DNA of 64,000 nucleotides, taken from the NCBI GenBank assembly GCA_001247695.2, contig LGRX02033488.1, positions 22,557 to 86,556 of the forward strand. The letters run 5' to 3'. The position numbers were made by a program, and so were the translations under genes. Shown piece after piece: positions 1 through 64,000 of this stretch (its first letter is position 1; each line of letters starts with the position of its first letter). Source of the stretch: Cymbomonas tetramitiformis (Eukaryota > Chlorophyta > Pyramimonadophyceae > Pyramimonadales > Pyramimonadaceae). The notes beneath the pieces are model-generated. The model saw only the letters and a list, made by a program, of their open reading frames with translations. It did not search any database and was not told the origin of the DNA.

Positions 1-3000
1 GTGTTAAGGGTTTCGATATCAGAACGGTAAAAGTCTCAGATTGATAAAAGAGATACACATAAATACTAACGGGTGTTTCCCGTCTACTGGTGACGGTCAC
101 CCAGCCTACTATAGGAAGTGACAGGTGACAGTCTTTACTGTCGGTGTGTCACATCCAGCAACTTATGTATCATTAAATATATGACCTTACATTGATTCAC
201 AAGTGTAATAAATAATCACTGACACTACTATGTAAAGTTGACAATGCACTGAAACGAAAGTGCAATGATCAATAATCATATCAACACATGATACATAGTA
301 CCATCCAGCTTGATCACGATAGCAGCTGGATGTCAAGTGATGGCGATAGATGGGGACAGAATCAACCAACATGCTGTAGGGCTGGATGGAGAAATCTCCA
401 GACCCGAAGGCATCATACAATGCTCAGATAGCAGCTGGTCACTGCTGAGCATTGTCCACACGTCTCACATATCATCGCTGGAGCAAGAACAACAACCACA
501 CTGCATTGTGACAATTGATTCAGAAATGATCAGCACAATAAGCATGTACATTCTCAGATCAGTACCTACATATTGAACTGACAGAGGTTGTTGAGGACAC
601 ACACACACACACATTGTGTTGTGTGGAACTGCTTAGATTATTATCAAGCTATGTCCTGATATATTTGGAATCTAGAGATATCACTTTGATATGCTCTCAG
701 TGCACAGCCATATGCCCAAATATATCATAGGTTCTGATAAGTTATCACTTAAGTGGTTAACCCGCTTACAGTTGATACACCTAATAAATCATTGGGAAGT
801 GGACCAACTTCCATGGGTTTCAAATCAGCAAAACCCATATATATGCTCAACCATAGATGTTGACCATCAGAAATATTCACTATATTGCCATGAAAAATAT
901 CATGTGCAAAAGTGAGATAAGTTGCATTAGTTCTGTAACTTGCAACTTCCACACACACACCGAGATATATTACTGAGGTAAATATTTAATTGCCAAAAAA
1001 GATGGAAAATGGGTAAAAATCGTTGGCGATAAATTTCAAAACTGAAATTCCGACCCCATTTTATTTCGAATTATGATTTTATACCTATTAAGGTATCTGA
1101 AAAACATAATGAGCCTGGTCATATCTCGTGTAACACCCTAAACATCAGGTGTGTAACATCTAGGGGTATACAAAGTTGTTGTACTAAAATGCGTGAAAAA
1201 CTCACACGTTAGATTTGAAAATGATGTTATGGTCATCATTTTTTTTAGTTACTCTATTTTATTAGCTATTGAAAAATATGCTCAAAATAGTACAGCACCT
1301 GTAACGCCCTAATATTACCTATATTCACGTGTACAGTTACAGGGGTGTAACATACCTCTACGTGATACACCGTGAAAAATTGAATGCAGTTTTGCTTAAA
1401 TTTCTTTGCAAAATGTTCATACTGCTTTAATTTAACATATTTTAGGGTTATTGATGACAAGTAACACCCTAATGTCACTGTGGGAGATAAGGGTCACTGT
1501 AACGCTATATACCCTGAAATGCCACCTATATAATAGGAAACACTTTGTGTTTGGCATTATGTCATGCTGAAATCAGCACAGACATGCCAATATATCGGGC
1601 AACAACCCAAGAACTGTCGGACAACAACCCTAAAACTGTATAAGCTGCTTCCTACAAGGACTGCAAGCTATAAGCTGTAAGCTATACGCTATAAGCTATA
1701 CGCTATAAGCTAAGAGGTATAAAAACAACTAACAACTGCCTATGTTCACACTTTCTTGAGGAGGGAAGAAGGTGGATAGGATTACACACATACCCATTTT
1801 ATATTCCGATCTGGTGATTTCTGATAGATTGCTTTTTGGATAAAACCACTGCATCCACAAGTAACGTTGAAATCTGTACAACGTTAAACCCACCATCACT
1901 AATAAAGTGTAAACTCGGATTGTGAAATTACATCCCAATGACTATAAGTTGACTATTGCTCAGCATTTACATCCTCGAGTAAGTTCGGAATGCTGAACTA
2001 TATACATAACATATAACCTGATACCATGCTTAATTGCATATCCTGGATCAGAAGATGGTAGTTATATAATGTATATATATATCCCACCTGATACACTTTG
2101 GCACTATAGCCGTACATAAGAGTGGGAAGGACAGGTGCATCGCTGTAGGACTGGTTGATATAGTCCCAGTACTGAAGGCAGAATTTGGCACCCGAATAAC
2201 AGCTGATAACTGTTGGGAGACCACCATGCAAAACCTTCCAAGCGTAATTCCTTTGTCCTAAGATGCAAGTGAATTGTTCATAATATGTTGACATCACATA
2301 AAGGCATTCTGAGGAAACCCTTATATATTCATATGAGTTGTCATCACTACAAATGACATGGGTTTCGAATCATCGAAATGAGTATAACTCCGATGAATTC
2401 ATTAGTACAGAACAGCTGCTGAGATTATTCCTCCGGCTGGATTGCAATCATTCACAATCCCTGTACATTCCGGTGACAAAATTTTGCACTGGACTGATCA
2501 CCACATTTGGTATAATCTGTGATATATAAGTCATCAGAGAAAGCACAATGCTGTCTAGACTCACAAAGATGAGTAACAGATATTCTCAGATGTAATAAAT
2601 TGAGGCACAATGTGACCTACGCTAAAATCGCGTATGCTCGGGCACTGTATTGTGACCTGCGCTGAGATCGCGTATGCATGGACACAATATGACTCGTGCC
2701 GATGACGTGGACACAATTCATACAACCTCCGGTACAAACGGACAAGGTTGACTGCCACGACATCACATTTGAAATCAATAAATCACTCAGAGAGAAGGTG
2801 TTGACATCAGTACAACACCATTATACATACAGTCATGAGGATTTTAAAGAAGACACAGTCTCTCCGATATTGACAAGCATGGTATATATATTACCATGCT
2901 CTCTGATCATATATCTGATATCCCACAGCATACGATGATGGTAATGGCAAACCACTTCGCCGCTGGAGGGTAGTGTTGTATTTTGTACAACACATGCATG

Positions 3001-4478
3001 GGCACTATATGACCCACGCTGATGACGTGAATTCGGGCTGCATCCCAACGACTGCAATGCACCTTCGGTGCAATGGGCTGCATCCCGAGAACTGCTATCC
3101 AGCTTCATAGAAAGCTTCCACGTCATCACATAGAGGTTGGACCTCTGTTGTATTTAAACGGCGCTTGACAACCGCCTAGCAATACACTTCCTTGAGGGGG
3201 GAAGATGATAAGCTAAAAATACAACTAAAAACCAAATAAATAATAAAGACAAATACTATAACAAGTAAGTTGCATCATCGTTTTTGTTTTGGTAATCGTG
3301 ACTATATACAGTCAAACCATGCAGAACTCCATGAAGTTGACACATATATGTATCAAACATTTCTAAGGTCATCAGCCATGACATACATATGAGCTTGATT
3401 TTGAAGACTTAGACATTGTATACATCTGGTCTAGCATGTATCCAGACTAGAATTGTATATTGACACGGTGCAAGCACTATAGCCTCTGTCACCGATGATC
3501 ATTGAAAAAGGGCAACCATTCTTGATATTTCATACATATCATCTGATTGGATCATTAAAGGTGTCAAGATTACTCAATGCAATATGCAGGCTACGGCCTG
3601 AGTACAACACCTATATAGGTCAAAGCCATTGAGCTGACCAATGCAGCATAAATGCTAGCTGCCTTTGAAGACTACATAATAAGTCTATTGCCCTTATGTC
3701 TTGAAATGTATCCGTGTATTGGCATCTCTTTAAGGTAATCATGCCTGCTGAATGAGCCATACCAACCATCTTGTCTTCATTGATCATTACATATCTGATC
3801 ATACCGCCATTGAACAATGCCTATTCAGTGAGATTATTATATCACGAGGCATTTCAGTAGTGCACATTAAACAATTGCAGTGCAGCAAAGATCATCAGCT
3901 CTTCATCATACCTAAAGGTTGAGTTGTTGTCAAAAGTATTGATTTATCAGACACCATATCCCAGAGGTCTATTCATCATGGAAGACAGAATCTGTACAAT
4001 CATGGCTATTCAGCCTCCAACATAGCTAACATAGCTATCCAGCCTATGACCCAACCGTTGGTAAGCAGCCTCTACGCCGTATGGCAAAAGATGGCAAATA
4101 ATCTCTCGGTCATTCTTGGGCATAGTCGGCCAATTCAGGATATTTATCCCGAAATTCTCCAAGATTGTTGAGCCACTCATGTTTTCCATGTCATATGAAA
4201 ACAGCCAACATACCGCCCTATGACAGGAATCATCTCCTTCAACAAGGGGAAGTGGTTATGCTGTAAAATTGACCAATATGATCATCATAAAAGTGACAGA
4301 TTTGAGAAAATCGATTGAAACTTGTATTGAAAATGACCATTCCTTAAGATAAGGTATTGCACCTAAGGGAATAAAGGTTTCATCGTCTGAAATAGGATTA
4401 TATTGATGATTGAGACGAATAATTGTATGTGTTGCTAGAAGAGTGTTTTGATAGTGTGCGTGTCTTACATAGGAAGCG
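1..4478. other. AT-rich non-coding stretch
   Basis: I see no supportable gene here. Open frames are all shorter than about 150 codons, occur on both strands and resemble no family I know. Minor structures include a CA run near 600, an imperfect TA-rich palindrome near 2879-2899, and two copies of the dispersed GGGCTGCATCCC motif near 3032 and 3078. I do not see tRNA or rRNA sequences. Confidence 0.6.
1660..1713. repeat. Short AT-rich tandem repeat (GCTATAAGCTATAC type)
   Basis: About four imperfect copies of a unit of about 14 bp built from 'agctataagctatac' lie in tandem. There is no coding content. Confidence 0.6.
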
Positions 4479-4481
4479 GTT

Positions 4482-5507
4482 CAGCTTTACGATGTGGAGC
4501 ACCCCAAAAGGGCGGCGACATCGGTGGATAATCCGGACGGAAGTCGTTACCGCGACCATAACATGGACCTGTATGAATGTGACATAGTCAAAGAGTCCTT
4601 GTACATATTGGACCTGACTACCAAGGCAGTGGACCTTTTGCAGACCACTTCTTCGCCAACTTCGGGTTTTGTTTTGCCGGTGGTGGGGGATTTGATCCAC
4701 AAGCTCAAGGCCGAGAGCAAAGTGAAGTACAATAAGGTAGTCAGGAAAATCGAGAACATAAGTGTGCAAGAGGCAAGACAAAACCTGCTTGAGGCCATTG
4801 AACAAAGGTGTGCACTCCGATAAATTGTCGTTTTTGTAGCTATTCACGCGGTGCATAAACCTGGTGTTGGGCAGAACGGCAGATATCTTTGTGTGATTAA
4901 ATTTGGTGTTGCAATTGTGATGGGTGCCAGGTTCTTCAAGGATCTCCTAGCTTGCAAGCTGGAAGATTTTGCTGTCTCCACCTTCCTCGATCCGCGGTAC
5001 AAAAACTTGGAGTTCAAAATGTTGGAGGGCTGGCGGTCAGGTACTTTGACCAGATCTCACATCATTCACTTGGCACGCTCTGCGTACGAGGCTGACTGGA
5101 TGCCTAAAGAGTCTGACACCCCTCTTGCGGTCCCTTCGCCAGCCCTTGAGCATATTGAGCAGAAGAGCAACCTAGTTAGCTTTTTAGAAGATAGTGATGA
5201 CGATGAGGACCATCTTGTTTCATCAGCATCCGCCGCGCCTTCCACTGAAGTTGAAGATGAATTCAAGAAGTACTTGAGCCTTCCTGCTTGTGATGGGAAC
5301 TTAGATATCTTGGAGTGGTGGCGAGGGAACTCCACTGAGCTGCCGAACATGGCGCGCATGGCGAGGCAGTTCCTTGCGGCACCTGCTAGCACTGCAGGCG
5401 TGGAGAGAACATTTAGCGCCTGCGGGCAGATGCACTCAGATCTGCGTAAGTCAGTGAAGGAAGGGACTCTTCAGCATTCTCTTATGGCATCCATCAACAC
5501 TAAGTAA
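4482..5507 (+). pseudogene. hAT-superfamily transposase, 5'-truncated, with one intron
   Basis: This is the C-terminal half of a hAT (Ac-like) DNA transposase. Two open pieces in the same frame (about 4482-4823 and 4851-5507) join if a canonical GT-AG intron is removed at 4808-4930 (123 bp). The junction then reads EQRFFKDLL with the frame kept. Exon 2 contains FAVSTFLDPRYKNL, typical of the segment before the hAT dimerisation region. It then has an acidic linker and the C-terminal dimerisation motif (LEWWRGNS, then RQFLAAPASTAGVERTFSACG), where the 'ASTAGVERTFS' block is diagnostic. The N-terminal BED finger and the first catalytic Asp are missing, and an in-frame stop lies just upstream at 4470. 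The copy is therefore probably not autonomous, unless an upstream exon exists beyond what I can recognise. No terminal inverted repeats were identified around it. Family assignment is secure; activity is unlikely. Confidence 0.85.
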
Positions 5508-5696
5508 GTGATATTATGCATGTGTATGCTTGTTGTGCCTGCCACCTATTTTTGTGTCTGTCAATTGCATTGGCAGTTATTGTGCTCTTGGGTCTTGGCA
5601 GTGTGGTATCGAACTATCGATAGTTATCACGATATTTAGGAGGCAAATCTGTTATTCATATCGCTCGATTAGTTCGTTTCGCTTGTCATTATCGAT

Positions 5697-5822
5697 CGAT
5701 AGGTTCACAAAACTATCGCCATCGTCCGATAAGTTCACAAAATTGTCGTTGTCGTTCGATAAGTTCACAAAATTGTCGGTGTCGTCCGATAAGTTAGAAA
5801 AGTTATCGTTGTCGTTCGATGA
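5697..5822. repeat. 30-bp tandem repeat, four copies
   Basis: Units start at 5697, 5727, 5757 and 5787, each beginning CGATAAGTTCACAAAA or a close variant, followed by a fragment. In the plus frame the unit would read as a 10-residue repeat (DKFTKLSLSF type). The surrounding frame has no other gene character, so I treat it as a minisatellite. Confidence 0.8.
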
Positions 5823-6680
5823 TAAAAACAGAGTTATTCATTGTTATTTGATAAGTTTAAAAAATCGCGATACCGACCCTTGAATAGGAAAGGAGTTTTT
5901 CATTGACTCTAGTTCCTGAATCCAGAATCACATAGAAGAAATATTATATCCTGTGCATATAGAAAGTACATTGGAGTCAGATTCTGAGGATACAAGTGGA
6001 CTTGAATGCACTCGGGTTTGTATTGAGTTGCAAATGTCCAAAGTTTTATTCTGACATCACTATCTATTTGTGGAATAGCATACAATGGTATAAACCATCC
6101 ACATATAGATTGACATCATACTGGTGGTTTCATATCATTTTGGCACATAAGACACGCATGCTTCATTGAGGAATTATGACTCTTTGAAAGCTCATTCTGG
6201 AATGTTTAGAAATTTATCGCCTCGTCCATAAGGCCACGAAGTCTTGGGAAAAGCCATGGCGGAACTCGAATCCGCAATCTGCAGATGGTTTCCAAGCGCA
6301 GTTCATCCTCATTCTGGAAAGTGACAGAAATTTTATAGTCATCAACAAGTCACAATTCTATCGGATTGGAATGACACATTCATCATTCATACTTCTTTAC
6401 CATGACAAGTCTCTGAATAGTGTTTGCCCAAAAATAAAATGGGCACCATTGAGATAAGTGATCGTGTACTGAAGAAGATACACATATCACTAGGCAATGC
6501 CATGTTCTAGTCATAATGAAATGACATATCAGCCATTCATCAAGTACGAAAATACAGCTTGTACTAAGTTGTTGTCATTACAGACACTTCTTGATTGATT
6601 CTCCATTAGCTTCGATACCAAAGTCAACTTCGGTACCATCACTGATTTCATTGTTCATTATGACAACCATTATCCAGAAA

Positions 6681-6765
6681 CATTGTCTAAGTTGGACACA
6701 CCATTGTCTAAGTTGGACACACCATTTTCTAAATTGGACACACCATTGTCTAAGTTGGGCACACT
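6681..6765. repeat. 21-bp tandem repeat, four copies
   Basis: Four copies of a 21-bp unit (CATTGTCTAAGTTGGACAC plus two bases) run head to tail. The third and fourth copies each carry small substitutions. Nothing suggests coding function. Confidence 0.8.
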
Positions 6766-8190
6766 ATAGTGACCCTGAACTGACAATGTATGTGGGCTGC
6801 AACCCAAAAACTGCATATTGAATCATAGTGAATTGACATTGGCATTTGACATCATCTGGCATTTGCCACATTCAAAAACGTCAGGCATATTGCCGGTATG
6901 ACGTAGAGAGAATCGGTGTTCATATTGACATTGTTACCTCGAAAGCATTCGATGAGTAATCTCAGTCTGATTTTCTATCAAACCATTTTCACATAACATA
7001 ATGATCGAATAGCATTCTCCATCACCATCTGATTAATTTGATACACCTCTCTTTAAAGGGGAAGGAAGAAGTATAGATTCATTCATTCTTCATACAGCTG
7101 CCACAAATTGATTTACATCATTTTGATTTTACATCATTGTGATTTTGCTTGGAAGATTAAAAATCTTATGAAAAGTCTCAGCATCTGTGTATAGCAGTCA
7201 TAAAGTTGATGACACGGTACATCATGCCGATTGAAGCATCAGATGAAGTCTTTATTTGACTTACTGACAGATGAAGTTCATTATGAAGAAATCATAAATG
7301 CACATTTCTCCGGCTCTATCATATTATATGAAGGGCACTGACATAGGAGAATGATGTTTTTTTTTTTTAATGAGAATAAGCTATATTGTAAGCTTACGAC
7401 CATCACTTTGACGTCAACAGCCTGAGATGCTGATTGTTGAATTTCAAGAGCTAAAGGATTCGTTGAATCAGCCTTGGTAACATGTGTTTTGATTGATGAA
7501 TTGCTGATCCATGGTTTTCCCCCAAATCTAAGAGAAGCTGGCACACAAGTTGTTGCCAATGTCTTGAGGAAAGCATCTGAGCAAAGGATTGCCAGTTATG
7601 CCATCAGGCATCGAATTCCATAACAGCAAAGCCGAGTGAGTGAGATCCGCCACTCTAGCTATTTGCCCGTCATTCCTTCCAGGTTCATGACAAGAGACAA
7701 TTCATCAAAGTCATACACCAATGCATAAGTCACATGTATGGTTGCACAGTTTGTATCCGAATGCAATCCCATAGAGGTTAAGCATCTAGATAGCAACTCT
7801 GGCCAACAAAAAGCCTTCCTGTCTTCGGATATCTTGAGCATTCTCATTTCCAGCTCCATCATGGTCAAGGAAGCATCATGCATGTGCCTCGCCGAGACGC
7901 TGCTCCTCAAAGCCGCACACTTGAGGCGAGCCTTATGAGACAATGACCTTTGGCCTGTGGGGCGTCAACCCCTTATCAAATCCTGAACACTTGTTAACAC
8001 CTGGATAAATTTATCATGATGCAACTTAAGTGGGATTATAAGTTCCACATAATCATATTGTCTACGTATGCTGAAGGCATAACTGCCGCATATGGTCACG
8101 ATAGGTCGCAGCTTCTATAACATTGTGGCTTCTGAGTCAAAAGCTGATAGCCGATGACTTTTGCCAATAATTGCCGACCGAATAATAATC

Positions 8191-8297
8191 AGGGCCGCAT
8201 CCCAATAACTGCAGGGCTGCATCCCAATAACTGCAGGGCTGCATCCCAAGAACTGCAGGGCTGCGTCCCGAGAACTGCAGGGTTACATCCCTAACAT
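8191..8297. repeat. 22-bp tandem repeat (GGGCTGCATCCC family)
   Basis: Four full copies and one partial copy of a 22-bp unit (AGGGCTGCATCCCAATAACT plus GC) start at 8191, 8213, 8235, 8257 and 8279. Single diverged copies of the same motif occur at about 3032, 3078, 6790 and 9098. This is therefore a dispersed family that has amplified locally here. Confidence 0.85.
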
Positions 8298-9332
8298 TTT
8301 TACCCTGCATAAAATTGATATGACAGGAGCAGGAATTGATCCTTCCTTGCTGAGGTGTAGTGAGCCTTGTACAAAATCATACCCTTGCACAGATACGCAC
8401 ACATGCGAGATATCATATCTGTGGATAAATAAAAACTGCTAAATGCTACCTTTGCCATACCGTGGTTTGTCATTCGGATTATGGTCAGTCATCCGAAGTT
8501 ACCGGCGACATCGACTGAGGTAGACGGAGTTGTGATCCTAAGTTATGCCTGACACACATAACTAAAATAAATTTCACATTAGTACGTGGCGAATCCACTC
8601 TGAATCGACAGATGTTCGTCAAAGCGTGCGTACTGGACAAACAAATTGAGGAGTTAAAGCAGACCGGTTATGGATTATAAGTCCAATTCCGTTAAGCAGG
8701 GCCACTTCGTTTGCATTAAAACAAGCCCCCGGTGAAATAACTCCGGAAACATCGGGCTCCCCGTGACCGCCTGTGAACCTCCAAAGTAGCTTCAGGAGGG
8801 GAGGAAGGGTTGGGTGCACTATATATAATAACTGTGGAAACATGTACCTAAAGGTTTTCGTCGATCAGTTGTATATATAAGGTCGAGAATCGTTCGATTA
8901 TAAATTGTTAAATCGTCCGATCATCGTTCGCAAAGGCGTCGACGGCTAGCGCAAATAATCCGTAACGTAAACCTCGGATACCTTGAATCGTCACTCTGAA
9001 TCACGATACGCCTTGAAGCGTCGTCAATCTAAATCACGATATGCAATTCATGGAACCTTGAATCGTCACTCTGCAATACGATACGCAATTCAAAGGGGGC
9101 TACATCCTAAGAACTGTAAGGCTAAATGCCTAAGGTGAGGGTTTAAAGTGGACTCAGTTCCCCCCAATATCCTAACAACACCATGAGGGACGCCTCAAAT
9201 CGGTGTAAGAAGACTGGTACCAGCAGCAGCAGCAGCAGCAACAAAGACATCAAAGACATATACAAAGGTATGCCCGTTGTGAGGTCACAACTCTCTTAAG
9301 AGGGGAGATCTGTCAGGGTTATGACCGATGAC

Positions 9333-9412
9333 ACATGTGTCATACATGTCATACGTGTCATACCTGTCAGACATGTCATACCATGTCATGTCATGTCATG
9401 TCATCATGTCAT
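9333..9412. repeat. TGTCATAC / CATGT microsatellite
   Basis: The stretch is built from repeated TGTCATAC-like units passing into (CATGT)n. There is no coding content. Confidence 0.75.
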
Positions 9413-10261
9413 ATATTATATGACAGACAGTCGTCAGTACGGTCGACTATGACATGTACAGTCATATCATCTGTCATTTACTCAAGGTGAGACTTGAGTG
9501 ACACCTGTCATCGAGAGGCCAGTATTCTGGACTCGAGATGGCAAAGCAAGATTGAACCTTGAAGAACCGAATGGTTCGGAGAGAACTCATCTTCGCTTCA
9601 AGCATGTTCTGAACAAGCATGTGAGTATCATATGGCTTATTCGTTCAGCCGATACTGATTGTTCAACCAATGCCTTGGGTTCACAACCCGATTGCGGTAG
9701 CATCTATGAGATGCAGGGCATTGCGTATATATGAGGTAGCGTTGGGCTACAGCAGTGACTTCGGACGAAGCACTGCACTCGTCACCCGCACATACGTTGC
9801 ACGAGTTGTTACTGTTCAATAACATCCGTGCTATCATATCATAGGGCTTCGCTTGCTAGCGAGACCTTAACAGTGCGCGTGTTTGTGTTTATCAAGCGAC
9901 TTAAGCCGGTGTTGGCGGAATTTCTTTCATGCAGATTGGACTTGTTTTCGTTTGCTTATAGATGTTGTGTACATATATGTGATACGTAATTGTATATACA
10001 AAAACGGCAAGATATACTGTAACGTGAACACTGCTATGTCTGGAACTAATCAAGCTATGGCAAGGCATGCGAGGTCCTACAGCGATTTGCACTATAGCGT
10101 CATTGTTTCCGCCCGGTGAGACGTATACCTGCGCGTGCCTGCTTGCAAAGAGGTGTGGTGCATGAATGTAAGCAGAACACGGTCAGTGGGATAAATACAG
10201 ATGGTTTCACACCCGAGCGTCAGCAACGCCGAGATGAATGCTCGGACAGATCATATGATAC

Positions 10262-10438
10262 ATATGTTATGTTATGAGCGCGCTTTGGCATGAGCGCGCC
10301 AGGCGCGCTCATGATCATCACAAGCGCGCGGATTAGCGCGCTTGTGCTAAACTGTTTCTGGCACAAGCGTGCCAGGCGCGCTCATGCTAAAAATCGGCGC
10401 TCATATGCGCGCGGCGCGCTCATAACGTAACACATATA
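10262..10438. mobile_element. Foldback / MITE-like element
   Basis: The ends form an imperfect terminal inverted repeat of about 20 bp (left end ATATGTTATGTTATGAGCGC, right end its near complement in GCGCTCATAACGTAACAC). The interior is a series of nested GCGCGC-rich inverted repeats (gagcgcgc...gcgcgctc, aagcgcgc...gcgcgctt). It has no coding capacity and is strongly GC-rich against an AT-rich background. It could be a non-autonomous foldback transposon or simply a complex palindrome. I see no clear target-site duplication. Confidence 0.55.
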
Positions 10439-10850
10439 CATATAAGTCTTGAGGTGAGGAAGATTATCCTCAAACCTGAAAGTTAGTAAGTACATAAACC
10501 TACATAATAAATGATGAATATCCGAGTCATCTGTGATGTAGTTCTATATTTTTTCCGTGTATAAAAGCTAAAAAAGAAAGTCACCCCAATAATGATATAT
10601 CCAAACCGGAGGTTGGAGCCCCCCTCGCGAGGGCCCACGCATGGAATGGTGGGTTTACTTATTGAAATGCGCACAGATGTATGAAGTTGAATACCCCACA
10701 ATACGCAATGCTCAGATTTACAAGTAGAAATGTTCTATTACAAGGTGTTACAACCAAGAATATTCTAGAATTATTGGGGGCTTGCACCGATATTCTCAGG
10801 ACGGCTATCCAAATTATATTCTATAATATACGAATCGTGTCGCATTGCTA

Positions 10851-11609
10851 CTATCTAGAAATATACGAGCTGCTGTAATGGGCGCCCCTATCAATCCTGC
10901 CATTGTGAGAAATCAATATCGGCTTCGAGGAATCCATGCGATCGGCCGTTATAGTTGACAATGTCTGCCTGGCAATGTCGAAAGGAATAAGTGCGTACGC
11001 ATTATGATGCGGTATTTGTCTCCCATCTCGTGTGGTGTGCATGGAGAAAACGGGAAGATGATTCGGATCGGCATAAAAAAGTTTGGTATCTGAGCGCTGT
11101 TGGACGGTGCCATCCGGGGCATAAGTGGTTGGTTGCAAGCAATATATATCCCGTTTGAAATGAACGGCCAAAGCCTTTATGGCGAAGTCCCCTGCGATCG
11201 GCACAAAAAAATCAAACACGGAGTGGTGCTAGCAAAAAGAGAGATGCATATATAGACTCGAAATACAAGGAAGGCGTATAGTAGTATAATCACCGCCGTA
11301 AGTGTAAACCCCTGTGGCATTGGGTTGGTCATTTTGAACTCGGGCCACAAGAGCACTCCACTCTTCCATAGTATCCTGCATTCCCGGCGCGATTCGCCAA
11401 ACTTGGCCAATGGCGGACGATAAGATGCCTGCGGCGGCACGCCGCAAAAAGCTTGCTTTCTGGACATCGTCTCCTCTATCGGTCAAGCCCGCCGCAAAAG
11501 CCACCGCGTAGAATAAACAGTTACCATCACCCAATATATTTTTGAAGGTGTGGTGCAAAACATGTAATTGACCATCAATGCCCGTAAGATCGGGTGGCGG
11601 CCGCGTCAT
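10851..11609 (-). CDS. OTU-type cysteine protease domain of the Helitron (two exons)
   Basis: OTU domains are deubiquitinase-like cysteine proteases carried by some Helitrons and other transposons. The first exon (11609-11294) has the catalytic Asp/Cys block GDGNCLFYAVAFAAG. A GT-AG intron at 11192-11293 (102 bp, phase 1) joins TYG to GDFAIKALAVHF, restoring the typical 'GG-D/E-IKALA' strand. The second exon (11191-10851) ends with ILISHNG and the catalytic-His segment GAHYSSSY. All three expected catalytic positions are therefore present. The start at 11609 overlaps the end of the Rep frame (11606) in a different frame. It may be a separate protein or, in the ancestral element, part of one long polyprotein. 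No stop interrupts the spliced frame. Confidence 0.75.
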
Positions 11610-12466
11610 CGTGTCAAAGAAGATTTTGTGTTAAGGATGTCGGCGATCTCTTCCATTTGTGCTTCACTCAAATCAACTTGTGTATTTCCATACTTTTCAA
11701 AGACGATATCATGCACCATCTTATCCAAGAACTCCAGATCTGGGGCACCCTCCAGCCATAAGAAGTAGTGCGCGTGCGTAGATCCACGGCTTTGCCACTC
11801 ATATCGAACCCAATACGCCTGCACACCGAGTGTGCCCCGGCAAATATGCTCGATGAATAGCTCGGTTTTGTAGTGAAAGAATTGGGCGACCAAGTGAGGG
11901 AAATGCTTCACGTTCTCGACACGCCGAGAGTGCCGCTGACTCTCACTTAAATCCGGCGCTTCGGGGTCCCGCTCGGAGCCATCTTCAATGCCCACATGAC
12001 GCTTGATGAAGCGGTGTAGATATGGGCAAAATGTGTCCGCGTGCCAGTTGGTGGCGAACACGTTCATATCACCCACTTGATCCGCCATCGCCATTAACTC
12101 TTTGCGCCGCTTACCATAGAAGCCAGGTGTGTTGCGTAGGGAAGCGCCAAATTTTGTGAGATTCGAAAATACAACTTCATTATTCTTCTTTGACATCGCA
12201 CGTAATTGCCCCACGGTCATATCGCATTCTGTCCTGCGAAAAGCCCAGCTTTCTTGTTCGCCACCTCCCTCTCGTGGGTGTTCAAAGTGAAATAAGGAAA
12301 TCGGGAATGCTGTGCAAATCTGCCATCGTAGAAGTGTTGCAAATGTCGCGACCACTGAGACCGCATGTCAATGATGACTTACGAGCCTCGTGGAAATCAC
12401 CTTTTCCAAGAGGAAACAACGTCGGGAATGCTAGTGTGATATATCCGGGGGAGCGCTGCTCTGCAA

Positions 12467-12735
12467 CAGAGTATATTGCTTACCGTGGCGGGCCGGCCCG
12501 GGGCCGTAGCTCACCACTCCGGGCCGCATGCGGGTCGATGGAATATATGGATGCGGGCCGTGACGTTTGATATGAAAATACCAAAATTTATGCAAAATTA
12601 TGCGATTTTTACAATATCACCATGCTTAAAATTAAATTTTCGGGCAATTTGGGAGACTGGCCGTATTGGCCGAAAGCGGGCCAGTGGATTTGCTGATTGC
12701 GGGCCGTAAAAGAAAAAAATAAACAATACACACTG
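12467..12735. mobile_element. Non-autonomous hAT-like element (269 bp) inside the Helitron gene
   Basis: Termini are CAGAGTATATTGCTTA on the left and CAGTGTGTATTGTTTA (complement strand) on the right, matching at 13 of 16 positions. Both begin CAGNG as hAT inverted repeats do. The element is flanked by a perfect 8-bp duplication, CTCTGCAA at 12459-12466 and 12736-12743, the size made by hAT transposases. The interior is non-coding, with several GGGCCG/CGGCCC motifs. On the minus strand the insertion creates a GT donor (at 12733) and a CAG acceptor inside the duplicated target (ending 12461). Splicing there would connect the two halves of the Helitron frame. Confidence 0.8.
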
Positions 12736-14650
12736 CTCTGCAAATCGGTTGTTTGCCATGCGTGGGCATCGTCAAAGGGATTATTTTTCGTTCCTCGGCC
12801 CAATGATGGTTCCTCCCCAACGCGATCATCTCCTAGCAGCTCGTTCAAGTCATCCACAGCCTCTTGCATAGGCTCGACGATGCTAGAGGTGATGTTGTGC
12901 GGAAGCCCACTATCATGAAACTCGACGTCGAATGTCTTGACGATATCGACGAGCTCCTCCATCAACATAATCTGTCAAACATGGCATGTTTCATTCGCAA
13001 CCACGACCGAAAAAAATAGCAAGAAAAATGACTTTGAGTCGCACCTTGTTGATTTCTGCCTCTCCGATATTTAAGGGCTCCGAACTTAGGTGCTTGCCAA
13101 GCTCCCCCACCGTGATAGAGTCATAACGACTCTGTGCAGCATTCTCCTTGCCGTGCAACATACCGATGACTCGCTCAACGTCCATGTCCAAATCAATATC
13201 AATACCGATAATATCAATAGAAAATGCTCTTACCGCCCGTGCGAGCACTCCGATCCCATCCCGAAGCCATGCTCGCATCACTCTTGAATTGACGTTCGTG
13301 TCCCGCTCTTTTTCCACATTCGCGTCACCTTCAAGATCATCGGATGTTTCATGGTCCTCGACAACTTGCTCCTCCTCGTAAGCATCACTACCGCCCCCGA
13401 CGTATTCACGTACATCAAGTCCTTCAGGAACCCCGTCCTCGGGGAATGCACTCCACGTCTCCTCGTCGAAATCCTCTAAACGAAATGGGGGGACGAGATA
13501 TTCTCCAGGACGCCATGGATCAAGGATGCCAGATTCGAAGTATGAGTGGTAAGTACGTAAGAACGCATGCTACTCTCGTACCGCATTTCACCGCACCCTC
13601 ATCAACTTGAAGGTGTCATTCTTCCCTTGGACTTTATACACAACGATTTCCGTGTCTTTTGGCGCTCGGGGCAATTGCTTTGCCACGTGTGAAATGTCGT
13701 TCACAAAGTTTATGCACGAGCCAGAATATCCCAACTGCCCGCCAGATAGTTGGAACACCGAGGTGATGGTTATAATAGGGCTTATCAAAGCTTCTTCAAT
13801 CGGAGTCAAGGTCCCCCATGTGGTCCGTAAACGATGCCACTCGATTTGCCAGGCAGTTGCATTATGCGCGGGCATCCTCATATCCAAATCCAACCCGTTC
13901 TCCGGGCACATGAAAGAAGGGTATTGTTGACAAGACTCGCAGAAGTTGGTCACCGGATGAGGGAGTCCATGCTTACAACCTCGTTCCAAACAGTTCGGAC
14001 AGGTATGTATCAAATTAGGAATTGATTCCAGACCCTCAAAATAGCGGTCGACATGCTCAGTTTTCTCAGCCGAACTCATTTCCGAGTGATACTCCCCAAC
14101 GCGTACGCCACCCGGCAAACCGGCCTTTCGTAAGGCTTTCACTACATCCAAGTCGCTTAGTTCCAATCCTTCACTCGCGATACCCGAGGCTGCCCGTTCT
14201 TTTTCTTGATCGCGCGACTTGCCGGTGTTGGAAGTCTTACATTTTCCAGGACGGTCACCCGCGTCTGGAGGTCGTAAAAAGCGTAAATAGGATCGGTTTT
14301 TCGGCTCGATGTTGCCCTCGCTAGCCTTGTCCACAGATTCATACAGCTTATCACTGACAACATGCGGCAGATCTTCGTCATCCGTGTCGTTAAGATTCAT
14401 GGCGGTCGCTTTCGCGTCTCCAAAGGCTTGAAACAAATTGACGGGAGAAACCCCGGTGTGGGGTTGAGGATCAAGTGCTCCCGTCGAGTGCCTCCCATAG
14501 TGGGTCGCGTCTTTTAAACGCCGGCGGGTACGTGGCGTGGTTTTCGACGGCGGCCTACCCCGTCTCTTCACGCCTTGCATTCCGGACCCTAAGGCGGGGC
14601 TTCGCTTAGAAGGCGTAGTTGGCGATAGAGCAAAAGGGATGGGGGACGTG

Positions 14651-14655
14651 ATAGC
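14651..14655. repeat. Target-site duplication, left copy (ATAGC)
   Basis: This is the five-base sequence immediately outside the left LTR. The identical ATAGC lies at 29244-29248 outside the right LTR. Removing the element plus one copy restores the Helitron frame exactly. Confidence 0.95.
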
Positions 14656-15082
14656 TGTAGGAGTCTACACTTGACTTCTTCTCTTCTTTACGGTTTCGGA
14701 CTTATACTATTCTACACTTATTAAACGACCGCACGAGGTATGCTTACGATTGGTCAACTATAAGACTTCGGTTTCGTAAATCTTAATAGTTATGCTTATG
14801 CTTTCAAGTGTATGCTTTCAATACACAATATACAGCGGATACGGCTCTTACTTTTTATGTTACAATTCTCAGTTCAGTTCATCTCTCCGAAACGGGTTAC
14901 TCTTAGAGTTCTTATACATTCAGGAACTCTTTCCATAACTCAACTGTACTGAGTACTCCGTACAACAGTCTAGGCACCTCACATCAACATCATTCTGATC
15001 GGTCCTACTGTACTCCGTACTGAGTACTCCTGCGTTTTATACTTAGCCGTTTTTCTTGCTCTTGTGCTTGCCTCCTAGCACA
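14656..15082 (-). repeat. 3' LTR (left)
   Basis: This 427-bp terminal repeat is nearly identical to 28817-29243. It runs TGTAGGAG...CTCCTAGCACA, with short inverted termini. It contains repeated GTACTGAGTACTCC-type palindromes that could be regulatory. Confidence 0.95.
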
Positions 15083-15097
15083 ACTCCCCCCCCCTTA
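15083..15097 (-). promoter_or_regulatory. Polypurine tract
   Basis: On the coding (minus) strand the bases immediately before the 3' LTR read TAAGGGGGGGGGAGT. This is the standard position and composition of the plus-strand DNA primer of LTR elements. Confidence 0.85.
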
Positions 15098-15803
15098 GGG
15101 AAGGTCACGTCCACGCTGACCACGTCGGACCAGTAAAGTTTTTATACAGATCTTCTACTGTTGCTCTGAATGATTATACAGGTCTCAGCCGCCTGTTGTC
15201 TGGGATGACATTACACTTCCCAAGACACACCGCAATAAGGAGATCGACCTCTTAAGCACAAGGGTCGGCCTCTCACCGGTCTGCCATCTGCACTACCAGG
15301 CTCCCCCAAGGCTCAAGGTTTCACATCCATTACCACGCTCAAGGTTTTAAACCTCCCAACACGGTACACTTACAGGGGATGACAATAGGTTTGCCAATTA
15401 CCTGACAGTTCTCGGGATGCCGGCCCGGAGGAAAGGTTTTAAACCTTCACCGCCTCCTCGGAGTGCTAGAGCTTTTACCCAGATCTCCAACTGCTGCCCG
15501 GTCGTGCCAGGTCCGGAGCCAATGCTCTCGTGAAATGGATTATACAGATTTCCACCTGTTGCCTGGTCGCGCCGAGGCTAGAGCCACTGCTCACTTGGAT
15601 AGATTACCCAGGTTCTCACCTGCCGCTTGGTCATACCAAGGCTTAGAGCCACTGCTCAAATGGATTATACAGATTTCCACCTGTTGCCTGGCTGTGCCGA
15701 GGCTAGAGCCACTGCTCTCTCGGATGGATTACCCAGGTTCTCACCTGCCGCCTGGTCTCGCCAAGGCTGGAGCCACCGCTCTTCCCGACGCTCCCCAACG
15801 CTC
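15098..15803 (-). other. 3' untranslated region of the Gypsy element with internal repeats
   Basis: No gene is present. Between about 15535 and 15790 there are two copies of a unit of about 124 bp (each starting TGGATTATACAGATTTCCAC), and each copy is itself a diverged doublet. A further degenerate copy is near 15150. A plus-strand open frame across this area (15463-16512) is antisense to pol and lacks protein character. Confidence 0.7.
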
Positions 15804-18800
15804 TCAATCGCTAAGACCACTCGCGTCAGATTCCCATCCGCCCTCAGGTATGATCGTCACCTCCGCTCGCACTCCCGCTAACGCTATCGGTTCCGGCTCA
15901 AACTCGGGCGGGTCACTCTCAACAACAGCTGACTGGACTAAAACGCTCATCTCGCTCAGATCCTCCCTGACAAGCAGTTCAGACAGGAACGCATGCACCT
16001 CTTCATGTAGGGTCAGGTTGTGGAAAAGCTGTTTTAACAGTGCTGACGGAATCCCATACAAATTCTCTCGCGCTCCCATGCCCTTCGCGAACACACCTCC
16101 GGCTCTCATCGCGCGCCCTCCTTGCGCTACTTTCTCGTGCCTACCGTGCTGCCGGAAGAACTCGCAAGGCGTATCGGAATCGCATACTCGCAAGGGTGTG
16201 CGCAACGGAACGTTGGTCCAGATGTGCGTGGGCTTCCTGTATGCGGTCCCGTATTTGCAGTACGTGACGAGGTGCGGAGCTGGTAGATTGCTCATGCAGC
16301 GACGCGTGTGCAACCCGTGGGGCTCTCTTCCCCTCGGGTTCTCAATGAAGTATGCTTCGGGCCTCAAGTACCGGATGATCTCCAATGTCCTACGAACTCG
16401 CCTGTCCGCAGCACGCAAATCTCGGATGCCTACCGTCTTCGCTTGGCTGTACTCTGTGCAAGGTGGGCTAGCCCAGACTACGTCGAAGTGTCCTGGTCTG
16501 AACTGTCGATAGTCCCATCGCATGATATCCTCGCAATGTGTGGGGCCCCACTTGGGCTGAATGTCTACAGCAACTACTTCGCTGTTGGGAAATTGCTTAG
16601 TGAACTGCCTCTCGACTGACCCGGTCCCACAAAACAATACAAGAATCCTAGACTGGCCGACTGGCTCCTTCTCAAGTGCTGCGGCTCCGTTGACTGGCGG
16701 CAGGGTGCTCTGAGCAGATACTCTCGCGAAAGTTCCTACTTCCTCATCAAACCTCTCCTCTGGCACCCATGGCATTGCTCCGTCTACCTTGAGCTCCTCC
16801 GATAGCGTGGTCCATACCGCTCCTGCGGACTCGTCGCGTCTCTTACGGACCCTAAGCTTCTCTCGCTCCACTCTCTTAGCCTCGATCCTCTCAAACTCCA
16901 ACAACGCTCGGTTGGGAACACCGGGCCTGCCGGCTCCGTCCCACTCCAGATCCTCTCGGGTCTTCCACTCGTTCTCACTGCGGGGCATTCCTGTCCACTT
17001 GACCAGGTACTCTGTCCACCTCCTGCCCTGGCGCTGGCGCGTGCGCGAACGCTCCACCCTCTCGACGTGGGTTTCCTTGCGCCCGCTGACGTCCAACGGA
17101 GGAGGGGGAATCTCCTTAGCTCTCTCAACGAAGCGGCTGCCCGACTCTACTGGCGAAAGCCGGTCCACGGTAAACACATCGTGCACTTTCCACTGCTTAG
17201 GCGTCTGCAACCTATAGGCCGACGGTGCGCCTCTATCGCTCGCGGGAAGGGCCATCTGCCTGTCGCTGTGAAAGACTTCCAGCACCCGAAGGGGCCCAAG
17301 GCGCTTCTTAAGCAACTTCTTGTGCAACCCGCGGTCGCCCGGCTGAGTGAGGTGCGTGGCATCCACCCAAACCTCATCGCCTACTGCGTAACTCCTGGAC
17401 CTGTGACGCGCGTCGTACTGGGCGATCTGTTGCTGCTGAGCTAAGAGCAGCTTCTCCCTAGCGAGCTGCAACTGGCGAACAAACTGGCGGGCTGTCTCGT
17501 GGGCTGTACCCTTTTTTACTGCTGCGCCCCTCCCCCCCTTAGCTCGGCCTCTCCGTGATGCAAGTGCTGCCTCCACGAAGAAGTCCAGCTGAGAGGCCGG
17601 AGCGTGACCATACGTCAGTTCAAAAGGGGTGAATCCCGTGACGGCGGAACGAGAGTCATTAATGGCGTACTCGACCGGGGTACACCATAAATCCCAATCG
17701 TGCTGGTTGGCGTCGACGTACGCGCGCAACATGCGTTCGACCGTGTGGTTTGTGTGCTCTGCCTGCCCATCACCTTGAGGGTGGTACGGCGTGGTAGAGG
17801 CAACCTGGACTCCCATCAACCGATGTAGCTCGAGATGCATCTCATCCCTGAAGCGGGAGTCCCGATCACAGACGATCTTCATGGGAGCGCCGTGCAAACG
17901 CCACACTTGGTCGAAATACATGCGCGCGATCTGTGCAGCTGAGCTGTCAGCGTAAAGCATGGGAACTACGTGCACCATCTTGGACAACTTGTCCGTGAAG
18001 GTAGCAAACGCGTCGTACCCTCGCTCTGTGCGGGGCAGCCCAGTGACGAAGTCGATACTAACCACTTGCCACAGTCTTACTGGGACTTGCAGGGGGTTAA
18101 GCTGACCGTCTGGATACCCGTTGCGTGGCCGGGTCTGTTGGCACACAACGCAGGATTTGCACCAGTCGGTGACATCCTTGCTCATGCGTGGCCACCAAAA
18201 GCGACGGGATACCCTGTCCAGTGTCTTATCCCTTCCTGTGTGCCCTGCTGCTGGGGACTCGTGTGCTTCGCGCATCACCAGCTCTCTGAGGGGGGAATCC
18301 TGAGCTAGCACTAGCTGATACCGCCCTTCTGCCACTCGCCATATCATGTCGTCTACCATGCGAAATGTGTCTGTCCTCTGATGTGGGGCTGCGATCAGTT
18401 CCTCCTTCAACGAGCCGAGGTACTGGCTGCGTTCGTATTCCGCTTGCAAGGCGCGGACGAACTCATCAGCCTTCAGTGGGCCTGATGCCGCCCTGGCCCT
18501 TGCTGCAACCCCTGTAGTGACTAAAGGCTCGTCGGGTTCTGCCTCACTGTCCTTTCGCGCAGGCGGCGCTCGGGGCTTTGCCCTGCTGGCTGCTGGGGCC
18601 CACACCAGAAGGACCGGCCAGCGCAGCGGGGGTCGACCTCCATCAGGGGACTCGAAGAGGTGGTTGGGACGACCTTTTTCGTCCTTCGTGTCAAAGACTT
18701 TGACCGGATGAAGCCCATACTTGGGGTGAATCAACCGCCTCCAGGGGGCGTCATAGTCTGGCAGAAGGAACATCGCCGAGGTGTTTTCCGGATCGGCGCG

Positions 18801-21800
18801 CCACTCAGCAAGGAAATGCCGAAGAATTCTTTCTATCAAGTCTGAATCCTTCGTGTAAGGGGGGTTGCACCAAACGTGTTTCCCGCGCCACTTTTCCTTC
18901 AAGCAATCGGTCCAATAGGTGTCAACCTGCCGGTTAACGCCCATGGAGTCGCAACACGCGTCAACGTCAAACACCCCGTACTGGGCTGCTATCTCCTCAA
19001 AGCGCTCCCTGATCAGCTTCCAGTCCTGGCGATCTACGACCTGGTCGTAGTGGGAGCTACTTTCTGGGGGCTTAACGGGCTCAGGTACCTTTCCGGCTGC
19101 CTTTGGATGACTCTGGGCCTCAGGGTGGGGGAACTTCGGGTGACTCTGGACTTCTGCTGTGGCCTGTTCCCTAGCTCGGTCTGCTCTGGTCATGACTGCT
19201 AGCGATTCGGCATCCCTCAAGGATTTCTCGCCTACTGCTAGGGTGGCAGCTGCGTCCAGCCAAAGGGCCGGCGACTCTACCCACGTGAGCCCATTCAGAT
19301 GGGTGAGCTCACCAATGACCGGTGCTGGACTGGTGGGAGGGAAGGACTCGTCCTCGGAATCACTATACTCGAAGGTGGCGCCTAAGACAGATGTGGGATC
19401 CTCGTCCCCTTCGCATCTCTTGCCTTTCGGCTCAGAGTACTCGGGTCCATCAGATCCATCGGTGGTGCAATCCACTGCCCCGAGGACAGAGGTAGGATCC
19501 TCGTCCTCTTCGGACCCCTTGCCTGCCGGTGCGGAGTCTCTGGGCCCATCCGTGGCGCGATCCACAATCCCTTTTTCCTTCAACCCTTCTCTGGCTGACA
19601 TTTCCTGATAGTCTGGTCGCCGGGACTGCGCGTCTGGTACTACTAAACAGCGCCCTGGCACGTGCTCCATCTGATGGACTCCTACCTCTACCAGGTCCTC
19701 GTACCAGCGAGCCTGACGTCGGCTGAGCTCCCTAGCTGGGGCGAAGAGCCACTGAAGGGGTTTATGGTCTCCCATGAGCTTAAATGATGTGAAAATCAGA
19801 TAATGTCTCCAGGTGACCGTGGTGCAGTGATGGATGGCACAAAGCTCCCGTTCCCCAGCGTGATAGTTCTGCTCTGCGCTGGAGAACTGCCGGCTTTCAA
19901 AGGCCAAGGGCTGTAAGCCTCGTCCCTGATCCTGCATGAGTACACCCCCTAGTGCTACTCCACTGGCATCTGTCTGCACAAAGAAGGGTCTGGAACCGTC
20001 TGCTGCACCCTTTTGATCGGGTAGGGCCAAGGCTGGGGAGGAGATCAAGGCAGTTTTTAGCTGTTTAAATGCTGCCTTTTCATTCTCGCCCCAGGTCCAG
20101 TCCACGCCGGATTTGGTGAGGCGGGTCAACGGGTACGCGATATCTGCGAAGTTCTCGATGTACCTCCGGTAGAAGCCACACATGCCCAGAAACTGTCGCA
20201 CGTGTGTGACAGTTTCTAGGTCTGGCCAATCGCGTACCGACGCAACCTTATCCTGCTGTGGACGACATCCATCCCGATCCACCACATGCCCTAGGAACCG
20301 GACTGATCGCTTGCACAATTTGACTTTCGACTTTTTGAGGTAGACTGAATTCTTTCGGCATGCCTCCAGGACCTGGCGGAGGTGGTCGAGGTGTACCTCA
20401 TGGGCGCTCTTACCCGGAACCTCAGCCGAGAAAATCATGATGTCATCTACAAATACTCTGCAAAAGGGTAGGTGCCCGAGGTACTGTTGCATCATCCTTT
20501 GCCAGGTACTTGGGGAGTTTGACAATCCCATAGGCATGACCAACCACTCGTACGCTCCAAAGTGCGTAGTCATTGCGGTTTTCTCCACGTCCTCTGCTTT
20601 CATAGGGACCTGCCAAAATCCCCAAAGGGCATCCATCGTAGAGAAGACGGTAGCCCCTTGTAGATCATCTAGGAGACTCTGGACATCCGGGAGGGGGTAC
20701 TTGTCCTTGACTGTGATCTCATTGATCTGTCTGTAGTCAATGACTAGACGCAACTCCTTGGGATTACTCGGCTTGGGGACCATCAGCACAGGGCAGCCCC
20801 ACGGAGAGGCCGAGGGTCGTATGTACCCTTTGGCTAAGAGCTCATCTAGCTGTTGCCGGAGTTGCCGCAACTCCTCCTGCGACAGCTTGTACCCTCGCCG
20901 GTGCAAGGCGTTCCCATTCCAATCTGGCCTGAGCCGGACGCCGGACTTGAATTCCCTTGACTGGACTGATTCCGGCAGCTCTGTGCAAATGACATCTGCG
21001 AACTCCTTTTCCAGGTCCCTAAGCTGCTGCCAGATTTCCGGCGACACCGTCTCGTCTATCTCGTCCTCCGGCGGTTCCGGGGAGGCCTGAGCAGTCTGTG
21101 GGGCTGGCGGCGAGGTAGTACCTGGCGGGGCGGCCGGTACCGGCGGGTCTGTGGTCTGCGGAGCTGGCGGCGGGACTGGTGCCGAGGCTCGCGACTTCTG
21201 ACTCTGAGGACTCGGGACAGTGGGGACTTTTGGTCCCGGTGGCTGCTCGGTGGAGGGGCCACTTTCAGCACCAGGCTGACCGACTGCTGCGACCTGGTCA
21301 CGCCAACGCACTCGCTTACGCCGTGCTCGGGGTCGTCGCTCCGCGACCAGACCCCGGCCCTGCTGGAGCGCCGCGGCTGCCTGCGCGTGCCAGGTGGGTG
21401 GCTTCCCGGCCGCGTGATCCTCTATCGCCTGCCTACGCACCGCTGGCGGAAGCAACGCAAATGCTCCGTTCGCCTCCTGTTTGCTAGCGAAAAAGCTGAG
21501 AGGGTCAGGGTGATCCCCGGCCTCGTCGACCGTACTCGCAAATCCCTGTGGCCTAATATCCTCGACCACCGCCCCTACTCTCTGCAAATGACACGCTCCT
21601 TCCACGTCACTATAGCCGGACTCGGAACTGTCCGAGACCAACCCTCCCGGCCCCTCAGACTCCTCAGCTCCGTCCGGCACCGCTGCGCTGGGACGCACGC
21701 TGACTTCACCATCCTCGGACCCGGAGGAGGGTTCTGACGCTAGGCCTGCTACAACATCGTTGGGGGAATCTTCGTCGGAGTCTCCCCCCCCCTTGTTGCA

Positions 21801-23933
21801 GGCCAACGCGCCAAAAGTCCCATCGGGGCCGAGGTAGACGACGAAAGCCTGCTCCTCTCTGTTTCGGAGGGTCCGCAGGTCCCGGCGAGCCCGACGTTGG
21901 CTCAAAAGGACTCCCTGTACCAGTGCCATTGCCGTGTCCTTGGACCGACTGGGGTCCGGTGACCCCGGCGAACAGCCGGTGATGACGACCTCTTCCCTGC
22001 CCTTGGTGAACCGGACCGAACCCCAGTTCTTATAATCCAGCGTAACCGGGGAAAGGTTCGCCAGCCAAGGACCCCCCAGGATGACATCCACCTTGAGGTC
22101 GAGTGGCATTACCCGAAGCTCAACCTGCTGGCCGTAAGACCCCTTCGACGTCTCAGCAAGGAGCTTGGGCCTGATGCAGGAATTAGCATCATATGTGGTG
22201 CCGTCAGCCACTCGAACCCGCATGGCTTGCTCGTGGCGCACCGGCTTGACGCCGGAGAGCCTCTGCAGTGTACTCTTTGCGATGATATTGGTGGATGCTC
22301 CCGAATCCACTAACACCTTGACTCTGACGCCCGCAATCCAGGCCCAAAACAGCAACAACGTCGGTGTGCGACTGTGCCTGTCGAAACTCCTCGGGCGCGC
22401 TCCCATCGAGGACACCGCTGCCAGGGACTCACACCAGCTCGGACTGATATCGCCGTCCTGCATTATGCAGTCCAGGCGGGTGACTGACGTTTCTGCGTCG
22501 GAGTCACAGTCCGGGAGGCAGTAAGTACACGCGTCCGCTAGCAGGCCGATGGCGACTGCTTTCTGAACTGCGCTGCGCTCTGGGAAGTCTGGGGGGGACA
22601 CCGCGACTTGGACTGACGCTGCAGCCAGTTTAGCCGCTATGTGCTTTCTGACTTGCTCGTCCCGGTGCATCAGCTCATTGTCTTGCTGAAGTTCCCTATT
22701 CTCCCTTTCCAACTCCTCCTTTACGAAGGCGTGGAAGTCCGCATGGCGTTCTGTTGAGGTAGAAGCCGGGTCCCTACCCTCCAACTCGTACCTGCGCTGC
22801 AATCGAGAGGTTCGAAGCGCCTTGTCTTCAGGAGTCAGCCATGGTCTGCGTTTCGGGCCCAAAGCCTGGCGAGCCCTGCTTCGGGTCAACCACGGCCGAC
22901 TGGGCTTTGAAGTTCTCTCTGGTGGTGAGAGTTCTTCTCCTTCGGCAGGCTTGGGTTTGGCAACGCGAACAAACCGTCCGAACTCCTGATCCAAGATGGC
23001 TTTGCGTCGGCGATTGAACTCGCGCACCCTGACGAGCCGCTTCAAGCGCTTATCTAACTCTTCTCGATTCAACTGGGGCTTACTAGTCGTGGGTCCAAGC
23101 TTCTGGCTCATCCGCCTTTGCCCTGCCCTCCAAAGCGCAAGGGACTTGACCGGCCGGACCTCCGACTCTTCCAGCTTTAGATACCTTTCTAGCGCCCTGA
23201 TGGCGGAACGCAGGCGAGCACTTGGCTGCTGGGCCTGAAAGGCTTTCCTAACTCTGGGGGGTAAACGCTGAGCTCTGAACTTCCAGTGCCCGCGAACTCT
23301 CGCAACATCCGACCCCTGGTTCTCCAGGTGCTGTTGGTAGACTGCCCGTGGCTCAACTGTGTGGCTCGACCGGTTTTTACCCCGGGTGTCCGCACCGGTG
23401 ATCCAACAGAGCAGCTCCCACGGCTCCTCGGGACGCGGAACTGAGGCGGTCGCTGGGGTTCTGGCGGACTTCCAGAAGTTTGCCTGCTCTCTTTGGACGC
23501 GCTGCTCGACCTGTTCCCGCTCAGGAGGCTCTGGGCTTTCCGTGCGGGTGGCGGCTAGCATGTCTAAACCTTCCTGCTCATACCTCTCGACTCGACTCTG
23601 GCTCTTGAGGTGGCGCCTGGCGCTGCCACTAAGGTGTCTCCCACACCTTCTCCACCTATCATGCAGCACCTGCATCGCTGTGGACGCCGGCGCGGGGCCC
23701 TTTTGTCCCCCTGACCCCGCAGTGACGGGGCCCGCGCCCTTTACTGCGGGGAGGACGCCCCGGGCTGGGGAGCGTCCTCCTGGACAAAATCCAAACCGAT
23801 GGCAGCCAAAGCTTCCTCCACCGACTCGTCCCCTATTAACGCCAGGGTGTCCTCCAGGAGGCACTTGGCCCACTCCTTCGGGCGCTGGCTCGCCTGCGGA
23901 CAGTCGCGGGCATAATGGTCCATGCTCTTGCAC
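15804..23933 (-). CDS. Gypsy pol polyprotein: PR-RT-RNaseH-adenine MTase-IN-chromodomain-C5 MTase
   Basis: The frame has 2,709 codons. Visible domains by residue are: aspartic protease near 530-630 (VLVDSGAS); RT about 1030-1216 (LRLVIDYRQIN, FVDD at 1161-1164); RNase H about 1315-1432 (QTDASG). An adenine-type methyltransferase-like domain follows at about 1630-1785 (VWCNPPYT, NPPY at 1690-1693). Integrase has the H-H-C-C finger at about 1891-1931 and catalytic D1961, D2023 and E2059. The chromodomain is at about 2286-2345 (EYLVKWTG). A cytosine-C5 methyltransferase-like domain is at about 2427-2645 (LFCGTGS, SPPCTEYS with Cys2492, IENP at 2531-2533). The first ~65 codons overlap gag in the -1 frame, so pol is probably made by -1 frameshifting from gag and the ATG at 23933 may not be a start. 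I do not recognise a classic slippery heptamer. Residues 1-520 and 640-960 are low-complexity or unrecognised. No internal stops are seen. Confidence 0.93.
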   Translation of the reverse strand: MQEHGPLCPRLSAGEPAPEGVGQVPPGGHPGVNRGRVGGGSFGCHRFGFCPGGRSPARGVLPAVKGAGPVTAGSGGQKGPAPASTAMQVLHDRWRRCGRHLSGSARRHLKSQSRVERYEQEGLDMLAATRTESPEPPEREQVEQRVQREQANFWKSARTPATASVPRPEEPWELLCWITGADTRGKNRSSHTVEPRAVYQQHLENQGSDVARVRGHWKFRAQRLPPRVRKAFQAQQPSARLRSAIRALERYLKLEESEVRPVKSLALWRAGQRRMSQKLGPTTSKPQLNREELDKRLKRLVRVREFNRRRKAILDQEFGRFVRVAKPKPAEGEELSPPERTSKPSRPWLTRSRARQALGPKRRPWLTPEDKALRTSRLQRRYELEGRDPASTSTERHADFHAFVKEELERENRELQQDNELMHRDEQVRKHIAAKLAAASVQVAVSPPDFPERSAVQKAVAIGLLADACTYCLPDCDSDAETSVTRLDCIMQDGDISPSWCESLAAVSSMGARPRSFDRHSRTPTLLLFWAWIAGVRVKVLVDSGASTNIIAKSTLQRLSGVKPVRHEQAMRVRVADGTTYDANSCIRPKLLAETSKGSYGQQVELRVMPLDLKVDVILGGPWLANLSPVTLDYKNWGSVRFTKGREEVVITGCSPGSPDPSRSKDTAMALVQGVLLSQRRARRDLRTLRNREEQAFVVYLGPDGTFGALACNKGGGDSDEDSPNDVVAGLASEPSSGSEDGEVSVRPSAAVPDGAEESEGPGGLVSDSSESGYSDVEGACHLQRVGAVVEDIRPQGFASTVDEAGDHPDPLSFFASKQEANGAFALLPPAVRRQAIEDHAAGKPPTWHAQAAAALQQGRGLVAERRPRARRKRVRWRDQVAAVGQPGAESGPSTEQPPGPKVPTVPSPQSQKSRASAPVPPPAPQTTDPPVPAAPPGTTSPPAPQTAQASPEPPEDEIDETVSPEIWQQLRDLEKEFADVICTELPESVQSREFKSGVRLRPDWNGNALHRRGYKLSQEELRQLRQQLDELLAKGYIRPSASPWGCPVLMVPKPSNPKELRLVIDYRQINEITVKDKYPLPDVQSLLDDLQGATVFSTMDALWGFWQVPMKAEDVEKTAMTTHFGAYEWLVMPMGLSNSPSTWQRMMQQYLGHLPFCRVFVDDIMIFSAEVPGKSAHEVHLDHLRQVLEACRKNSVYLKKSKVKLCKRSVRFLGHVVDRDGCRPQQDKVASVRDWPDLETVTHVRQFLGMCGFYRRYIENFADIAYPLTRLTKSGVDWTWGENEKAAFKQLKTALISSPALALPDQKGAADGSRPFFVQTDASGVALGGVLMQDQGRGLQPLAFESRQFSSAEQNYHAGERELCAIHHCTTVTWRHYLIFTSFKLMGDHKPLQWLFAPARELSRRQARWYEDLVEVGVHQMEHVPGRCLVVPDAQSRRPDYQEMSAREGLKEKGIVDRATDGPRDSAPAGKGSEEDEDPTSVLGAVDCTTDGSDGPEYSEPKGKRCEGDEDPTSVLGATFEYSDSEDESFPPTSPAPVIGELTHLNGLTWVESPALWLDAAATLAVGEKSLRDAESLAVMTRADRAREQATAEVQSHPKFPHPEAQSHPKAAGKVPEPVKPPESSSHYDQVVDRQDWKLIRERFEEIAAQYGVFDVDACCDSMGVNRQVDTYWTDCLKEKWRGKHVWCNPPYTKDSDLIERILRHFLAEWRADPENTSAMFLLPDYDAPWRRLIHPKYGLHPVKVFDTKDEKGRPNHLFESPDGGRPPLRWPVLLVWAPAASRAKPRAPPARKDSEAEPDEPLVTTGVAARARAASGPLKADEFVRALQAEYERSQYLGSLKEELIAAPHQRTDTFRMVDDMIWRVAEGRYQLVLAQDSPLRELVMREAHESPAAGHTGRDKTLDRVSRRFWWPRMSKDVTDWCKSCVVCQQTRPRNGYPDGQLNPLQVPVRLWQVVSIDFVTGLPRTERGYDAFATFTDKLSKMVHVVPMLYADSSAAQIARMYFDQVWRLHGAPMKIVCDRDSRFRDEMHLELHRLMGVQVASTTPYHPQGDGQAEHTNHTVERMLRAYVDANQHDWDLWCTPVEYAINDSRSAVTGFTPFELTYGHAPASQLDFFVEAALASRRGRAKGGRGAAVKKGTAHETARQFVRQLQLAREKLLLAQQQQIAQYDARHRSRSYAVGDEVWVDATHLTQPGDRGLHKKLLKKRLGPLRVLEVFHSDRQMALPASDRGAPSAYRLQTPKQWKVHDVFTVDRLSPVESGSRFVERAKEIPPPPLDVSGRKETHVERVERSRTRQRQGRRWTEYLVKWTGMPRSENEWKTREDLEWDGAGRPGVPNRALLEFERIEAKRVEREKLRVRKRRDESAGAVWTTLSEELKVDGAMPWVPEERFDEEVGTFARVSAQSTLPPVNGAAALEKEPVGQSRILVLFCGTGSVERQFTKQFPNSEVVAVDIQPKWGPTHCEDIMRWDYRQFRPGHFDVVWASPPCTEYSQAKTVGIRDLRAADRRVRRTLEIIRYLRPEAYFIENPRGREPHGLHTRRCMSNLPAPHLVTYCKYGTAYRKPTHIWTNVPLRTPLRVCDSDTPCEFFRQHGRHEKVAQGGRAMRAGGVFAKGMGARENLYGIPSALLKQLFHNLTLHEEVHAFLSELLVREDLSEMSVLVQSAVVESDPPEFEPEPIALAGVRAEVTIIPEGGWESDASGLSD
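15999..16655 (-). other. Cytosine-C5 DNA methyltransferase-like domain of pol
   Basis: This is a domain within pol (residues about 2427-2645). The AdoMet-binding motif I (LVLFCGTGSVERQF), motif IV with the catalytic Cys (SPPCTEYS) and motif VI (ENP, where ENV is commoner) are in the standard order and roughly standard spacing. A further conserved-looking block (YGTAYRKPTHIWTN) follows. A C-terminal tail of about 60 residues closes the protein. The order matches C5 methyltransferases of the Dcm/phage type. Whether it modifies DNA is not shown. Position after the chromodomain suggests it travels with the integrase. Confidence 0.8.
18579..19046 (-). other. N6-adenine methyltransferase-like (NPPY) domain of pol
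   Basis: This is a domain within pol (residues about 1630-1785), between RNase H and the integrase zinc finger. YGVFDVDACC, then WRGKHVWCNPPYTKD and MFLLPDYDAPWRRL, follow the pattern of phage-type Dam proteins: an acidic strand, NPPY as catalytic motif IV, then a hydrophobic strand ending LP. A classical FxGxG motif is not obvious. It is joined to flanking domains by Pro/Ser/Glu-rich linkers. DNA is the likely substrate by family, but RNA or loss of activity cannot be excluded. Confidence 0.7.
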
Positions 23934-26900
23934 AGACGGCAGCCCTCGTACTCTGGGGAGCCGAGTCGTTGCCCTGTGGGTGTCGGAGCGCCAGCGGATG
24001 TCGCCATGGCTAGCAGCTCCTCCGTGACATCTACGTGGGCCAGCAGCTGGACCGAGCGGCTCGTCTTATCCTGGCTCTGCCGCAACTCCCGCTCAGCCTC
24101 TATGGCCCAAGTCAGGAGTTCGTGGCGGCCTTTACTGGCCGTCCGGCTCAGAGTCAGAACCGAAGCGCCTTTCCTCTCGGCTATAAGGAAGACCTTCCTC
24201 CTTATCTCCGGTATCAATCCCGTAAGGAATATCTCCAGCAGCTCCTCTTCCGGCACCGGAGAGGTGAGCTCGTGGGCAGCCAGCATGCTCACGATGTCGT
24301 GAGCAAGGTGCACCCCGTCCCAGAACTCGCGGACCGTGCGAGTCTGTCTGTCCTGACTTTGACGCACGCGACGCAGGAACGGACCGATCGACGCCATTTC
24401 CCCCTTGTCGGGCATCACCAGTTGCGCCAAGGGAACCACTATGACGTCCAAGGTGAGGTTCTTACCTTCCCGAGCCTCCGTCAACACCGAGGAAAGCTCG
24501 CGGTACTCGGAGCTGAGTTTGCCGAAGCAGTGTCTGGCCACTTCTGACAGCAGGGAGTGGTCCGACAACACCTTCTCCTCACCCCCGCTCTCTAGTGGTC
24601 CCAGACGCGCCATCTCCATGGCGTAGCGCACCGGCTCCAGTTCCCGAACCTCCCTGACTTGCCGAACAAATCGGAGGAGCCGACCAAAGACGTGGGACGA
24701 CCCCTCCACCTCTGTGTGGTATTTGTCCACTGCCTTCTCCATGGCTCTGGTGGCCTCCTTGAGAGCGTGCTGCTCGTCCTTACGACTGTAATGGCTCCGG
24801 GGCTCCCTGTAACGAGAGGAAGACGAGAAGGTGAACTGGCTGTCGCCATCCCCGTCTTCGCCATCGCCGCCAGGGTCCTCGTCCGGACTCCCCGGGCCTC
24901 CCGGCCCTCCAGGGTCACCGCCCCCCGAGCCACCAGGACCACCATGACTGCCGGCACCGGGCATCTCCGAAAGCTCGTTTGGCTCCGAGTGCTCCAGTTG
25001 AGGGACCATCCCCCCCCCGTCTCCCGGTGTGTCTGCCGCCTTAGGAATCGGAGGTGGCATCACAGCCGGAAAGTGGTCGAAAGCACCGGGCCACACGTCC
25101 GCGGCGCAAAACCCACACACCGGCAGGTACACCTTTTTCATGAACGCCACCACACTTCTCTTAGCGCTCGCCTGACACGCCCACATACGCACCGGGCTCT
25201 CCTCGTGCCCGCACCCACAGCGAGCGCAGCTCTCTGCGACGGACGCCAAGGCCGTCGTGAGACTGTGAATCACCTGGGCCCCGAGGACCCTGTCCTCGTC
25301 CGAGAACTTTGTCTTCAGGCACTGCCTGATCTGGTTGGAAGGGTGTAAGCACCCGGCGACCTGACCAAGGGTGCGATACCTACGAGCAGCGTCGTAAAAC
25401 AGGCGCTGGGCATCGATCCCCGAGGTGGCATACCCGACCACGTGCTTCCGGAGGGCGTCGCAGACCTGTATAGGAAGGGAAATAAAGTCCCATGAGTGCG
25501 GTGGAGACGCTGTCACGTCCGCGCGCGACTCCTCCGGAGGGCTTTGAACGTCCCGGTTCTCGACGTCACAGGTGACGACGGAAGCCGGCTCTACCAGCTC
25601 ATGTCCCTCTCGGGAGATGGGCGTCTCCTGAACCGGACTCGACGCTGCCGCTGAGGGCCCCCGAGCGTCTGACTCCACGGGCCCTGGGGGCGAGGCCTGA
25701 ACCAGGGCGAGCCTTTGGACTTGTGACTCTATGACCGCCTGCAGCCTCTCCTCCAGCTGGGCCTCGGCTGCCGCTCGCCGCTCCTCGGCGGCTACCTGCT
25801 GAGCGACGCTCTCGTCGACAGCCAACTGCCGGGCAGTCTCCCGGGCTTCTGCGGCCAGCCGGTCTGCAGCCCAGCGCTCTTCGACAGCGCGTCGCTCGGA
25901 GACCCTGCGTTCCTCGGCAGCGCGCTGATCGGAGATCCTGCGCTCCTCGGCAGCTCTTTGACTCTCTTGGAGTTGCCGAGACAGCTGTTCCAGGCGAGCC
26001 TCGGCAGCTGCCTCCCGAGCTTGCGACTCCTTCTGCCAGGCTTCCTTCAGCTCTTGCAGGTCCTGACTGTTCCTGCTCGAAGTGGACTCCGGGGACGACG
26101 ACGTGTTCCCTGAGGAAGTCGGACCGGGGTGCGGGACCGATGGTGCTCGACTGGGCTTCCGGGTGCGAGGCACCGGGCGACTGGGGCCGCTCGGCTTAGG
26201 CGCCTGAGTCCTGGGCCTCGGACGTTCCGCGGGATGCTCTTCCTCCGATGAGGACGAGAGGGGAGCAAACCGGTTCGACCAGTTCCCACCGGGGGCTGCG
26301 GAACTCGGAGGTGCTGCACCTGACTTCCTAAGACCCCTGTGTGACTTCCGGGTGCGGCCGCTCATTCTGACGGCCGCGACGACCGCTCTCCTTACCTCCT
26401 GGAGGTCCGCCCCTTGGCGTACCAGCTCCCCTGGTCTGCCGGCGTTGATGGCAAAGACAGAGAATCTACACCTCTCAAGGGAGTTGTGAGGGTCCTCGCG
26501 CTTTTGCTGCATCAACACCCTGGACTCGGAGACTGACTGCTGGTGGATCTCCAGGCGATAAGCGCCGTCCTCGGAGAGCCCATAGTCCTTGAGCTGGAAC
26601 CACATTAGCCCTGACAGCGGGTGGTCTTTCCCCAGGCGCTTTAGGCCTCGACGGATGTCCTGCCACATAGACTCCTGGTCGGAATCCGAGCAAGAGCTGA
26701 CACCGGATGAGGTTCCCGCCTTCCTTACCGGACGGCGGGCACTCGTTCCCTGGGACGAGTCCGAGCTGACTGGGGTCGTCCTGGGGAGCCGGCGCCACTC
26801 GCGAAGACACCTCCTGCCCATCTGGGTCATCCGGTGTCTCCGGGCTCCAACCCACCAGGTGCTCCTCTCCTTGGCGAGCATCGTCTGCTGGTGCCATGCC

Positions 26901-28033
26901 ATGAAGACAGCTCCAGCTTGACGTCTGCCTCTGCGCCACAGACCCTGTGTCTGGACGACATGCTGGCGCCATGCTGCGAAAGAGGACTCGACCCGGCGCC
27001 GACTGCCTTTGTCAAACAGGCCTTGAAGTTGGGCGACCTGTTGGGTGACGTCATTCCACGCTTGGAATGCCAGGCGCTGGAGCTCGCGCTGATGCGCTGA
27101 CTGGTCCGTCCTGGCCCTCCATGCGACCCACGCAAGCCGCGCTGTTGCGCGCTGACGAGATGGCAGGGAGACTCTCGCACGTCGTTGCGCTGAATTCAGC
27201 GCCCAGGTGCTCCATTGACGGAGGGCCAATGCGAGCATGGACTGACGTCGCTCTCCTCGCCAAGCCGGATTGGGCTGGATGCGAGACTCGCGCCCCCGTG
27301 ACTGGACGACGTCTAGCTGCTCTGGGCGCCGGACATCATCAGACTCCCCTTCTGCCGGGGGACTCCAGTCACTGGCTCGGTAAACCTCAAAGCGCCCTGG
27401 GGCACTGATGAGATTCCCTTGCTCGCTCCCCACGAGGGAAGAGAGGGAGGATGCTGCCGGTCCCGACGTCGGTTCCTGACGGACGACCCTACTACTCGCA
27501 CTCCTGCTGGACGCAGGGAGTGGGGAGAAGGGAGCTGCCGAGGGGTTCAACCCCTTAGCAGAGCGGTCCGAGTCCGACCCGGAGCCGGCGCCTGCCGCCG
27601 GCGGTGCCGGAGCCTCGGGCGACGCACGCTTCCGGCGCGCCGGCTGCCGTAGCGCCGAGCTCAATGCGAGCTCGGACACTGGCTCAACCTCACTGACCCT
27701 CGCTGGTGAAGGGGTGTTTGGTGGCGAGGCCCTGGGGGGCCCACCAGACAACCCTGGAGGGGCTCTCAGGGGCGTGCGCGCCGGTGTAACCTCGAGGGTT
27801 TCACCGACGTATTGGCGCGCAAGCGCGCGCCGCACTCCCCCCCCCCTCTCACGGGAGCGCCAATCCCGGCTGTCTGACCCGCCTGCTGCGCCCCAGAACT
27901 CCCCAGAGCCTGGGCCGGCTGGCAGGTTCGCAGCGCGAGACCCCGACCGACCGGACCCCACGGCCGAGCCGGGGGCGGCGCCGGCCCGACCCCCCCCCAC
28001 GCCGGCCCGACCGACCGAGGCATTCCTCCTCAT
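23741..28033 (-). CDS. Gypsy gag polyprotein (long, with CCHC zinc knuckle)
   Basis: 1,430 codons with ATG at 28033; the usual Gypsy gag is 300-500 residues. Residues 1-250 are Gly/Ala/Pro/Ser/Arg-rich. Residues 270-415 have a repeated [L/F]xxW motif (W277, W305, W326, W355, W380, W413). Residues 660-775 are a Glu/Arg/Ala-rich predicted coiled coil. Cys/His pairs at 936-976 (CARCGCGH, then CGFC) look like an extra zinc-binding module. Residues 1010-1075 are Gly/Asp-rich. The retrotransposon gag core appears to be about 1085-1340, followed by the CCHC knuckle CRLCKSMDHYARDC at 1365-1378. The product should form the cytoplasmic particle that packages the RNA. It ends in overlap with pol, which lies in the -1 frame. 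Long N-terminal extensions of this kind are unusual and unassigned. Confidence 0.9.
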   Translation of the reverse strand: MRRNASVGRAGVGGGRAGAAPGSAVGSGRSGSRAANLPAGPGSGEFWGAAGGSDSRDWRSRERGGGVRRALARQYVGETLEVTPARTPLRAPPGLSGGPPRASPPNTPSPARVSEVEPVSELALSSALRQPARRKRASPEAPAPPAAGAGSGSDSDRSAKGLNPSAAPFSPLPASSRSASSRVVRQEPTSGPAASSLSSLVGSEQGNLISAPGRFEVYRASDWSPPAEGESDDVRRPEQLDVVQSRGRESRIQPNPAWRGERRQSMLALALRQWSTWALNSAQRRARVSLPSRQRATARLAWVAWRARTDQSAHQRELQRLAFQAWNDVTQQVAQLQGLFDKGSRRRVESSFAAWRQHVVQTQGLWRRGRRQAGAVFMAWHQQTMLAKERSTWWVGARRHRMTQMGRRCLREWRRLPRTTPVSSDSSQGTSARRPVRKAGTSSGVSSCSDSDQESMWQDIRRGLKRLGKDHPLSGLMWFQLKDYGLSEDGAYRLEIHQQSVSESRVLMQQKREDPHNSLERCRFSVFAINAGRPGELVRQGADLQEVRRAVVAAVRMSGRTRKSHRGLRKSGAAPPSSAAPGGNWSNRFAPLSSSSEEEHPAERPRPRTQAPKPSGPSRPVPRTRKPSRAPSVPHPGPTSSGNTSSSPESTSSRNSQDLQELKEAWQKESQAREAAAEARLEQLSRQLQESQRAAEERRISDQRAAEERRVSERRAVEERWAADRLAAEARETARQLAVDESVAQQVAAEERRAAAEAQLEERLQAVIESQVQRLALVQASPPGPVESDARGPSAAASSPVQETPISREGHELVEPASVVTCDVENRDVQSPPEESRADVTASPPHSWDFISLPIQVCDALRKHVVGYATSGIDAQRLFYDAARRYRTLGQVAGCLHPSNQIRQCLKTKFSDEDRVLGAQVIHSLTTALASVAESCARCGCGHEESPVRMWACQASAKRSVVAFMKKVYLPVCGFCAADVWPGAFDHFPAVMPPPIPKAADTPGDGGGMVPQLEHSEPNELSEMPGAGSHGGPGGSGGGDPGGPGGPGSPDEDPGGDGEDGDGDSQFTFSSSSRYREPRSHYSRKDEQHALKEATRAMEKAVDKYHTEVEGSSHVFGRLLRFVRQVREVRELEPVRYAMEMARLGPLESGGEEKVLSDHSLLSEVARHCFGKLSSEYRELSSVLTEAREGKNLTLDVIVVPLAQLVMPDKGEMASIGPFLRRVRQSQDRQTRTVREFWDGVHLAHDIVSMLAAHELTSPVPEEELLEIFLTGLIPEIRRKVFLIAERKGASVLTLSRTASKGRHELLTWAIEAERELRQSQDKTSRSVQLLAHVDVTEELLAMATSAGAPTPTGQRLGSPEYEGCRLCKSMDHYARDCPQASQRPKEWAKCLLEDTLALIGDESVEEALAAIGLDFVQEDAPQPGASSPQ

Positions 28034-28795
28034 CTGAATACATGGGCATAGTATGCGTGCTATGCGTGAGATTCAATCTAGCTAAAGCCGAAAGTGTACA
28101 CGACACACGTGGCAACTAGCAACCGCCGATCTAGAAATTTACCACTTGCGCCCGAGCACAAGTGGCTACACCGGCCGAAGCGCGGAGATTTCTGGAAAGG
28201 AAGATCCTAGAAAGCTAAAGCCCCATGGGGGACATCAAACGTTGCACGCCCGCAAATTAACCAATTGAAAAGCGGTTGGTATGGCAACTAGCACCCGATC
28301 CCAGGAATACGCCACTTGCGCGCGAGCACAAGTAAGCACACCGGCCGAAGCGCGGAGATTCCCGAATAGGGGGGACTAGAAGGCTAAATTAAAGGTAGGG
28401 GAATTCCCGAACCAACCCCGAATTTCAGCAAAGGCTTACGCAAAATTGAAAAATTTGCGCAGCGCTTCCGCCGCGAAGGGTCGAAATTGCCGAAAAACGG
28501 AGGCGATTCGGATTTCCCGCACCTGCGAGTCCAAAAAGCACGTATGCGTGCTATGCGTGTATGCGTGCTAGGACTAAGGCAACGCTCGCACCTTAAAAGA
28601 TTGTCGTCGAGCTAGATTTCTCCACACCGACGCGGCTCCAAGCAACCTGGAACCCTCAATCCCACACACCACCGCGCAACAAGAACGAGAGCACAGGCAT
28701 TCTCGATTTCGTAGTGCAAGTACTCGCTAACTAATCGCACAAGGCGGGGCGGGTTGATCAGAATTTGCGCAAGAAGGACAAGGAAGCTACGTGAA
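28034..28795 (-). other. Gypsy leader (5' untranslated region) with a direct repeat
   Basis: There is no long open frame. Two diverged direct copies of about 115-125 bp lie at about 28110-28228 and 28283-28397. They share GGCAACTAGCA, CCACTTGCG, GAGCACAAGT and CACCGGCCGAAGCGCGGAGA. The palindrome-rich repeat may be a packaging or translation element of the genomic RNA. Short GTATGCGTGCTATGCGTG repeats occur near 28053 and 28540-28570. Confidence 0.65.
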
Positions 28796-28813
28796 AACAC
28801 GAACTAATTACCA
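28796..28813 (-). promoter_or_regulatory. Primer-binding site
   Basis: On the minus strand, three bases after the 5' LTR, the sequence reads TGGTAATTAGTTCGTG. TGG is the expected complement of a tRNA CCA end, and the position is standard. I cannot name the matching tRNA. Confidence 0.75.
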
Positions 28814-28816
28814 TTT

Positions 28817-29243
28817 TGTAGGAGTCTACACTTGACTTCTTCTCTTCTTTACGGTTTCGGACTTATACTATTCTACACTTATTAAACGACCGCACGAGGT
28901 ATGCTTACGATTGGTCAACTATAAGACTTCGGTTTCGTAAATCTTAATAGTTATGCTTATGCTTTCAAGTGTATGCTTTCAATACACAATATACAGCGGA
29001 TACGGCTCTTACTTTTTATGTTACAATTCTCAGTTCAGTTCATCTCTCCGAAACGGGTTACTCTTAGAGTTCTTATACATTCAGGAACTCTTTCCATAAC
29101 TCAACTGTACTGAGTACTCCGTACAACAGTCTAGGCACCTCACATCAACATCATTCTGATCGGTCCTACTGTACTCCGTACTGAGTACTTCTGCGTTTTA
29201 TACTTAGCCGTTTTTCTTGCTCTTGTGCTTGCCTCCTAGCACA
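28817..29243 (-). repeat. 5' LTR (right)
   Basis: This is the 427-bp LTR that should carry the promoter for the leftward transcript. It differs from the left LTR at one position that I can find. Confidence 0.95.
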
Positions 29244-29248
29244 ATAGC
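29244..29248. repeat. Target-site duplication, right copy (ATAGC)
   Basis: Identical to 14651-14655. It marks the insertion of the Gypsy element by its integrase. Confidence 0.95.
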
Positions 29249-29362
29249 ATTACGGCGAGGGGCATAGCCAGGGGATGGCGACATCGAGGCGTCGGATAAG
29301 GCAGCGTTGAGATCCGGAAGTAAGGGTTGTGCGAAACGATCGGGCGGAGATTGATCGCCCAT
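29249..29362 (-). pseudogene. 5' coding end of the Helitron protein, cut off by the Gypsy insertion
   Basis: ATG at 29362 begins MGDQSPPDRFAQPLLPDLN. The frame runs to the target duplication and continues without a break at 14655 (APRRNAI joined to TSPIPFAL), through to GRPPSKTTPRTRRR. Preservation of frame across the excised element shows that this was one coding sequence before insertion. The ATG is preceded by TCTAG, a possible splice acceptor, so an upstream exon may exist. The same open frame reaches back to a methionine at 29428, but that extension is hydrophobic and less likely. Confidence 0.8.
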
Positions 29363-29457
29363 TCTAGATATCACAAACGCCACCAAGAAGATAAAGGGGA
29401 ACATATATCTTGCAGATTCGGATATCAATACACCTGAAAGTCGAAATAATTATAAGG

Positions 29458-30335
29458 TTACAAACAAAATTGATCTAGAGGATGCACATAATAGTATGGA
29501 GTATGTGCCTCGAAACTATCTCGAGTGATTCGAGTAAACACATGATCCCGATAAACGAATAACATCTCTCTTTCACCAAAGCTCCCCCCATAGGTGCGAA
29601 ATCCTTTGCCACTATGATAGTATTTGCGAATAATATCTTCTCTCTCTGCTAACAATAAATAGGATGGCGTATCCCCGAAGCCATGCCGGCACGGTCCAAA
29701 CACACGAAGGTATCTTCGAATATCTCTAACCCGATGCTCATCCTTAGTCCAAAGGATGAAGTCACGTCCACATCTAATGGGATAATGACTTGGGCGGTAT
29801 GCCTCAGAACCAGATTGGGTGTAATGTTGTTTGTGGGTTTCCCCCACGAACATGAAAACCGGTGCATGGATGTGGCACCGTTCATATGGAAAAGGAACCG
29901 GAACACCAACATATCGTACAGGATACTTGAATTTCTTATACTCCAGCAATGCCAAAAGCTCTATTGAGAAATCAGGCAAACCAGTTATGTAGGACCTTCC
30001 ATACAACTCCCACCTCAACCATGGCAAATCAAGTATATCTTCCAATAGTGTCTTCATCGCTTCGAACGGGTTTCGACGTATGGCAGATACAACAAATATT
30101 CCGAACCTTGTGCCCCGAACTACAACCCATTCTGGGCCAAAGGGGTTGGTACTGACCGCGCTCGAATAAATCGCGAACAGGCGCTCGTCGAAATAGGCAA
30201 CTCTTGCAGAGCCAGGTTCACATTGCCCCTCCGCGTTGTATTTGCAAGCGTTTACTCGGTATCGCCGGGACTCTACTGCGAAAATTAAACTATCGAGTAA
30301 GTTACTAATTTCGACACCAATATCAAACTATTTCA
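29458..30335 (-). CDS. Unrecognised protein, open frame of about 292 codons
   Basis: The frame is open from about 30335 to the stop at 29458. Its first ATG is at 30057 (199 codons), but the 93 codons upstream look equally protein-like (e.g. GPEWVVVRGTRFGIFVVSA), so the real 5' end is probably an exon joined upstream. The composition is globular: aromatic and Arg-rich, with HAPVFMFVGETH, YPIRCGRDFILWTKDE and DTPSYLLLAERED. I recognise no family, catalytic motif, signal peptide or membrane segment. It lies directly upstream of the Helitron start on the same strand, so it could be an upstream part or a cargo gene of the Helitron, or an independent gene. Confidence 0.5.
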
Positions 30336-30774
30336 AACAACAATCTATTTCTGAAGATGCATATTTGTGTCAACTGGCTGTCGCTCAACCTCGCACATAG
30401 ACTCCCAAAAGAGACCAGCGGTCTGGCATCGGAACAGTTCGGATTAGTATCACACAAATATGCACTATGCAGTGTGCGAAGGCAGTGAAATGCTTATTTC
30501 AACTGAGGTAAAAAGTCAGTCTCACAAAACACACCATAACTATGCTTATGTCTATCCGCCCTAAGGAAACTCAAGAAGTATAATACATTATTAATACATT
30601 TTAATACAACTACACTACCTACCACTTCAAGATTCTATGGGCTGCCTACAACTAGAGGATTCGAGGGGCTTACTATCACTAAGACTACTATTGCACGACT
30701 CTATCGCCACCTGAAACCAACACATGCAAAGGTTTCTAGTCAGTCATATGCAAACGCACCAGATCATGCTAGGG

Positions 30775-31310
30775 ATATACAGCAGCAGCACGAGTTGGGC
30801 ATTCACAGCAGAGTTCCGGGCAATCAAGCAGAGTTCCGCATTCACAGCAGCAACACGAGTTGGGCAATCACAGCAGCAACGCTTTTCCAGAAATAAAAGA
30901 TGCGCACAAAAGGGCATTCACAGCAGCAACACGAGTTGGGCATTCTCAGCAGCATTGGGCGCACAGTTGGGCAGTCACAGCAGCAGCGCTTTTCCAGAAA
31001 TAAAAGATGCGCACAGGGCATGCACAGAAGAACACGAGTTGGACATTCTCAAAAAGATTGGGCGCACAATTAAAAATACAAAGCGGGCTGCATTTCCAGA
31101 AATAAACAGATGCGCACAAGGGCATTCACAGAAGCAACACGAGTTGGGCATTCTCAGCAGCATTGGGCGCACAGTTGGGCAGTCATAGCAGCAGCGCATT
31201 TCCAGAAATAAACAGATGCGCACAAAAGGGCATTCACAGCAGCGACACGAGTTGGGCATTCACAGCAGCAGCGCTATTCCAGAAACAAACAGATGCGAAC
31301 AGTTGGGCAA
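30775..31310. repeat. Imperfect ~105-bp tandem repeat, about five copies
   Basis: Units share CATTCACAGCAGCAACACGA, GTTGGGCATTC, and TTTCCAGAAATAAAAGATGC. Copies start near 30840, 30916, 31020, 31123 and 31231, with internal deletions in some. The plus frame stays partly open but shifts between units, so coding use is unlikely. Confidence 0.75.
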
Positions 31311-32689
31311 CAATAAAATATTCGCATGCGAAAGGTCGTATACCTGACCAAATATAAACGGTGCTACGTATAAACGGTGCTCGCGTGTGCGTTAGCTCGC
31401 AGCTGACGCACCGAAGGTGCCGACAATCGGAAATGAAAATCATATTCAGATACATATGAGAGATCTTTCTGCTATTGAGATCGACCAGTTATGACCATAT
31501 ATGTTTCCAATTTTGATGTTGGCGCTGGCTCGGCTTCGCTCGTTCTTGATTGGTTCGGTGTACATATCGTATCAAATTGTTTCCATGAACAACCCTAGAT
31601 TCGTTTGGCTTCTTAGCTGAGTCGGTTGTTGTTTGTTGTCTGTTTCCGAATTTCCGATGCGGGATGTACTTGAGTTCCGATTGTGAAGTCGGTTGTCCAT
31701 GTTTCATTCTATTTCGGGTGGTGACGTATAACGGGGCTGACGATTTTCATTGATCGACCTAGGCGCGTTCTGCGGTTATGGCATCGATATTTTCGATATG
31801 GATATACGCATGGTTTCGGTTCGTTTGATATACGTTGGGTTTCAGGTATACGAAAATGAAAAATAGAAAATACGCACCGACGGTGCACGAAAGTACATGC
31901 ATGTAGGTGACTATATTCTACATAATTATCGGGCGTTGCGTTGTTTTTCATAATCAGGCGACGTGGCTGACTATGCCTCCCGAATGACGATTATTCAATT
32001 TATATATATATCGGATATTCCGATGTACATTCATGAACGTGTCCGTAGCGTAGAATCTGATGTTATCACACAGGTGTATAAATTGGTAATGCCACTTGTC
32101 AGCGAAGCATCCCATCTGAGGGATTTCTAATTATTGATTAAATTGTATCTTAGCACAAGTAATCACTGCTATTCATATAGATATACCCCATTCGCACAAG
32201 CACACGCTCACAACTCGCTTCCTGTATCGCAAATGCCACACTTGCATATCGTGATGCCATCTGCGCATTTGCTTGAATATATGTGCTTGATTGTCATGAT
32301 TGACATTTTATACTCGCATGGTAGTGCCAATGGCTGAATTTAAATGCGTATCGTCTCCATTCGCATGGCGTCTTGGCAGATATCCCGTTGGATGCATCCC
32401 AACCGACACGCAGGCTCGACAGTTGCGATACAGGAAGCGAGTTGTAGGCAGATATATTTCATAATTGCACCATGCGTGTTTGACATGCAGACGATGTAGA
32501 AAGGAGCCCGCTAGATCTCATCGCGACATGTGAGCACGCCGTCTGCAAATATAAATGTCTATTGCGTGTTTTTATAATTGTAGCATGCATGCGCGTCCAC
32601 ACAATGCATATACTGAATACTCAGAATAAATGTCTGCATGAATTGCCACTGCGTTTATGCATCATCGATCATCGCAAATATCAGCGCAA

Positions 32690-32880
32690 CGACGCTTCAG
32701 GTGCAGGCGCATCCGCAGGCGCATCCGCAGGCGCAGGCGCATAATACCAGGTACATACCCAAATAATTCCCTTGAAGATCTGAAGCAAATGGCTTTTGAA
32801 CTGAGATCCGCACAAAACGACGCTTCAGGTGCAGGCACATCCGCAGGCGCAGGCGCATCCGCAAGCGTGTCTGCAAGCAT
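32690..32880. repeat. GCAGGCGCATCC 12-bp repeats in two blocks
   Basis: Two blocks (about 32696-32742 and 32822-32876) consist of GCAGGCGCATCC-type units. Each block is preceded by the same ACGACGCTTCAGGTGCAGGC, so a segment of about 125 bp seems to have been duplicated. The frame gives Gly/Ala/Ser repeats. Confidence 0.65.
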
Positions 32881-33216
32881 TCACGATATCGGTCGTTTCA
32901 TACATGTCACCCATCAGCAACTAGATTTCTCAGATATGGTTCTTAGTGAAGCAGAGATGAATGCACTCAATTCAGTAGACAATTCCTGATCTACATACGC
33001 ATGTATAGAATAATTGTGTGAACGCATATTATAATTTTTATAGCGTCTGGCACGCGTGTGCGAGCATATATGATTATGCATATGTTGTACATATCATGCA
33101 TGTCTGCATGCATGCATCTCGCAACTATTACGTGATTATATTATCATTTCTCAATCTCTGTAATTTTTACCTACGATATACGTTCCTCCTACGTTATACG
33201 ATTATTTTTATTTTTA

Positions 33217-33289
33217 TTACTACTATTATTATTATTAATATTATTATTATTATTATTATTATTATAATATATATATATATATATATATT
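33217..33289. repeat. (ATT)n(AT)n microsatellite
   Basis: A trinucleotide ATT run passes into a dinucleotide AT run. Simple sequence, no gene. Confidence 0.9.
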
Positions 33290-33594
33290 GTTGCAGCACT
33301 GGTTAAATGCACCTATGCGGGACATATTAGCACGATCGAGTATCTATCGACCATATTTGCTCCCGGCATACATTTGGCATCCAAACGATAGTTCGAGGAA
33401 ACGTCACAATGAGCGTGCGACCTTCCTCTAAGCGCGCTGAAATACGATTGTTTACGCGTTGGGAGCCATAGCGATCGCGATATTTCTTGCATTTTTATGC
33501 ACGTCATCCCTTGCTCGCTGGACTTAGTGGCTAGCGAAATATCATATGGGCGATATTCTCTCCGAGTTGTGTTCGCTGGACGGCGGGGTGGGCG

Positions 33595-34560
33595 ATGGCG
33601 GGTGCTGGACTTACTGCATGCATCTTGCCGAACTTAGATGCGTCCGCCGATCGTCAATCCTTGCGACAGACGTGTCGTAGCATGCGTACGGCACTCGCCG
33701 ACTCAGCTAAAATACCAATACAAATCAGCAGTGTACTCATAAGCGTGTCCCTCACAAAATGGGCGTTCAAGGCAATCGAATGTTCGAATGACCTGCAGGC
33801 ATATCGCGTCTTGAGAAAAACGGCGTGTAATGTGCGGCGAGAGGTGGGCATCTGGAGGTGCTGCAGTGGGCGCGCGAGCATGGCTGCCCGTGGGACGCCA
33901 GCACATGTCATGGTGCGGCGGGAGGTGGGCATCTGGAGGTGCTGCAGTGGGCGCGCGAGCATGGCTGCCCGCGGGACGCCCGCACATGTGCGTTTGCGGC
34001 GGGAGGTGGGCATCTGGAGGTGCTGCAGTGGGCGCGCGAGCATGGCTGCCCGTGGGACGCCAGCACATGTCATGGTGCGGCGGGAGGTGGGCATCTGGAG
34101 GTGCTGCAGTGGGCGCGCGAGCATGGCTGCCCGCGGGACGCCCGCACATGTGAGTAGGCGGCGGAAGGTGGGCATCTGGAGGTGCTGCAGTGGGCGCGCG
34201 AGCATGCATGGCTGCCCGTGACACGCCCGCACATGTCAATATGCGGCGGGAGGTGGGCATCTGGAGGTGCTGCAGTGGGCGCGCGAGCATGGCTGCGGAC
34301 GCCGATACGCATGTCGCGGTGCAGCGGAAGGTGGGCATCTGGAGGTGCTGCAGTGGGCGCGCGAGCATGGCTGCCTGTGGCCGGGACCGCGACGATACAT
34401 GTAGCAGTGCGGCGCTGGGTGGACATCTGGAGGTGCCGCAGTAGCCGCGCGAGCATGGCTACCAGTGAGACGCCTGCGTATACATGTCACAGTGCGGCGT
34501 AAGGTGGGCATTTGGAGGTGCTGCAGTGGGCGCGCGAGCACAGCTGCGGCATGCCATGGC
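33595..34560 (+). pseudogene. Ankyrin-repeat protein with F-box-like N-terminus, frame-broken
   Basis: The N-terminal part (33595-33840) has ILPNLDASADRQSLRQTCRS, resembling the F-box-like helix that begins many algal and protist ankyrin proteins. It is followed by nine near-identical units of about 81 bp (starts at 33843, 33924, 34005, 34086, 34167, 34252, 34330, 34418, 34503). In frame the unit reads GHLEVLQWAREHGCPWDAST, a 27-residue ankyrin repeat. Units 1-5 keep one frame, but the join to the N-terminal part needs a one-base shift. A stop follows unit 4 (TCE then TGA-TAG context near 34155), and a 4-bp insertion in unit 6 shifts the frame again. Later units are diverged. It is therefore probably a decaying gene, or a repeat array whose sequence was misassembled. 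Ankyrin repeats bind proteins; no partner can be inferred. Confidence 0.75.
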
Positions 34561-37500
34561 ATGCGATGACACACGACTGGGCCTAACCTGCTAATCTGGG
34601 TCTAACCCCTGGGCAAAGCAACCGCCAAGTAACCGCCGGAAGAGCCCCTGGTTTGGGCCAGCCACCGCCACACCTTTATAAAAATATCGTGGACGGAACC
34701 GAGACACCCTGGAAAAGGGGTTGTGAACAGATGGGGCAAGTAGTAGGCGTAGAGAGTTTAAAAATGTCCGAGGAGCGAACGGTTAGGGAAACAAGTGAGT
34801 GAATAATTATGATAATCTGATGGCAGCGTTTCACCAATCGATCGACACCAAAATCCAGCGAAAACTTGCCTTAAACAGTCACTACTGTACTCTTTTGACC
34901 TGAAACTTACCCAAACGAAAGTTAACACCATCATCTGTAACAAATATAGCCGAAAGAATATGGACACCGACATGGCAAGCGCGCTGAACGAACAGCCTCA
35001 ACCGCCCACCCTTCGTGCGTTTCTAGCCTATTTACACAGAAGCATTCATATCGAGCATTTTGTAATGTACAATATAGTAAGTACCAAGACGAAATAACAA
35101 TCTTAGCAAGGTGGAAAGGCAAAATTTATTACAAGGTGTTTTGGCAAGGTCATGGACAGCCGTCACTGCAGCTGTATCAAGAAATTCCTGCCGGATGGCG
35201 TATATGTATATATGGATATATATATGTGGAATGTATATATGCGTTGGCGCGAAAACGTTGGCATGTATATTGGGGGATTTCGAAATATTTTTGTAGTTTA
35301 TTGACACACCAGCTCAACATATTGTTATTATTTGTTGATAGGGAACGAGTGCATATCGAAAACTTATCAATACCTGGAAAAAAATCGATGCCATACCTTG
35401 CACGCCACACACAAACCTGAAATTTGGCCTGGGGTTCCGCGACCAATGCTCAACCCAGTTCGATTCCACGACCGCCATCATCTCACTCTAGTTCATATAT
35501 ATGTTGTAGCAACAACTCGCACCACCTAAAACTCGCACATCGGAAATTCCATACTGTACAGTTTGTATAAACGTAACCTTTTATACATTTGCATTTATAC
35601 TCGACGTTAGCGACACACCGTCGCCAGCCAAAACTGAATCATGAGATCCTAGAGATCGTAGAGAAAGAGATCTTGATCTAGATACTCGCTGCGAGTCTGT
35701 GACTGTGTCACTTGGACTACTACTGTCTGTCACAGAGCACCCCTCAGCCCTCACTACAGTTCAACAGTAGAGCCCTGACGCTGAGACTGTGGGACACTGT
35801 AGAAGTCTATCCGAGCATATCGAACGTCACAGAATACTAATCGACCGTGCGCGCCCCACCTCACCAACGCAAGTCACCATACCATGCCATCGTATGGATA
35901 CCATCCGATCACATGTTATAAACCGTAAATAGAACTATATAGAGGGCAGAACGGCAGGTCGATAGAATAATGAGAATCGAGATTCGAGAATGACGATTGA
36001 GAAAATGAAAGGGCGAGCAGCGAAAGCGAAGGAGCTGAACAGTCCTTCGCTTCCCATTTTTCACGAGGCCAAACGAAAGACTGTAAACTCTGACCTCTCG
36101 ACAAACATTCACTCTCTCCAGAACGTTTCTCAGCGATGCAGCAGCTTGCCCGGTGCATTTTTTTGTTTGTGCTGCGGATAACTGACTCTTGTTTTGAAAT
36201 TGAAATGCACTGAGCTAATAAGTTTCCGAACTGTGATACCCAGCTTTCTGTGCAAGTGGGAATTGCCGTTTGACATCTTGCCCCACTTTTTGTTATTCAG
36301 CGTTTGTTTTTAAGGCTTTCTTTTCTGAGCATTTCTTGGTTCTGCATTGAAACGCAAAGGCCGGGAATTTGCAGATTGGACTACGTACGCATGATACGTA
36401 GATATTACGTAACTCGTCCTTGACTTCGTTGGTGCGCTCTGCAGGACAATGCCTTTGCTGCTGTACATTGGCTGTCGGCGTTTGGCTTGGCAACGATGCC
36501 CCCGTTTACTGGCCTATGATGGTAGCCATTTTATCAATCGCCACTTTTGAACTTTATCCGGTTGCTATTTCATTCATTGGCCATCATAGCTTCAACCTCT
36601 AATTTCTTTGGGCCGTTGTAACACTGCCATTTTTAAAGAGGCAGGGCGTGCGTTCGCCAGCGGCGCGCTTCGGGATTAAACCCGACCCTGCCGTCGCAAG
36701 GTGCGTGCATACTGCTCTCTGTCTTTTGTGCGATCGATATTTCTCCCGAGGGGAATTCCTATAGCCAAATCTACAAATTGACTGTGTGTGCCTTTCTTGC
36801 TAATGCCAGCGCAGGTGACCCGCGGTCGACACATTAAAGAGCGTAAGCACGACGTCCGTGTAAGCCCGTGGCCTCAGTATGTTTTAACCCAAGGTGCGGG
36901 TTTTGACCCTTTATCTAATGCATAAACGGCTTTCATCTCCTTGCGTACAGGTGTGGTTCATGAGTGCGATATCTGTGACGGTTTGTTCACACTCTGCTAG
37001 GATCGGCATAGTGTGAAATCGGCACAACTATTAGTTCCCCTATGCGTATTTCCTATGTGCATGAGTTTAATTGCATCAGGCTTGTCGTTTTTGGACGTTC
37101 AGTTTCGTTTCCTGTTGAGATGACATAGTGAGCCAACGGCTGTGCAGTTTAGGTACGGGCTGCTGGTGTGTAGATGCCGGGGCAGAATGGCCGACATTGT
37201 TATGGCTTGTGAAGTGCCGATATGTGCAGGAGGCGGGGACAGGGCAGCGGTGTCCAACGTGGATCTTGCCAGATTCTGCGAAGGGAATTTCCAGGTGTGA
37301 TCCTTAATTTTAAGCTGAGAGCATCAAGCATATCGTTAGTGGCCACTGCCCGACGGTCCTTGTCATAGGACCGGAAATCGCGTCCGGTCCTATCACAAGG
37401 ACCGGAGCTTCGGGATTTTTTTTTGGGCGTTCTCTTGACGGTCGGAGACCCTATCTTCCGTATCGTAGTACCCTTAGGACATACATATATATATATCGAT

Positions 37501-40500
37501 TTGGTAACCAGCGGCATCGATCGATTCCGTGTCTTATTATAAACGCGTCATCGATTGATACTCACAAGCATAAATCGTTATCGATCGCGATGTTCTTGGC
37601 TTCAACACCCGCCCCATCGTTCGATCGAACATTCATAATTGGCACATATCGATGTCATAATTTGCATATGGATCCACCAGTTTGATAAATTTCCGTTCGG
37701 ACATCATTGATCCCGTGAATGCAGACACCAAAACTGCCATTGCATCAAAGCGGAAGGTATATATTCTTTACCAACGTTAAAAAATTTGTACTTCAGTTAA
37801 TGTGATTAAAATCACAAGGGGATGTGCCTGCAGCAGCGCAACAAAGTTGGGGCGCGCAAGCGATAACTTGCATTTGCATACTTAATAACTAACAAACGGC
37901 ACTGTTTCCCCTCGACAGCGGTTCGTTCACACCCTTTAACAGCGTCCGGTCAGAGTTGACGAGTCCGTGAGAGGCTACTTCGATTTACTTGTGGATGTCG
38001 GATTCCGACTCCCACCATCACTTGTACAGAGTGTCATAACTCTTCGTGCACGGTATGTATTACGCAATGTCGTAATCACTATTCCCCCAAAATCAATGAA
38101 CGATTTTATTCCCGAATCTCGTTTTTTTATTCCCCCGGAAATACCATGCCGGCATATAGGTCTTGTGGCCTTCACATCGAGGAAATAGTGCCTTGGTTTA
38201 TTCATCCACGCCATGCATGATATGTCGCTCAGCACTCCTCATATGGATCTATTCGTGATGTCATGCTCATGGGGCATGTCCACAATTGCCCCTTGACGAC
38301 AACTGTTCAGCAAACGTTCTTATCATGAACCACGCATATATGGGGGCGGTCACGTAGACGAATGTGAGAGGTTGTGAAGTATCATTGCACCCCCCTAGTT
38401 TCAAAATGTACGATGAGCGAAATCGTAGCAACGGGATGCATGGAACTCGAGTTATCAACGAAAACGCGAACACCCATACATCTGTAACGACATGAGCAGT
38501 ACGATGAGCAGTACATTATGGCAATTCGGCAGTTAGGTGTCAAGCCCATCATTCAGCAGGAGGCCACCAACGCCAAGCAAAATGCGGTGAGGCTTGGTGG
38601 CATCGATCTCTGGACACTCCTTACTACTCATACCGTATCTGAGAGAATGCCCAGAAAGGTACAGCGGAGAGTGTGACACCTTGCTCGCGAAACAGTGATT
38701 ATTCCTAGAGTTAGATTGTGCGTTGCACAATTGCTCATTGACTAGCCTGCCTGTATCTAGAATAGGCAACCTAGTTGAACTCCCGGTTGGGAACATGTTT
38801 TCGACCTTGCTCCATTAGCCGCGGGGGCTCTTGCATCCACCGTCTTTGCTAGGTGCATGTTAAGCTAGGCACATTTTTGACCCGCTGCAGCAGGTCCCAT
38901 CCGTCATGCAGCCTCCCCTTATGAGGCATGGCTACAGATAGGATGCTGCTAGATTAGGCAATAGCCGGCTAGTAGAGCAGTGGATAAACACTCTAGTGCA
39001 TTGGACTTGGTGATAGCAGATAGGAGACCCGTAAATCGGCAGGCCTGACCGCCGTGCACCTAATAATATAACGCCTCCACTAGGAGGAGTCACATAGTTT
39101 CTTTTCAGTGGAGAGGGGATTGCGGTTAAGGCAAAGAACGCTGCGTACGGTGCCCCGTCCACGCCGGAGAATCAGAAGCGGGTGACCCAGGACAACGTTG
39201 CCAAAGCTTCTGAGAAACAGGGGGTGCGGTGTGGAAACATAACCAGCCCAACCAGGGACGTGGGAAGCGACATAGATATACAAAGGTGGCATAAAACTAT
39301 TCGTCTTTCCTATACTCGTCCCAAAGCTGGACAGGATAAGGTGATGGGGCGTGACTCCGAACTTCGTCAATCTGGGTCTGCACAACCCTTTGCTGTGAAA
39401 CTGATAAGCTCACGCAGAAATGGGAGAATGACGGATCAGGTGGTAGCTACGCACTTCATAACAAACTTACAAAAGCAATACTCCCCATCCTTAACCCACG
39501 CCCCTCTCACCCAAACCCTCAGATGTATTTTTCTAGATTCGATACACTTGCATACTGTTGTATGTATTTCTTCGATGACAAAATTCAGGTCTCTTTTAGT
39601 CTTTTCCTTGAGCAACAACCATTACTATTGGGCACTTTCGATCGGGCTCAAATTCTGCAACAGTCCGCAAGACATGGTAAAAGATAGAAACTGTTCAGGA
39701 TTTATGAACATCCAAATATCGTTGTGTGCCTTGTCATAAATAATGGATTACATTCATTTAATAAAATACATCTATACTCAAAAGTAGAGTTTCCCAAATC
39801 ACAAATAAGGGTAAATGGCATTAATAATGGTGTTCGTCAACCCACGACCCACCGGGTACAACCTCTTTTAGCGCCGTGCATGAACAAGCTCAGAGATTTC
39901 ATCCTGCTAGCATGTTTCCATCTATAATATAAAGCACGCGCAATTGAGGTATTCTGGCAGTAAACGTAAACTATGGGAATACTGCAGCAGCACAAATAAA
40001 GAAATCCAATGGCACAAAGGGCAGCATCGCTAGCTACGACAATTTCACATCCCGCCAACATTTAGTTCCGTATTGCATTTCAATTTGAAAGTTGGATATA
40101 CCACCAGAAGTTCGGATTTCTGTGCTGTCAGATCTTGCCCTCCTGTGCTGTCACAGCTTGCTCTCCTTCTGTAGCTGCAAGACACGCTGCGTGCGAAACA
40201 AGTGAAATCTCAGGTGGGCGCAGTGGACACCAAATCAGCACAAGGCAGGAGCTCCCTAATCACCCATTCTCCATGAGAGACAAGCGAGGGCTCCAAAGTG
40301 ATCTCACGTCAAGCTGCATTCACATGTCGCGACAGCAAGTGTGCGGGTGAGGAGGGACGCACGATAGAGCACGCTTTTCAAGGTTCCACTACCAATGACC
40401 ACATCCGAATTCCGCATGTCTCGGAGATTAGGATCCGAACAATCTTTCGCCTCTTTAAGGATCTCACGGCGCATCTGTATACCAATCAGCGAATGAGTCA

Positions 40501-40535
40501 GCAGCATCTCTACGAAGTGCTCCTTAAAGTCAGCA
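34561..40535. other. Gene-poor region
   Basis: No gene can be supported. Open frames are short and on both strands. The largest (39182-39739, plus) has no recognisable motif and is not protein-like near its end. The region contains the hairpin at 37355-37403 and a weak tRNA-like segment at 38964-39040. The final part, about 40300-40535, may be the start of the LINE remnant. Confidence 0.5.
37355..37403. repeat. Near-perfect inverted repeat (20-bp arms, 9-bp loop)
   Basis: The arms at 37355-37374 and 37384-37403 are complementary at 19 of 20 positions. The loop is AAATCGCGT. No T-run follows directly, though a poly-T tract starts about 16 bases later (37419). It could form a hairpin in DNA or RNA. 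Confidence 0.75.
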
Positions 40536-40921
40536 GTGCTTGGTAAATTCAGGTACGGCCTCCACCTCGGAATATATACCCATGGTGAGATTCAGAAAAT
40601 TGAAAACCAGTTGGGAGCAGCACTGAAACGGATTGACGGACTCCCGGCAAACGGCACCCCAAATGAACTCGCCACAGAAGAAAAGGAGGAGTATGGACTG
40701 GGGCTACAGTCCCTACAAGCAATATATGCACAAGAGGTCTATTCGGGGCTGGCGGAAGCGATTCAAAGCGAAGAGGACAAAGGGGTGCAGATGGGATATG
40801 GCAAAAGAGAAAGAAACCTGCAAACCAGGCAAAGAATGTCGCAAGTCAGCAGGTCCACGGCAGGGCTGCTGGAAGACACTTCCAGCAAAGAGGCCACAGC
40901 GAAAACAGGGACAAGCTAAAA

Positions 40922-43639
40922 ATGGGACTGCAGACACAAACGAACACCCTGAGGAAGATGAAAGCTCTGAACGAATACAGAGTACACGTACAGGGGGTGG
41001 GAAACCACATGCAGGAACTGGCCAAGAAAACCATACCCATAATGAAACAGTTAGAGAAAGCCAGAAGAGTGTACACGGACGCAGAAATGGAGGGCACCAC
41101 CATGAGAACCAAGTACCAGAGGGGAATGGACGAAGCGTACAGGGACCCACAGGAACAGCCCATGACGACGGGGTCTGAGAAATTGGGGTCAGTGAGCGTT
41201 ATAAAAGAAACGAAAACCGAGCAGGCAGTCAAAGAGATAAACTTCACCAAGATGGTCACACTGTTCAGAAACTACCCGGACCTAAAGTACCTCACCACGG
41301 CGGATGGAAAAAAGGCAGTACCACTAAAGGCACTGAAAGCAACTGGGGGAAGAGCACACGACAATAACACAATGCAAAAAATAACCCAAGGCATGCTACA
41401 CCTGTACCCGTACATTTGTGAGGCACAGCCCAACAATGTCAAAGCACCAGGAGACCACTGGGACCACGAGTGGAATAGAAGGTTGAAGCCGGAGTACGTA
41501 CAACAACGAAAGAAAGGGGCAATGGAAAAATACACCAAAAACACAAGGAGAATGTCAGAAATAAGTGACTGGCCGGCACAAATAAAGGCACCGCGTGAAG
41601 CAGGGAACAACCTAAAAGACATAATGCAACTACTATCAATGTACCCTCTGGCAAACCAAACAAAACACTTTGAGGACGCAAAGGTGGAATGGACAAAACA
41701 GGAAAGGGAAACCTTGGGGATTCAACCAGAGGACCAGGAACGGGAGGAGGACGACATGATGGGGGAGCGGAACCCGCCAACAAGGCCCAAGAGAAAGCCA
41801 ACGCAGCTGGACACGAGCAAATGTGCACGACAGGAGGACCCGATGAAAACACCGGGTCAGGAAGGAACCCACGCACCCACCAGGATACTGGGCAGCAGAC
41901 AGTACCTGGACAACTACAGGGGCATTGCCTCAAAAGTAATACAGTACGACACACAATGGACAGGCAGGGAAGGGGACATAGTGAAAACATGGAGTACGGA
42001 AGAAACAATTAGAACACACCTATTGACGTCCGCCCCCTGCTCGGACCGAGGATGGGGAGACCTCATGGACGAATGGGAACGTGCCAACCAAGGCAAACGG
42101 GCCAAACACGAGCCCGAGGAGGAGATACTGGCGGGAAAACCGAACAATGAACAGAGATACTGGAAAAATGTTACTCACCTAGAGATTAGCACGAGGGAAA
42201 CCAACCCAGACCAGGACATTAAAAGCGCACCGGGCGCGAAGGATAAACAGCTGCGCACGGAAGGCGACACCACCTATTGCTATGAACCGGAAGGAGGTCT
42301 GATAGGCACCCTCAGCACAGCGAAGACCCGGGAGCTGTATGACAGGTATGCCCAAGCGGTGGGGGATGTCGCAGCTCAATGGCCGACAGAGGAACAGCTC
42401 GCCAAAAGGCTGAAACTGAAATTGGAGCACAAGATACATGTCGACTCCTTTGAGGAAGAAATTGCGCAACTACTCATAAGATACTCCAGCAAAGCAGAAA
42501 TGAAGCACAAGAAAAGAAACCTACAAATCCACTAGACCTTTCCCCCGGAAATGATGGAGGCAATCCACGAGGCCATGGGGGCGCGGACTGAAGTCTTTGC
42601 CTCCCCACTCAACGTACACAAGAATACCAAGATATACTGCTCGCAATACCCCCGGGACTCCGTGTTTGGGGCCATAGGCTTGGCCTAGGAAGCGCAATGG
42701 GAACAGCTGGGGGCATACCAATTCAACCCAGAATACACGGCTGAGGACCTCTACAGAGCGCTGAAGAAGGCGATAAACGCTACGAAGACAGCGGAACCTG
42801 TCCTAGGGGTGGGAATATACCCCACGTATGCCAAAAGCCCGTACAGAAAATTGTTGAACAAACACATGGGATACAGGGTACATGAGCTTCTGGAGATAAA
42901 GGAGGGGCAGTTCACATTCCTGCCACTGGACCATTGGATGCAAGGCAACCTACAAAAGCCAAAGCAGTGCAACTGGAACATGAGGATACTAATAGTCGCA
43001 AATGCGGCAGGATGGAGGAAATTCTGCCCAAACGCGCTGAGAACCCACAACATATTCAGCGGAGCCCTGCGCAGGTGCCCACAAAGCAAAGTCCGGACGA
43101 TTGGCAAGGCGTGCTACGGACACAGGCCACTCACACTCGGGGACAGGGACAGGCAACCCAGGTTGATAACAGAATGGGAGAAAGACCGCGTCATAGGCCC
43201 GTCCCCATGGACGAGCCATGAACTACCAGAACTACATGCCTTGCCGGGTGAACACCTGGAAAGGCATGTAGAAGAAGTAATCGACCGCTGGATGGAAGAC
43301 AGGGAACGGGAAGGAGAACATAGAGGAGGGGACAGGGGGCCGAGACCCACAATAACGAGCGTACTGGAGGCCAACACTACATGGAGCAGAGAAGAAATAA
43401 GCAAGGATGCACTCAGAAGGTGGGCGCTACAATTTGCATACCCATTCACGACAGAGGAGGACATAAACGGGGACCAATGGCCGCAGTGGGAGCGGGGTGA
43501 AACGGAGGAAAACGAACCACAACCTGAGTGGGACAACAACGGGAAAGGGTACCCGGAGCCGGACAGAAGGTTTAACAGGAATGACATGGTCTATACAGAC
43601 GGCAGCCAGAGAAAAATGAAGAGGGAAGACGGGGAGTAG
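40922..43639 (+). pseudogene. LINE polyprotein part with PCIF1-like (NPEY) methyltransferase fold
   Basis: One frame with nonsense codons at 42533-42535, 42686-42688 and 43637-43639. The first 530 residues are charged and unassigned. From 42540 the sequence reads FPPEMMEAIHEAM, FASPLN, YCSQYPRDSVFGA, then FNPEYTAEDLYRAL and VLGVGIYPTY. This succession follows the catalytic domain of PCIF1, the cap-adjacent adenosine methyltransferase: ASPLN, YCS.FP, NPPF, and a strand ending in P. The motif-IV equivalent at 42725-42736 is NPEY, so the second Pro is Glu and catalysis is doubtful. The frame ends within the RNase H start (MVYTDGSQR). The similarity is from memory of the family pattern. Confidence 0.6.
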
Positions 43640-44195
43640 GAGGAAGCAATAGCAGCAGGTGTCTGGGACCCAAGAGGGGGACTGAACATGGAACACATGC
43701 AGCGATGGCAGGGCCACTGTCAAACGGTCAACAAAGCGGAGCTCACAGCCATATATATGGCGCTAATGCTGGATGAAAACACGGGCAAAGGAGAGGTAGG
43801 TATATGCACCAACAGCCTAACCTCTCTACCAAATACAAAACATGAAAAGAAGGCCCCATACACTGGAAAGGCACGTGCACCGAGATGTGCTATGGAAGAT
43901 ATTGAAACAAATACAGATGCTCAACCGGGAAGGAACCAAGGTGGCCCTATACAAAGTCAAGGCACATGTAGGGATACATGGGAACGAAATGGAGGATGAG
44001 GTAGCAAAAAAGGCCTGTGTGGAAGGAGTATATGGCCTAAACCACGACAACACGGACACCGTAAGGATAGTGGCCATTTGCAGGACTACGGAAAGAAAGT
44101 TGGACGGGTACCAAGCGATAGTTAACCATGTGAGAAGCAGAGTACGGGAGGCAAAAATGACAGGGAAAGACAATGTTATACAACGGATGAAATGA
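43590..44195 (+). pseudogene. LINE RNase H domain, inactivated
   Basis: VYTDGSQR (first Asp), KAELTAIYMALML (Glu) and ICTNSLTSL (where the third catalytic Asp is Asn) lie in one frame. KVKAHVGIHGNEMEDEVAKKA (the His/Asp end, HxGxxGNExxD) continues in the next frame after a shift near 43825. A stop at 43637 also interrupts it. The domain order and residues are those of retroelement RNase HI. The Asp-to-Asn change, the stop and the frameshift all argue against activity. Confidence 0.75.
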
Positions 44196-45854
44196 AAACT
44201 GGAAACCGGACCGGAGGAATGGGAAAACAAAAACAACGCATTGCAAGAACAGAAGCCGAACACGCGCGAAGAAACGAGGAACCCAACGAACCGGAGGAAG
44301 GCGAGGATACAGCAGGGGACACGTGGCCAGAGGAAATGGAAGCGCAACAAATACAGGAAGATGAGATTGAATTCCAGCAGATGGAGCAAGAGGAGGAAGC
44401 AGCACTGATACTGGCGCAGAACATGCAAGCACCACAGCAAGAGAATAGCGGGCATGAGATACAGCCAATGGTAGAGGAGGCAAGGGGAGACAACGAAGAG
44501 GCCCCCCCCAGGGCCCAGGAGGATGAATGGGAGGTAGAGGAGGCGGAACTAAGACGGATGCAAGAGGACGGAATGGCACTCCCACATGAGGGGCGACAAG
44601 AACAAGGGGAACCCCAAGGCCACCAGGAGCCCGACCACGCGAGACCGACCACACAAACGGCCTCGCAAGAAACAGAAGGGGCACGAGAAGGCCAGCAGAA
44701 TATTGCACTACAGGTAACACAAGAAATGGAACTACCGGAGACTCAAGACATGAGCATGACGGCACAACAGGAGGAGAAGATGACCTCATGGAAATGGCCC
44801 AACAGCAGGAGGAAGCACAGGAGGAACAAAGAGTACTCCAGGAAATGGCGCACCAACAGGCAACGACACAACAAGAAGCACAGCTGACACAAGGGTGGAG
44901 GAGGGCGTCGATGGAAAAAATACGGATAGCGGCCAACGAAACGCCGGAGAAATATATGCAACACCTACGGGGGGACACAACCATGCACAAACTTTCCAAC
45001 GACTACTGGAAAAAAGGCACCGAATACCTCAACGAACATGACGTAATTGTGCTGCTGAGATGCAGAGCTAACAAATTACCGGCGGGTCCCTACAGGAGAT
45101 GGAGGCGAAGAACACGGGCACAAAAGTGCAAATGCTGCGGAATGCCTGGGCAAGTAAACAAAGGAGGTTTCATACGCACGGCCCATGTACCAGGGGGGGT
45201 GTACGGAAAGGGAGAAAAAACATGATAATAAGCAGGTCAGATGAAACTACCAGAATGATAGCGAAGGACATGAGCAAAGGCAGGAAAGGGGGATGCATAA
45301 TAAGGACCCACGCCGGGAGAAGGGGGGTGGGGATGAATGCGGGCAGGCCAATAGAGGACTTCCTACTCACAAGAGGGCAATGTAGGATGGATGGAAGAAA
45401 TACCCCAGCGCCAGAGCATGGTAAGGACACCATACCACACTTTGTGGACATAGTAATGCTGGAAGGAGCCGAAAAAGGGAATAAACAGCCGGGATACTCA
45501 CACCACAGAGCAATGGCAGATGCAGGACATATACACCTAGTGGAGGTAACGTACACGGATGAAATGAGCTGGGAGGAAGCACTAAAAACGAAATACACGA
45601 AATATGCACCACTGGTAAAATTGTTAGAACTATACGGGTACAAAGTAACACTACACGCAATGGTATTCGGGAACACAGGTACGATATATGAACACACGGT
45701 AAAGATACTGACCAAACACTTAGGATTCGACAAACAGGAAGCACTACGCCTACTCAAGAAAATACACGACCTAGCTACGGGATATGCAGTAAGCCTTAAC
45801 AGATTATACAGGAAAAAAGTGGATAACGAGCCGGACTGTAGGGAAATGGAATAA
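44192..45854 (+). pseudogene. LINE C-terminal region: acidic linker, zinc-binding and terminal domain
   Basis: A Glu/Gln-rich stretch (44192-44887) is followed, after a frame change, by LLRCRANKLPAGPYRRWR and CKCCGMPG (44890-45225), which resembles the zinc-binding segment at the C-terminus of LINE reverse transcriptases. After another shift, 45230-45854 holds HLVEVTYTDEMSWEEALKTK and LHAMVFGNTGTIYEHT. I associate that succession with the C-terminal (endonuclease-like) part of algal RNase-H-bearing LINEs. It ends at a stop at 45854. Functions are inferred from position only. Confidence 0.6.
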
Positions 45855-46117
45855 GAGTCAAGGGGACTCAAAGCCCCACACCCCCAAAAAAGGGTGTTTT
45901 TTTCTTTTCCTTTTACTGTTGGTGTAAGCAGCAGAGCCGCTCTGTGCCATTGCTTCTCCTTGTGTTGCCTCCCAGTGTTGCCGCGGCACGGGGATGATGT
46001 AGTGCTCACAGGAAGGCGTATGGAGGGCGGAGGGTGCCCAAGTAGGTCAAGGAAGCAGGGAGGTGTGCTGGGGGGCGACCAAGCAGATAATGGAAGGCAC
46101 TCCTGGGAGGAACCCAC

Positions 46118-49100
46118 CTTGAACACCTCCTGCCGCATGGACCGCACGTCATCCCGCGTGCCCTCCATCCACGACAGCACCTTCGTTTGGCTGTCCATCA
46201 GCGACTGCAGCTGCGCATTGATGCCTTGTGGGTCCGAATCCGCTGCGCTGGCGATCTGTGCGGTGTCCTCTCTCTCAGTCAGTCTTCTGCGGCGCCTCGG
46301 GTCCTTCGAGCCGCCGGCCTTCTTCCACTTCGTTTGGATGATGCGTGCGCTACGGTCGTACATCTTCCCCATCTGCGACCCTCACTCCCCGCAACGCCGC
46401 TTATCACCAGCCCTGGTGAATTCGCTCAACCAGCCTTTGAGCCCGAGTCACCCACCGCAACGCCAGTGCAACAGGGACACGAGCCACCATCCAAACCTGG
46501 GAGCAACCGGGCAGCTGCCAAAACTCCACGTCGGACAGCGCACCTTGCGGTCTACTGGGGTTATCAGCTCGAGCTTTTTCTGGTAGAATTGGGTTCGATC
46601 CGTCTTCCGGAACAGGTCGCGGCGGGCTTTCAACCTAGTCTTGTGTGACAGGCTACCGCAGGGTCCGGAGAGGTCGTCCAAAGCAATCTCGTTCTCCTCG
46701 CCATCGCTCCCGGACACACCGGACGTCCGGACATGCTGAAGCGACGCAAGTCCATTTTGAGCAGCCAACCCCGCCTGCGCATCGGGTGAGGGGGCAGAGA
46801 AGTACGGCTCAGAGAGGGTGAGAACGGTAGAGGCTTCAAGTCAACCGAGAGGCGCCCTAAACGATAACGCAGACCCTGCTTCCGCGCTCCCGCAGACCCT
46901 GCTTCCGCGCTCCCGCAGACCCTGCTTCCGCGCTCCCGCAGACCCTGCTTCCGCGCTCCCGCAGACCCTGCTTCCGCGCTCCTGCAGACTGACACTCCGG
47001 ATCCGGTGTGCATTGATATCCAGCACTGCTTTAATGCTTAGTGAAAATTGCGTGCGAGCTCGTGCCTCCCCTGCTCCGCCTCCATGCACTGATCAGGGGA
47101 GGGATCCATTGCAGGGCACGTCGCAGGCGAGCACAAGCAGAAGTGCCCAGAGCACGCTGGTGAAGCTCTCTGGTGGGGGAATTACCCTCACAGCACGCAG
47201 CGCTATGGTATATGAGAACACCTCCTCCTTGAAGACACTCTGCGGGAGCCACCCCGCCACTGCACTTCATCACCCTTCCTTTCCCAACAAGCCCGGCTCC
47301 GGAACACTCTGCACAGCGTCGCCGCACCTCTCTGTGGGGCCGCGCTTGTATCATGCCCAGTGCTCACTACTGCGTGATGTTGGCTGCCGTGCTTCACAGG
47401 CCGTGCCATATGACTTGCGTGTTTCTGAGCTTGAAATAAAGAGCTCCATTATCGCTGAAAGCTTGCGGCATAATGAAGTTGAGTATGGAGATATCGCATG
47501 AGGAGTCTCTGCAGCCTGGGCGGGAGGCAGGCAGCGCTGCAGCGCACCCGGATGGCCAAGATGCGGAAACGCGCTTTGATCACGGGAAAGTCCCCGAGGA
47601 CCTGCATGAGCTTCTTCTTCTCCAGGAGGCTGGCTTCAACGTATGTGATGGCGTGCGCCGAATACAGCCGTGAGCCCTGCAGCGCCACTCGGTGCGTCCG
47701 GAGAACTGGTTAGGAAACATGTCGGCAAAAGAGAATCCAATATTTCGTCCTTGCATCACAAAAAAGCCTTACAACACAAACTAGGTAACCCTTGCATTGC
47801 AAAAAGGATGGTCGGCCAATGACTGGTGGCTTTCGACCGCGGGGAGGAAGCTCTGTGTGAAGGTTGGCCGAAAAGCTATATCACCAGGGGAGCCCCTGCC
47901 TGCACGCCACGTCATGCATGCTATCTCAAGGGGAGCCCCTCCCTGCATGCCACGTCATGCATGCTATCTCCAGGGGAGCCCCTGCCTGCATGCCACGTCA
48001 TGCATGCGATCTCCAGGAAAGCCCTGCCCCTGCACACGCCACACGTCATCCACTTTGTCTCAGGGAGCCCAGCCTGCACGTAGCCACGTCATTCATGCTA
48101 TGTCCCGGGGCCCCAGCCTGCACGCCCACGTCTATTCGCTGCTATCTCAAGGGCTGCCTGCGCTCCCGTCATGCATGCTATCTCCAGGGAGCCCCTGCCT
48201 GCACGCCCACGTCATGCATGCTATCTCCAGGAGCCTGCCTGCACGCCACGTCATGCATGTGCTATGTCCAGGAGCCCCAGCCTGCACGCCCGCCATTTCC
48301 GCTGCTATCTCCAGGGAGCCCCACCACACTGCCCATACACGTCATGCATGCATGTCCAGGGCCCCCTGCCCTGCCCACGCCACGTCTGGCCAATGCTATC
48401 TCCAGGGAGCCTGCCTGCACGCCCGTCATGCATGCTATCTCCAGGGAGCCCCTGCCTGCATACGTCATGCATGCTATCTCCAGGGAGCCCCTGCCTGCAC
48501 GCCACGTCATGCATGCTATCTCCAGGGGAGCCCTGCCTGCACGCCACGTCATGCATGCTATCTCCAGGGGAGCCCCTGCCTGCACGCCACGTCATGCATG
48601 CTATCTCCAGGGGAGCCCCTGCCTGCACGCCACGTCATGCATGCTATCTCCAGGGGAGCCCCTGCCTGCACGCCACGTCATGCATGCTATCTCCAGGGGA
48701 GCCCCTGCCTGCATGCCACGTCATGCATGCTATCTCCAGGGGAGCCCCTGCCTGCATGGCATGATATGGATACGGCAGTGCAGATGCCAGCAGGGACTGA
48801 GCAGGATGGGATTGGGTACGCACGAGGCCCCTCATCAAAGCGTTGCCCCCCATAATGTGGCCCACGGTAAACAGACGGTTGTTGCCTGCAGCGATCCCCT
48901 GCACACAGAGTACAGAGCACCGGGCCTAAGGCACTGCTGCGCCTCCTTTCCGGCACCGGGCCTAAGGCACTGCTGCGCCTCCTTTCCGGCACCGGGCCTA
49001 AGGCACTGCTGCGCGTCCTTTCCGGCACCGGGCCTAAGGCACTGCTGCGCCTCCTTTCCGGCACCGGCCCTGGAGTTAGCGCACCACGAGGCTCCTAATT

Positions 49101-52100
49101 GACAAGTGCGTCCAGCCCAGCGCCGCTTCAGCATATGCCTGCCTGTTGTGGCACACCGTCAGCACGAGGCCTGTGACCACCTCAGTATTGGCCTGTCGCC
49201 TCAGTCAGCACAAGCCGTTTGCACGCGTGCCTCCAGTCCCCAGGACAGCCTAGTTGCAAGGGGTCTGGCGCTGGCGGAACGGGCAGACTTACCCTGTGAA
49301 TGACATACATTTCGTTGGCCGGAGTGCCGTACTTCACGACCATCTCTCCAGGAGAGAAGAGCTGGCGCTGCAGCCGCTTGGCGACTTCCACGGTGAATTC
49401 GGTCGGAGTGCCTTTGAAATAGTCCGTCCGCTCAATCCAGTTCTTGTTCACTTCCAGCAGCAGCTGTGTCTCCCCAGTCCCCCTCGCGCTCTCAAACCGC
49501 ATTGGCCCCTACAAACCGCTCAGCTCTCTGGGTTCCCAGCAATCGCGTGAGACAAGCCACAGAACAGCCAAGGCACAACATGTCCACACTCGCCGTCTTA
49601 GCGAGGGGCAGGGCAGAGCCCTATCCACACTCGCCACTTCAGCACAGAGAACTGACGGCCCCCCACAGCAGAAGGCACCGGCAGGGGAGCTCACCTTTCC
49701 CCACAGGGAGGGAGACAGCCTGGAACCGTAAGACATGAAAGATGCCTCGTCCAGAGCCACCTGCTTCTGGCGGAAGTACCCCCGGATATCCTGCTGCAGG
49801 CTCGGGGGAAGCTTCTGCTCACACATGAAGTCATTGAGCTGGGTCATGGCCGTGAAGTATTCGTTCTCCTTTGCGTTGCGCTGCTGAACCACGTTCCCCA
49901 CCGCACCTGTGGCAGGGCGAGCTCCCCGAACCCCCGTACAGGTCAGCACAGCCACCCCTGCCCATCGAGTCTACAAGCACCTGTGGCAGGGCGAGCTCCC
50001 CGAACCCGTACAGGTCCAGCACAGCCACCCCTGCCCACAGGTCTACAAGCACCTGTAGCCAGGGGCGAGGCTCCCGAACCCCACATTGAGTCAGCACAGC
50101 CACCCCTGCCACCGGGTCTACAAGCACCTGTGGCAGGGCGAGCTCCCGAACCCCGTACAGGTCAGCACAGCCACCCCTGCCCACAGTCTACAAGCACCTG
50201 TGGCAGGGCGGGGCTCCCGAGACCCCGTACAGGTCAGCACAGCCACCCCTGCCCACCGCGGAGTCTACAAGCACCTGTGGCAGGGCGGAGCTCCCAGAAC
50301 CCCATTTACAGGTCAGCACAGTCACCCCTGCCCATCAGAGTCTACAAGCACCTGTGTGGGCGAGGCTCCGAACCCCGTACAGGTCCAGCACAGCCACCCC
50401 TGCCCACCGAGTCTACAAGCACCTGTGGCAGGGCGAGCTCCCAGACCCCCAGTACAGGTCAGCACAGCCACCCCTGCCCACCGAGTCTACAAGCACCCTG
50501 CTGGCAGGGGCGGGCTCCCGAACCCCCCGTACAGGTCCAGCACAGCCACCCCTGCCGAGTCTGAGCACCTGTAGCCGGGGCGGGCTTACGAACCCCCCGT
50601 ACAGGTCAGCACAGTCTTGCCCACCAGGTCTACAAGCACCTGTGGCGAGGCGAAGGCTCCCAGACACATTTTGAGTCAGCACAGCCACCCCTGCCCACCG
50701 AGTCTACAAGCACCTGTAGCCAGGCCAGGCTCCCGAACCCCGTACAGGTCAGCACAGCCACCCCCTGCCCACCGAGGTCTACAGCACCTGTGGGCGAGGC
50801 TCCCGAACCCCCGTACAGGTCAGCACAGTCACCCTGCCCATCAGGTCTACAAGCACCTGTGGCAGGGCGAGCTCCCGAACCCCCCGTACAGGTCAGCACA
50901 GCCACCCCTGCCCATCGAGTCTACAAGCACCTGGCCCATCCACCTGAGCGCAGCATCCCTTGGTAGCCAAGCCGTGTAGCCCCACCGCAACACACAAACG
51001 CAATCAAGAGGGATGCGGCGCGAGGTCGATAGAGAGATGCTCGGCGAACCGAAGTTGACCATCAATTGAAGGACCTTGGATAGTTGTGAGCCCTAGTCCT
51101 TGCACTGTGCGGACAATCGTATTCCCTGCCATTACCTTCTGGTTGCAGCCATGCATCAGTGAGGGAAGAGAAGGGGACTCGAGAGAAGCAGAGCTTTACC
51201 GATGATGTACCCAAAAACGAGGCCACCCAAAACCATGACGACGATATCAAATATGCGCTCCTCTGTTGTGGTGGGAACGATGTCCCCGTATCCGATGGTG
51301 GACACCGTCATCACACTCCAATACAAACTAATAATGTACACGTCAAAGAGATCATCGACATCTTTGGGCTCATCCAGCTCGTCGAGACCAGTCACCCATG
51401 ACTCGTCTTCGTCCCCGAACATACGTGGCACATACCTCCACAAGCAGGCCTGCCAGCATACGACCGAGGGAGAGGAATCAGCATGGGCAGACCATAGAGA
51501 TGGCGTGGCAGCCCGCGGTGCGCGTCACATGCTAGAGGGCGCTGAGGCAGGCCGAGCGCATTCGAGAGCGGACTCTTCCAGGCGCCGTGCCTTCTCGCTG
51601 CGGTGTAGAGCTCCTGTGGGCAAGTGCAAATCTCGAGGCATCGCCAGTCTTGAGCCTGAGCGAAGCCGAGCAAGAGAGCCGGGCTCGCCGAGTACGAGCG
51701 ACGAGCTGCACTCACTCAGGACGAGAGTGCAGCATGCAGAGATCAGTAGTGTAACATGCCTCGGGGGGGTAAGAGTGCCGTTACCATCCAGTGCGAAAAC
51801 AGAGTTATGAGCAGCACGAACATGATCAGATTGATCGTGTTATAGTCTATGCTACCCCCGGCTGATAATCCATCCTCCATCAGCATACGCCAGGCTTTTC
51901 CCAGGCGAAGCAGCCTGACCAGCCGCAGCACCTGTACCACAGCAGCGGGAGTGCTTCTTAGAAGGTGGGCTGCGGGCACACAGGCAGTGTTCGGGACTCT
52001 GCCAAAGGGTACTGACACTTCGCCGGGTCAGAGATCGTAGGCTCCTAGGCTGACCTCATCGAAAAGGGTCGCAGTCCAATACGCCACTGGTTGGTAATCC

Positions 52101-54818
52101 ACACGACGCCAGGTAGTGGCGAGAGAAACGGCCGCCAGAAAGACGACAAATCTCGCTCGTTCAAAAACGTCCATCCAGAGCGACGGTGGCTCCTTTAAAC
52201 GCCCGGGAGTCGAAGGACCGTCCACGGAGACTACTCAAGCACACGAGGCGGGAATCAGTTGCCGGAGACTCGGGACCAAAGGGCATACCCTCAGTTTCTT
52301 GGCCGTGGCCGTTAAGAATTCCAACATAAAGAAGGGAAGGATGGAACAGACATCGACCACGAACCATCCCCGAAGGTATCTCACAGTGATGGTTTTCACT
52401 TTGACCTCCAGCTTATTGGTCTGCACCCCACTCCCCCCTCGTTCAGCCGGACGGATGCCAAGGACAAAGTTGTCAAGCGCGAGCAAGGCCTCTTACAAAC
52501 TCTGCGAAGGGCGGCCTCAGCGCCAGCCAGTCCGTCCAGGCGGGAAAAAAGAATGCCACCGATTTTTGCAACAGACCACAGCCATCCACCTAATGGTGGT
52601 TTTGAGCCCTTCTCGGCGCCTCTCGCAACGATGCACAGAAACTAAGCTGCCCAAGGCTCTTCGACTTGGACGTGGCGCGAAAGTAGGAAGCACGATGCCG
52701 TACGGCAAATGATGTGAGTAAAACAAAGCGCCACGCAAGTGAGCCTGGCCTGAAGGTCGTGCTCGAGGAGTATCCGGGTATGGCTATAGCAGAGCGGCGA
52801 CAGGGGCACACATATGCGCGTGTGGCCATCGCAGGAGAATATGCGAATACAGAGCACGACACTTACCGCAGGGTTGTAGAAACCAGTATAAAAGTTGAGA
52901 ACAACGTCAAAAATGAAGGCGAGATCGAACATTCTATTCATGTAAAATAATAATCCAGAGCCTTTCCTGGGGTCGAACGAATGGCCCAGAAACGCGACCT
53001 GCAAGACGCGCCCTTACTACTGATCAATCTATAACACATACCCTGTGAACATAGTCATAACAGCAATGATGCGCCAAAAGGATTTGACATGACGCCTTTA
53101 CATCTTGAGCTGACGGTGCACAACTGCAGGTGGCTGAAGGAAAGGCCTCAGGTTTCCGTCAAGAACGAGTTGTCGACCTGCATGCACAAGGAGACTGCAA
53201 AACTGGTTGACTGCTCGTTGACTGCTCACCCCCCTGAAGGAGCGGAGTCGCTGCGAGTCCTTGGAAAGACCAATCTTGGCTCTGAACCAGGAGAACTAAT
53301 GCAGCATGCGAGAGCTCGCGGATCCGACGCAACACGCATGCCGCTCAGCTTCAAGGCGAGCGCTTCCCGGAGAGCGGTGCCGACACGAGCGCGGAAAATG
53401 CAGCTTACTCCGGCGCCTTTGAGCGATTCCACGTGTCAACCTGCCACTGGGGGCCTTCACCTAGTACAAGCATAGTACGAGTGCGGCGCGTGTAAGCTAG
53501 TCCTATCAGACACCGCAACTTACTTCGTATGGGGTGACGAACGCAATGAAGAAGAGCAGAAGTATCATGGCGAGGTCCCAACGCTTTTTGTATTTCCACT
53601 GAATATTCCACCGCCCCCAGTCCCAAACCAGGGCCAGAACACCTCCCTTTATGTCAGCATTGTTGCTGCCCTCGCAGCGCAAACGAAACACGGAGAGCGC
53701 ACAAACTTGCCCACGCACGGCGACTAGCAAGGAAAGCCACCCTCCTCCTCCTTCAGTTGAAATTGCAAGAGTCAAAACTATTTTTTACTTTCACTGGAAG
53801 ACGGCTGAGCTCGAACGAACTTGTGAGATAGCGATACCGGGAAACGACAGAGGCAGCCTCAATGTGGGCTGAAGTTGCACGGAGGAAAACGCAAGCCCAA
53901 TTTAACGAGGCTCGTGGGGCTCAACCTCTCAGATCGGAAGTAACGATTCAAGGCGCATGCTCGTGGGAAGGAAAATTGAAACAGGTTACAAGATGTGCCC
54001 CCTAAGTAAGAAGTCAAGAAGGAATGGTGACGGAAACCGACCTGCGGATCTATCACTCTATATTGGTTCCATAACTCCCACCCAGAGAGCACGGCGGGGT
54101 TTAGCTTAGGCGGAGTAGGTGGCTGATTAAAGCCAAAGCTTTGAGACGCCGAAAACGTAAAATTTTTGTTCATTGTCGAGAAAGCGCGGGCAGCTACTTG
54201 TACGCTGGAAGATGAAGTTGAAGCTCGACTCCCTGCGTTCGAAATATAAGTATCAAAGAGTATACAAGGCGATGTTCGCGTTTGCGAAGCTGTCGCCGTG
54301 TGTCAGTTCGACTCGTCTCTTTTCGGCTCCTAATGCTGCGTTGAGCAAGGCTGTGGTGCAAGTTCTCAACACAACCTTTCTTGCGGTCGACATCGTTTTG
54401 GGGGGCAACCAACAAGCCTGATAGGCGCGTGAAAGAAGAACAAATGTCTTCGCAAGATTCAGTGTTCGCTGTTTTGAGTTATGGGTTCAGGATGAGTTAT
54501 TAACGGTTTGGGAAGTGATGGCTTCCAATTCCCAAACTACGGTTGGAACAAGCGCTATCACACTAGAGTCGTGAGATATTTTGGAAATCTGCAGGAAACC
54601 TTTTCCACCAAGACGAATATTGACCGATGTAACCGTCAGGCCTGGGACTTATGACGAGACACGCCGGGCCGGACGGTAGTGAGTAACCTACCTTGAACTC
54701 GTTCGGCCGCCATCGCCGCAACCAAAGCATCCGAGTTTGCTGAATAGTCCTTAGGTGAGTCCGTGAAAGGCTCAATTTCATTGCTATGAACATCGGCGCC
54801 AGGAATGACGGAAGTCAT
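46118..54818 (-). CDS. Voltage-gated K+ channel of the CNBD superfamily (multi-exon)
   Basis: Membrane K+ channel of the EAG/HCN/plant-Shaker type. Exons placed by GT-AG sites and matching phase: 54818-54692 (tentative), 54196-54042, 53646-53524 (S1, ending VTPYE), 52998-52867 (S2), 52420-52289 (S3), 51931-51785 (S4 VLRLVRLLRLGKAWR, S5), 51449-51200 (pore TIGYGDI, S6), 49906-49695 (C-linker), 49463-49293 (cyclic-nucleotide domain start, FSPGEMVV), 47676-47548 (domain end, YSAHAITYVEASLLEK), 46774-46544 and 46372-46118 (IQ-like ARIIQTKWKK). Interior exons are 3n or phase-compatible, and junctions such as HWM-ACLWRYV and LSPSLWGK-LLLEVN read smoothly. GYGD predicts K+ selectivity. Arg/Lys at every third S4 position predicts voltage sensing. 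The exon with the RGxxE and FGE core of the nucleotide-binding domain is not found between 47.7 and 49.3 kb. The last visible exon ends with a donor (AAG|GTGGGT), so more exons should follow. The LINE lies there. Confidence 0.85.
46870..46984. repeat. 23-bp minisatellite in a channel intron, five copies
   Basis: Five copies of CAGACCCTGCTTCCGCGCTC plus three bases start at 46870, 46893, 46916, 46939 and 46962. It lies between the exons 47676-47548 and 46774-46544. Confidence 0.9.
47880..48757. repeat. ~43-bp minisatellite in a channel intron, about 20 copies
   Basis: The unit contains TGCATGCTATCTCCAGGGGA and GCCCCTGCCTGCACGCCACG. Copies after about 48480 are almost identical, while earlier ones vary in length. 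Reads as Cys/His/Pro-rich peptide repeats in any frame, but lies in the intron that should hold the missing nucleotide-domain exon, so it is not coding. Confidence 0.9.
48918..49061. repeat. 36-bp minisatellite in the same intron, four copies
   Basis: Four copies of CACCGGGCCTAAGGCACTGC plus TGCGCCTCCTTTCCGG run head to tail. One substitution is seen in the third copy, and a partial copy follows. Confidence 0.9.
49900..50935. repeat. ~73-bp minisatellite carrying repeated splice-acceptor sequence
   Basis: About 14 copies with units starting near 49904, 49979, 50050, 50126, 50200 and so on to 50928. On the minus (coding) strand each unit includes CCCTGCCACAGGT, the same sequence that forms the 3' splice site of the exon starting at 49906. 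The array therefore appears to be an expansion of the intron's own acceptor region. Confidence 0.9.
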
Positions 54819-56339
54819 TGACTGACTTCCTCGGCGGAATAAGTCCCAAGATTGGAAAGCCACCTTGTCGAAAGCCTAAAGCCCTACTTTATTTTTCTAC
54901 CATGGGTGGTATTCTTCGGTCAACTAAACGCACAGCTTCGCAAACCACCACCAGCATGAAATGGTCTACGAACATCCCGCCAAATAGCGCCGTGCAAACA
55001 ACCGTGTGAAATTCCAGTTGCTAGTCATCGACAGGAGCTTCTGACGAGAATTTTACGCGGTCAGGTCGTAACAAGCGTTCGAGGCCACGATGACGTCAAC
55101 GAGAAAAAAGATTTCTGAGAAACGTTTACAGCTTCGACTTCAGAGAAGAGCATGGCGTATCTGGGTGAAGCAGAGAGCCTATCACCCCAGTCTATCACCC
55201 CAGTGCAGGTCTGAAGGAAACGCACATTCGTCGTTACCCGTTTTCCAAAATAAGAGAGTAGAAAGCAAGAAAATAAGGTTCCGTGGCAAAGAGAGGTTCC
55301 GTCAGAGGAAGGAGACTAAACGGTTTCACAGAAGGACATTCAAGGAAACTCGAGCTGCCTCACACTAAGTAGCTCAGGTGAGGTAAGCAGTATTCGATAT
55401 TTCTCATCAGTTGCAAATTCATAGGGGAAATTCCCAAATTATTGCGATCATCATAACCATGAAAATTGTTTGCACCTCTGGGAACGGGTTGGCAAAAGAA
55501 TCTCGATTAGGGTACAAGTTCTATGATCAATGATGTTCCTCAGTCATACTTTTACCATCGCGTGCCGTTCCGTTCCAAGCCGTTCTCTGGCTCTGCTCTC
55601 TACACTCTTGTGTTGTCTGAATCGGAATGTTTTTCACTTTTTCTGGACTCATCGCTCCGATCCCTTTCAACTTTCGAGTCTGGACTCTCGATGACCAATC
55701 GCGAATTGGAATACCGAACAGCTATACACAATACAGTAGAGAGTAGTTATACAGTCTCAGGATATAGATAGGTCGTGGAGAATATAAACGTCTCGGCGCG
55801 ATAACGCCCGTATAGCGTATTCGTATTATCAATTATGATCATGAACGCTGCTCGCATGCTGAAGCGCTCCCAGCCGACGTGTCACCGAAGGTGTAAAACC
55901 ATTATACCCTCCCGTCTCCGACGGAGGGCCCATGCGGCGTTTAATGTTGTGTCGTCGAGTACGTCCGTCACACTTTTGTGATCAGGTAGGTGGTCGCCAG
56001 GTTTTACGACATGTGACGCAGTTCGCAAAGCTCCCAGAATGAAAGTTGGTGACAGTGTCATGAGCGTTGGGAATTATACACAGGAGCTCGCAGAGCTCGA
56101 GCTCCCAGAGAGCAAGTTGGTGACAGTCTGACAGAGTGCAAGTTGGTGACAGTCTGAGACAGTGCCAGTGCAGTGCAGTGCAGTGTCACAGGACACGGTG
56201 ACGATGACGCCCGCAAAGCGTTGTCGTTGTCGATGTCGTCGACACGTTGTGTTCAGATAGGTGTTCGCCAAGTTTCACGACATGTGACGCAGTCTGCAAA
56301 GCTCCTAGAGTGCTAGTTGATGACACAGTCACCCAAAAA

Positions 56340-56612
56340 GAAAGTGTACTAACGGGGTGTAGCGGAGCCCCACTGGCTCAGTCTGAAAAAAAAAAAAAGT
56401 GTACTATCTGGGGTGTGGGGCGGAGCCCCCCACTGGCTCAGACTGGAAAAAAAAGTGTACTTGGGGTAGGGCGGAGCCCCACTGGGCTCAGACTGGAAAA
56501 AAAAGTGTACTTTCAAAGGGCCCCCCAATCGGGCTCGATCCGGAAAAAAAAAGTGTACTTTCGGGGGGGTGTGGGGGCGCGGAGCCCCCCCACTGGGCTC
56601 AGACTGCAAAAA
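56340..56612. repeat. GC-hairpin / poly-A tandem repeat, about five copies
   Basis: Units of about 55-70 bp combine GTGTACTT, a GC hairpin (GGGGCGGAGCCCC), ACTGGGCTCAGACTG and an A-run. A second cluster of the same family lies at 62390-62545. Confidence 0.8.
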
Positions 56613-56892
56613 CGGACATAAATTGCAAAAACGGTCACGATTCTGCAAAAGCCGACACTGGCGCGTCAGACGAAATATGATATTTGCTTGACTTGTGTAG
56701 ACATGGGGCCACCACCGTTAAGCACTGTACAAAACGACATAAACTGCACAGAACGACAGAATTCTGTAAAAAAAACCACTGGCGCGTCAGACGGAAGTGA
56801 ACGAGTCATTCAACGATGAAGACGGACAGGTTTGGCGGCCCCGTCACAACCGCTGTGGTCAACGTTCCTCGGAATTCATGGTCACGAATTTC

Positions 56893-56936
56893 AGATTCAT
56901 GGTCATGAATTCTAAATTCATGACCATGAATTTCTG
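56893..56936. repeat. Inverted repeat ATTCATGGTCATGAAT
   Basis: ATTCATGGTCATGAAT and its exact complement are separated by six bases within a longer imperfect palindrome. Additional ATTCATGGTC(A/G)CGAATT copies lie on both sides. It is a likely cruciform or hairpin. Confidence 0.75.
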
Positions 56937-57232
56937 ATTCATGGTCGCGAATTTTTAGCTTTCGCGAATACTGCACGTCGGATCAACTTTACATTCGAGC
57001 GACACTGACCCAGAATCCCAGATTCGATCGCCGTCCCACGCAGAAATCGAACTTATCGCGAAATGTGTCAGTCCCATTTAGGCAACCTGTAACTTTAGGC
57101 AACCTTTAACGAACTGCTTGCTGGCTGCTGTTTTTTTCAATATAATATATCGACGTCGTAGTCGATAATATTCGTATTTTTGTAGTCGTTTTCCGTCCTT
57201 CCCGCCGTCCGTCCGTCCCTCCGTATATAAAT

Positions 57233-59105
57233 ATGGCCGATAATATTGTTGGAGAATGGGATAGCGCGCAAGGCGAAGCGGAAAGGGTACGTTGCGTGGT
57301 GTTGCCGTTGAAAATTGCTTGAAAGAAACATCATCCTTTGCAACGAGTTGTTTGCGGACCCAAGGTCGGAACTCTCGTTTGCATTCATACCATCGCCTGC
57401 GGATCTAAGATCGAGGCAGTTTATCCACTAACTATACCACCTGCGGACCTAAGGTCGAGGTGTGTTTGCCATGGTAGTGATAGGTCTTAGGGTTTTCTTT
57501 GAATATGCTCCATGATGGGCGGAAGCGCTGCGCAAAATCTTAAAAATTACGGTTTGTTTTGCGGTGCAGGTATTGCCGTTGATGTCGGGTGCGGTTGGAA
57601 GCGAGGAGCAAGCTAATCGAGAGCTATTGCGTTTTGCGATGAACCAAGGAGGTATCCCGGTCATCTTTCTCACCCACGACGAGCTCAAGGCCTTCGAGTC
57701 TGGCTCGTTGTCGAAAGTGTTACGAAAGTATGTAGTGCACAATTCTAACGACAATTTTGTCGTTCTCGTGGCTGCCTCTCGGGACTTCGTGACTCAAGCG
57801 AAAGAGGGCTCAAGAATTCTTGGGCTCTTGTTACTCGGTCCCTTCTTTTCCTTGAGGGATCCCCTGTTCGCTGATTTGAGCCCCTGGACATTCGAGGAAT
57901 ATCAGGGGTTGCGCGACGATAGGCGTGCCTTAATGCGCGCAACCCTGAACGAAAAGGTAGCCGCGAAAACTTGGTGGAGCCCCCACTTCGACCCAAGGGC
58001 AGTCGATGTGCCCACGTACGCGTTTCGCGTGCAAATGATTTTATTGTTTCCTCCACCCCTCGATGAAAAGCGAGTGGTGTTGGAGCCCGAAGTCTTGAGC
58101 CAAAAGAGCAACGGCCAATTTTTCAACGACAACCTTTTCCATGCCCTCGCAAGTCTCTTGGATAGACAAGTCTACAACAAGAGGGCCACGAGGCCATTCA
58201 AAGCGGTGTATGGGCCTTCCGCTAGTGGGCCTCCAATACAACAAGAGCAATTCGACTTGTTATTTTATGGTGGCGCCCCATCTTTGGTCTCCAAGACATT
58301 CGCTCAATCGCCTCCCACCTTCCTCCAATCGCCTCCCACCTTCCTTCCCCTAGTGCCTTCAAGGGATCCCTTGACCCTTGACCTAGGCAAAGTGCGCATC
58401 GCCTCAAGGCACTCCGAGTCCGGCCGTGCTTTTTTATTGGAATACCTTCAAAGCAAGGCCAAGGAATGCGCGGGGGGAAAGGATGCCTTAGGCGAGGCCG
58501 TTAGCTTTTGGTTTGGGTGTGGTTTGATGCCGAACCAACCCTTTGGCTACCGCCTTAGCAAGTCCGACGTGCAACCGCCGGATCTTGTTATGGCTAGCCT
58601 TATGCTATTGGCCACACAAGAGGCCAATCGTGGGCGGCATGACGTCAACCCGTTCCAAGTGAATGCGGTACACGTCCATGTCTTGCCCAAGGCGCACAAT
58701 TCGGCTCGTGTGGAGGTGGATTTTGCCTTCAAAAAGGACTACCAAAGTTTTCTTTTTTTTAAGGATCATTTGCGGGTAGTCCTTGTTGTTTTTGACAAGA
58801 CCGCCGAGGAAGAGGCACCCGCGGAGTCCACGGGGGTGGATCCTACCACCTTCTCCATTCCCAAGGAGCCTCGGCCACCAACATCGGTGGACTTGAAGTT
58901 CAATGCCCTCAACAAGTTGAGTGTTGGGAGTGGGGAGATGTTGGTCTTGAGTGGAGACATCGCAACCAAGGGCTTCAAAGTTCTTGCGGCCAAGAAACCC
59001 ATGGGGGTCCGTGGTGTCATGGTGTTCCATATGTGGGATACGGATACCCTTGTCACAACAAATAGAAACTTGAAAAGAAATGCCGATGACTTAAGTGCCG
59101 TGTAA
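57233..59105 (+). CDS. Unrecognised protein, two exons (529 residues)
   Basis: ATG at 57233 begins MADNIVGEWDSAQGEAER. An AGG|GTACGT donor at 57287 and a GCGGTGCAG acceptor at 57569 define a 283-bp intron, and the frame joins to VLPLMSGAVGSEEQ. Exon 2 (57570-59105) is a clean 511-codon frame. The alternative is an unspliced start at the ATG at 57582 (MSGAVG). The sequence looks globular: GGIPVIFLTHDELKAFE, FVVLVAASRDFV, and late FGCGLMPNQPFGYRLS. A short internal duplication encodes SPPTF twice near 58310-58345. No domain, signal peptide or membrane span is recognised. A TATATAAATA sequence just upstream (57224-57233) is too close to the ATG for a standard TATA box. Coding status is well supported; function is unknown. 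Confidence 0.7.
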
Positions 59106-59321
59106 ACCACTTCATTCATAGTGAGTATTAACACTTAACTTCTTGTGCTTTGCAATAGTTGTATTCTTGATATCCGTATGCTTCCTTTCCTTCTTTATGT
59201 ATGTGTTCATAACACTTAGGATAACTATCCTAACTAGCCTTGCTTTGCTTCTATTCTTGATAAGAGCATATGAGCATCCATATTCCTTTGCTTGTTTCAT
59301 TATGTAGGTGCATAAATAACT

Positions 59322-60377
59322 TTGCATACTTTAAATATTCTCATATTATCAGATTTTGGGTTTCACTTATCCTATCACCACGAACAATATATCGTTGTGT
59401 TCGTCTATAAAATCCCTTTATGTATGCAAAGTTTCATCCCAAAAGACCTCGTGACTCAAAAGTTATTCACGGTCAAGATACCCTATTATTTACGGCTCGT
59501 ATATAGCCCCAAGAAATGGGTATCAGATTTTGGGTTTCACTTATCCTATCACAACGAACAATATATCGTTGTGTTCGTCTATAAAATCCCTTTATGTATG
59601 CAAAGTTTCATTCCAAAAGACCTCGTGACTCAAAAGTTATTCACGGTCAAGATACCTTATTATTTACGGCTCGTATATAGCCACAAGAAATGGGTATCAG
59701 ATTTTCGGTTTCACTTATCCTATCACAACGAACAATATATCGTTGTGTTCGTCTATAAAATCCCTTTATGTATGCAAAGTTTCATCCCAAAAGACCTCGT
59801 GACTCAAAAGTTATTCACGGTCAAGATACCATATTATTTACGGCTCGTATATAGCCACAAGAAATGGGTATCAGATTTTCGGTTTCACTTATCCTATCAC
59901 AACGAACAATATATCGTTGTGTTCGTCTATAAAATCCCTTTATGTATGCAAAGTTTCATCCCAAAAGACCTCGTGACTCAAAAGTTATTCACGGTCAAGA
60001 TACCCTATTATTTACGGCTCGTATATAGCCCCAAGAAATGGGTATCAGATTTTGGGTTTCACTTATCCTATCACAACGAACAATATATCGTTGTGTTCGT
60101 CTATAAAATCCCTTTATGTATGCAAAGTTTCATCCCAAAAGACCTCGTGACTCAAAAGTTATTCACGGTCAAGATACCCTATTATTCACGGCTCGTATAT
60201 AGCCACAAGATATGGGTATCAGATTTTGGGTTTCACTTATCCTATCACAACGAACAATATATCGTTGTGTTCGTCTATAAAATCCCTTTATGTATGCAAA
60301 GTTTCATTCCCAAAAGACCTCGTGACTCAAAAGTTATTCACGGTCAAGATACCCTATTATTTACGGCTCGTATATAG
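59322..60377 (+). other. Open frame across the 174-bp repeat (58-residue units)
   Basis: The frame is uninterrupted for 351 codons through six units of DFGFHLSYHNEQYIVVFVYK-type sequence, each exactly 58 codons. A one-base insertion in unit 6 (near 60308) shifts it out of frame, and unit 7 is open in a shifted frame (the 60226-60591 open frame). The start is not convincing and unit-to-unit differences are few and partly silent. Either this is a real repeat protein or a satellite that is open by chance and kept open by its multiple-of-three period. I favour the second at present. Confidence 0.35.
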
Positions 60378-60537
60378 CCACAAGAAATGGGTATCAGATT
60401 TTGGGTTTCACTTATCCTATCACAACGAACAATATATCGTTGTGTTCGTCTATAAAATCCCTTTATGTATGCAAAGTTTCATTCCAAAAGACCTCGTGAC
60501 TCAAAAGTTATTCACGGTCAAGATACCATATTATTAT
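59349..60537. repeat. 174-bp tandem repeat, six full copies and one partial
   Basis: Units start at 59349, 59523, 59697, 59871, 60045, 60219 and 60394. The copies are more than about 97% alike by eye. Each includes an imperfect hairpin around CGAACAATATATCGTTGTGT. The last unit is cut at about 60537, where a different sequence begins. Confidence 0.95.
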
Positions 60538-60570
60538 GTTTACTGTTCAGCTGTTCAGCTGTTCAGCTGT

Positions 60571-60723
60571 TCACCGCATGCACCGCCCTAGACGACACTC
60601 AAATATATACGTGATAACATTTCACCGCATGCACCGCCCTAGACGACACTCAAATATATACGTGATAACATTTCACCGCATGCACCGCCCTAGACGACAC
60701 TCAAATATGTATGTGATAACATA
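60571..60723. repeat. 51-bp tandem repeat, three copies
   Basis: Three copies start at 60571, 60622 and 60673 (TCACCGCATGCACCGCCCTA and following). They are preceded by three TTCAGCTG units. The array sits immediately upstream of the next gene and may contain its promoter. Confidence 0.9.
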
Positions 60724-60804
60724 TGTCGGCGGATCCTCACGTGTATCACTCTCGCGGTTTCAACAGATTCCGAAGACTCCTCAACGGACCGTTGCAATTG
60801 CGGT

Positions 60805-61977
60805 ATGCCGGACAAGAAGGGTCAACTTGTAATATGCAAGGATGCCAACCCCAGCCATGTCCCCGGGGAGAGGTGCACCCGGAAGCGCATGCATAAAGAG
60901 CTGCGATGCTATCGATGCGCCGGCCGCAGGCGAGGCACAAAGCAGCTGGACGAGTTCAACCGCGAAACCGCCATCGGCTTCGCCGCGCCCTTTACCTTGG
61001 CTTTACCCGAAGCTACGGACGCCCATCTTCGAGAGCGGTTCGCGAGCATGTGGACGGAAGCCTTGGACAAGATAAAGAACTGGGAAAGACTGCCACCGGG
61101 GGTTGTACCCTTGACCGGGGGCAAACTTGAGGTTTTCCACTCTTCTGCGGGAAGCGGAAGCTCGAAGCTGCAAACCGAATTCTATGATACCGTCCTGTTC
61201 GAGGAAGACCGAAAGCATCTAGACATCTTCGTGGACACCCTCAAGGAGCAGCTCCTTCAACGCGTTAAGGGAGACTACCTACTTGAGAATAGTGCTTTTC
61301 TTATCAACATGGACCTGGTGCAGCAGAAATCCAGGGGCAAGAAGGAGGTCGTTCTCTCGACCCTATCGGGTTGGCAACCATGGCATCCGGACCAACCGAT
61401 GAACACACCCCTCGACGCACCCGCCCATCACTTGGCGGTTATCGGTCATCTTGGCCCAGCCTCTCCGACAAGAATCTGTACCGCCCCGCACATGGCCGTC
61501 GATGAGTTGTGCCAACGATTGGGCGCATCCAACCTTGAAGGAAGCACCCCCGACAAGCTTGCTTGCGATAGGGACTTCTTGGAGCAGTGTCCGCTCATGT
61601 TCCCCAAGGAATACCTCGATGCCTTCGCCGCGGATGTTGGCGGAAAGGCGCGAGTGCAGTTGGGCGATTGCGCTCTTGTCGGCGGGGTACACCAAGGGGT
61701 CGCCAACTCGGATCGCACGCCTAGGGTTGTTTTCTCCGCGAACTTGGCCTTGCGGGGTGTGGCCTCCTACAACCCGGATGTGCAGTACAACCCGGCGAAC
61801 ACGGCCTTGTATTGGGGGTTTTGGGAATTCGGCGTCAAGGAGTACGTCAAATACCTCTTAGCGGGCACGGACCTCGCTGCCACATGCGATGCACGACACC
61901 AGATGATTCTCAAGTCCTTGGCGGTGGATGTTTCAAACGGCTTGAAGAAGGCAGTTGACGGCGCCGCTAACAGTTAG
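60805..61977 (+). CDS. Likely 2-oxoglutarate/Fe(II) dioxygenase with Cys-rich N-terminus
   Basis: 390 codons from ATG 60805; the frame is open further upstream (CNCGM precedes it), so the start could be earlier. Residues 1-40 have Cys and His residues (C11, H18, C24, H30, C35, C38) that could bind zinc. In the C-terminal half, GWQPWHPDQP (H194, D196), GGVHQG (H296) and SDRTPRVVF (Arg 304 or 307) follow the HxD...H...R pattern of 2OG/Fe(II) oxygenases. GDCALVGG just before the distal His is also typical. Substrate cannot be read from sequence: such enzymes hydroxylate proteins, lipids or nucleic-acid bases. The family call rests on spacing and motif order and needs a profile search. No introns or membrane spans are seen. 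Confidence 0.6.
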   Translation: MPDKKGQLVICKDANPSHVPGERCTRKRMHKELRCYRCAGRRRGTKQLDEFNRETAIGFAAPFTLALPEATDAHLRERFASMWTEALDKIKNWERLPPGVVPLTGGKLEVFHSSAGSGSSKLQTEFYDTVLFEEDRKHLDIFVDTLKEQLLQRVKGDYLLENSAFLINMDLVQQKSRGKKEVVLSTLSGWQPWHPDQPMNTPLDAPAHHLAVIGHLGPASPTRICTAPHMAVDELCQRLGASNLEGSTPDKLACDRDFLEQCPLMFPKEYLDAFAADVGGKARVQLGDCALVGGVHQGVANSDRTPRVVFSANLALRGVASYNPDVQYNPANTALYWGFWEFGVKEYVKYLLAGTDLAATCDARHQMILKSLAVDVSNGLKKAVDGAANS

Positions 61978-62852
61978 GAAAGTAGGAAAGTAGGAAAGCT
62001 ACGAATAACTAGGCGAAATAACGGGACACTCGAAACACCTAGATGTAAAACCGTACTAACATTTTAAAGTGTGTATTCAAATGGACATGCTACTACACAT
62101 CACGCTCGTGGTGTGTCGCCAACCATGTTGTGCCTGGCAAACATGAATTCGCTCTGCGTTATTTAAGACCGTGCATTCCGGTTTGAGATTTTGATATATG
62201 CACGCTTGATGCATGTCTCGGATATATTGTGAGTTCCGGTTTCTTGATATTCATGTCCGTGATATCGTGAGTATCGTTATTTCATATTCCGGATGTCATT
62301 TGTTCATGGAATATCTCATCATATGGTTGATATTTGGGGGATTGGTATCCTCTAATGCACAAATGTTTTGTTAATGGGCTCGGTTTGGAAAATAAAAAAT
62401 GTACTTAGGGGGGGTGGGGGGCGAGGCCCCACGGGCTTAGATTGGGGGAAAAAAGCGTACTTATTGTGGGGTGTGGGGGCGGAGCCCCCACCGTCAAAAA
62501 GAAAAGTGTACTTACGTGGGGTGTAAAAGGAGCCCCCACCGGCTCCTTCAGTCCGGAATCCGTGATTGCTACTGAAATTGTGCGTTAATGAAGTTTCCGA
62601 TGTTGATAACGTTTCGCAAAAACATTCCGTAGTTATGGGGGGAGCCTGCGAGAATATGCGAGAATATTTCACACAATAGCCGATTTCGATGGTAGTATGT
62701 ATTCATCCGTGCTTGACGACTCCCGAAAATATGTTGTAAATCTTCTCATGCCGTGGCAATGGCTCCGCATATTTTCGGTGGTCCAACATTCTTAACTTTG
62801 GTTATTCGGTGTCTTTGATATACAGGCAATTGAAGATTGGTGACTCTGCCTG
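61978..62852. other. Intergenic region with GC-hairpin repeats
   Basis: No gene is seen. Three short AGGAAAGT units lie just after the preceding stop. The GC-hairpin repeat cluster at 62390-62545 is listed separately. The rest is AT-rich. Confidence 0.55.
62390..62545. repeat. Second cluster of the GC-hairpin / A-run repeat
   Basis: About three units contain AAAAGTGTACTTA, GTGGGGTGTGGGGGCGGAGC and CCCCACCGGCT, matching the family at 56340-56612. This indicates a dispersed repeat family. Confidence 0.75.
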
Positions 62853-64000
62853 ATGGGAATCCGGAGCGTCATTGCAACTTTAGCCATTATGATCAACAAA
62901 CGGCTCATACGGGCCTTATTATGTTTGATGGTGTACTCCGCCGCGAATCCTACTTCTCATGATGCGATCTTCGACGAGAGCATCGCTCCCATGGAGTACG
63001 TGGTCCCCATCACGATAACCCCTTCCTCCACGACGCCCGCACAGGTGGCACTCACCACGACGGCCGGTGTTGGGCAGCAATGGATACCGAACGCGTCGTG
63101 GAGGCGCGAGCACTTGCAACGGACTCGTACAAGCCGTATTATCGCGTCCCGTGAACGACAACGTGCACGGTTGATGGGACGCGCCCGTTCCCCACAAAGA
63201 ACTCGTCAACAGGCTGTGGCTATGGACATCGACCATGATATGTCCGCCATCATTCCTCCCTCCGCCGATGCGGCCGTGGCGACTACGGGTGTGCGCGAGG
63301 CACCGATACTCCGAGCTGACCATGCCCCTGTCCAAGCACCGCCTTCCGCCCCTGAGGTCGACGATCCACTACCTTTAACCCAACTTGCTCAGCGGGCCTT
63401 CGCCATGCTCCTCGACAACGGTATGTTACCTACGGCCGTCACCGTTCCTCCCTCCGCCGATGCGGCCGTGGCGACTACGGGTGTGCGCGAGGCACCGATA
63501 CTTCGACCTGACCATGCCCCTGTCCAAGCACCGCCTTCCGCCCTTGAGGTCGACGATCCACTACCTTTAACCCAACTTGCTCAGCGGGCCTTCGCCATGC
63601 TCCTCGACAACGGTATGTTACCTACGGCCGCCACCGTTCCTCCCTCCGCCGATGCGGCCGTGGCGACTACGGGTGTGCGCGAGGCACCGATACTTCGACC
63701 TGACCATGCCCCTGTCCAAGCACCGCCTTCCGCCCATGAGGTCGACGATCCACTACCCACCACTCAACTTGCTCAGGAAGCCGTGGCCATGCTTATCGAC
63801 GAGGGCATCTTTCGCCCCTTTCAAGCAGCCGCCTCCGTCGCCTCCGGGCCCGCTCAGCCCGGCCCCGCTGTTGTGCTGCGTCAACCTCCTCTCGCCGACT
63901 CTTTCTACCCCGATTATGGCGGAACACTTACGCAGATCGCGCAGCAAGCCGTGGCCATGCGCGTCGAAGGCGGATTCTTGCCGCCTCCGGCTGTCGACGC
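62853..64000 (+). CDS. Predicted secreted repeat protein, partial (runs off the window)
   Basis: The frame opens at ATG 62853 (or 62889), just after an in-frame stop at 62841. It stays open to the last base, at least 382 codons. The N-terminus is basic then hydrophobic (MINKRLIRALLCLMVYSAAN), a likely signal peptide. An Arg-rich segment follows (RREHLQRTRTSR, RERQRARLMGRARS). Three tandem 64-residue units (192 bp; repeat phase starts 63255, 63447, 63639) contain PPSADAAVATTGVREAPILR, VDDPLP.TQLAQ and FAMLLDNGMLP, followed by a related diverged unit (QIAQQAVAMRVEGGFLP). The units are nearly identical, with a few amino-acid changes, so the expansion is recent. No known domain is recognised. It may be a cell-surface, scale or wall protein, but this is a guess from composition. 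Confidence 0.7.
   Translation, partial: MGIRSVIATLAIMINKRLIRALLCLMVYSAANPTSHDAIFDESIAPMEYVVPITITPSSTTPAQVALTTTAGVGQQWIPNASWRREHLQRTRTSRIIASRERQRARLMGRARSPQRTRQQAVAMDIDHDMSAIIPPSADAAVATTGVREAPILRADHAPVQAPPSAPEVDDPLPLTQLAQRAFAMLLDNGMLPTAVTVPPSADAAVATTGVREAPILRPDHAPVQAPPSALEVDDPLPLTQLAQRAFAMLLDNGMLPTAATVPPSADAAVATTGVREAPILRPDHAPVQAPPSAHEVDDPLPTTQLAQEAVAMLIDEGIFRPFQAAASVASGPAQPGPAVVLRQPPLADSFYPDYGGTLTQIAQQAVAMRVEGGFLPPPAVD

Follow-up and report, generated by a model that had tools for sequence, protein, structure and literature searches.

A Gypsy-type retrotransposon of Cymbomonas tetramitiformis with adenine-type and cytosine-type methyltransferase domains in a single polyprotein

Anatomy of the element

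The window, that is, the whole 64,000-nucleotide stretch of the Cymbomonas tetramitiformis contig LGRX02033488.1 that was analysed, harbours what looks from its organisation like a recently inserted, autonomous-looking Ty3/Gypsy retrotransposon of the chromovirus type (Table 1). Paired TG...CA LTRs, differing by a single mismatch, and a short target-site duplication (TSD) delimit the element, whose coding strand is the minus strand and whose gag and pol ORFs overlap in different frames. The intact frames and nearly identical LTRs reported by the initial annotation were recovered. A search for a slippery (frameshift) heptamer in the gag-pol overlap found none.

Table 1. Features of the element (window coordinates; residue numbers refer to Pol unless Gag is named).
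Feature	Position	Strand	Basis
TSD ATAGC, left copy	14651..14655	.	matches 29244-29248
3' LTR, TG...CA, 427 bp	14656..15082	-	426/427 identical to 5' LTR
Putative polypurine tract AAGGGGGGGGGAGT (minus-strand letters), adjoining 3' LTR	15083..15096	-	assigned by position
pol ORF, 2709 aa + stop	15804..23933	-	open frame
C5-cytosine methyltransferase domain, 2428-2610	16104..16652	-	profile matches
ENP motif VI, 2531-2533	16335..16343	-	motif table
SPPC motif IV with catalytic Cys, 2489-2492	16458..16469	-	motif table
SH3-like domain + chromodomain, 2182-2333	16935..17390	-	PF24626, PF00385
Integrase (H2C2 zinc domain + core), 1881-2109	17607..18293	-	PF17921, PF00665
Dam-like adenine methyltransferase domain, 1634-1783	18585..19034	-	profile matches
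NPPY catalytic motif of Dam-like domain, 1690-1693	18855..18866	-	NPP[YF] in 43/53 Dam rows
RNase H, 1279-1416	19686..20099	-	PF17917/PF17919
Reverse transcriptase, 1023-1259	20157..20867	-	PF00078, E 3.5e-30
Aspartic protease, 527-633	22035..22355	-	PF13650, 29.9 bits (cut-off 24.3)
gag ORF, 1430 aa, overlapping pol in another frame	23741..28033	-	open frame
Gag CCHC zinc knuckle, Gag 1364-1380	23894..23944	-	PF00098, 19.3 bits (just under cut-off 20.8)
Candidate primer-binding site AAATGGTAATTAGTTCG, just inside 5' LTR	28800..28816	-	position
5' LTR, 427 bp	28817..29243	-	LTR pair comparison
TSD ATAGC, right copy	29244..29248	.	matches 14651-14655

Pol has the Ty3/Gypsy order protease-reverse transcriptase (RT)-RNase H (RH)-integrase (IN). 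In the Pfam scan, the RVT_1 (pol 1052-1217), RNase H (1281-1415) and H2C2 (PF17921, 1880-1937, 83.1 bits) matches exceeded their cut-offs, the last one by a wide margin, with the rve core (PF00665, 1956-2052; 20.9 bits, cut-off 32.6) and SH3_Tf2-1 (PF24626, 2185-2262; 22.8 bits, cut-off 30) remaining below theirs. The H2C2 and rve matches, and the absence of any tyrosine recombinase match in the same scan, set the protein apart from DIRS elements, which are defined by a tyrosine recombinase and no DDE integrase. Downstream of the integrase lies the chromodomain typical of chromoviruses (PF00385, 2289-2330; 31.4 bits against a cut-off of 25.1, E 1.9e-7). The initial annotation had regarded it as a reader, and on this point the domain itself stands, but a methyl-lysine reader role is doubtful for the window's copy because the residues H, W and M occupy what we take to be the cage positions, where aromatic residues are expected.

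Two methyltransferase domains in one polyprotein

The claim that this polyprotein carries two methyltransferase (MTase)-type modules was borne out by four profiles: PF05869 and phrog_111 for the adenine-type module, phrog_757 and PF00145 for the cytosine-type one. The NPPY, SPPC and ENP motifs fall inside the intervals originally proposed (residues 1600-1800 and 2400-2660), and profile searches and structure prediction agree on an AdoMet-MTase fold for both segments.

The adenine-type module matched Dam (PF05869) over pol 1634-1702, with 33.9 bits against a cut-off of 28.1, and more strongly phrog_111 over 1642-1725 (E 8e-12); 14 of the 15 family members scanned matched PF05869 at E <= 0.01. 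The match covers only profile positions 8-78 of 169, short of the full length, and TIGR01712 (NCBIfam phage_N6A_met) was reached with 23.6 bits, far from its cut-off of 97.05. Judged by these scores, the Dam-like domain is a divergent relative and not a phage equivalog, its sequence nonetheless placing it within the phage DNA N6A family. Phage Dam enzymes act on DNA. The nearest solved counterpart of the predicted structure is, however, an RNA enzyme, and the domain presents the MTase core fold found in PCIF1. Querying the PDB by sequence with the Dam alignment gave no match up to E 10, and a search started from one phage Dam returned unrelated chains only, without any solved PF05869 enzyme surfacing.

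The cytosine-type (C5) module matched DNA_methylase (PF00145, pol 2461-2534) with 19.1 bits in the whole-protein scan, under the cut-off of 22, and with 23.8, over it, when the domain was scanned by itself; the match to phrog_757 (2422-2581, E 9e-16) was stronger. Motifs I, IV (PPC) and VI (EN), as C5 MTases are conventionally described, are all present on the MTase fold, and 5mC activity is predicted. The domain is small, and its sequence appears closest to phage-type enzymes. In the scan of viral contigs, the C5 alignment found 33 loci, 27-39% identical and mostly covering part of the domain, of which seven entered the C5 tree, a tree including no Dnmt3 row. The PDB sequence search yielded six sequences at E <= 0.01, no DNMT3 among them. 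The idea that the C5 module must be a captured host Dnmt3 was rejected, since phage-type enzymes match it by sequence.

Related elements and joint inheritance

The order RT-RH-Dam-IN-chromodomain-C5 was found in 41 of the 71 Pol proteins retrieved (P0001-P0072 minus P0002, the window's Gag), a proportion biased upward by searches that used the Dam and C5 parts; a protease was detected in 35 of the 41, and the C5 is cut short in two (P0024, P0028). The polyprotein search took residues 1600-2709 as query, which tilts it towards elements that have these domains, and its scoring was restricted to the 7967 candidates with the most words in common; the C5 search contributed the best 120 of 1595 matches. 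When the Dam region of a relative of 1627 aa was used as query in order to reach DIRS elements, all 11 proteins found, the query among them, carried Gypsy-type domains. Ten loci emerged from the genome contigs, one of them (L035) on a contig of a metagenome-assembled genome binned with a bacterium yet carrying a Gypsy Pol of the same architecture as the window's; the name TMED86 presumably indicates marine origin. The viral contigs gave no match to the whole Pol. From these sequences, the two-MTase arrangement looks like a stable family common to many related elements.

Both MTases have been inherited jointly within one element group. In the RT+RH+IN tree (57 rows with RT and IN each >180 aa), the 40 Dam-bearing rows fall on one side of a branch with SH-aLRT 100, and the C5 tree repeats most of its subgroups, the tree distances being in agreement over 35 shared rows (Spearman 0.72-0.79, Mantel p <= 0.001); both trees come from quick searches with SH-aLRT support only. 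The active sites are not degenerate in all copies; such degeneracy would have undermined the initial annotation. In the motif table (53 Dam and 45 C5 rows, three of the latter cut: P0018, P0024, P0028), NPP[YF] is retained in 43/53 rows, and the catalytic Cys and ENP in 42/42 and 41/42 of the rows with uncut motif. Double loss occurs in none of the 40 Pols whose two sites can both be read, although it may have happened in P0025, P0042 and P0051, where Dam is altered and C5 unreadable. In P0048, left out of the C5 count, the position of C5 is taken up by a diverged tail that lacks PPC and ENP, aligns only weakly with C5 (hhalign P 0.0034, probability 9%) and is perhaps a dead C5.

The two domains are mostly better conserved than the stretches flanking them. 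Compared with P0003, Dam is 92% identical and the RH-Dam linker 48%, and C5 reaches 72%, the stretch preceding it 61% and the one following it 32%; compared with the distant P0030, the figures are 50% for C5, 40% for Dam, 19-36% for the linkers and 12% for the C5 tail. However, in the P0003 comparison the C5 is equalled by the Dam-IN linker (72%) and surpassed by the IN-SH3 stretch (92%), and among the near relatives P0003-P0005 it is 70-75% identical, the integrase being 91-97% identical.

Comparison with known elements and proposed function

The element shares with chromoviruses the order PR-RT-RH-IN-chromodomain, the LTRs and a 5-bp TSD; we know of no methyltransferases in ordinary chromoviruses. 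C5 MTases with conserved catalytic residues have been described in the Pol of KnitGypsy-Dnmt3 (Klebsormidium) and SymbioDIRS-Dnmt3 (Symbiodinium) (de Mendoza et al. 2018, PMC5890265). Those enzymes are Dnmt3, whereas the present one is compact and by sequence appears closest to phage types; in addition, the window's Gypsy element has an adenine-type MTase, which the available text of that paper mentions for DIRS only. A PF05869 domain accompanies RT and RNase H in the pol of DIRS elements, which differ in possessing a tyrosine recombinase and neither aspartic protease nor DDE integrase; their description, our sole basis of comparison, mentions no C5 MTase or chromodomain in the portion available (PMC3783388). 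An orchid Gypsy with an AlkB m6A demethylase is likewise a large element with a captured modification enzyme, but an RNA demethylase in an additional ORF instead of DNA-type MTases inside Pol (PMC9289625). For C. tetramitiformis itself, three scaffolds with >10,000x coverage and chromodomain-, RNase H- and cytosine DNA MTase-like regions were reported (PMC5741210), which we infer are probably pieces of this two-MTase Gypsy family; the accessible part of the report neither recognises them as one element nor mentions an adenine MTase. In keeping with the initial annotation, our literature search found no described element with both MTase types; the adenine module by itself has a precedent in DIRS pols (PMC3783388).

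The best explanation, to which we give about even credence, is that an ancestral chromovirus-type Gypsy acquired two enzymes: in the interval separating RNase H from integrase, an adenine MTase of phage-Dam/DIRS type, and downstream of the chromodomain, a small C5 MTase of phage type. Both would be synthesised as segments of Pol and packaged alongside reverse transcriptase and integrase. Their substrate would be the element's own cDNA in double-stranded form, or else the new insertion, with cytosines methylated by the C5 enzyme and adenines by the Dam-like one. Host maintenance methylation would then copy the C5 mark, and the new copy would come to resemble resident, gently silenced host DNA. 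This explanation is preferred because of the near-identical LTRs, the TSD, the two folds, the shared architecture, the concordant trees, the domain conservation and the precedent of SymbioDIRS, whose Dnmt3 is capable of CG methylation and was inferred by its authors to methylate cDNA (PMC5890265). Counted against it are the altered NPP[YF] motifs, the RNA enzyme nearest to the Dam model and the variability of C5 among near relatives.

Those altered motifs (10/53 rows) amount to about six lineages if five N->S rows, grouped in the Dam tree (support 82) and not in the RT tree, are counted as one, and adenine methylation consequently looks dispensable in some lineages. They invite an alternative that we consider improbable, namely that the Dam-like domain has mainly a structural or DNA-binding role, being kept for Pol-cDNA binding with catalysis optional: seven of the ten Pols still have a complete C5, and D1658, G1665, W1674, A1720 and P1725 are invariant in 48/48 Dam rows (conservation was counted over 48 Dam and 37 C5 rows with a domain >100 aa). 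Yet most rows retain the motif, NLPY and NVPF keep the Asn, three SLSS rows derive from proteins without readable C5, and the invariant residues could equally serve folding or AdoMet binding. A tentative and less probable extension of the preferred explanation accommodates the same pattern: the whole Gypsy group would write its own two-letter label on cDNA before or at integration, with de novo 5mC from C5, maintained by the host, and 6mA from the Dam-like domain. Partial redundancy of the marks would explain single-site alteration alongside no double loss in 40 Pols. Prasinophyte methylomes are reported to be DNMT5-regulated (PMC12344493), and these hosts may themselves be without a strong de novo enzyme. 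The Dam block that follows RNase H may also have a common origin with that of DIRS, by exchange between element kinds.

It is also unlikely that the Dam-like domain, acting like PCIF1, methylates cap-adjacent or internal adenosines of element transcripts, which would help these transcripts to be translated, packaged or spared by RNA surveillance and would leave C5 alone to mark DNA. A common fold does not reveal the substrate, no solved PF05869 enzyme surfaced to compete in the structure comparison, and by sequence the domain belongs with phage DNA enzymes. Action on others, that is, altering host chromatin or guarding the host against DNA viruses so that the copies benefit it, has been proposed for retrotransposon methylases (Morozov et al. 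2019, PMC6338049) but seems very unlikely here, as nothing in the sequence suggests it and location in Pol with RT and integrase favours the element's own nucleic acid as target. The whole-protein PF00145 score below its curated cut-off might raise the suspicion of false profile matches or a chimeric assembly. This is next to inconceivable, given the single open frame between matching LTRs and the same domain order in many other proteins and in the metagenomic contig; the PHROG E-values and the conservation across relatives make chance motifs untenable.

In summary, DNA MTases borne by retroelements invert the customary view of methylation as something that hosts impose on elements to the elements' cost. 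The group described here has two predicted writers of different chemistry, whose inheritance parallels that of RT and integrase, and its members, with both sites intact or Dam altered, are natural replicates for probing what the enzymes are for. The findings suggest that Gypsy polyproteins have taken up phage-type C5 enzymes besides host Dnmt3, perhaps on several occasions, and that this family may place chemical marks on the copies it makes of itself.

The element and its surroundings

The interval given first in the table is filled by a single LTR retrotransposon in minus-strand orientation. The insertion is young, since its two LTRs of 427 bp differ at one position and ATAGC is duplicated at the flanks. 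The open frames for gag, of 1430 aa, and pol, of 2709 aa, differ in phase and overlap, with no obvious slippery heptamer in the shared stretch; intact frames and nearly identical LTRs were also described in the initial annotation. Blastn of LTR and interior revealed no further copy in the window, the sole matches being short repeats within the element itself. Regarding its surroundings, DUF6570 is a domain known from Helitron-type proteins, and the ORF carrying it is perhaps a remnant of another mobile element; the repeat-run ORFs probably result from translating tandem repeats in the DNA.

Features of the window and their positions
Feature	Positions	Strand	Observation
LTR retrotransposon	14656-29243	minus	
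Imperfect repeats	15475-15782		about 125 bp apart; element 3' untranslated part
Imperfect repeat pair	28110-28388		element 5' leader
330-aa ORF	13588-14580	minus	DUF6570 (PF20209, E 1.4e-7); directly outside left LTR
AT skew	40001-46000		very strong, 0.39-0.46
537-aa ORF	40922-42535		no match in Pfam scan at E <= 0.01
Long ORFs	47797-49102		runs of amino-acid repeats
Long ORFs	59322-60377		runs of amino-acid repeats

Spread and history of the two domains

The polyprotein search yielded 65 proteins, 18 of them under Cymbomonas tetramitiformis names, and among the C5-search matches listed the window's cytosine-type domain (C5) was 96-98% identical to the Cymbomonas proteins P0077, P0079 and P0086, so that this alga or a near relative is the most likely host. 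In the pol set (71 proteins, P0001-P0072 minus the gag P0002), the order RT-RH-Dam-IN-CHR-C5, Dam being the adenine-type domain and CHR the chromodomain, was found in 41, a proportion that does not measure how common the order is in Gypsy elements, because the retrieval queries were the Dam and C5 parts; a protease was detected in 35 of these 41. An open frame from RNase H through C5, 63% identical to the distant relative P0030, lies on contig NHEN01000032.1 of the Verrucomicrobiaceae metagenome-assembled genome TMED86, most likely eukaryotic DNA misbinned with a bacterium.

In a replication-core tree (RT+RH+IN, 57 rows), all 40 Dam-bearing rows fell on one side of one branch (SH-aLRT 100), 37 of them also showing C5. 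C5 occurred in two of the 17 rows without Dam, P0050 and P0052. In the C5 tree (162 rows), the 36 C5 domains of Dam-bearing pols all belong to a single set of 75 rows, whose branch has a support of 91 and is not starred. The remaining members of the set are 12 chromodomain-C5 fragments and 27 further short proteins, of which some are probably parts of similar elements. The C5 domains of P0050 and P0052 lie outside this set, on starred branches with support values of 99 and 100. Their placement points to separate captures, tentatively so because both rows have long branches. RT, Dam and C5 tree distances correlated at 0.72-0.79 (35 rows). Most simply, the group possessed both domains early on, and they have accompanied the replication core ever since.

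Other fusions were observed among relatives. A PHD finger lies between Dam and integrase in P0027 (residues 1269-1313), and precomputed Pfam domains give one for P0029, both being Dam and C5 relatives. The Gypsy pol P0056 carries a SET domain (residues 1450-1554) after the chromodomain, the position of C5 in the window's family; P0062 is also listed with SET, and neither Dam nor C5 was found in these two pols. In the divergent, Dam-bearing P0048, the tail at the C5 place (residues 1660-1970) weakly matches the C5 fold, lacks PPC and ENP, and is possibly a dead C5 domain. P0171 (351 aa) fuses a small C5 of the same type to a methyl-CpG-binding domain (PF01429, E 1.5e-15), so that a single protein likely both writes and reads 5mC.

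Conservation and proposed function

Dam and C5 are mostly better conserved than adjoining stretches, clearly so against distant relatives: identity to P0030 was 50% for C5, 40% for Dam, 19-36% for linkers and 12% for the C5 tail. For near relatives the picture is mixed, as with P0003, where C5 (72%) equalled the Dam-IN linker (72%) and fell below the IN-SH3 stretch (92%) and IN (96%), Dam being at 92%. The catalytic Cys was present in all 42 C5 rows with uncut motif (SPPC 41, SPDC 1) and ENP in 41. Dam NPP[YF] was kept in 43 of 53 rows and altered in ten (SLSS three times; SPPH, SPPC, NLPY, DMTG, HPPF, HGLF and NVPF once each). Among 40 pols with both sites readable, 32 had both intact, seven an altered Dam motif and one no ENP (P0022, possibly a gene-model fault), with none lacking both; P0025, P0042 and P0051, with altered Dam and no readable C5, fall outside this count. 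The cytosine enzyme thus looks all but obligatory and the adenine one optional, an asymmetry that speaks against a single inseparable machine.

HP1-type chromodomains have an aromatic cage. At those positions the window's chromodomain has H, W and M, which makes a role as methyl-lysine reader doubtful for it; that role is plausible in the distant branch, where P0026 and P0030 have Y, W and Y.

We favour the reading that the two enzymes would methylate DNA of the element itself, either its cDNA or the newly inserted copy. An ability to methylate CGs has been reported for SymbioDIRS Dnmt3, and the authors argue that cDNA is methylated upon reverse transcription (PMC5890265). Since prasinophyte methylomes are described as DNMT5-regulated (PMC12344493), an element supplying its own C5 enzyme could lay down initial marks, which the host would then copy. 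The main rivals concern the Dam-like domain, which might act on RNA, as its predicted PCIF1 fold, that of a cap-adenosine RNA methyltransferase, would suggest, or serve a non-catalytic role.

Place among methyltransferase-bearing retrotransposons

The element resembles known retrotransposons in carrying a captured DNA methyltransferase. DIRS elements carry PF05869 (PMC3783388), Gypsy and DIRS elements carry Dnmt3 (PMC5890265), and Morozov et al. assign DAM domains to DIRS elements and DCM domains to Gypsy as well as DIRS elements, the first half of their article describing no element with both (PMC6338049). Searches of open-licence PMC literature listed no element that we recognised as having both adenine- and cytosine-type methyltransferases, in agreement with the initial annotation. 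The Cymbomonas genome paper mentions three scaffolds with >10,000x coverage and chromodomain-, RNase H- and cytosine MTase-like regions (PMC5741210); these likely belong to the window's element family, and their coverage hints at a high copy number. The two-methyltransferase element is real and well conserved, a new variation among methyltransferase-capturing retrotransposons, with a function that is proposed.
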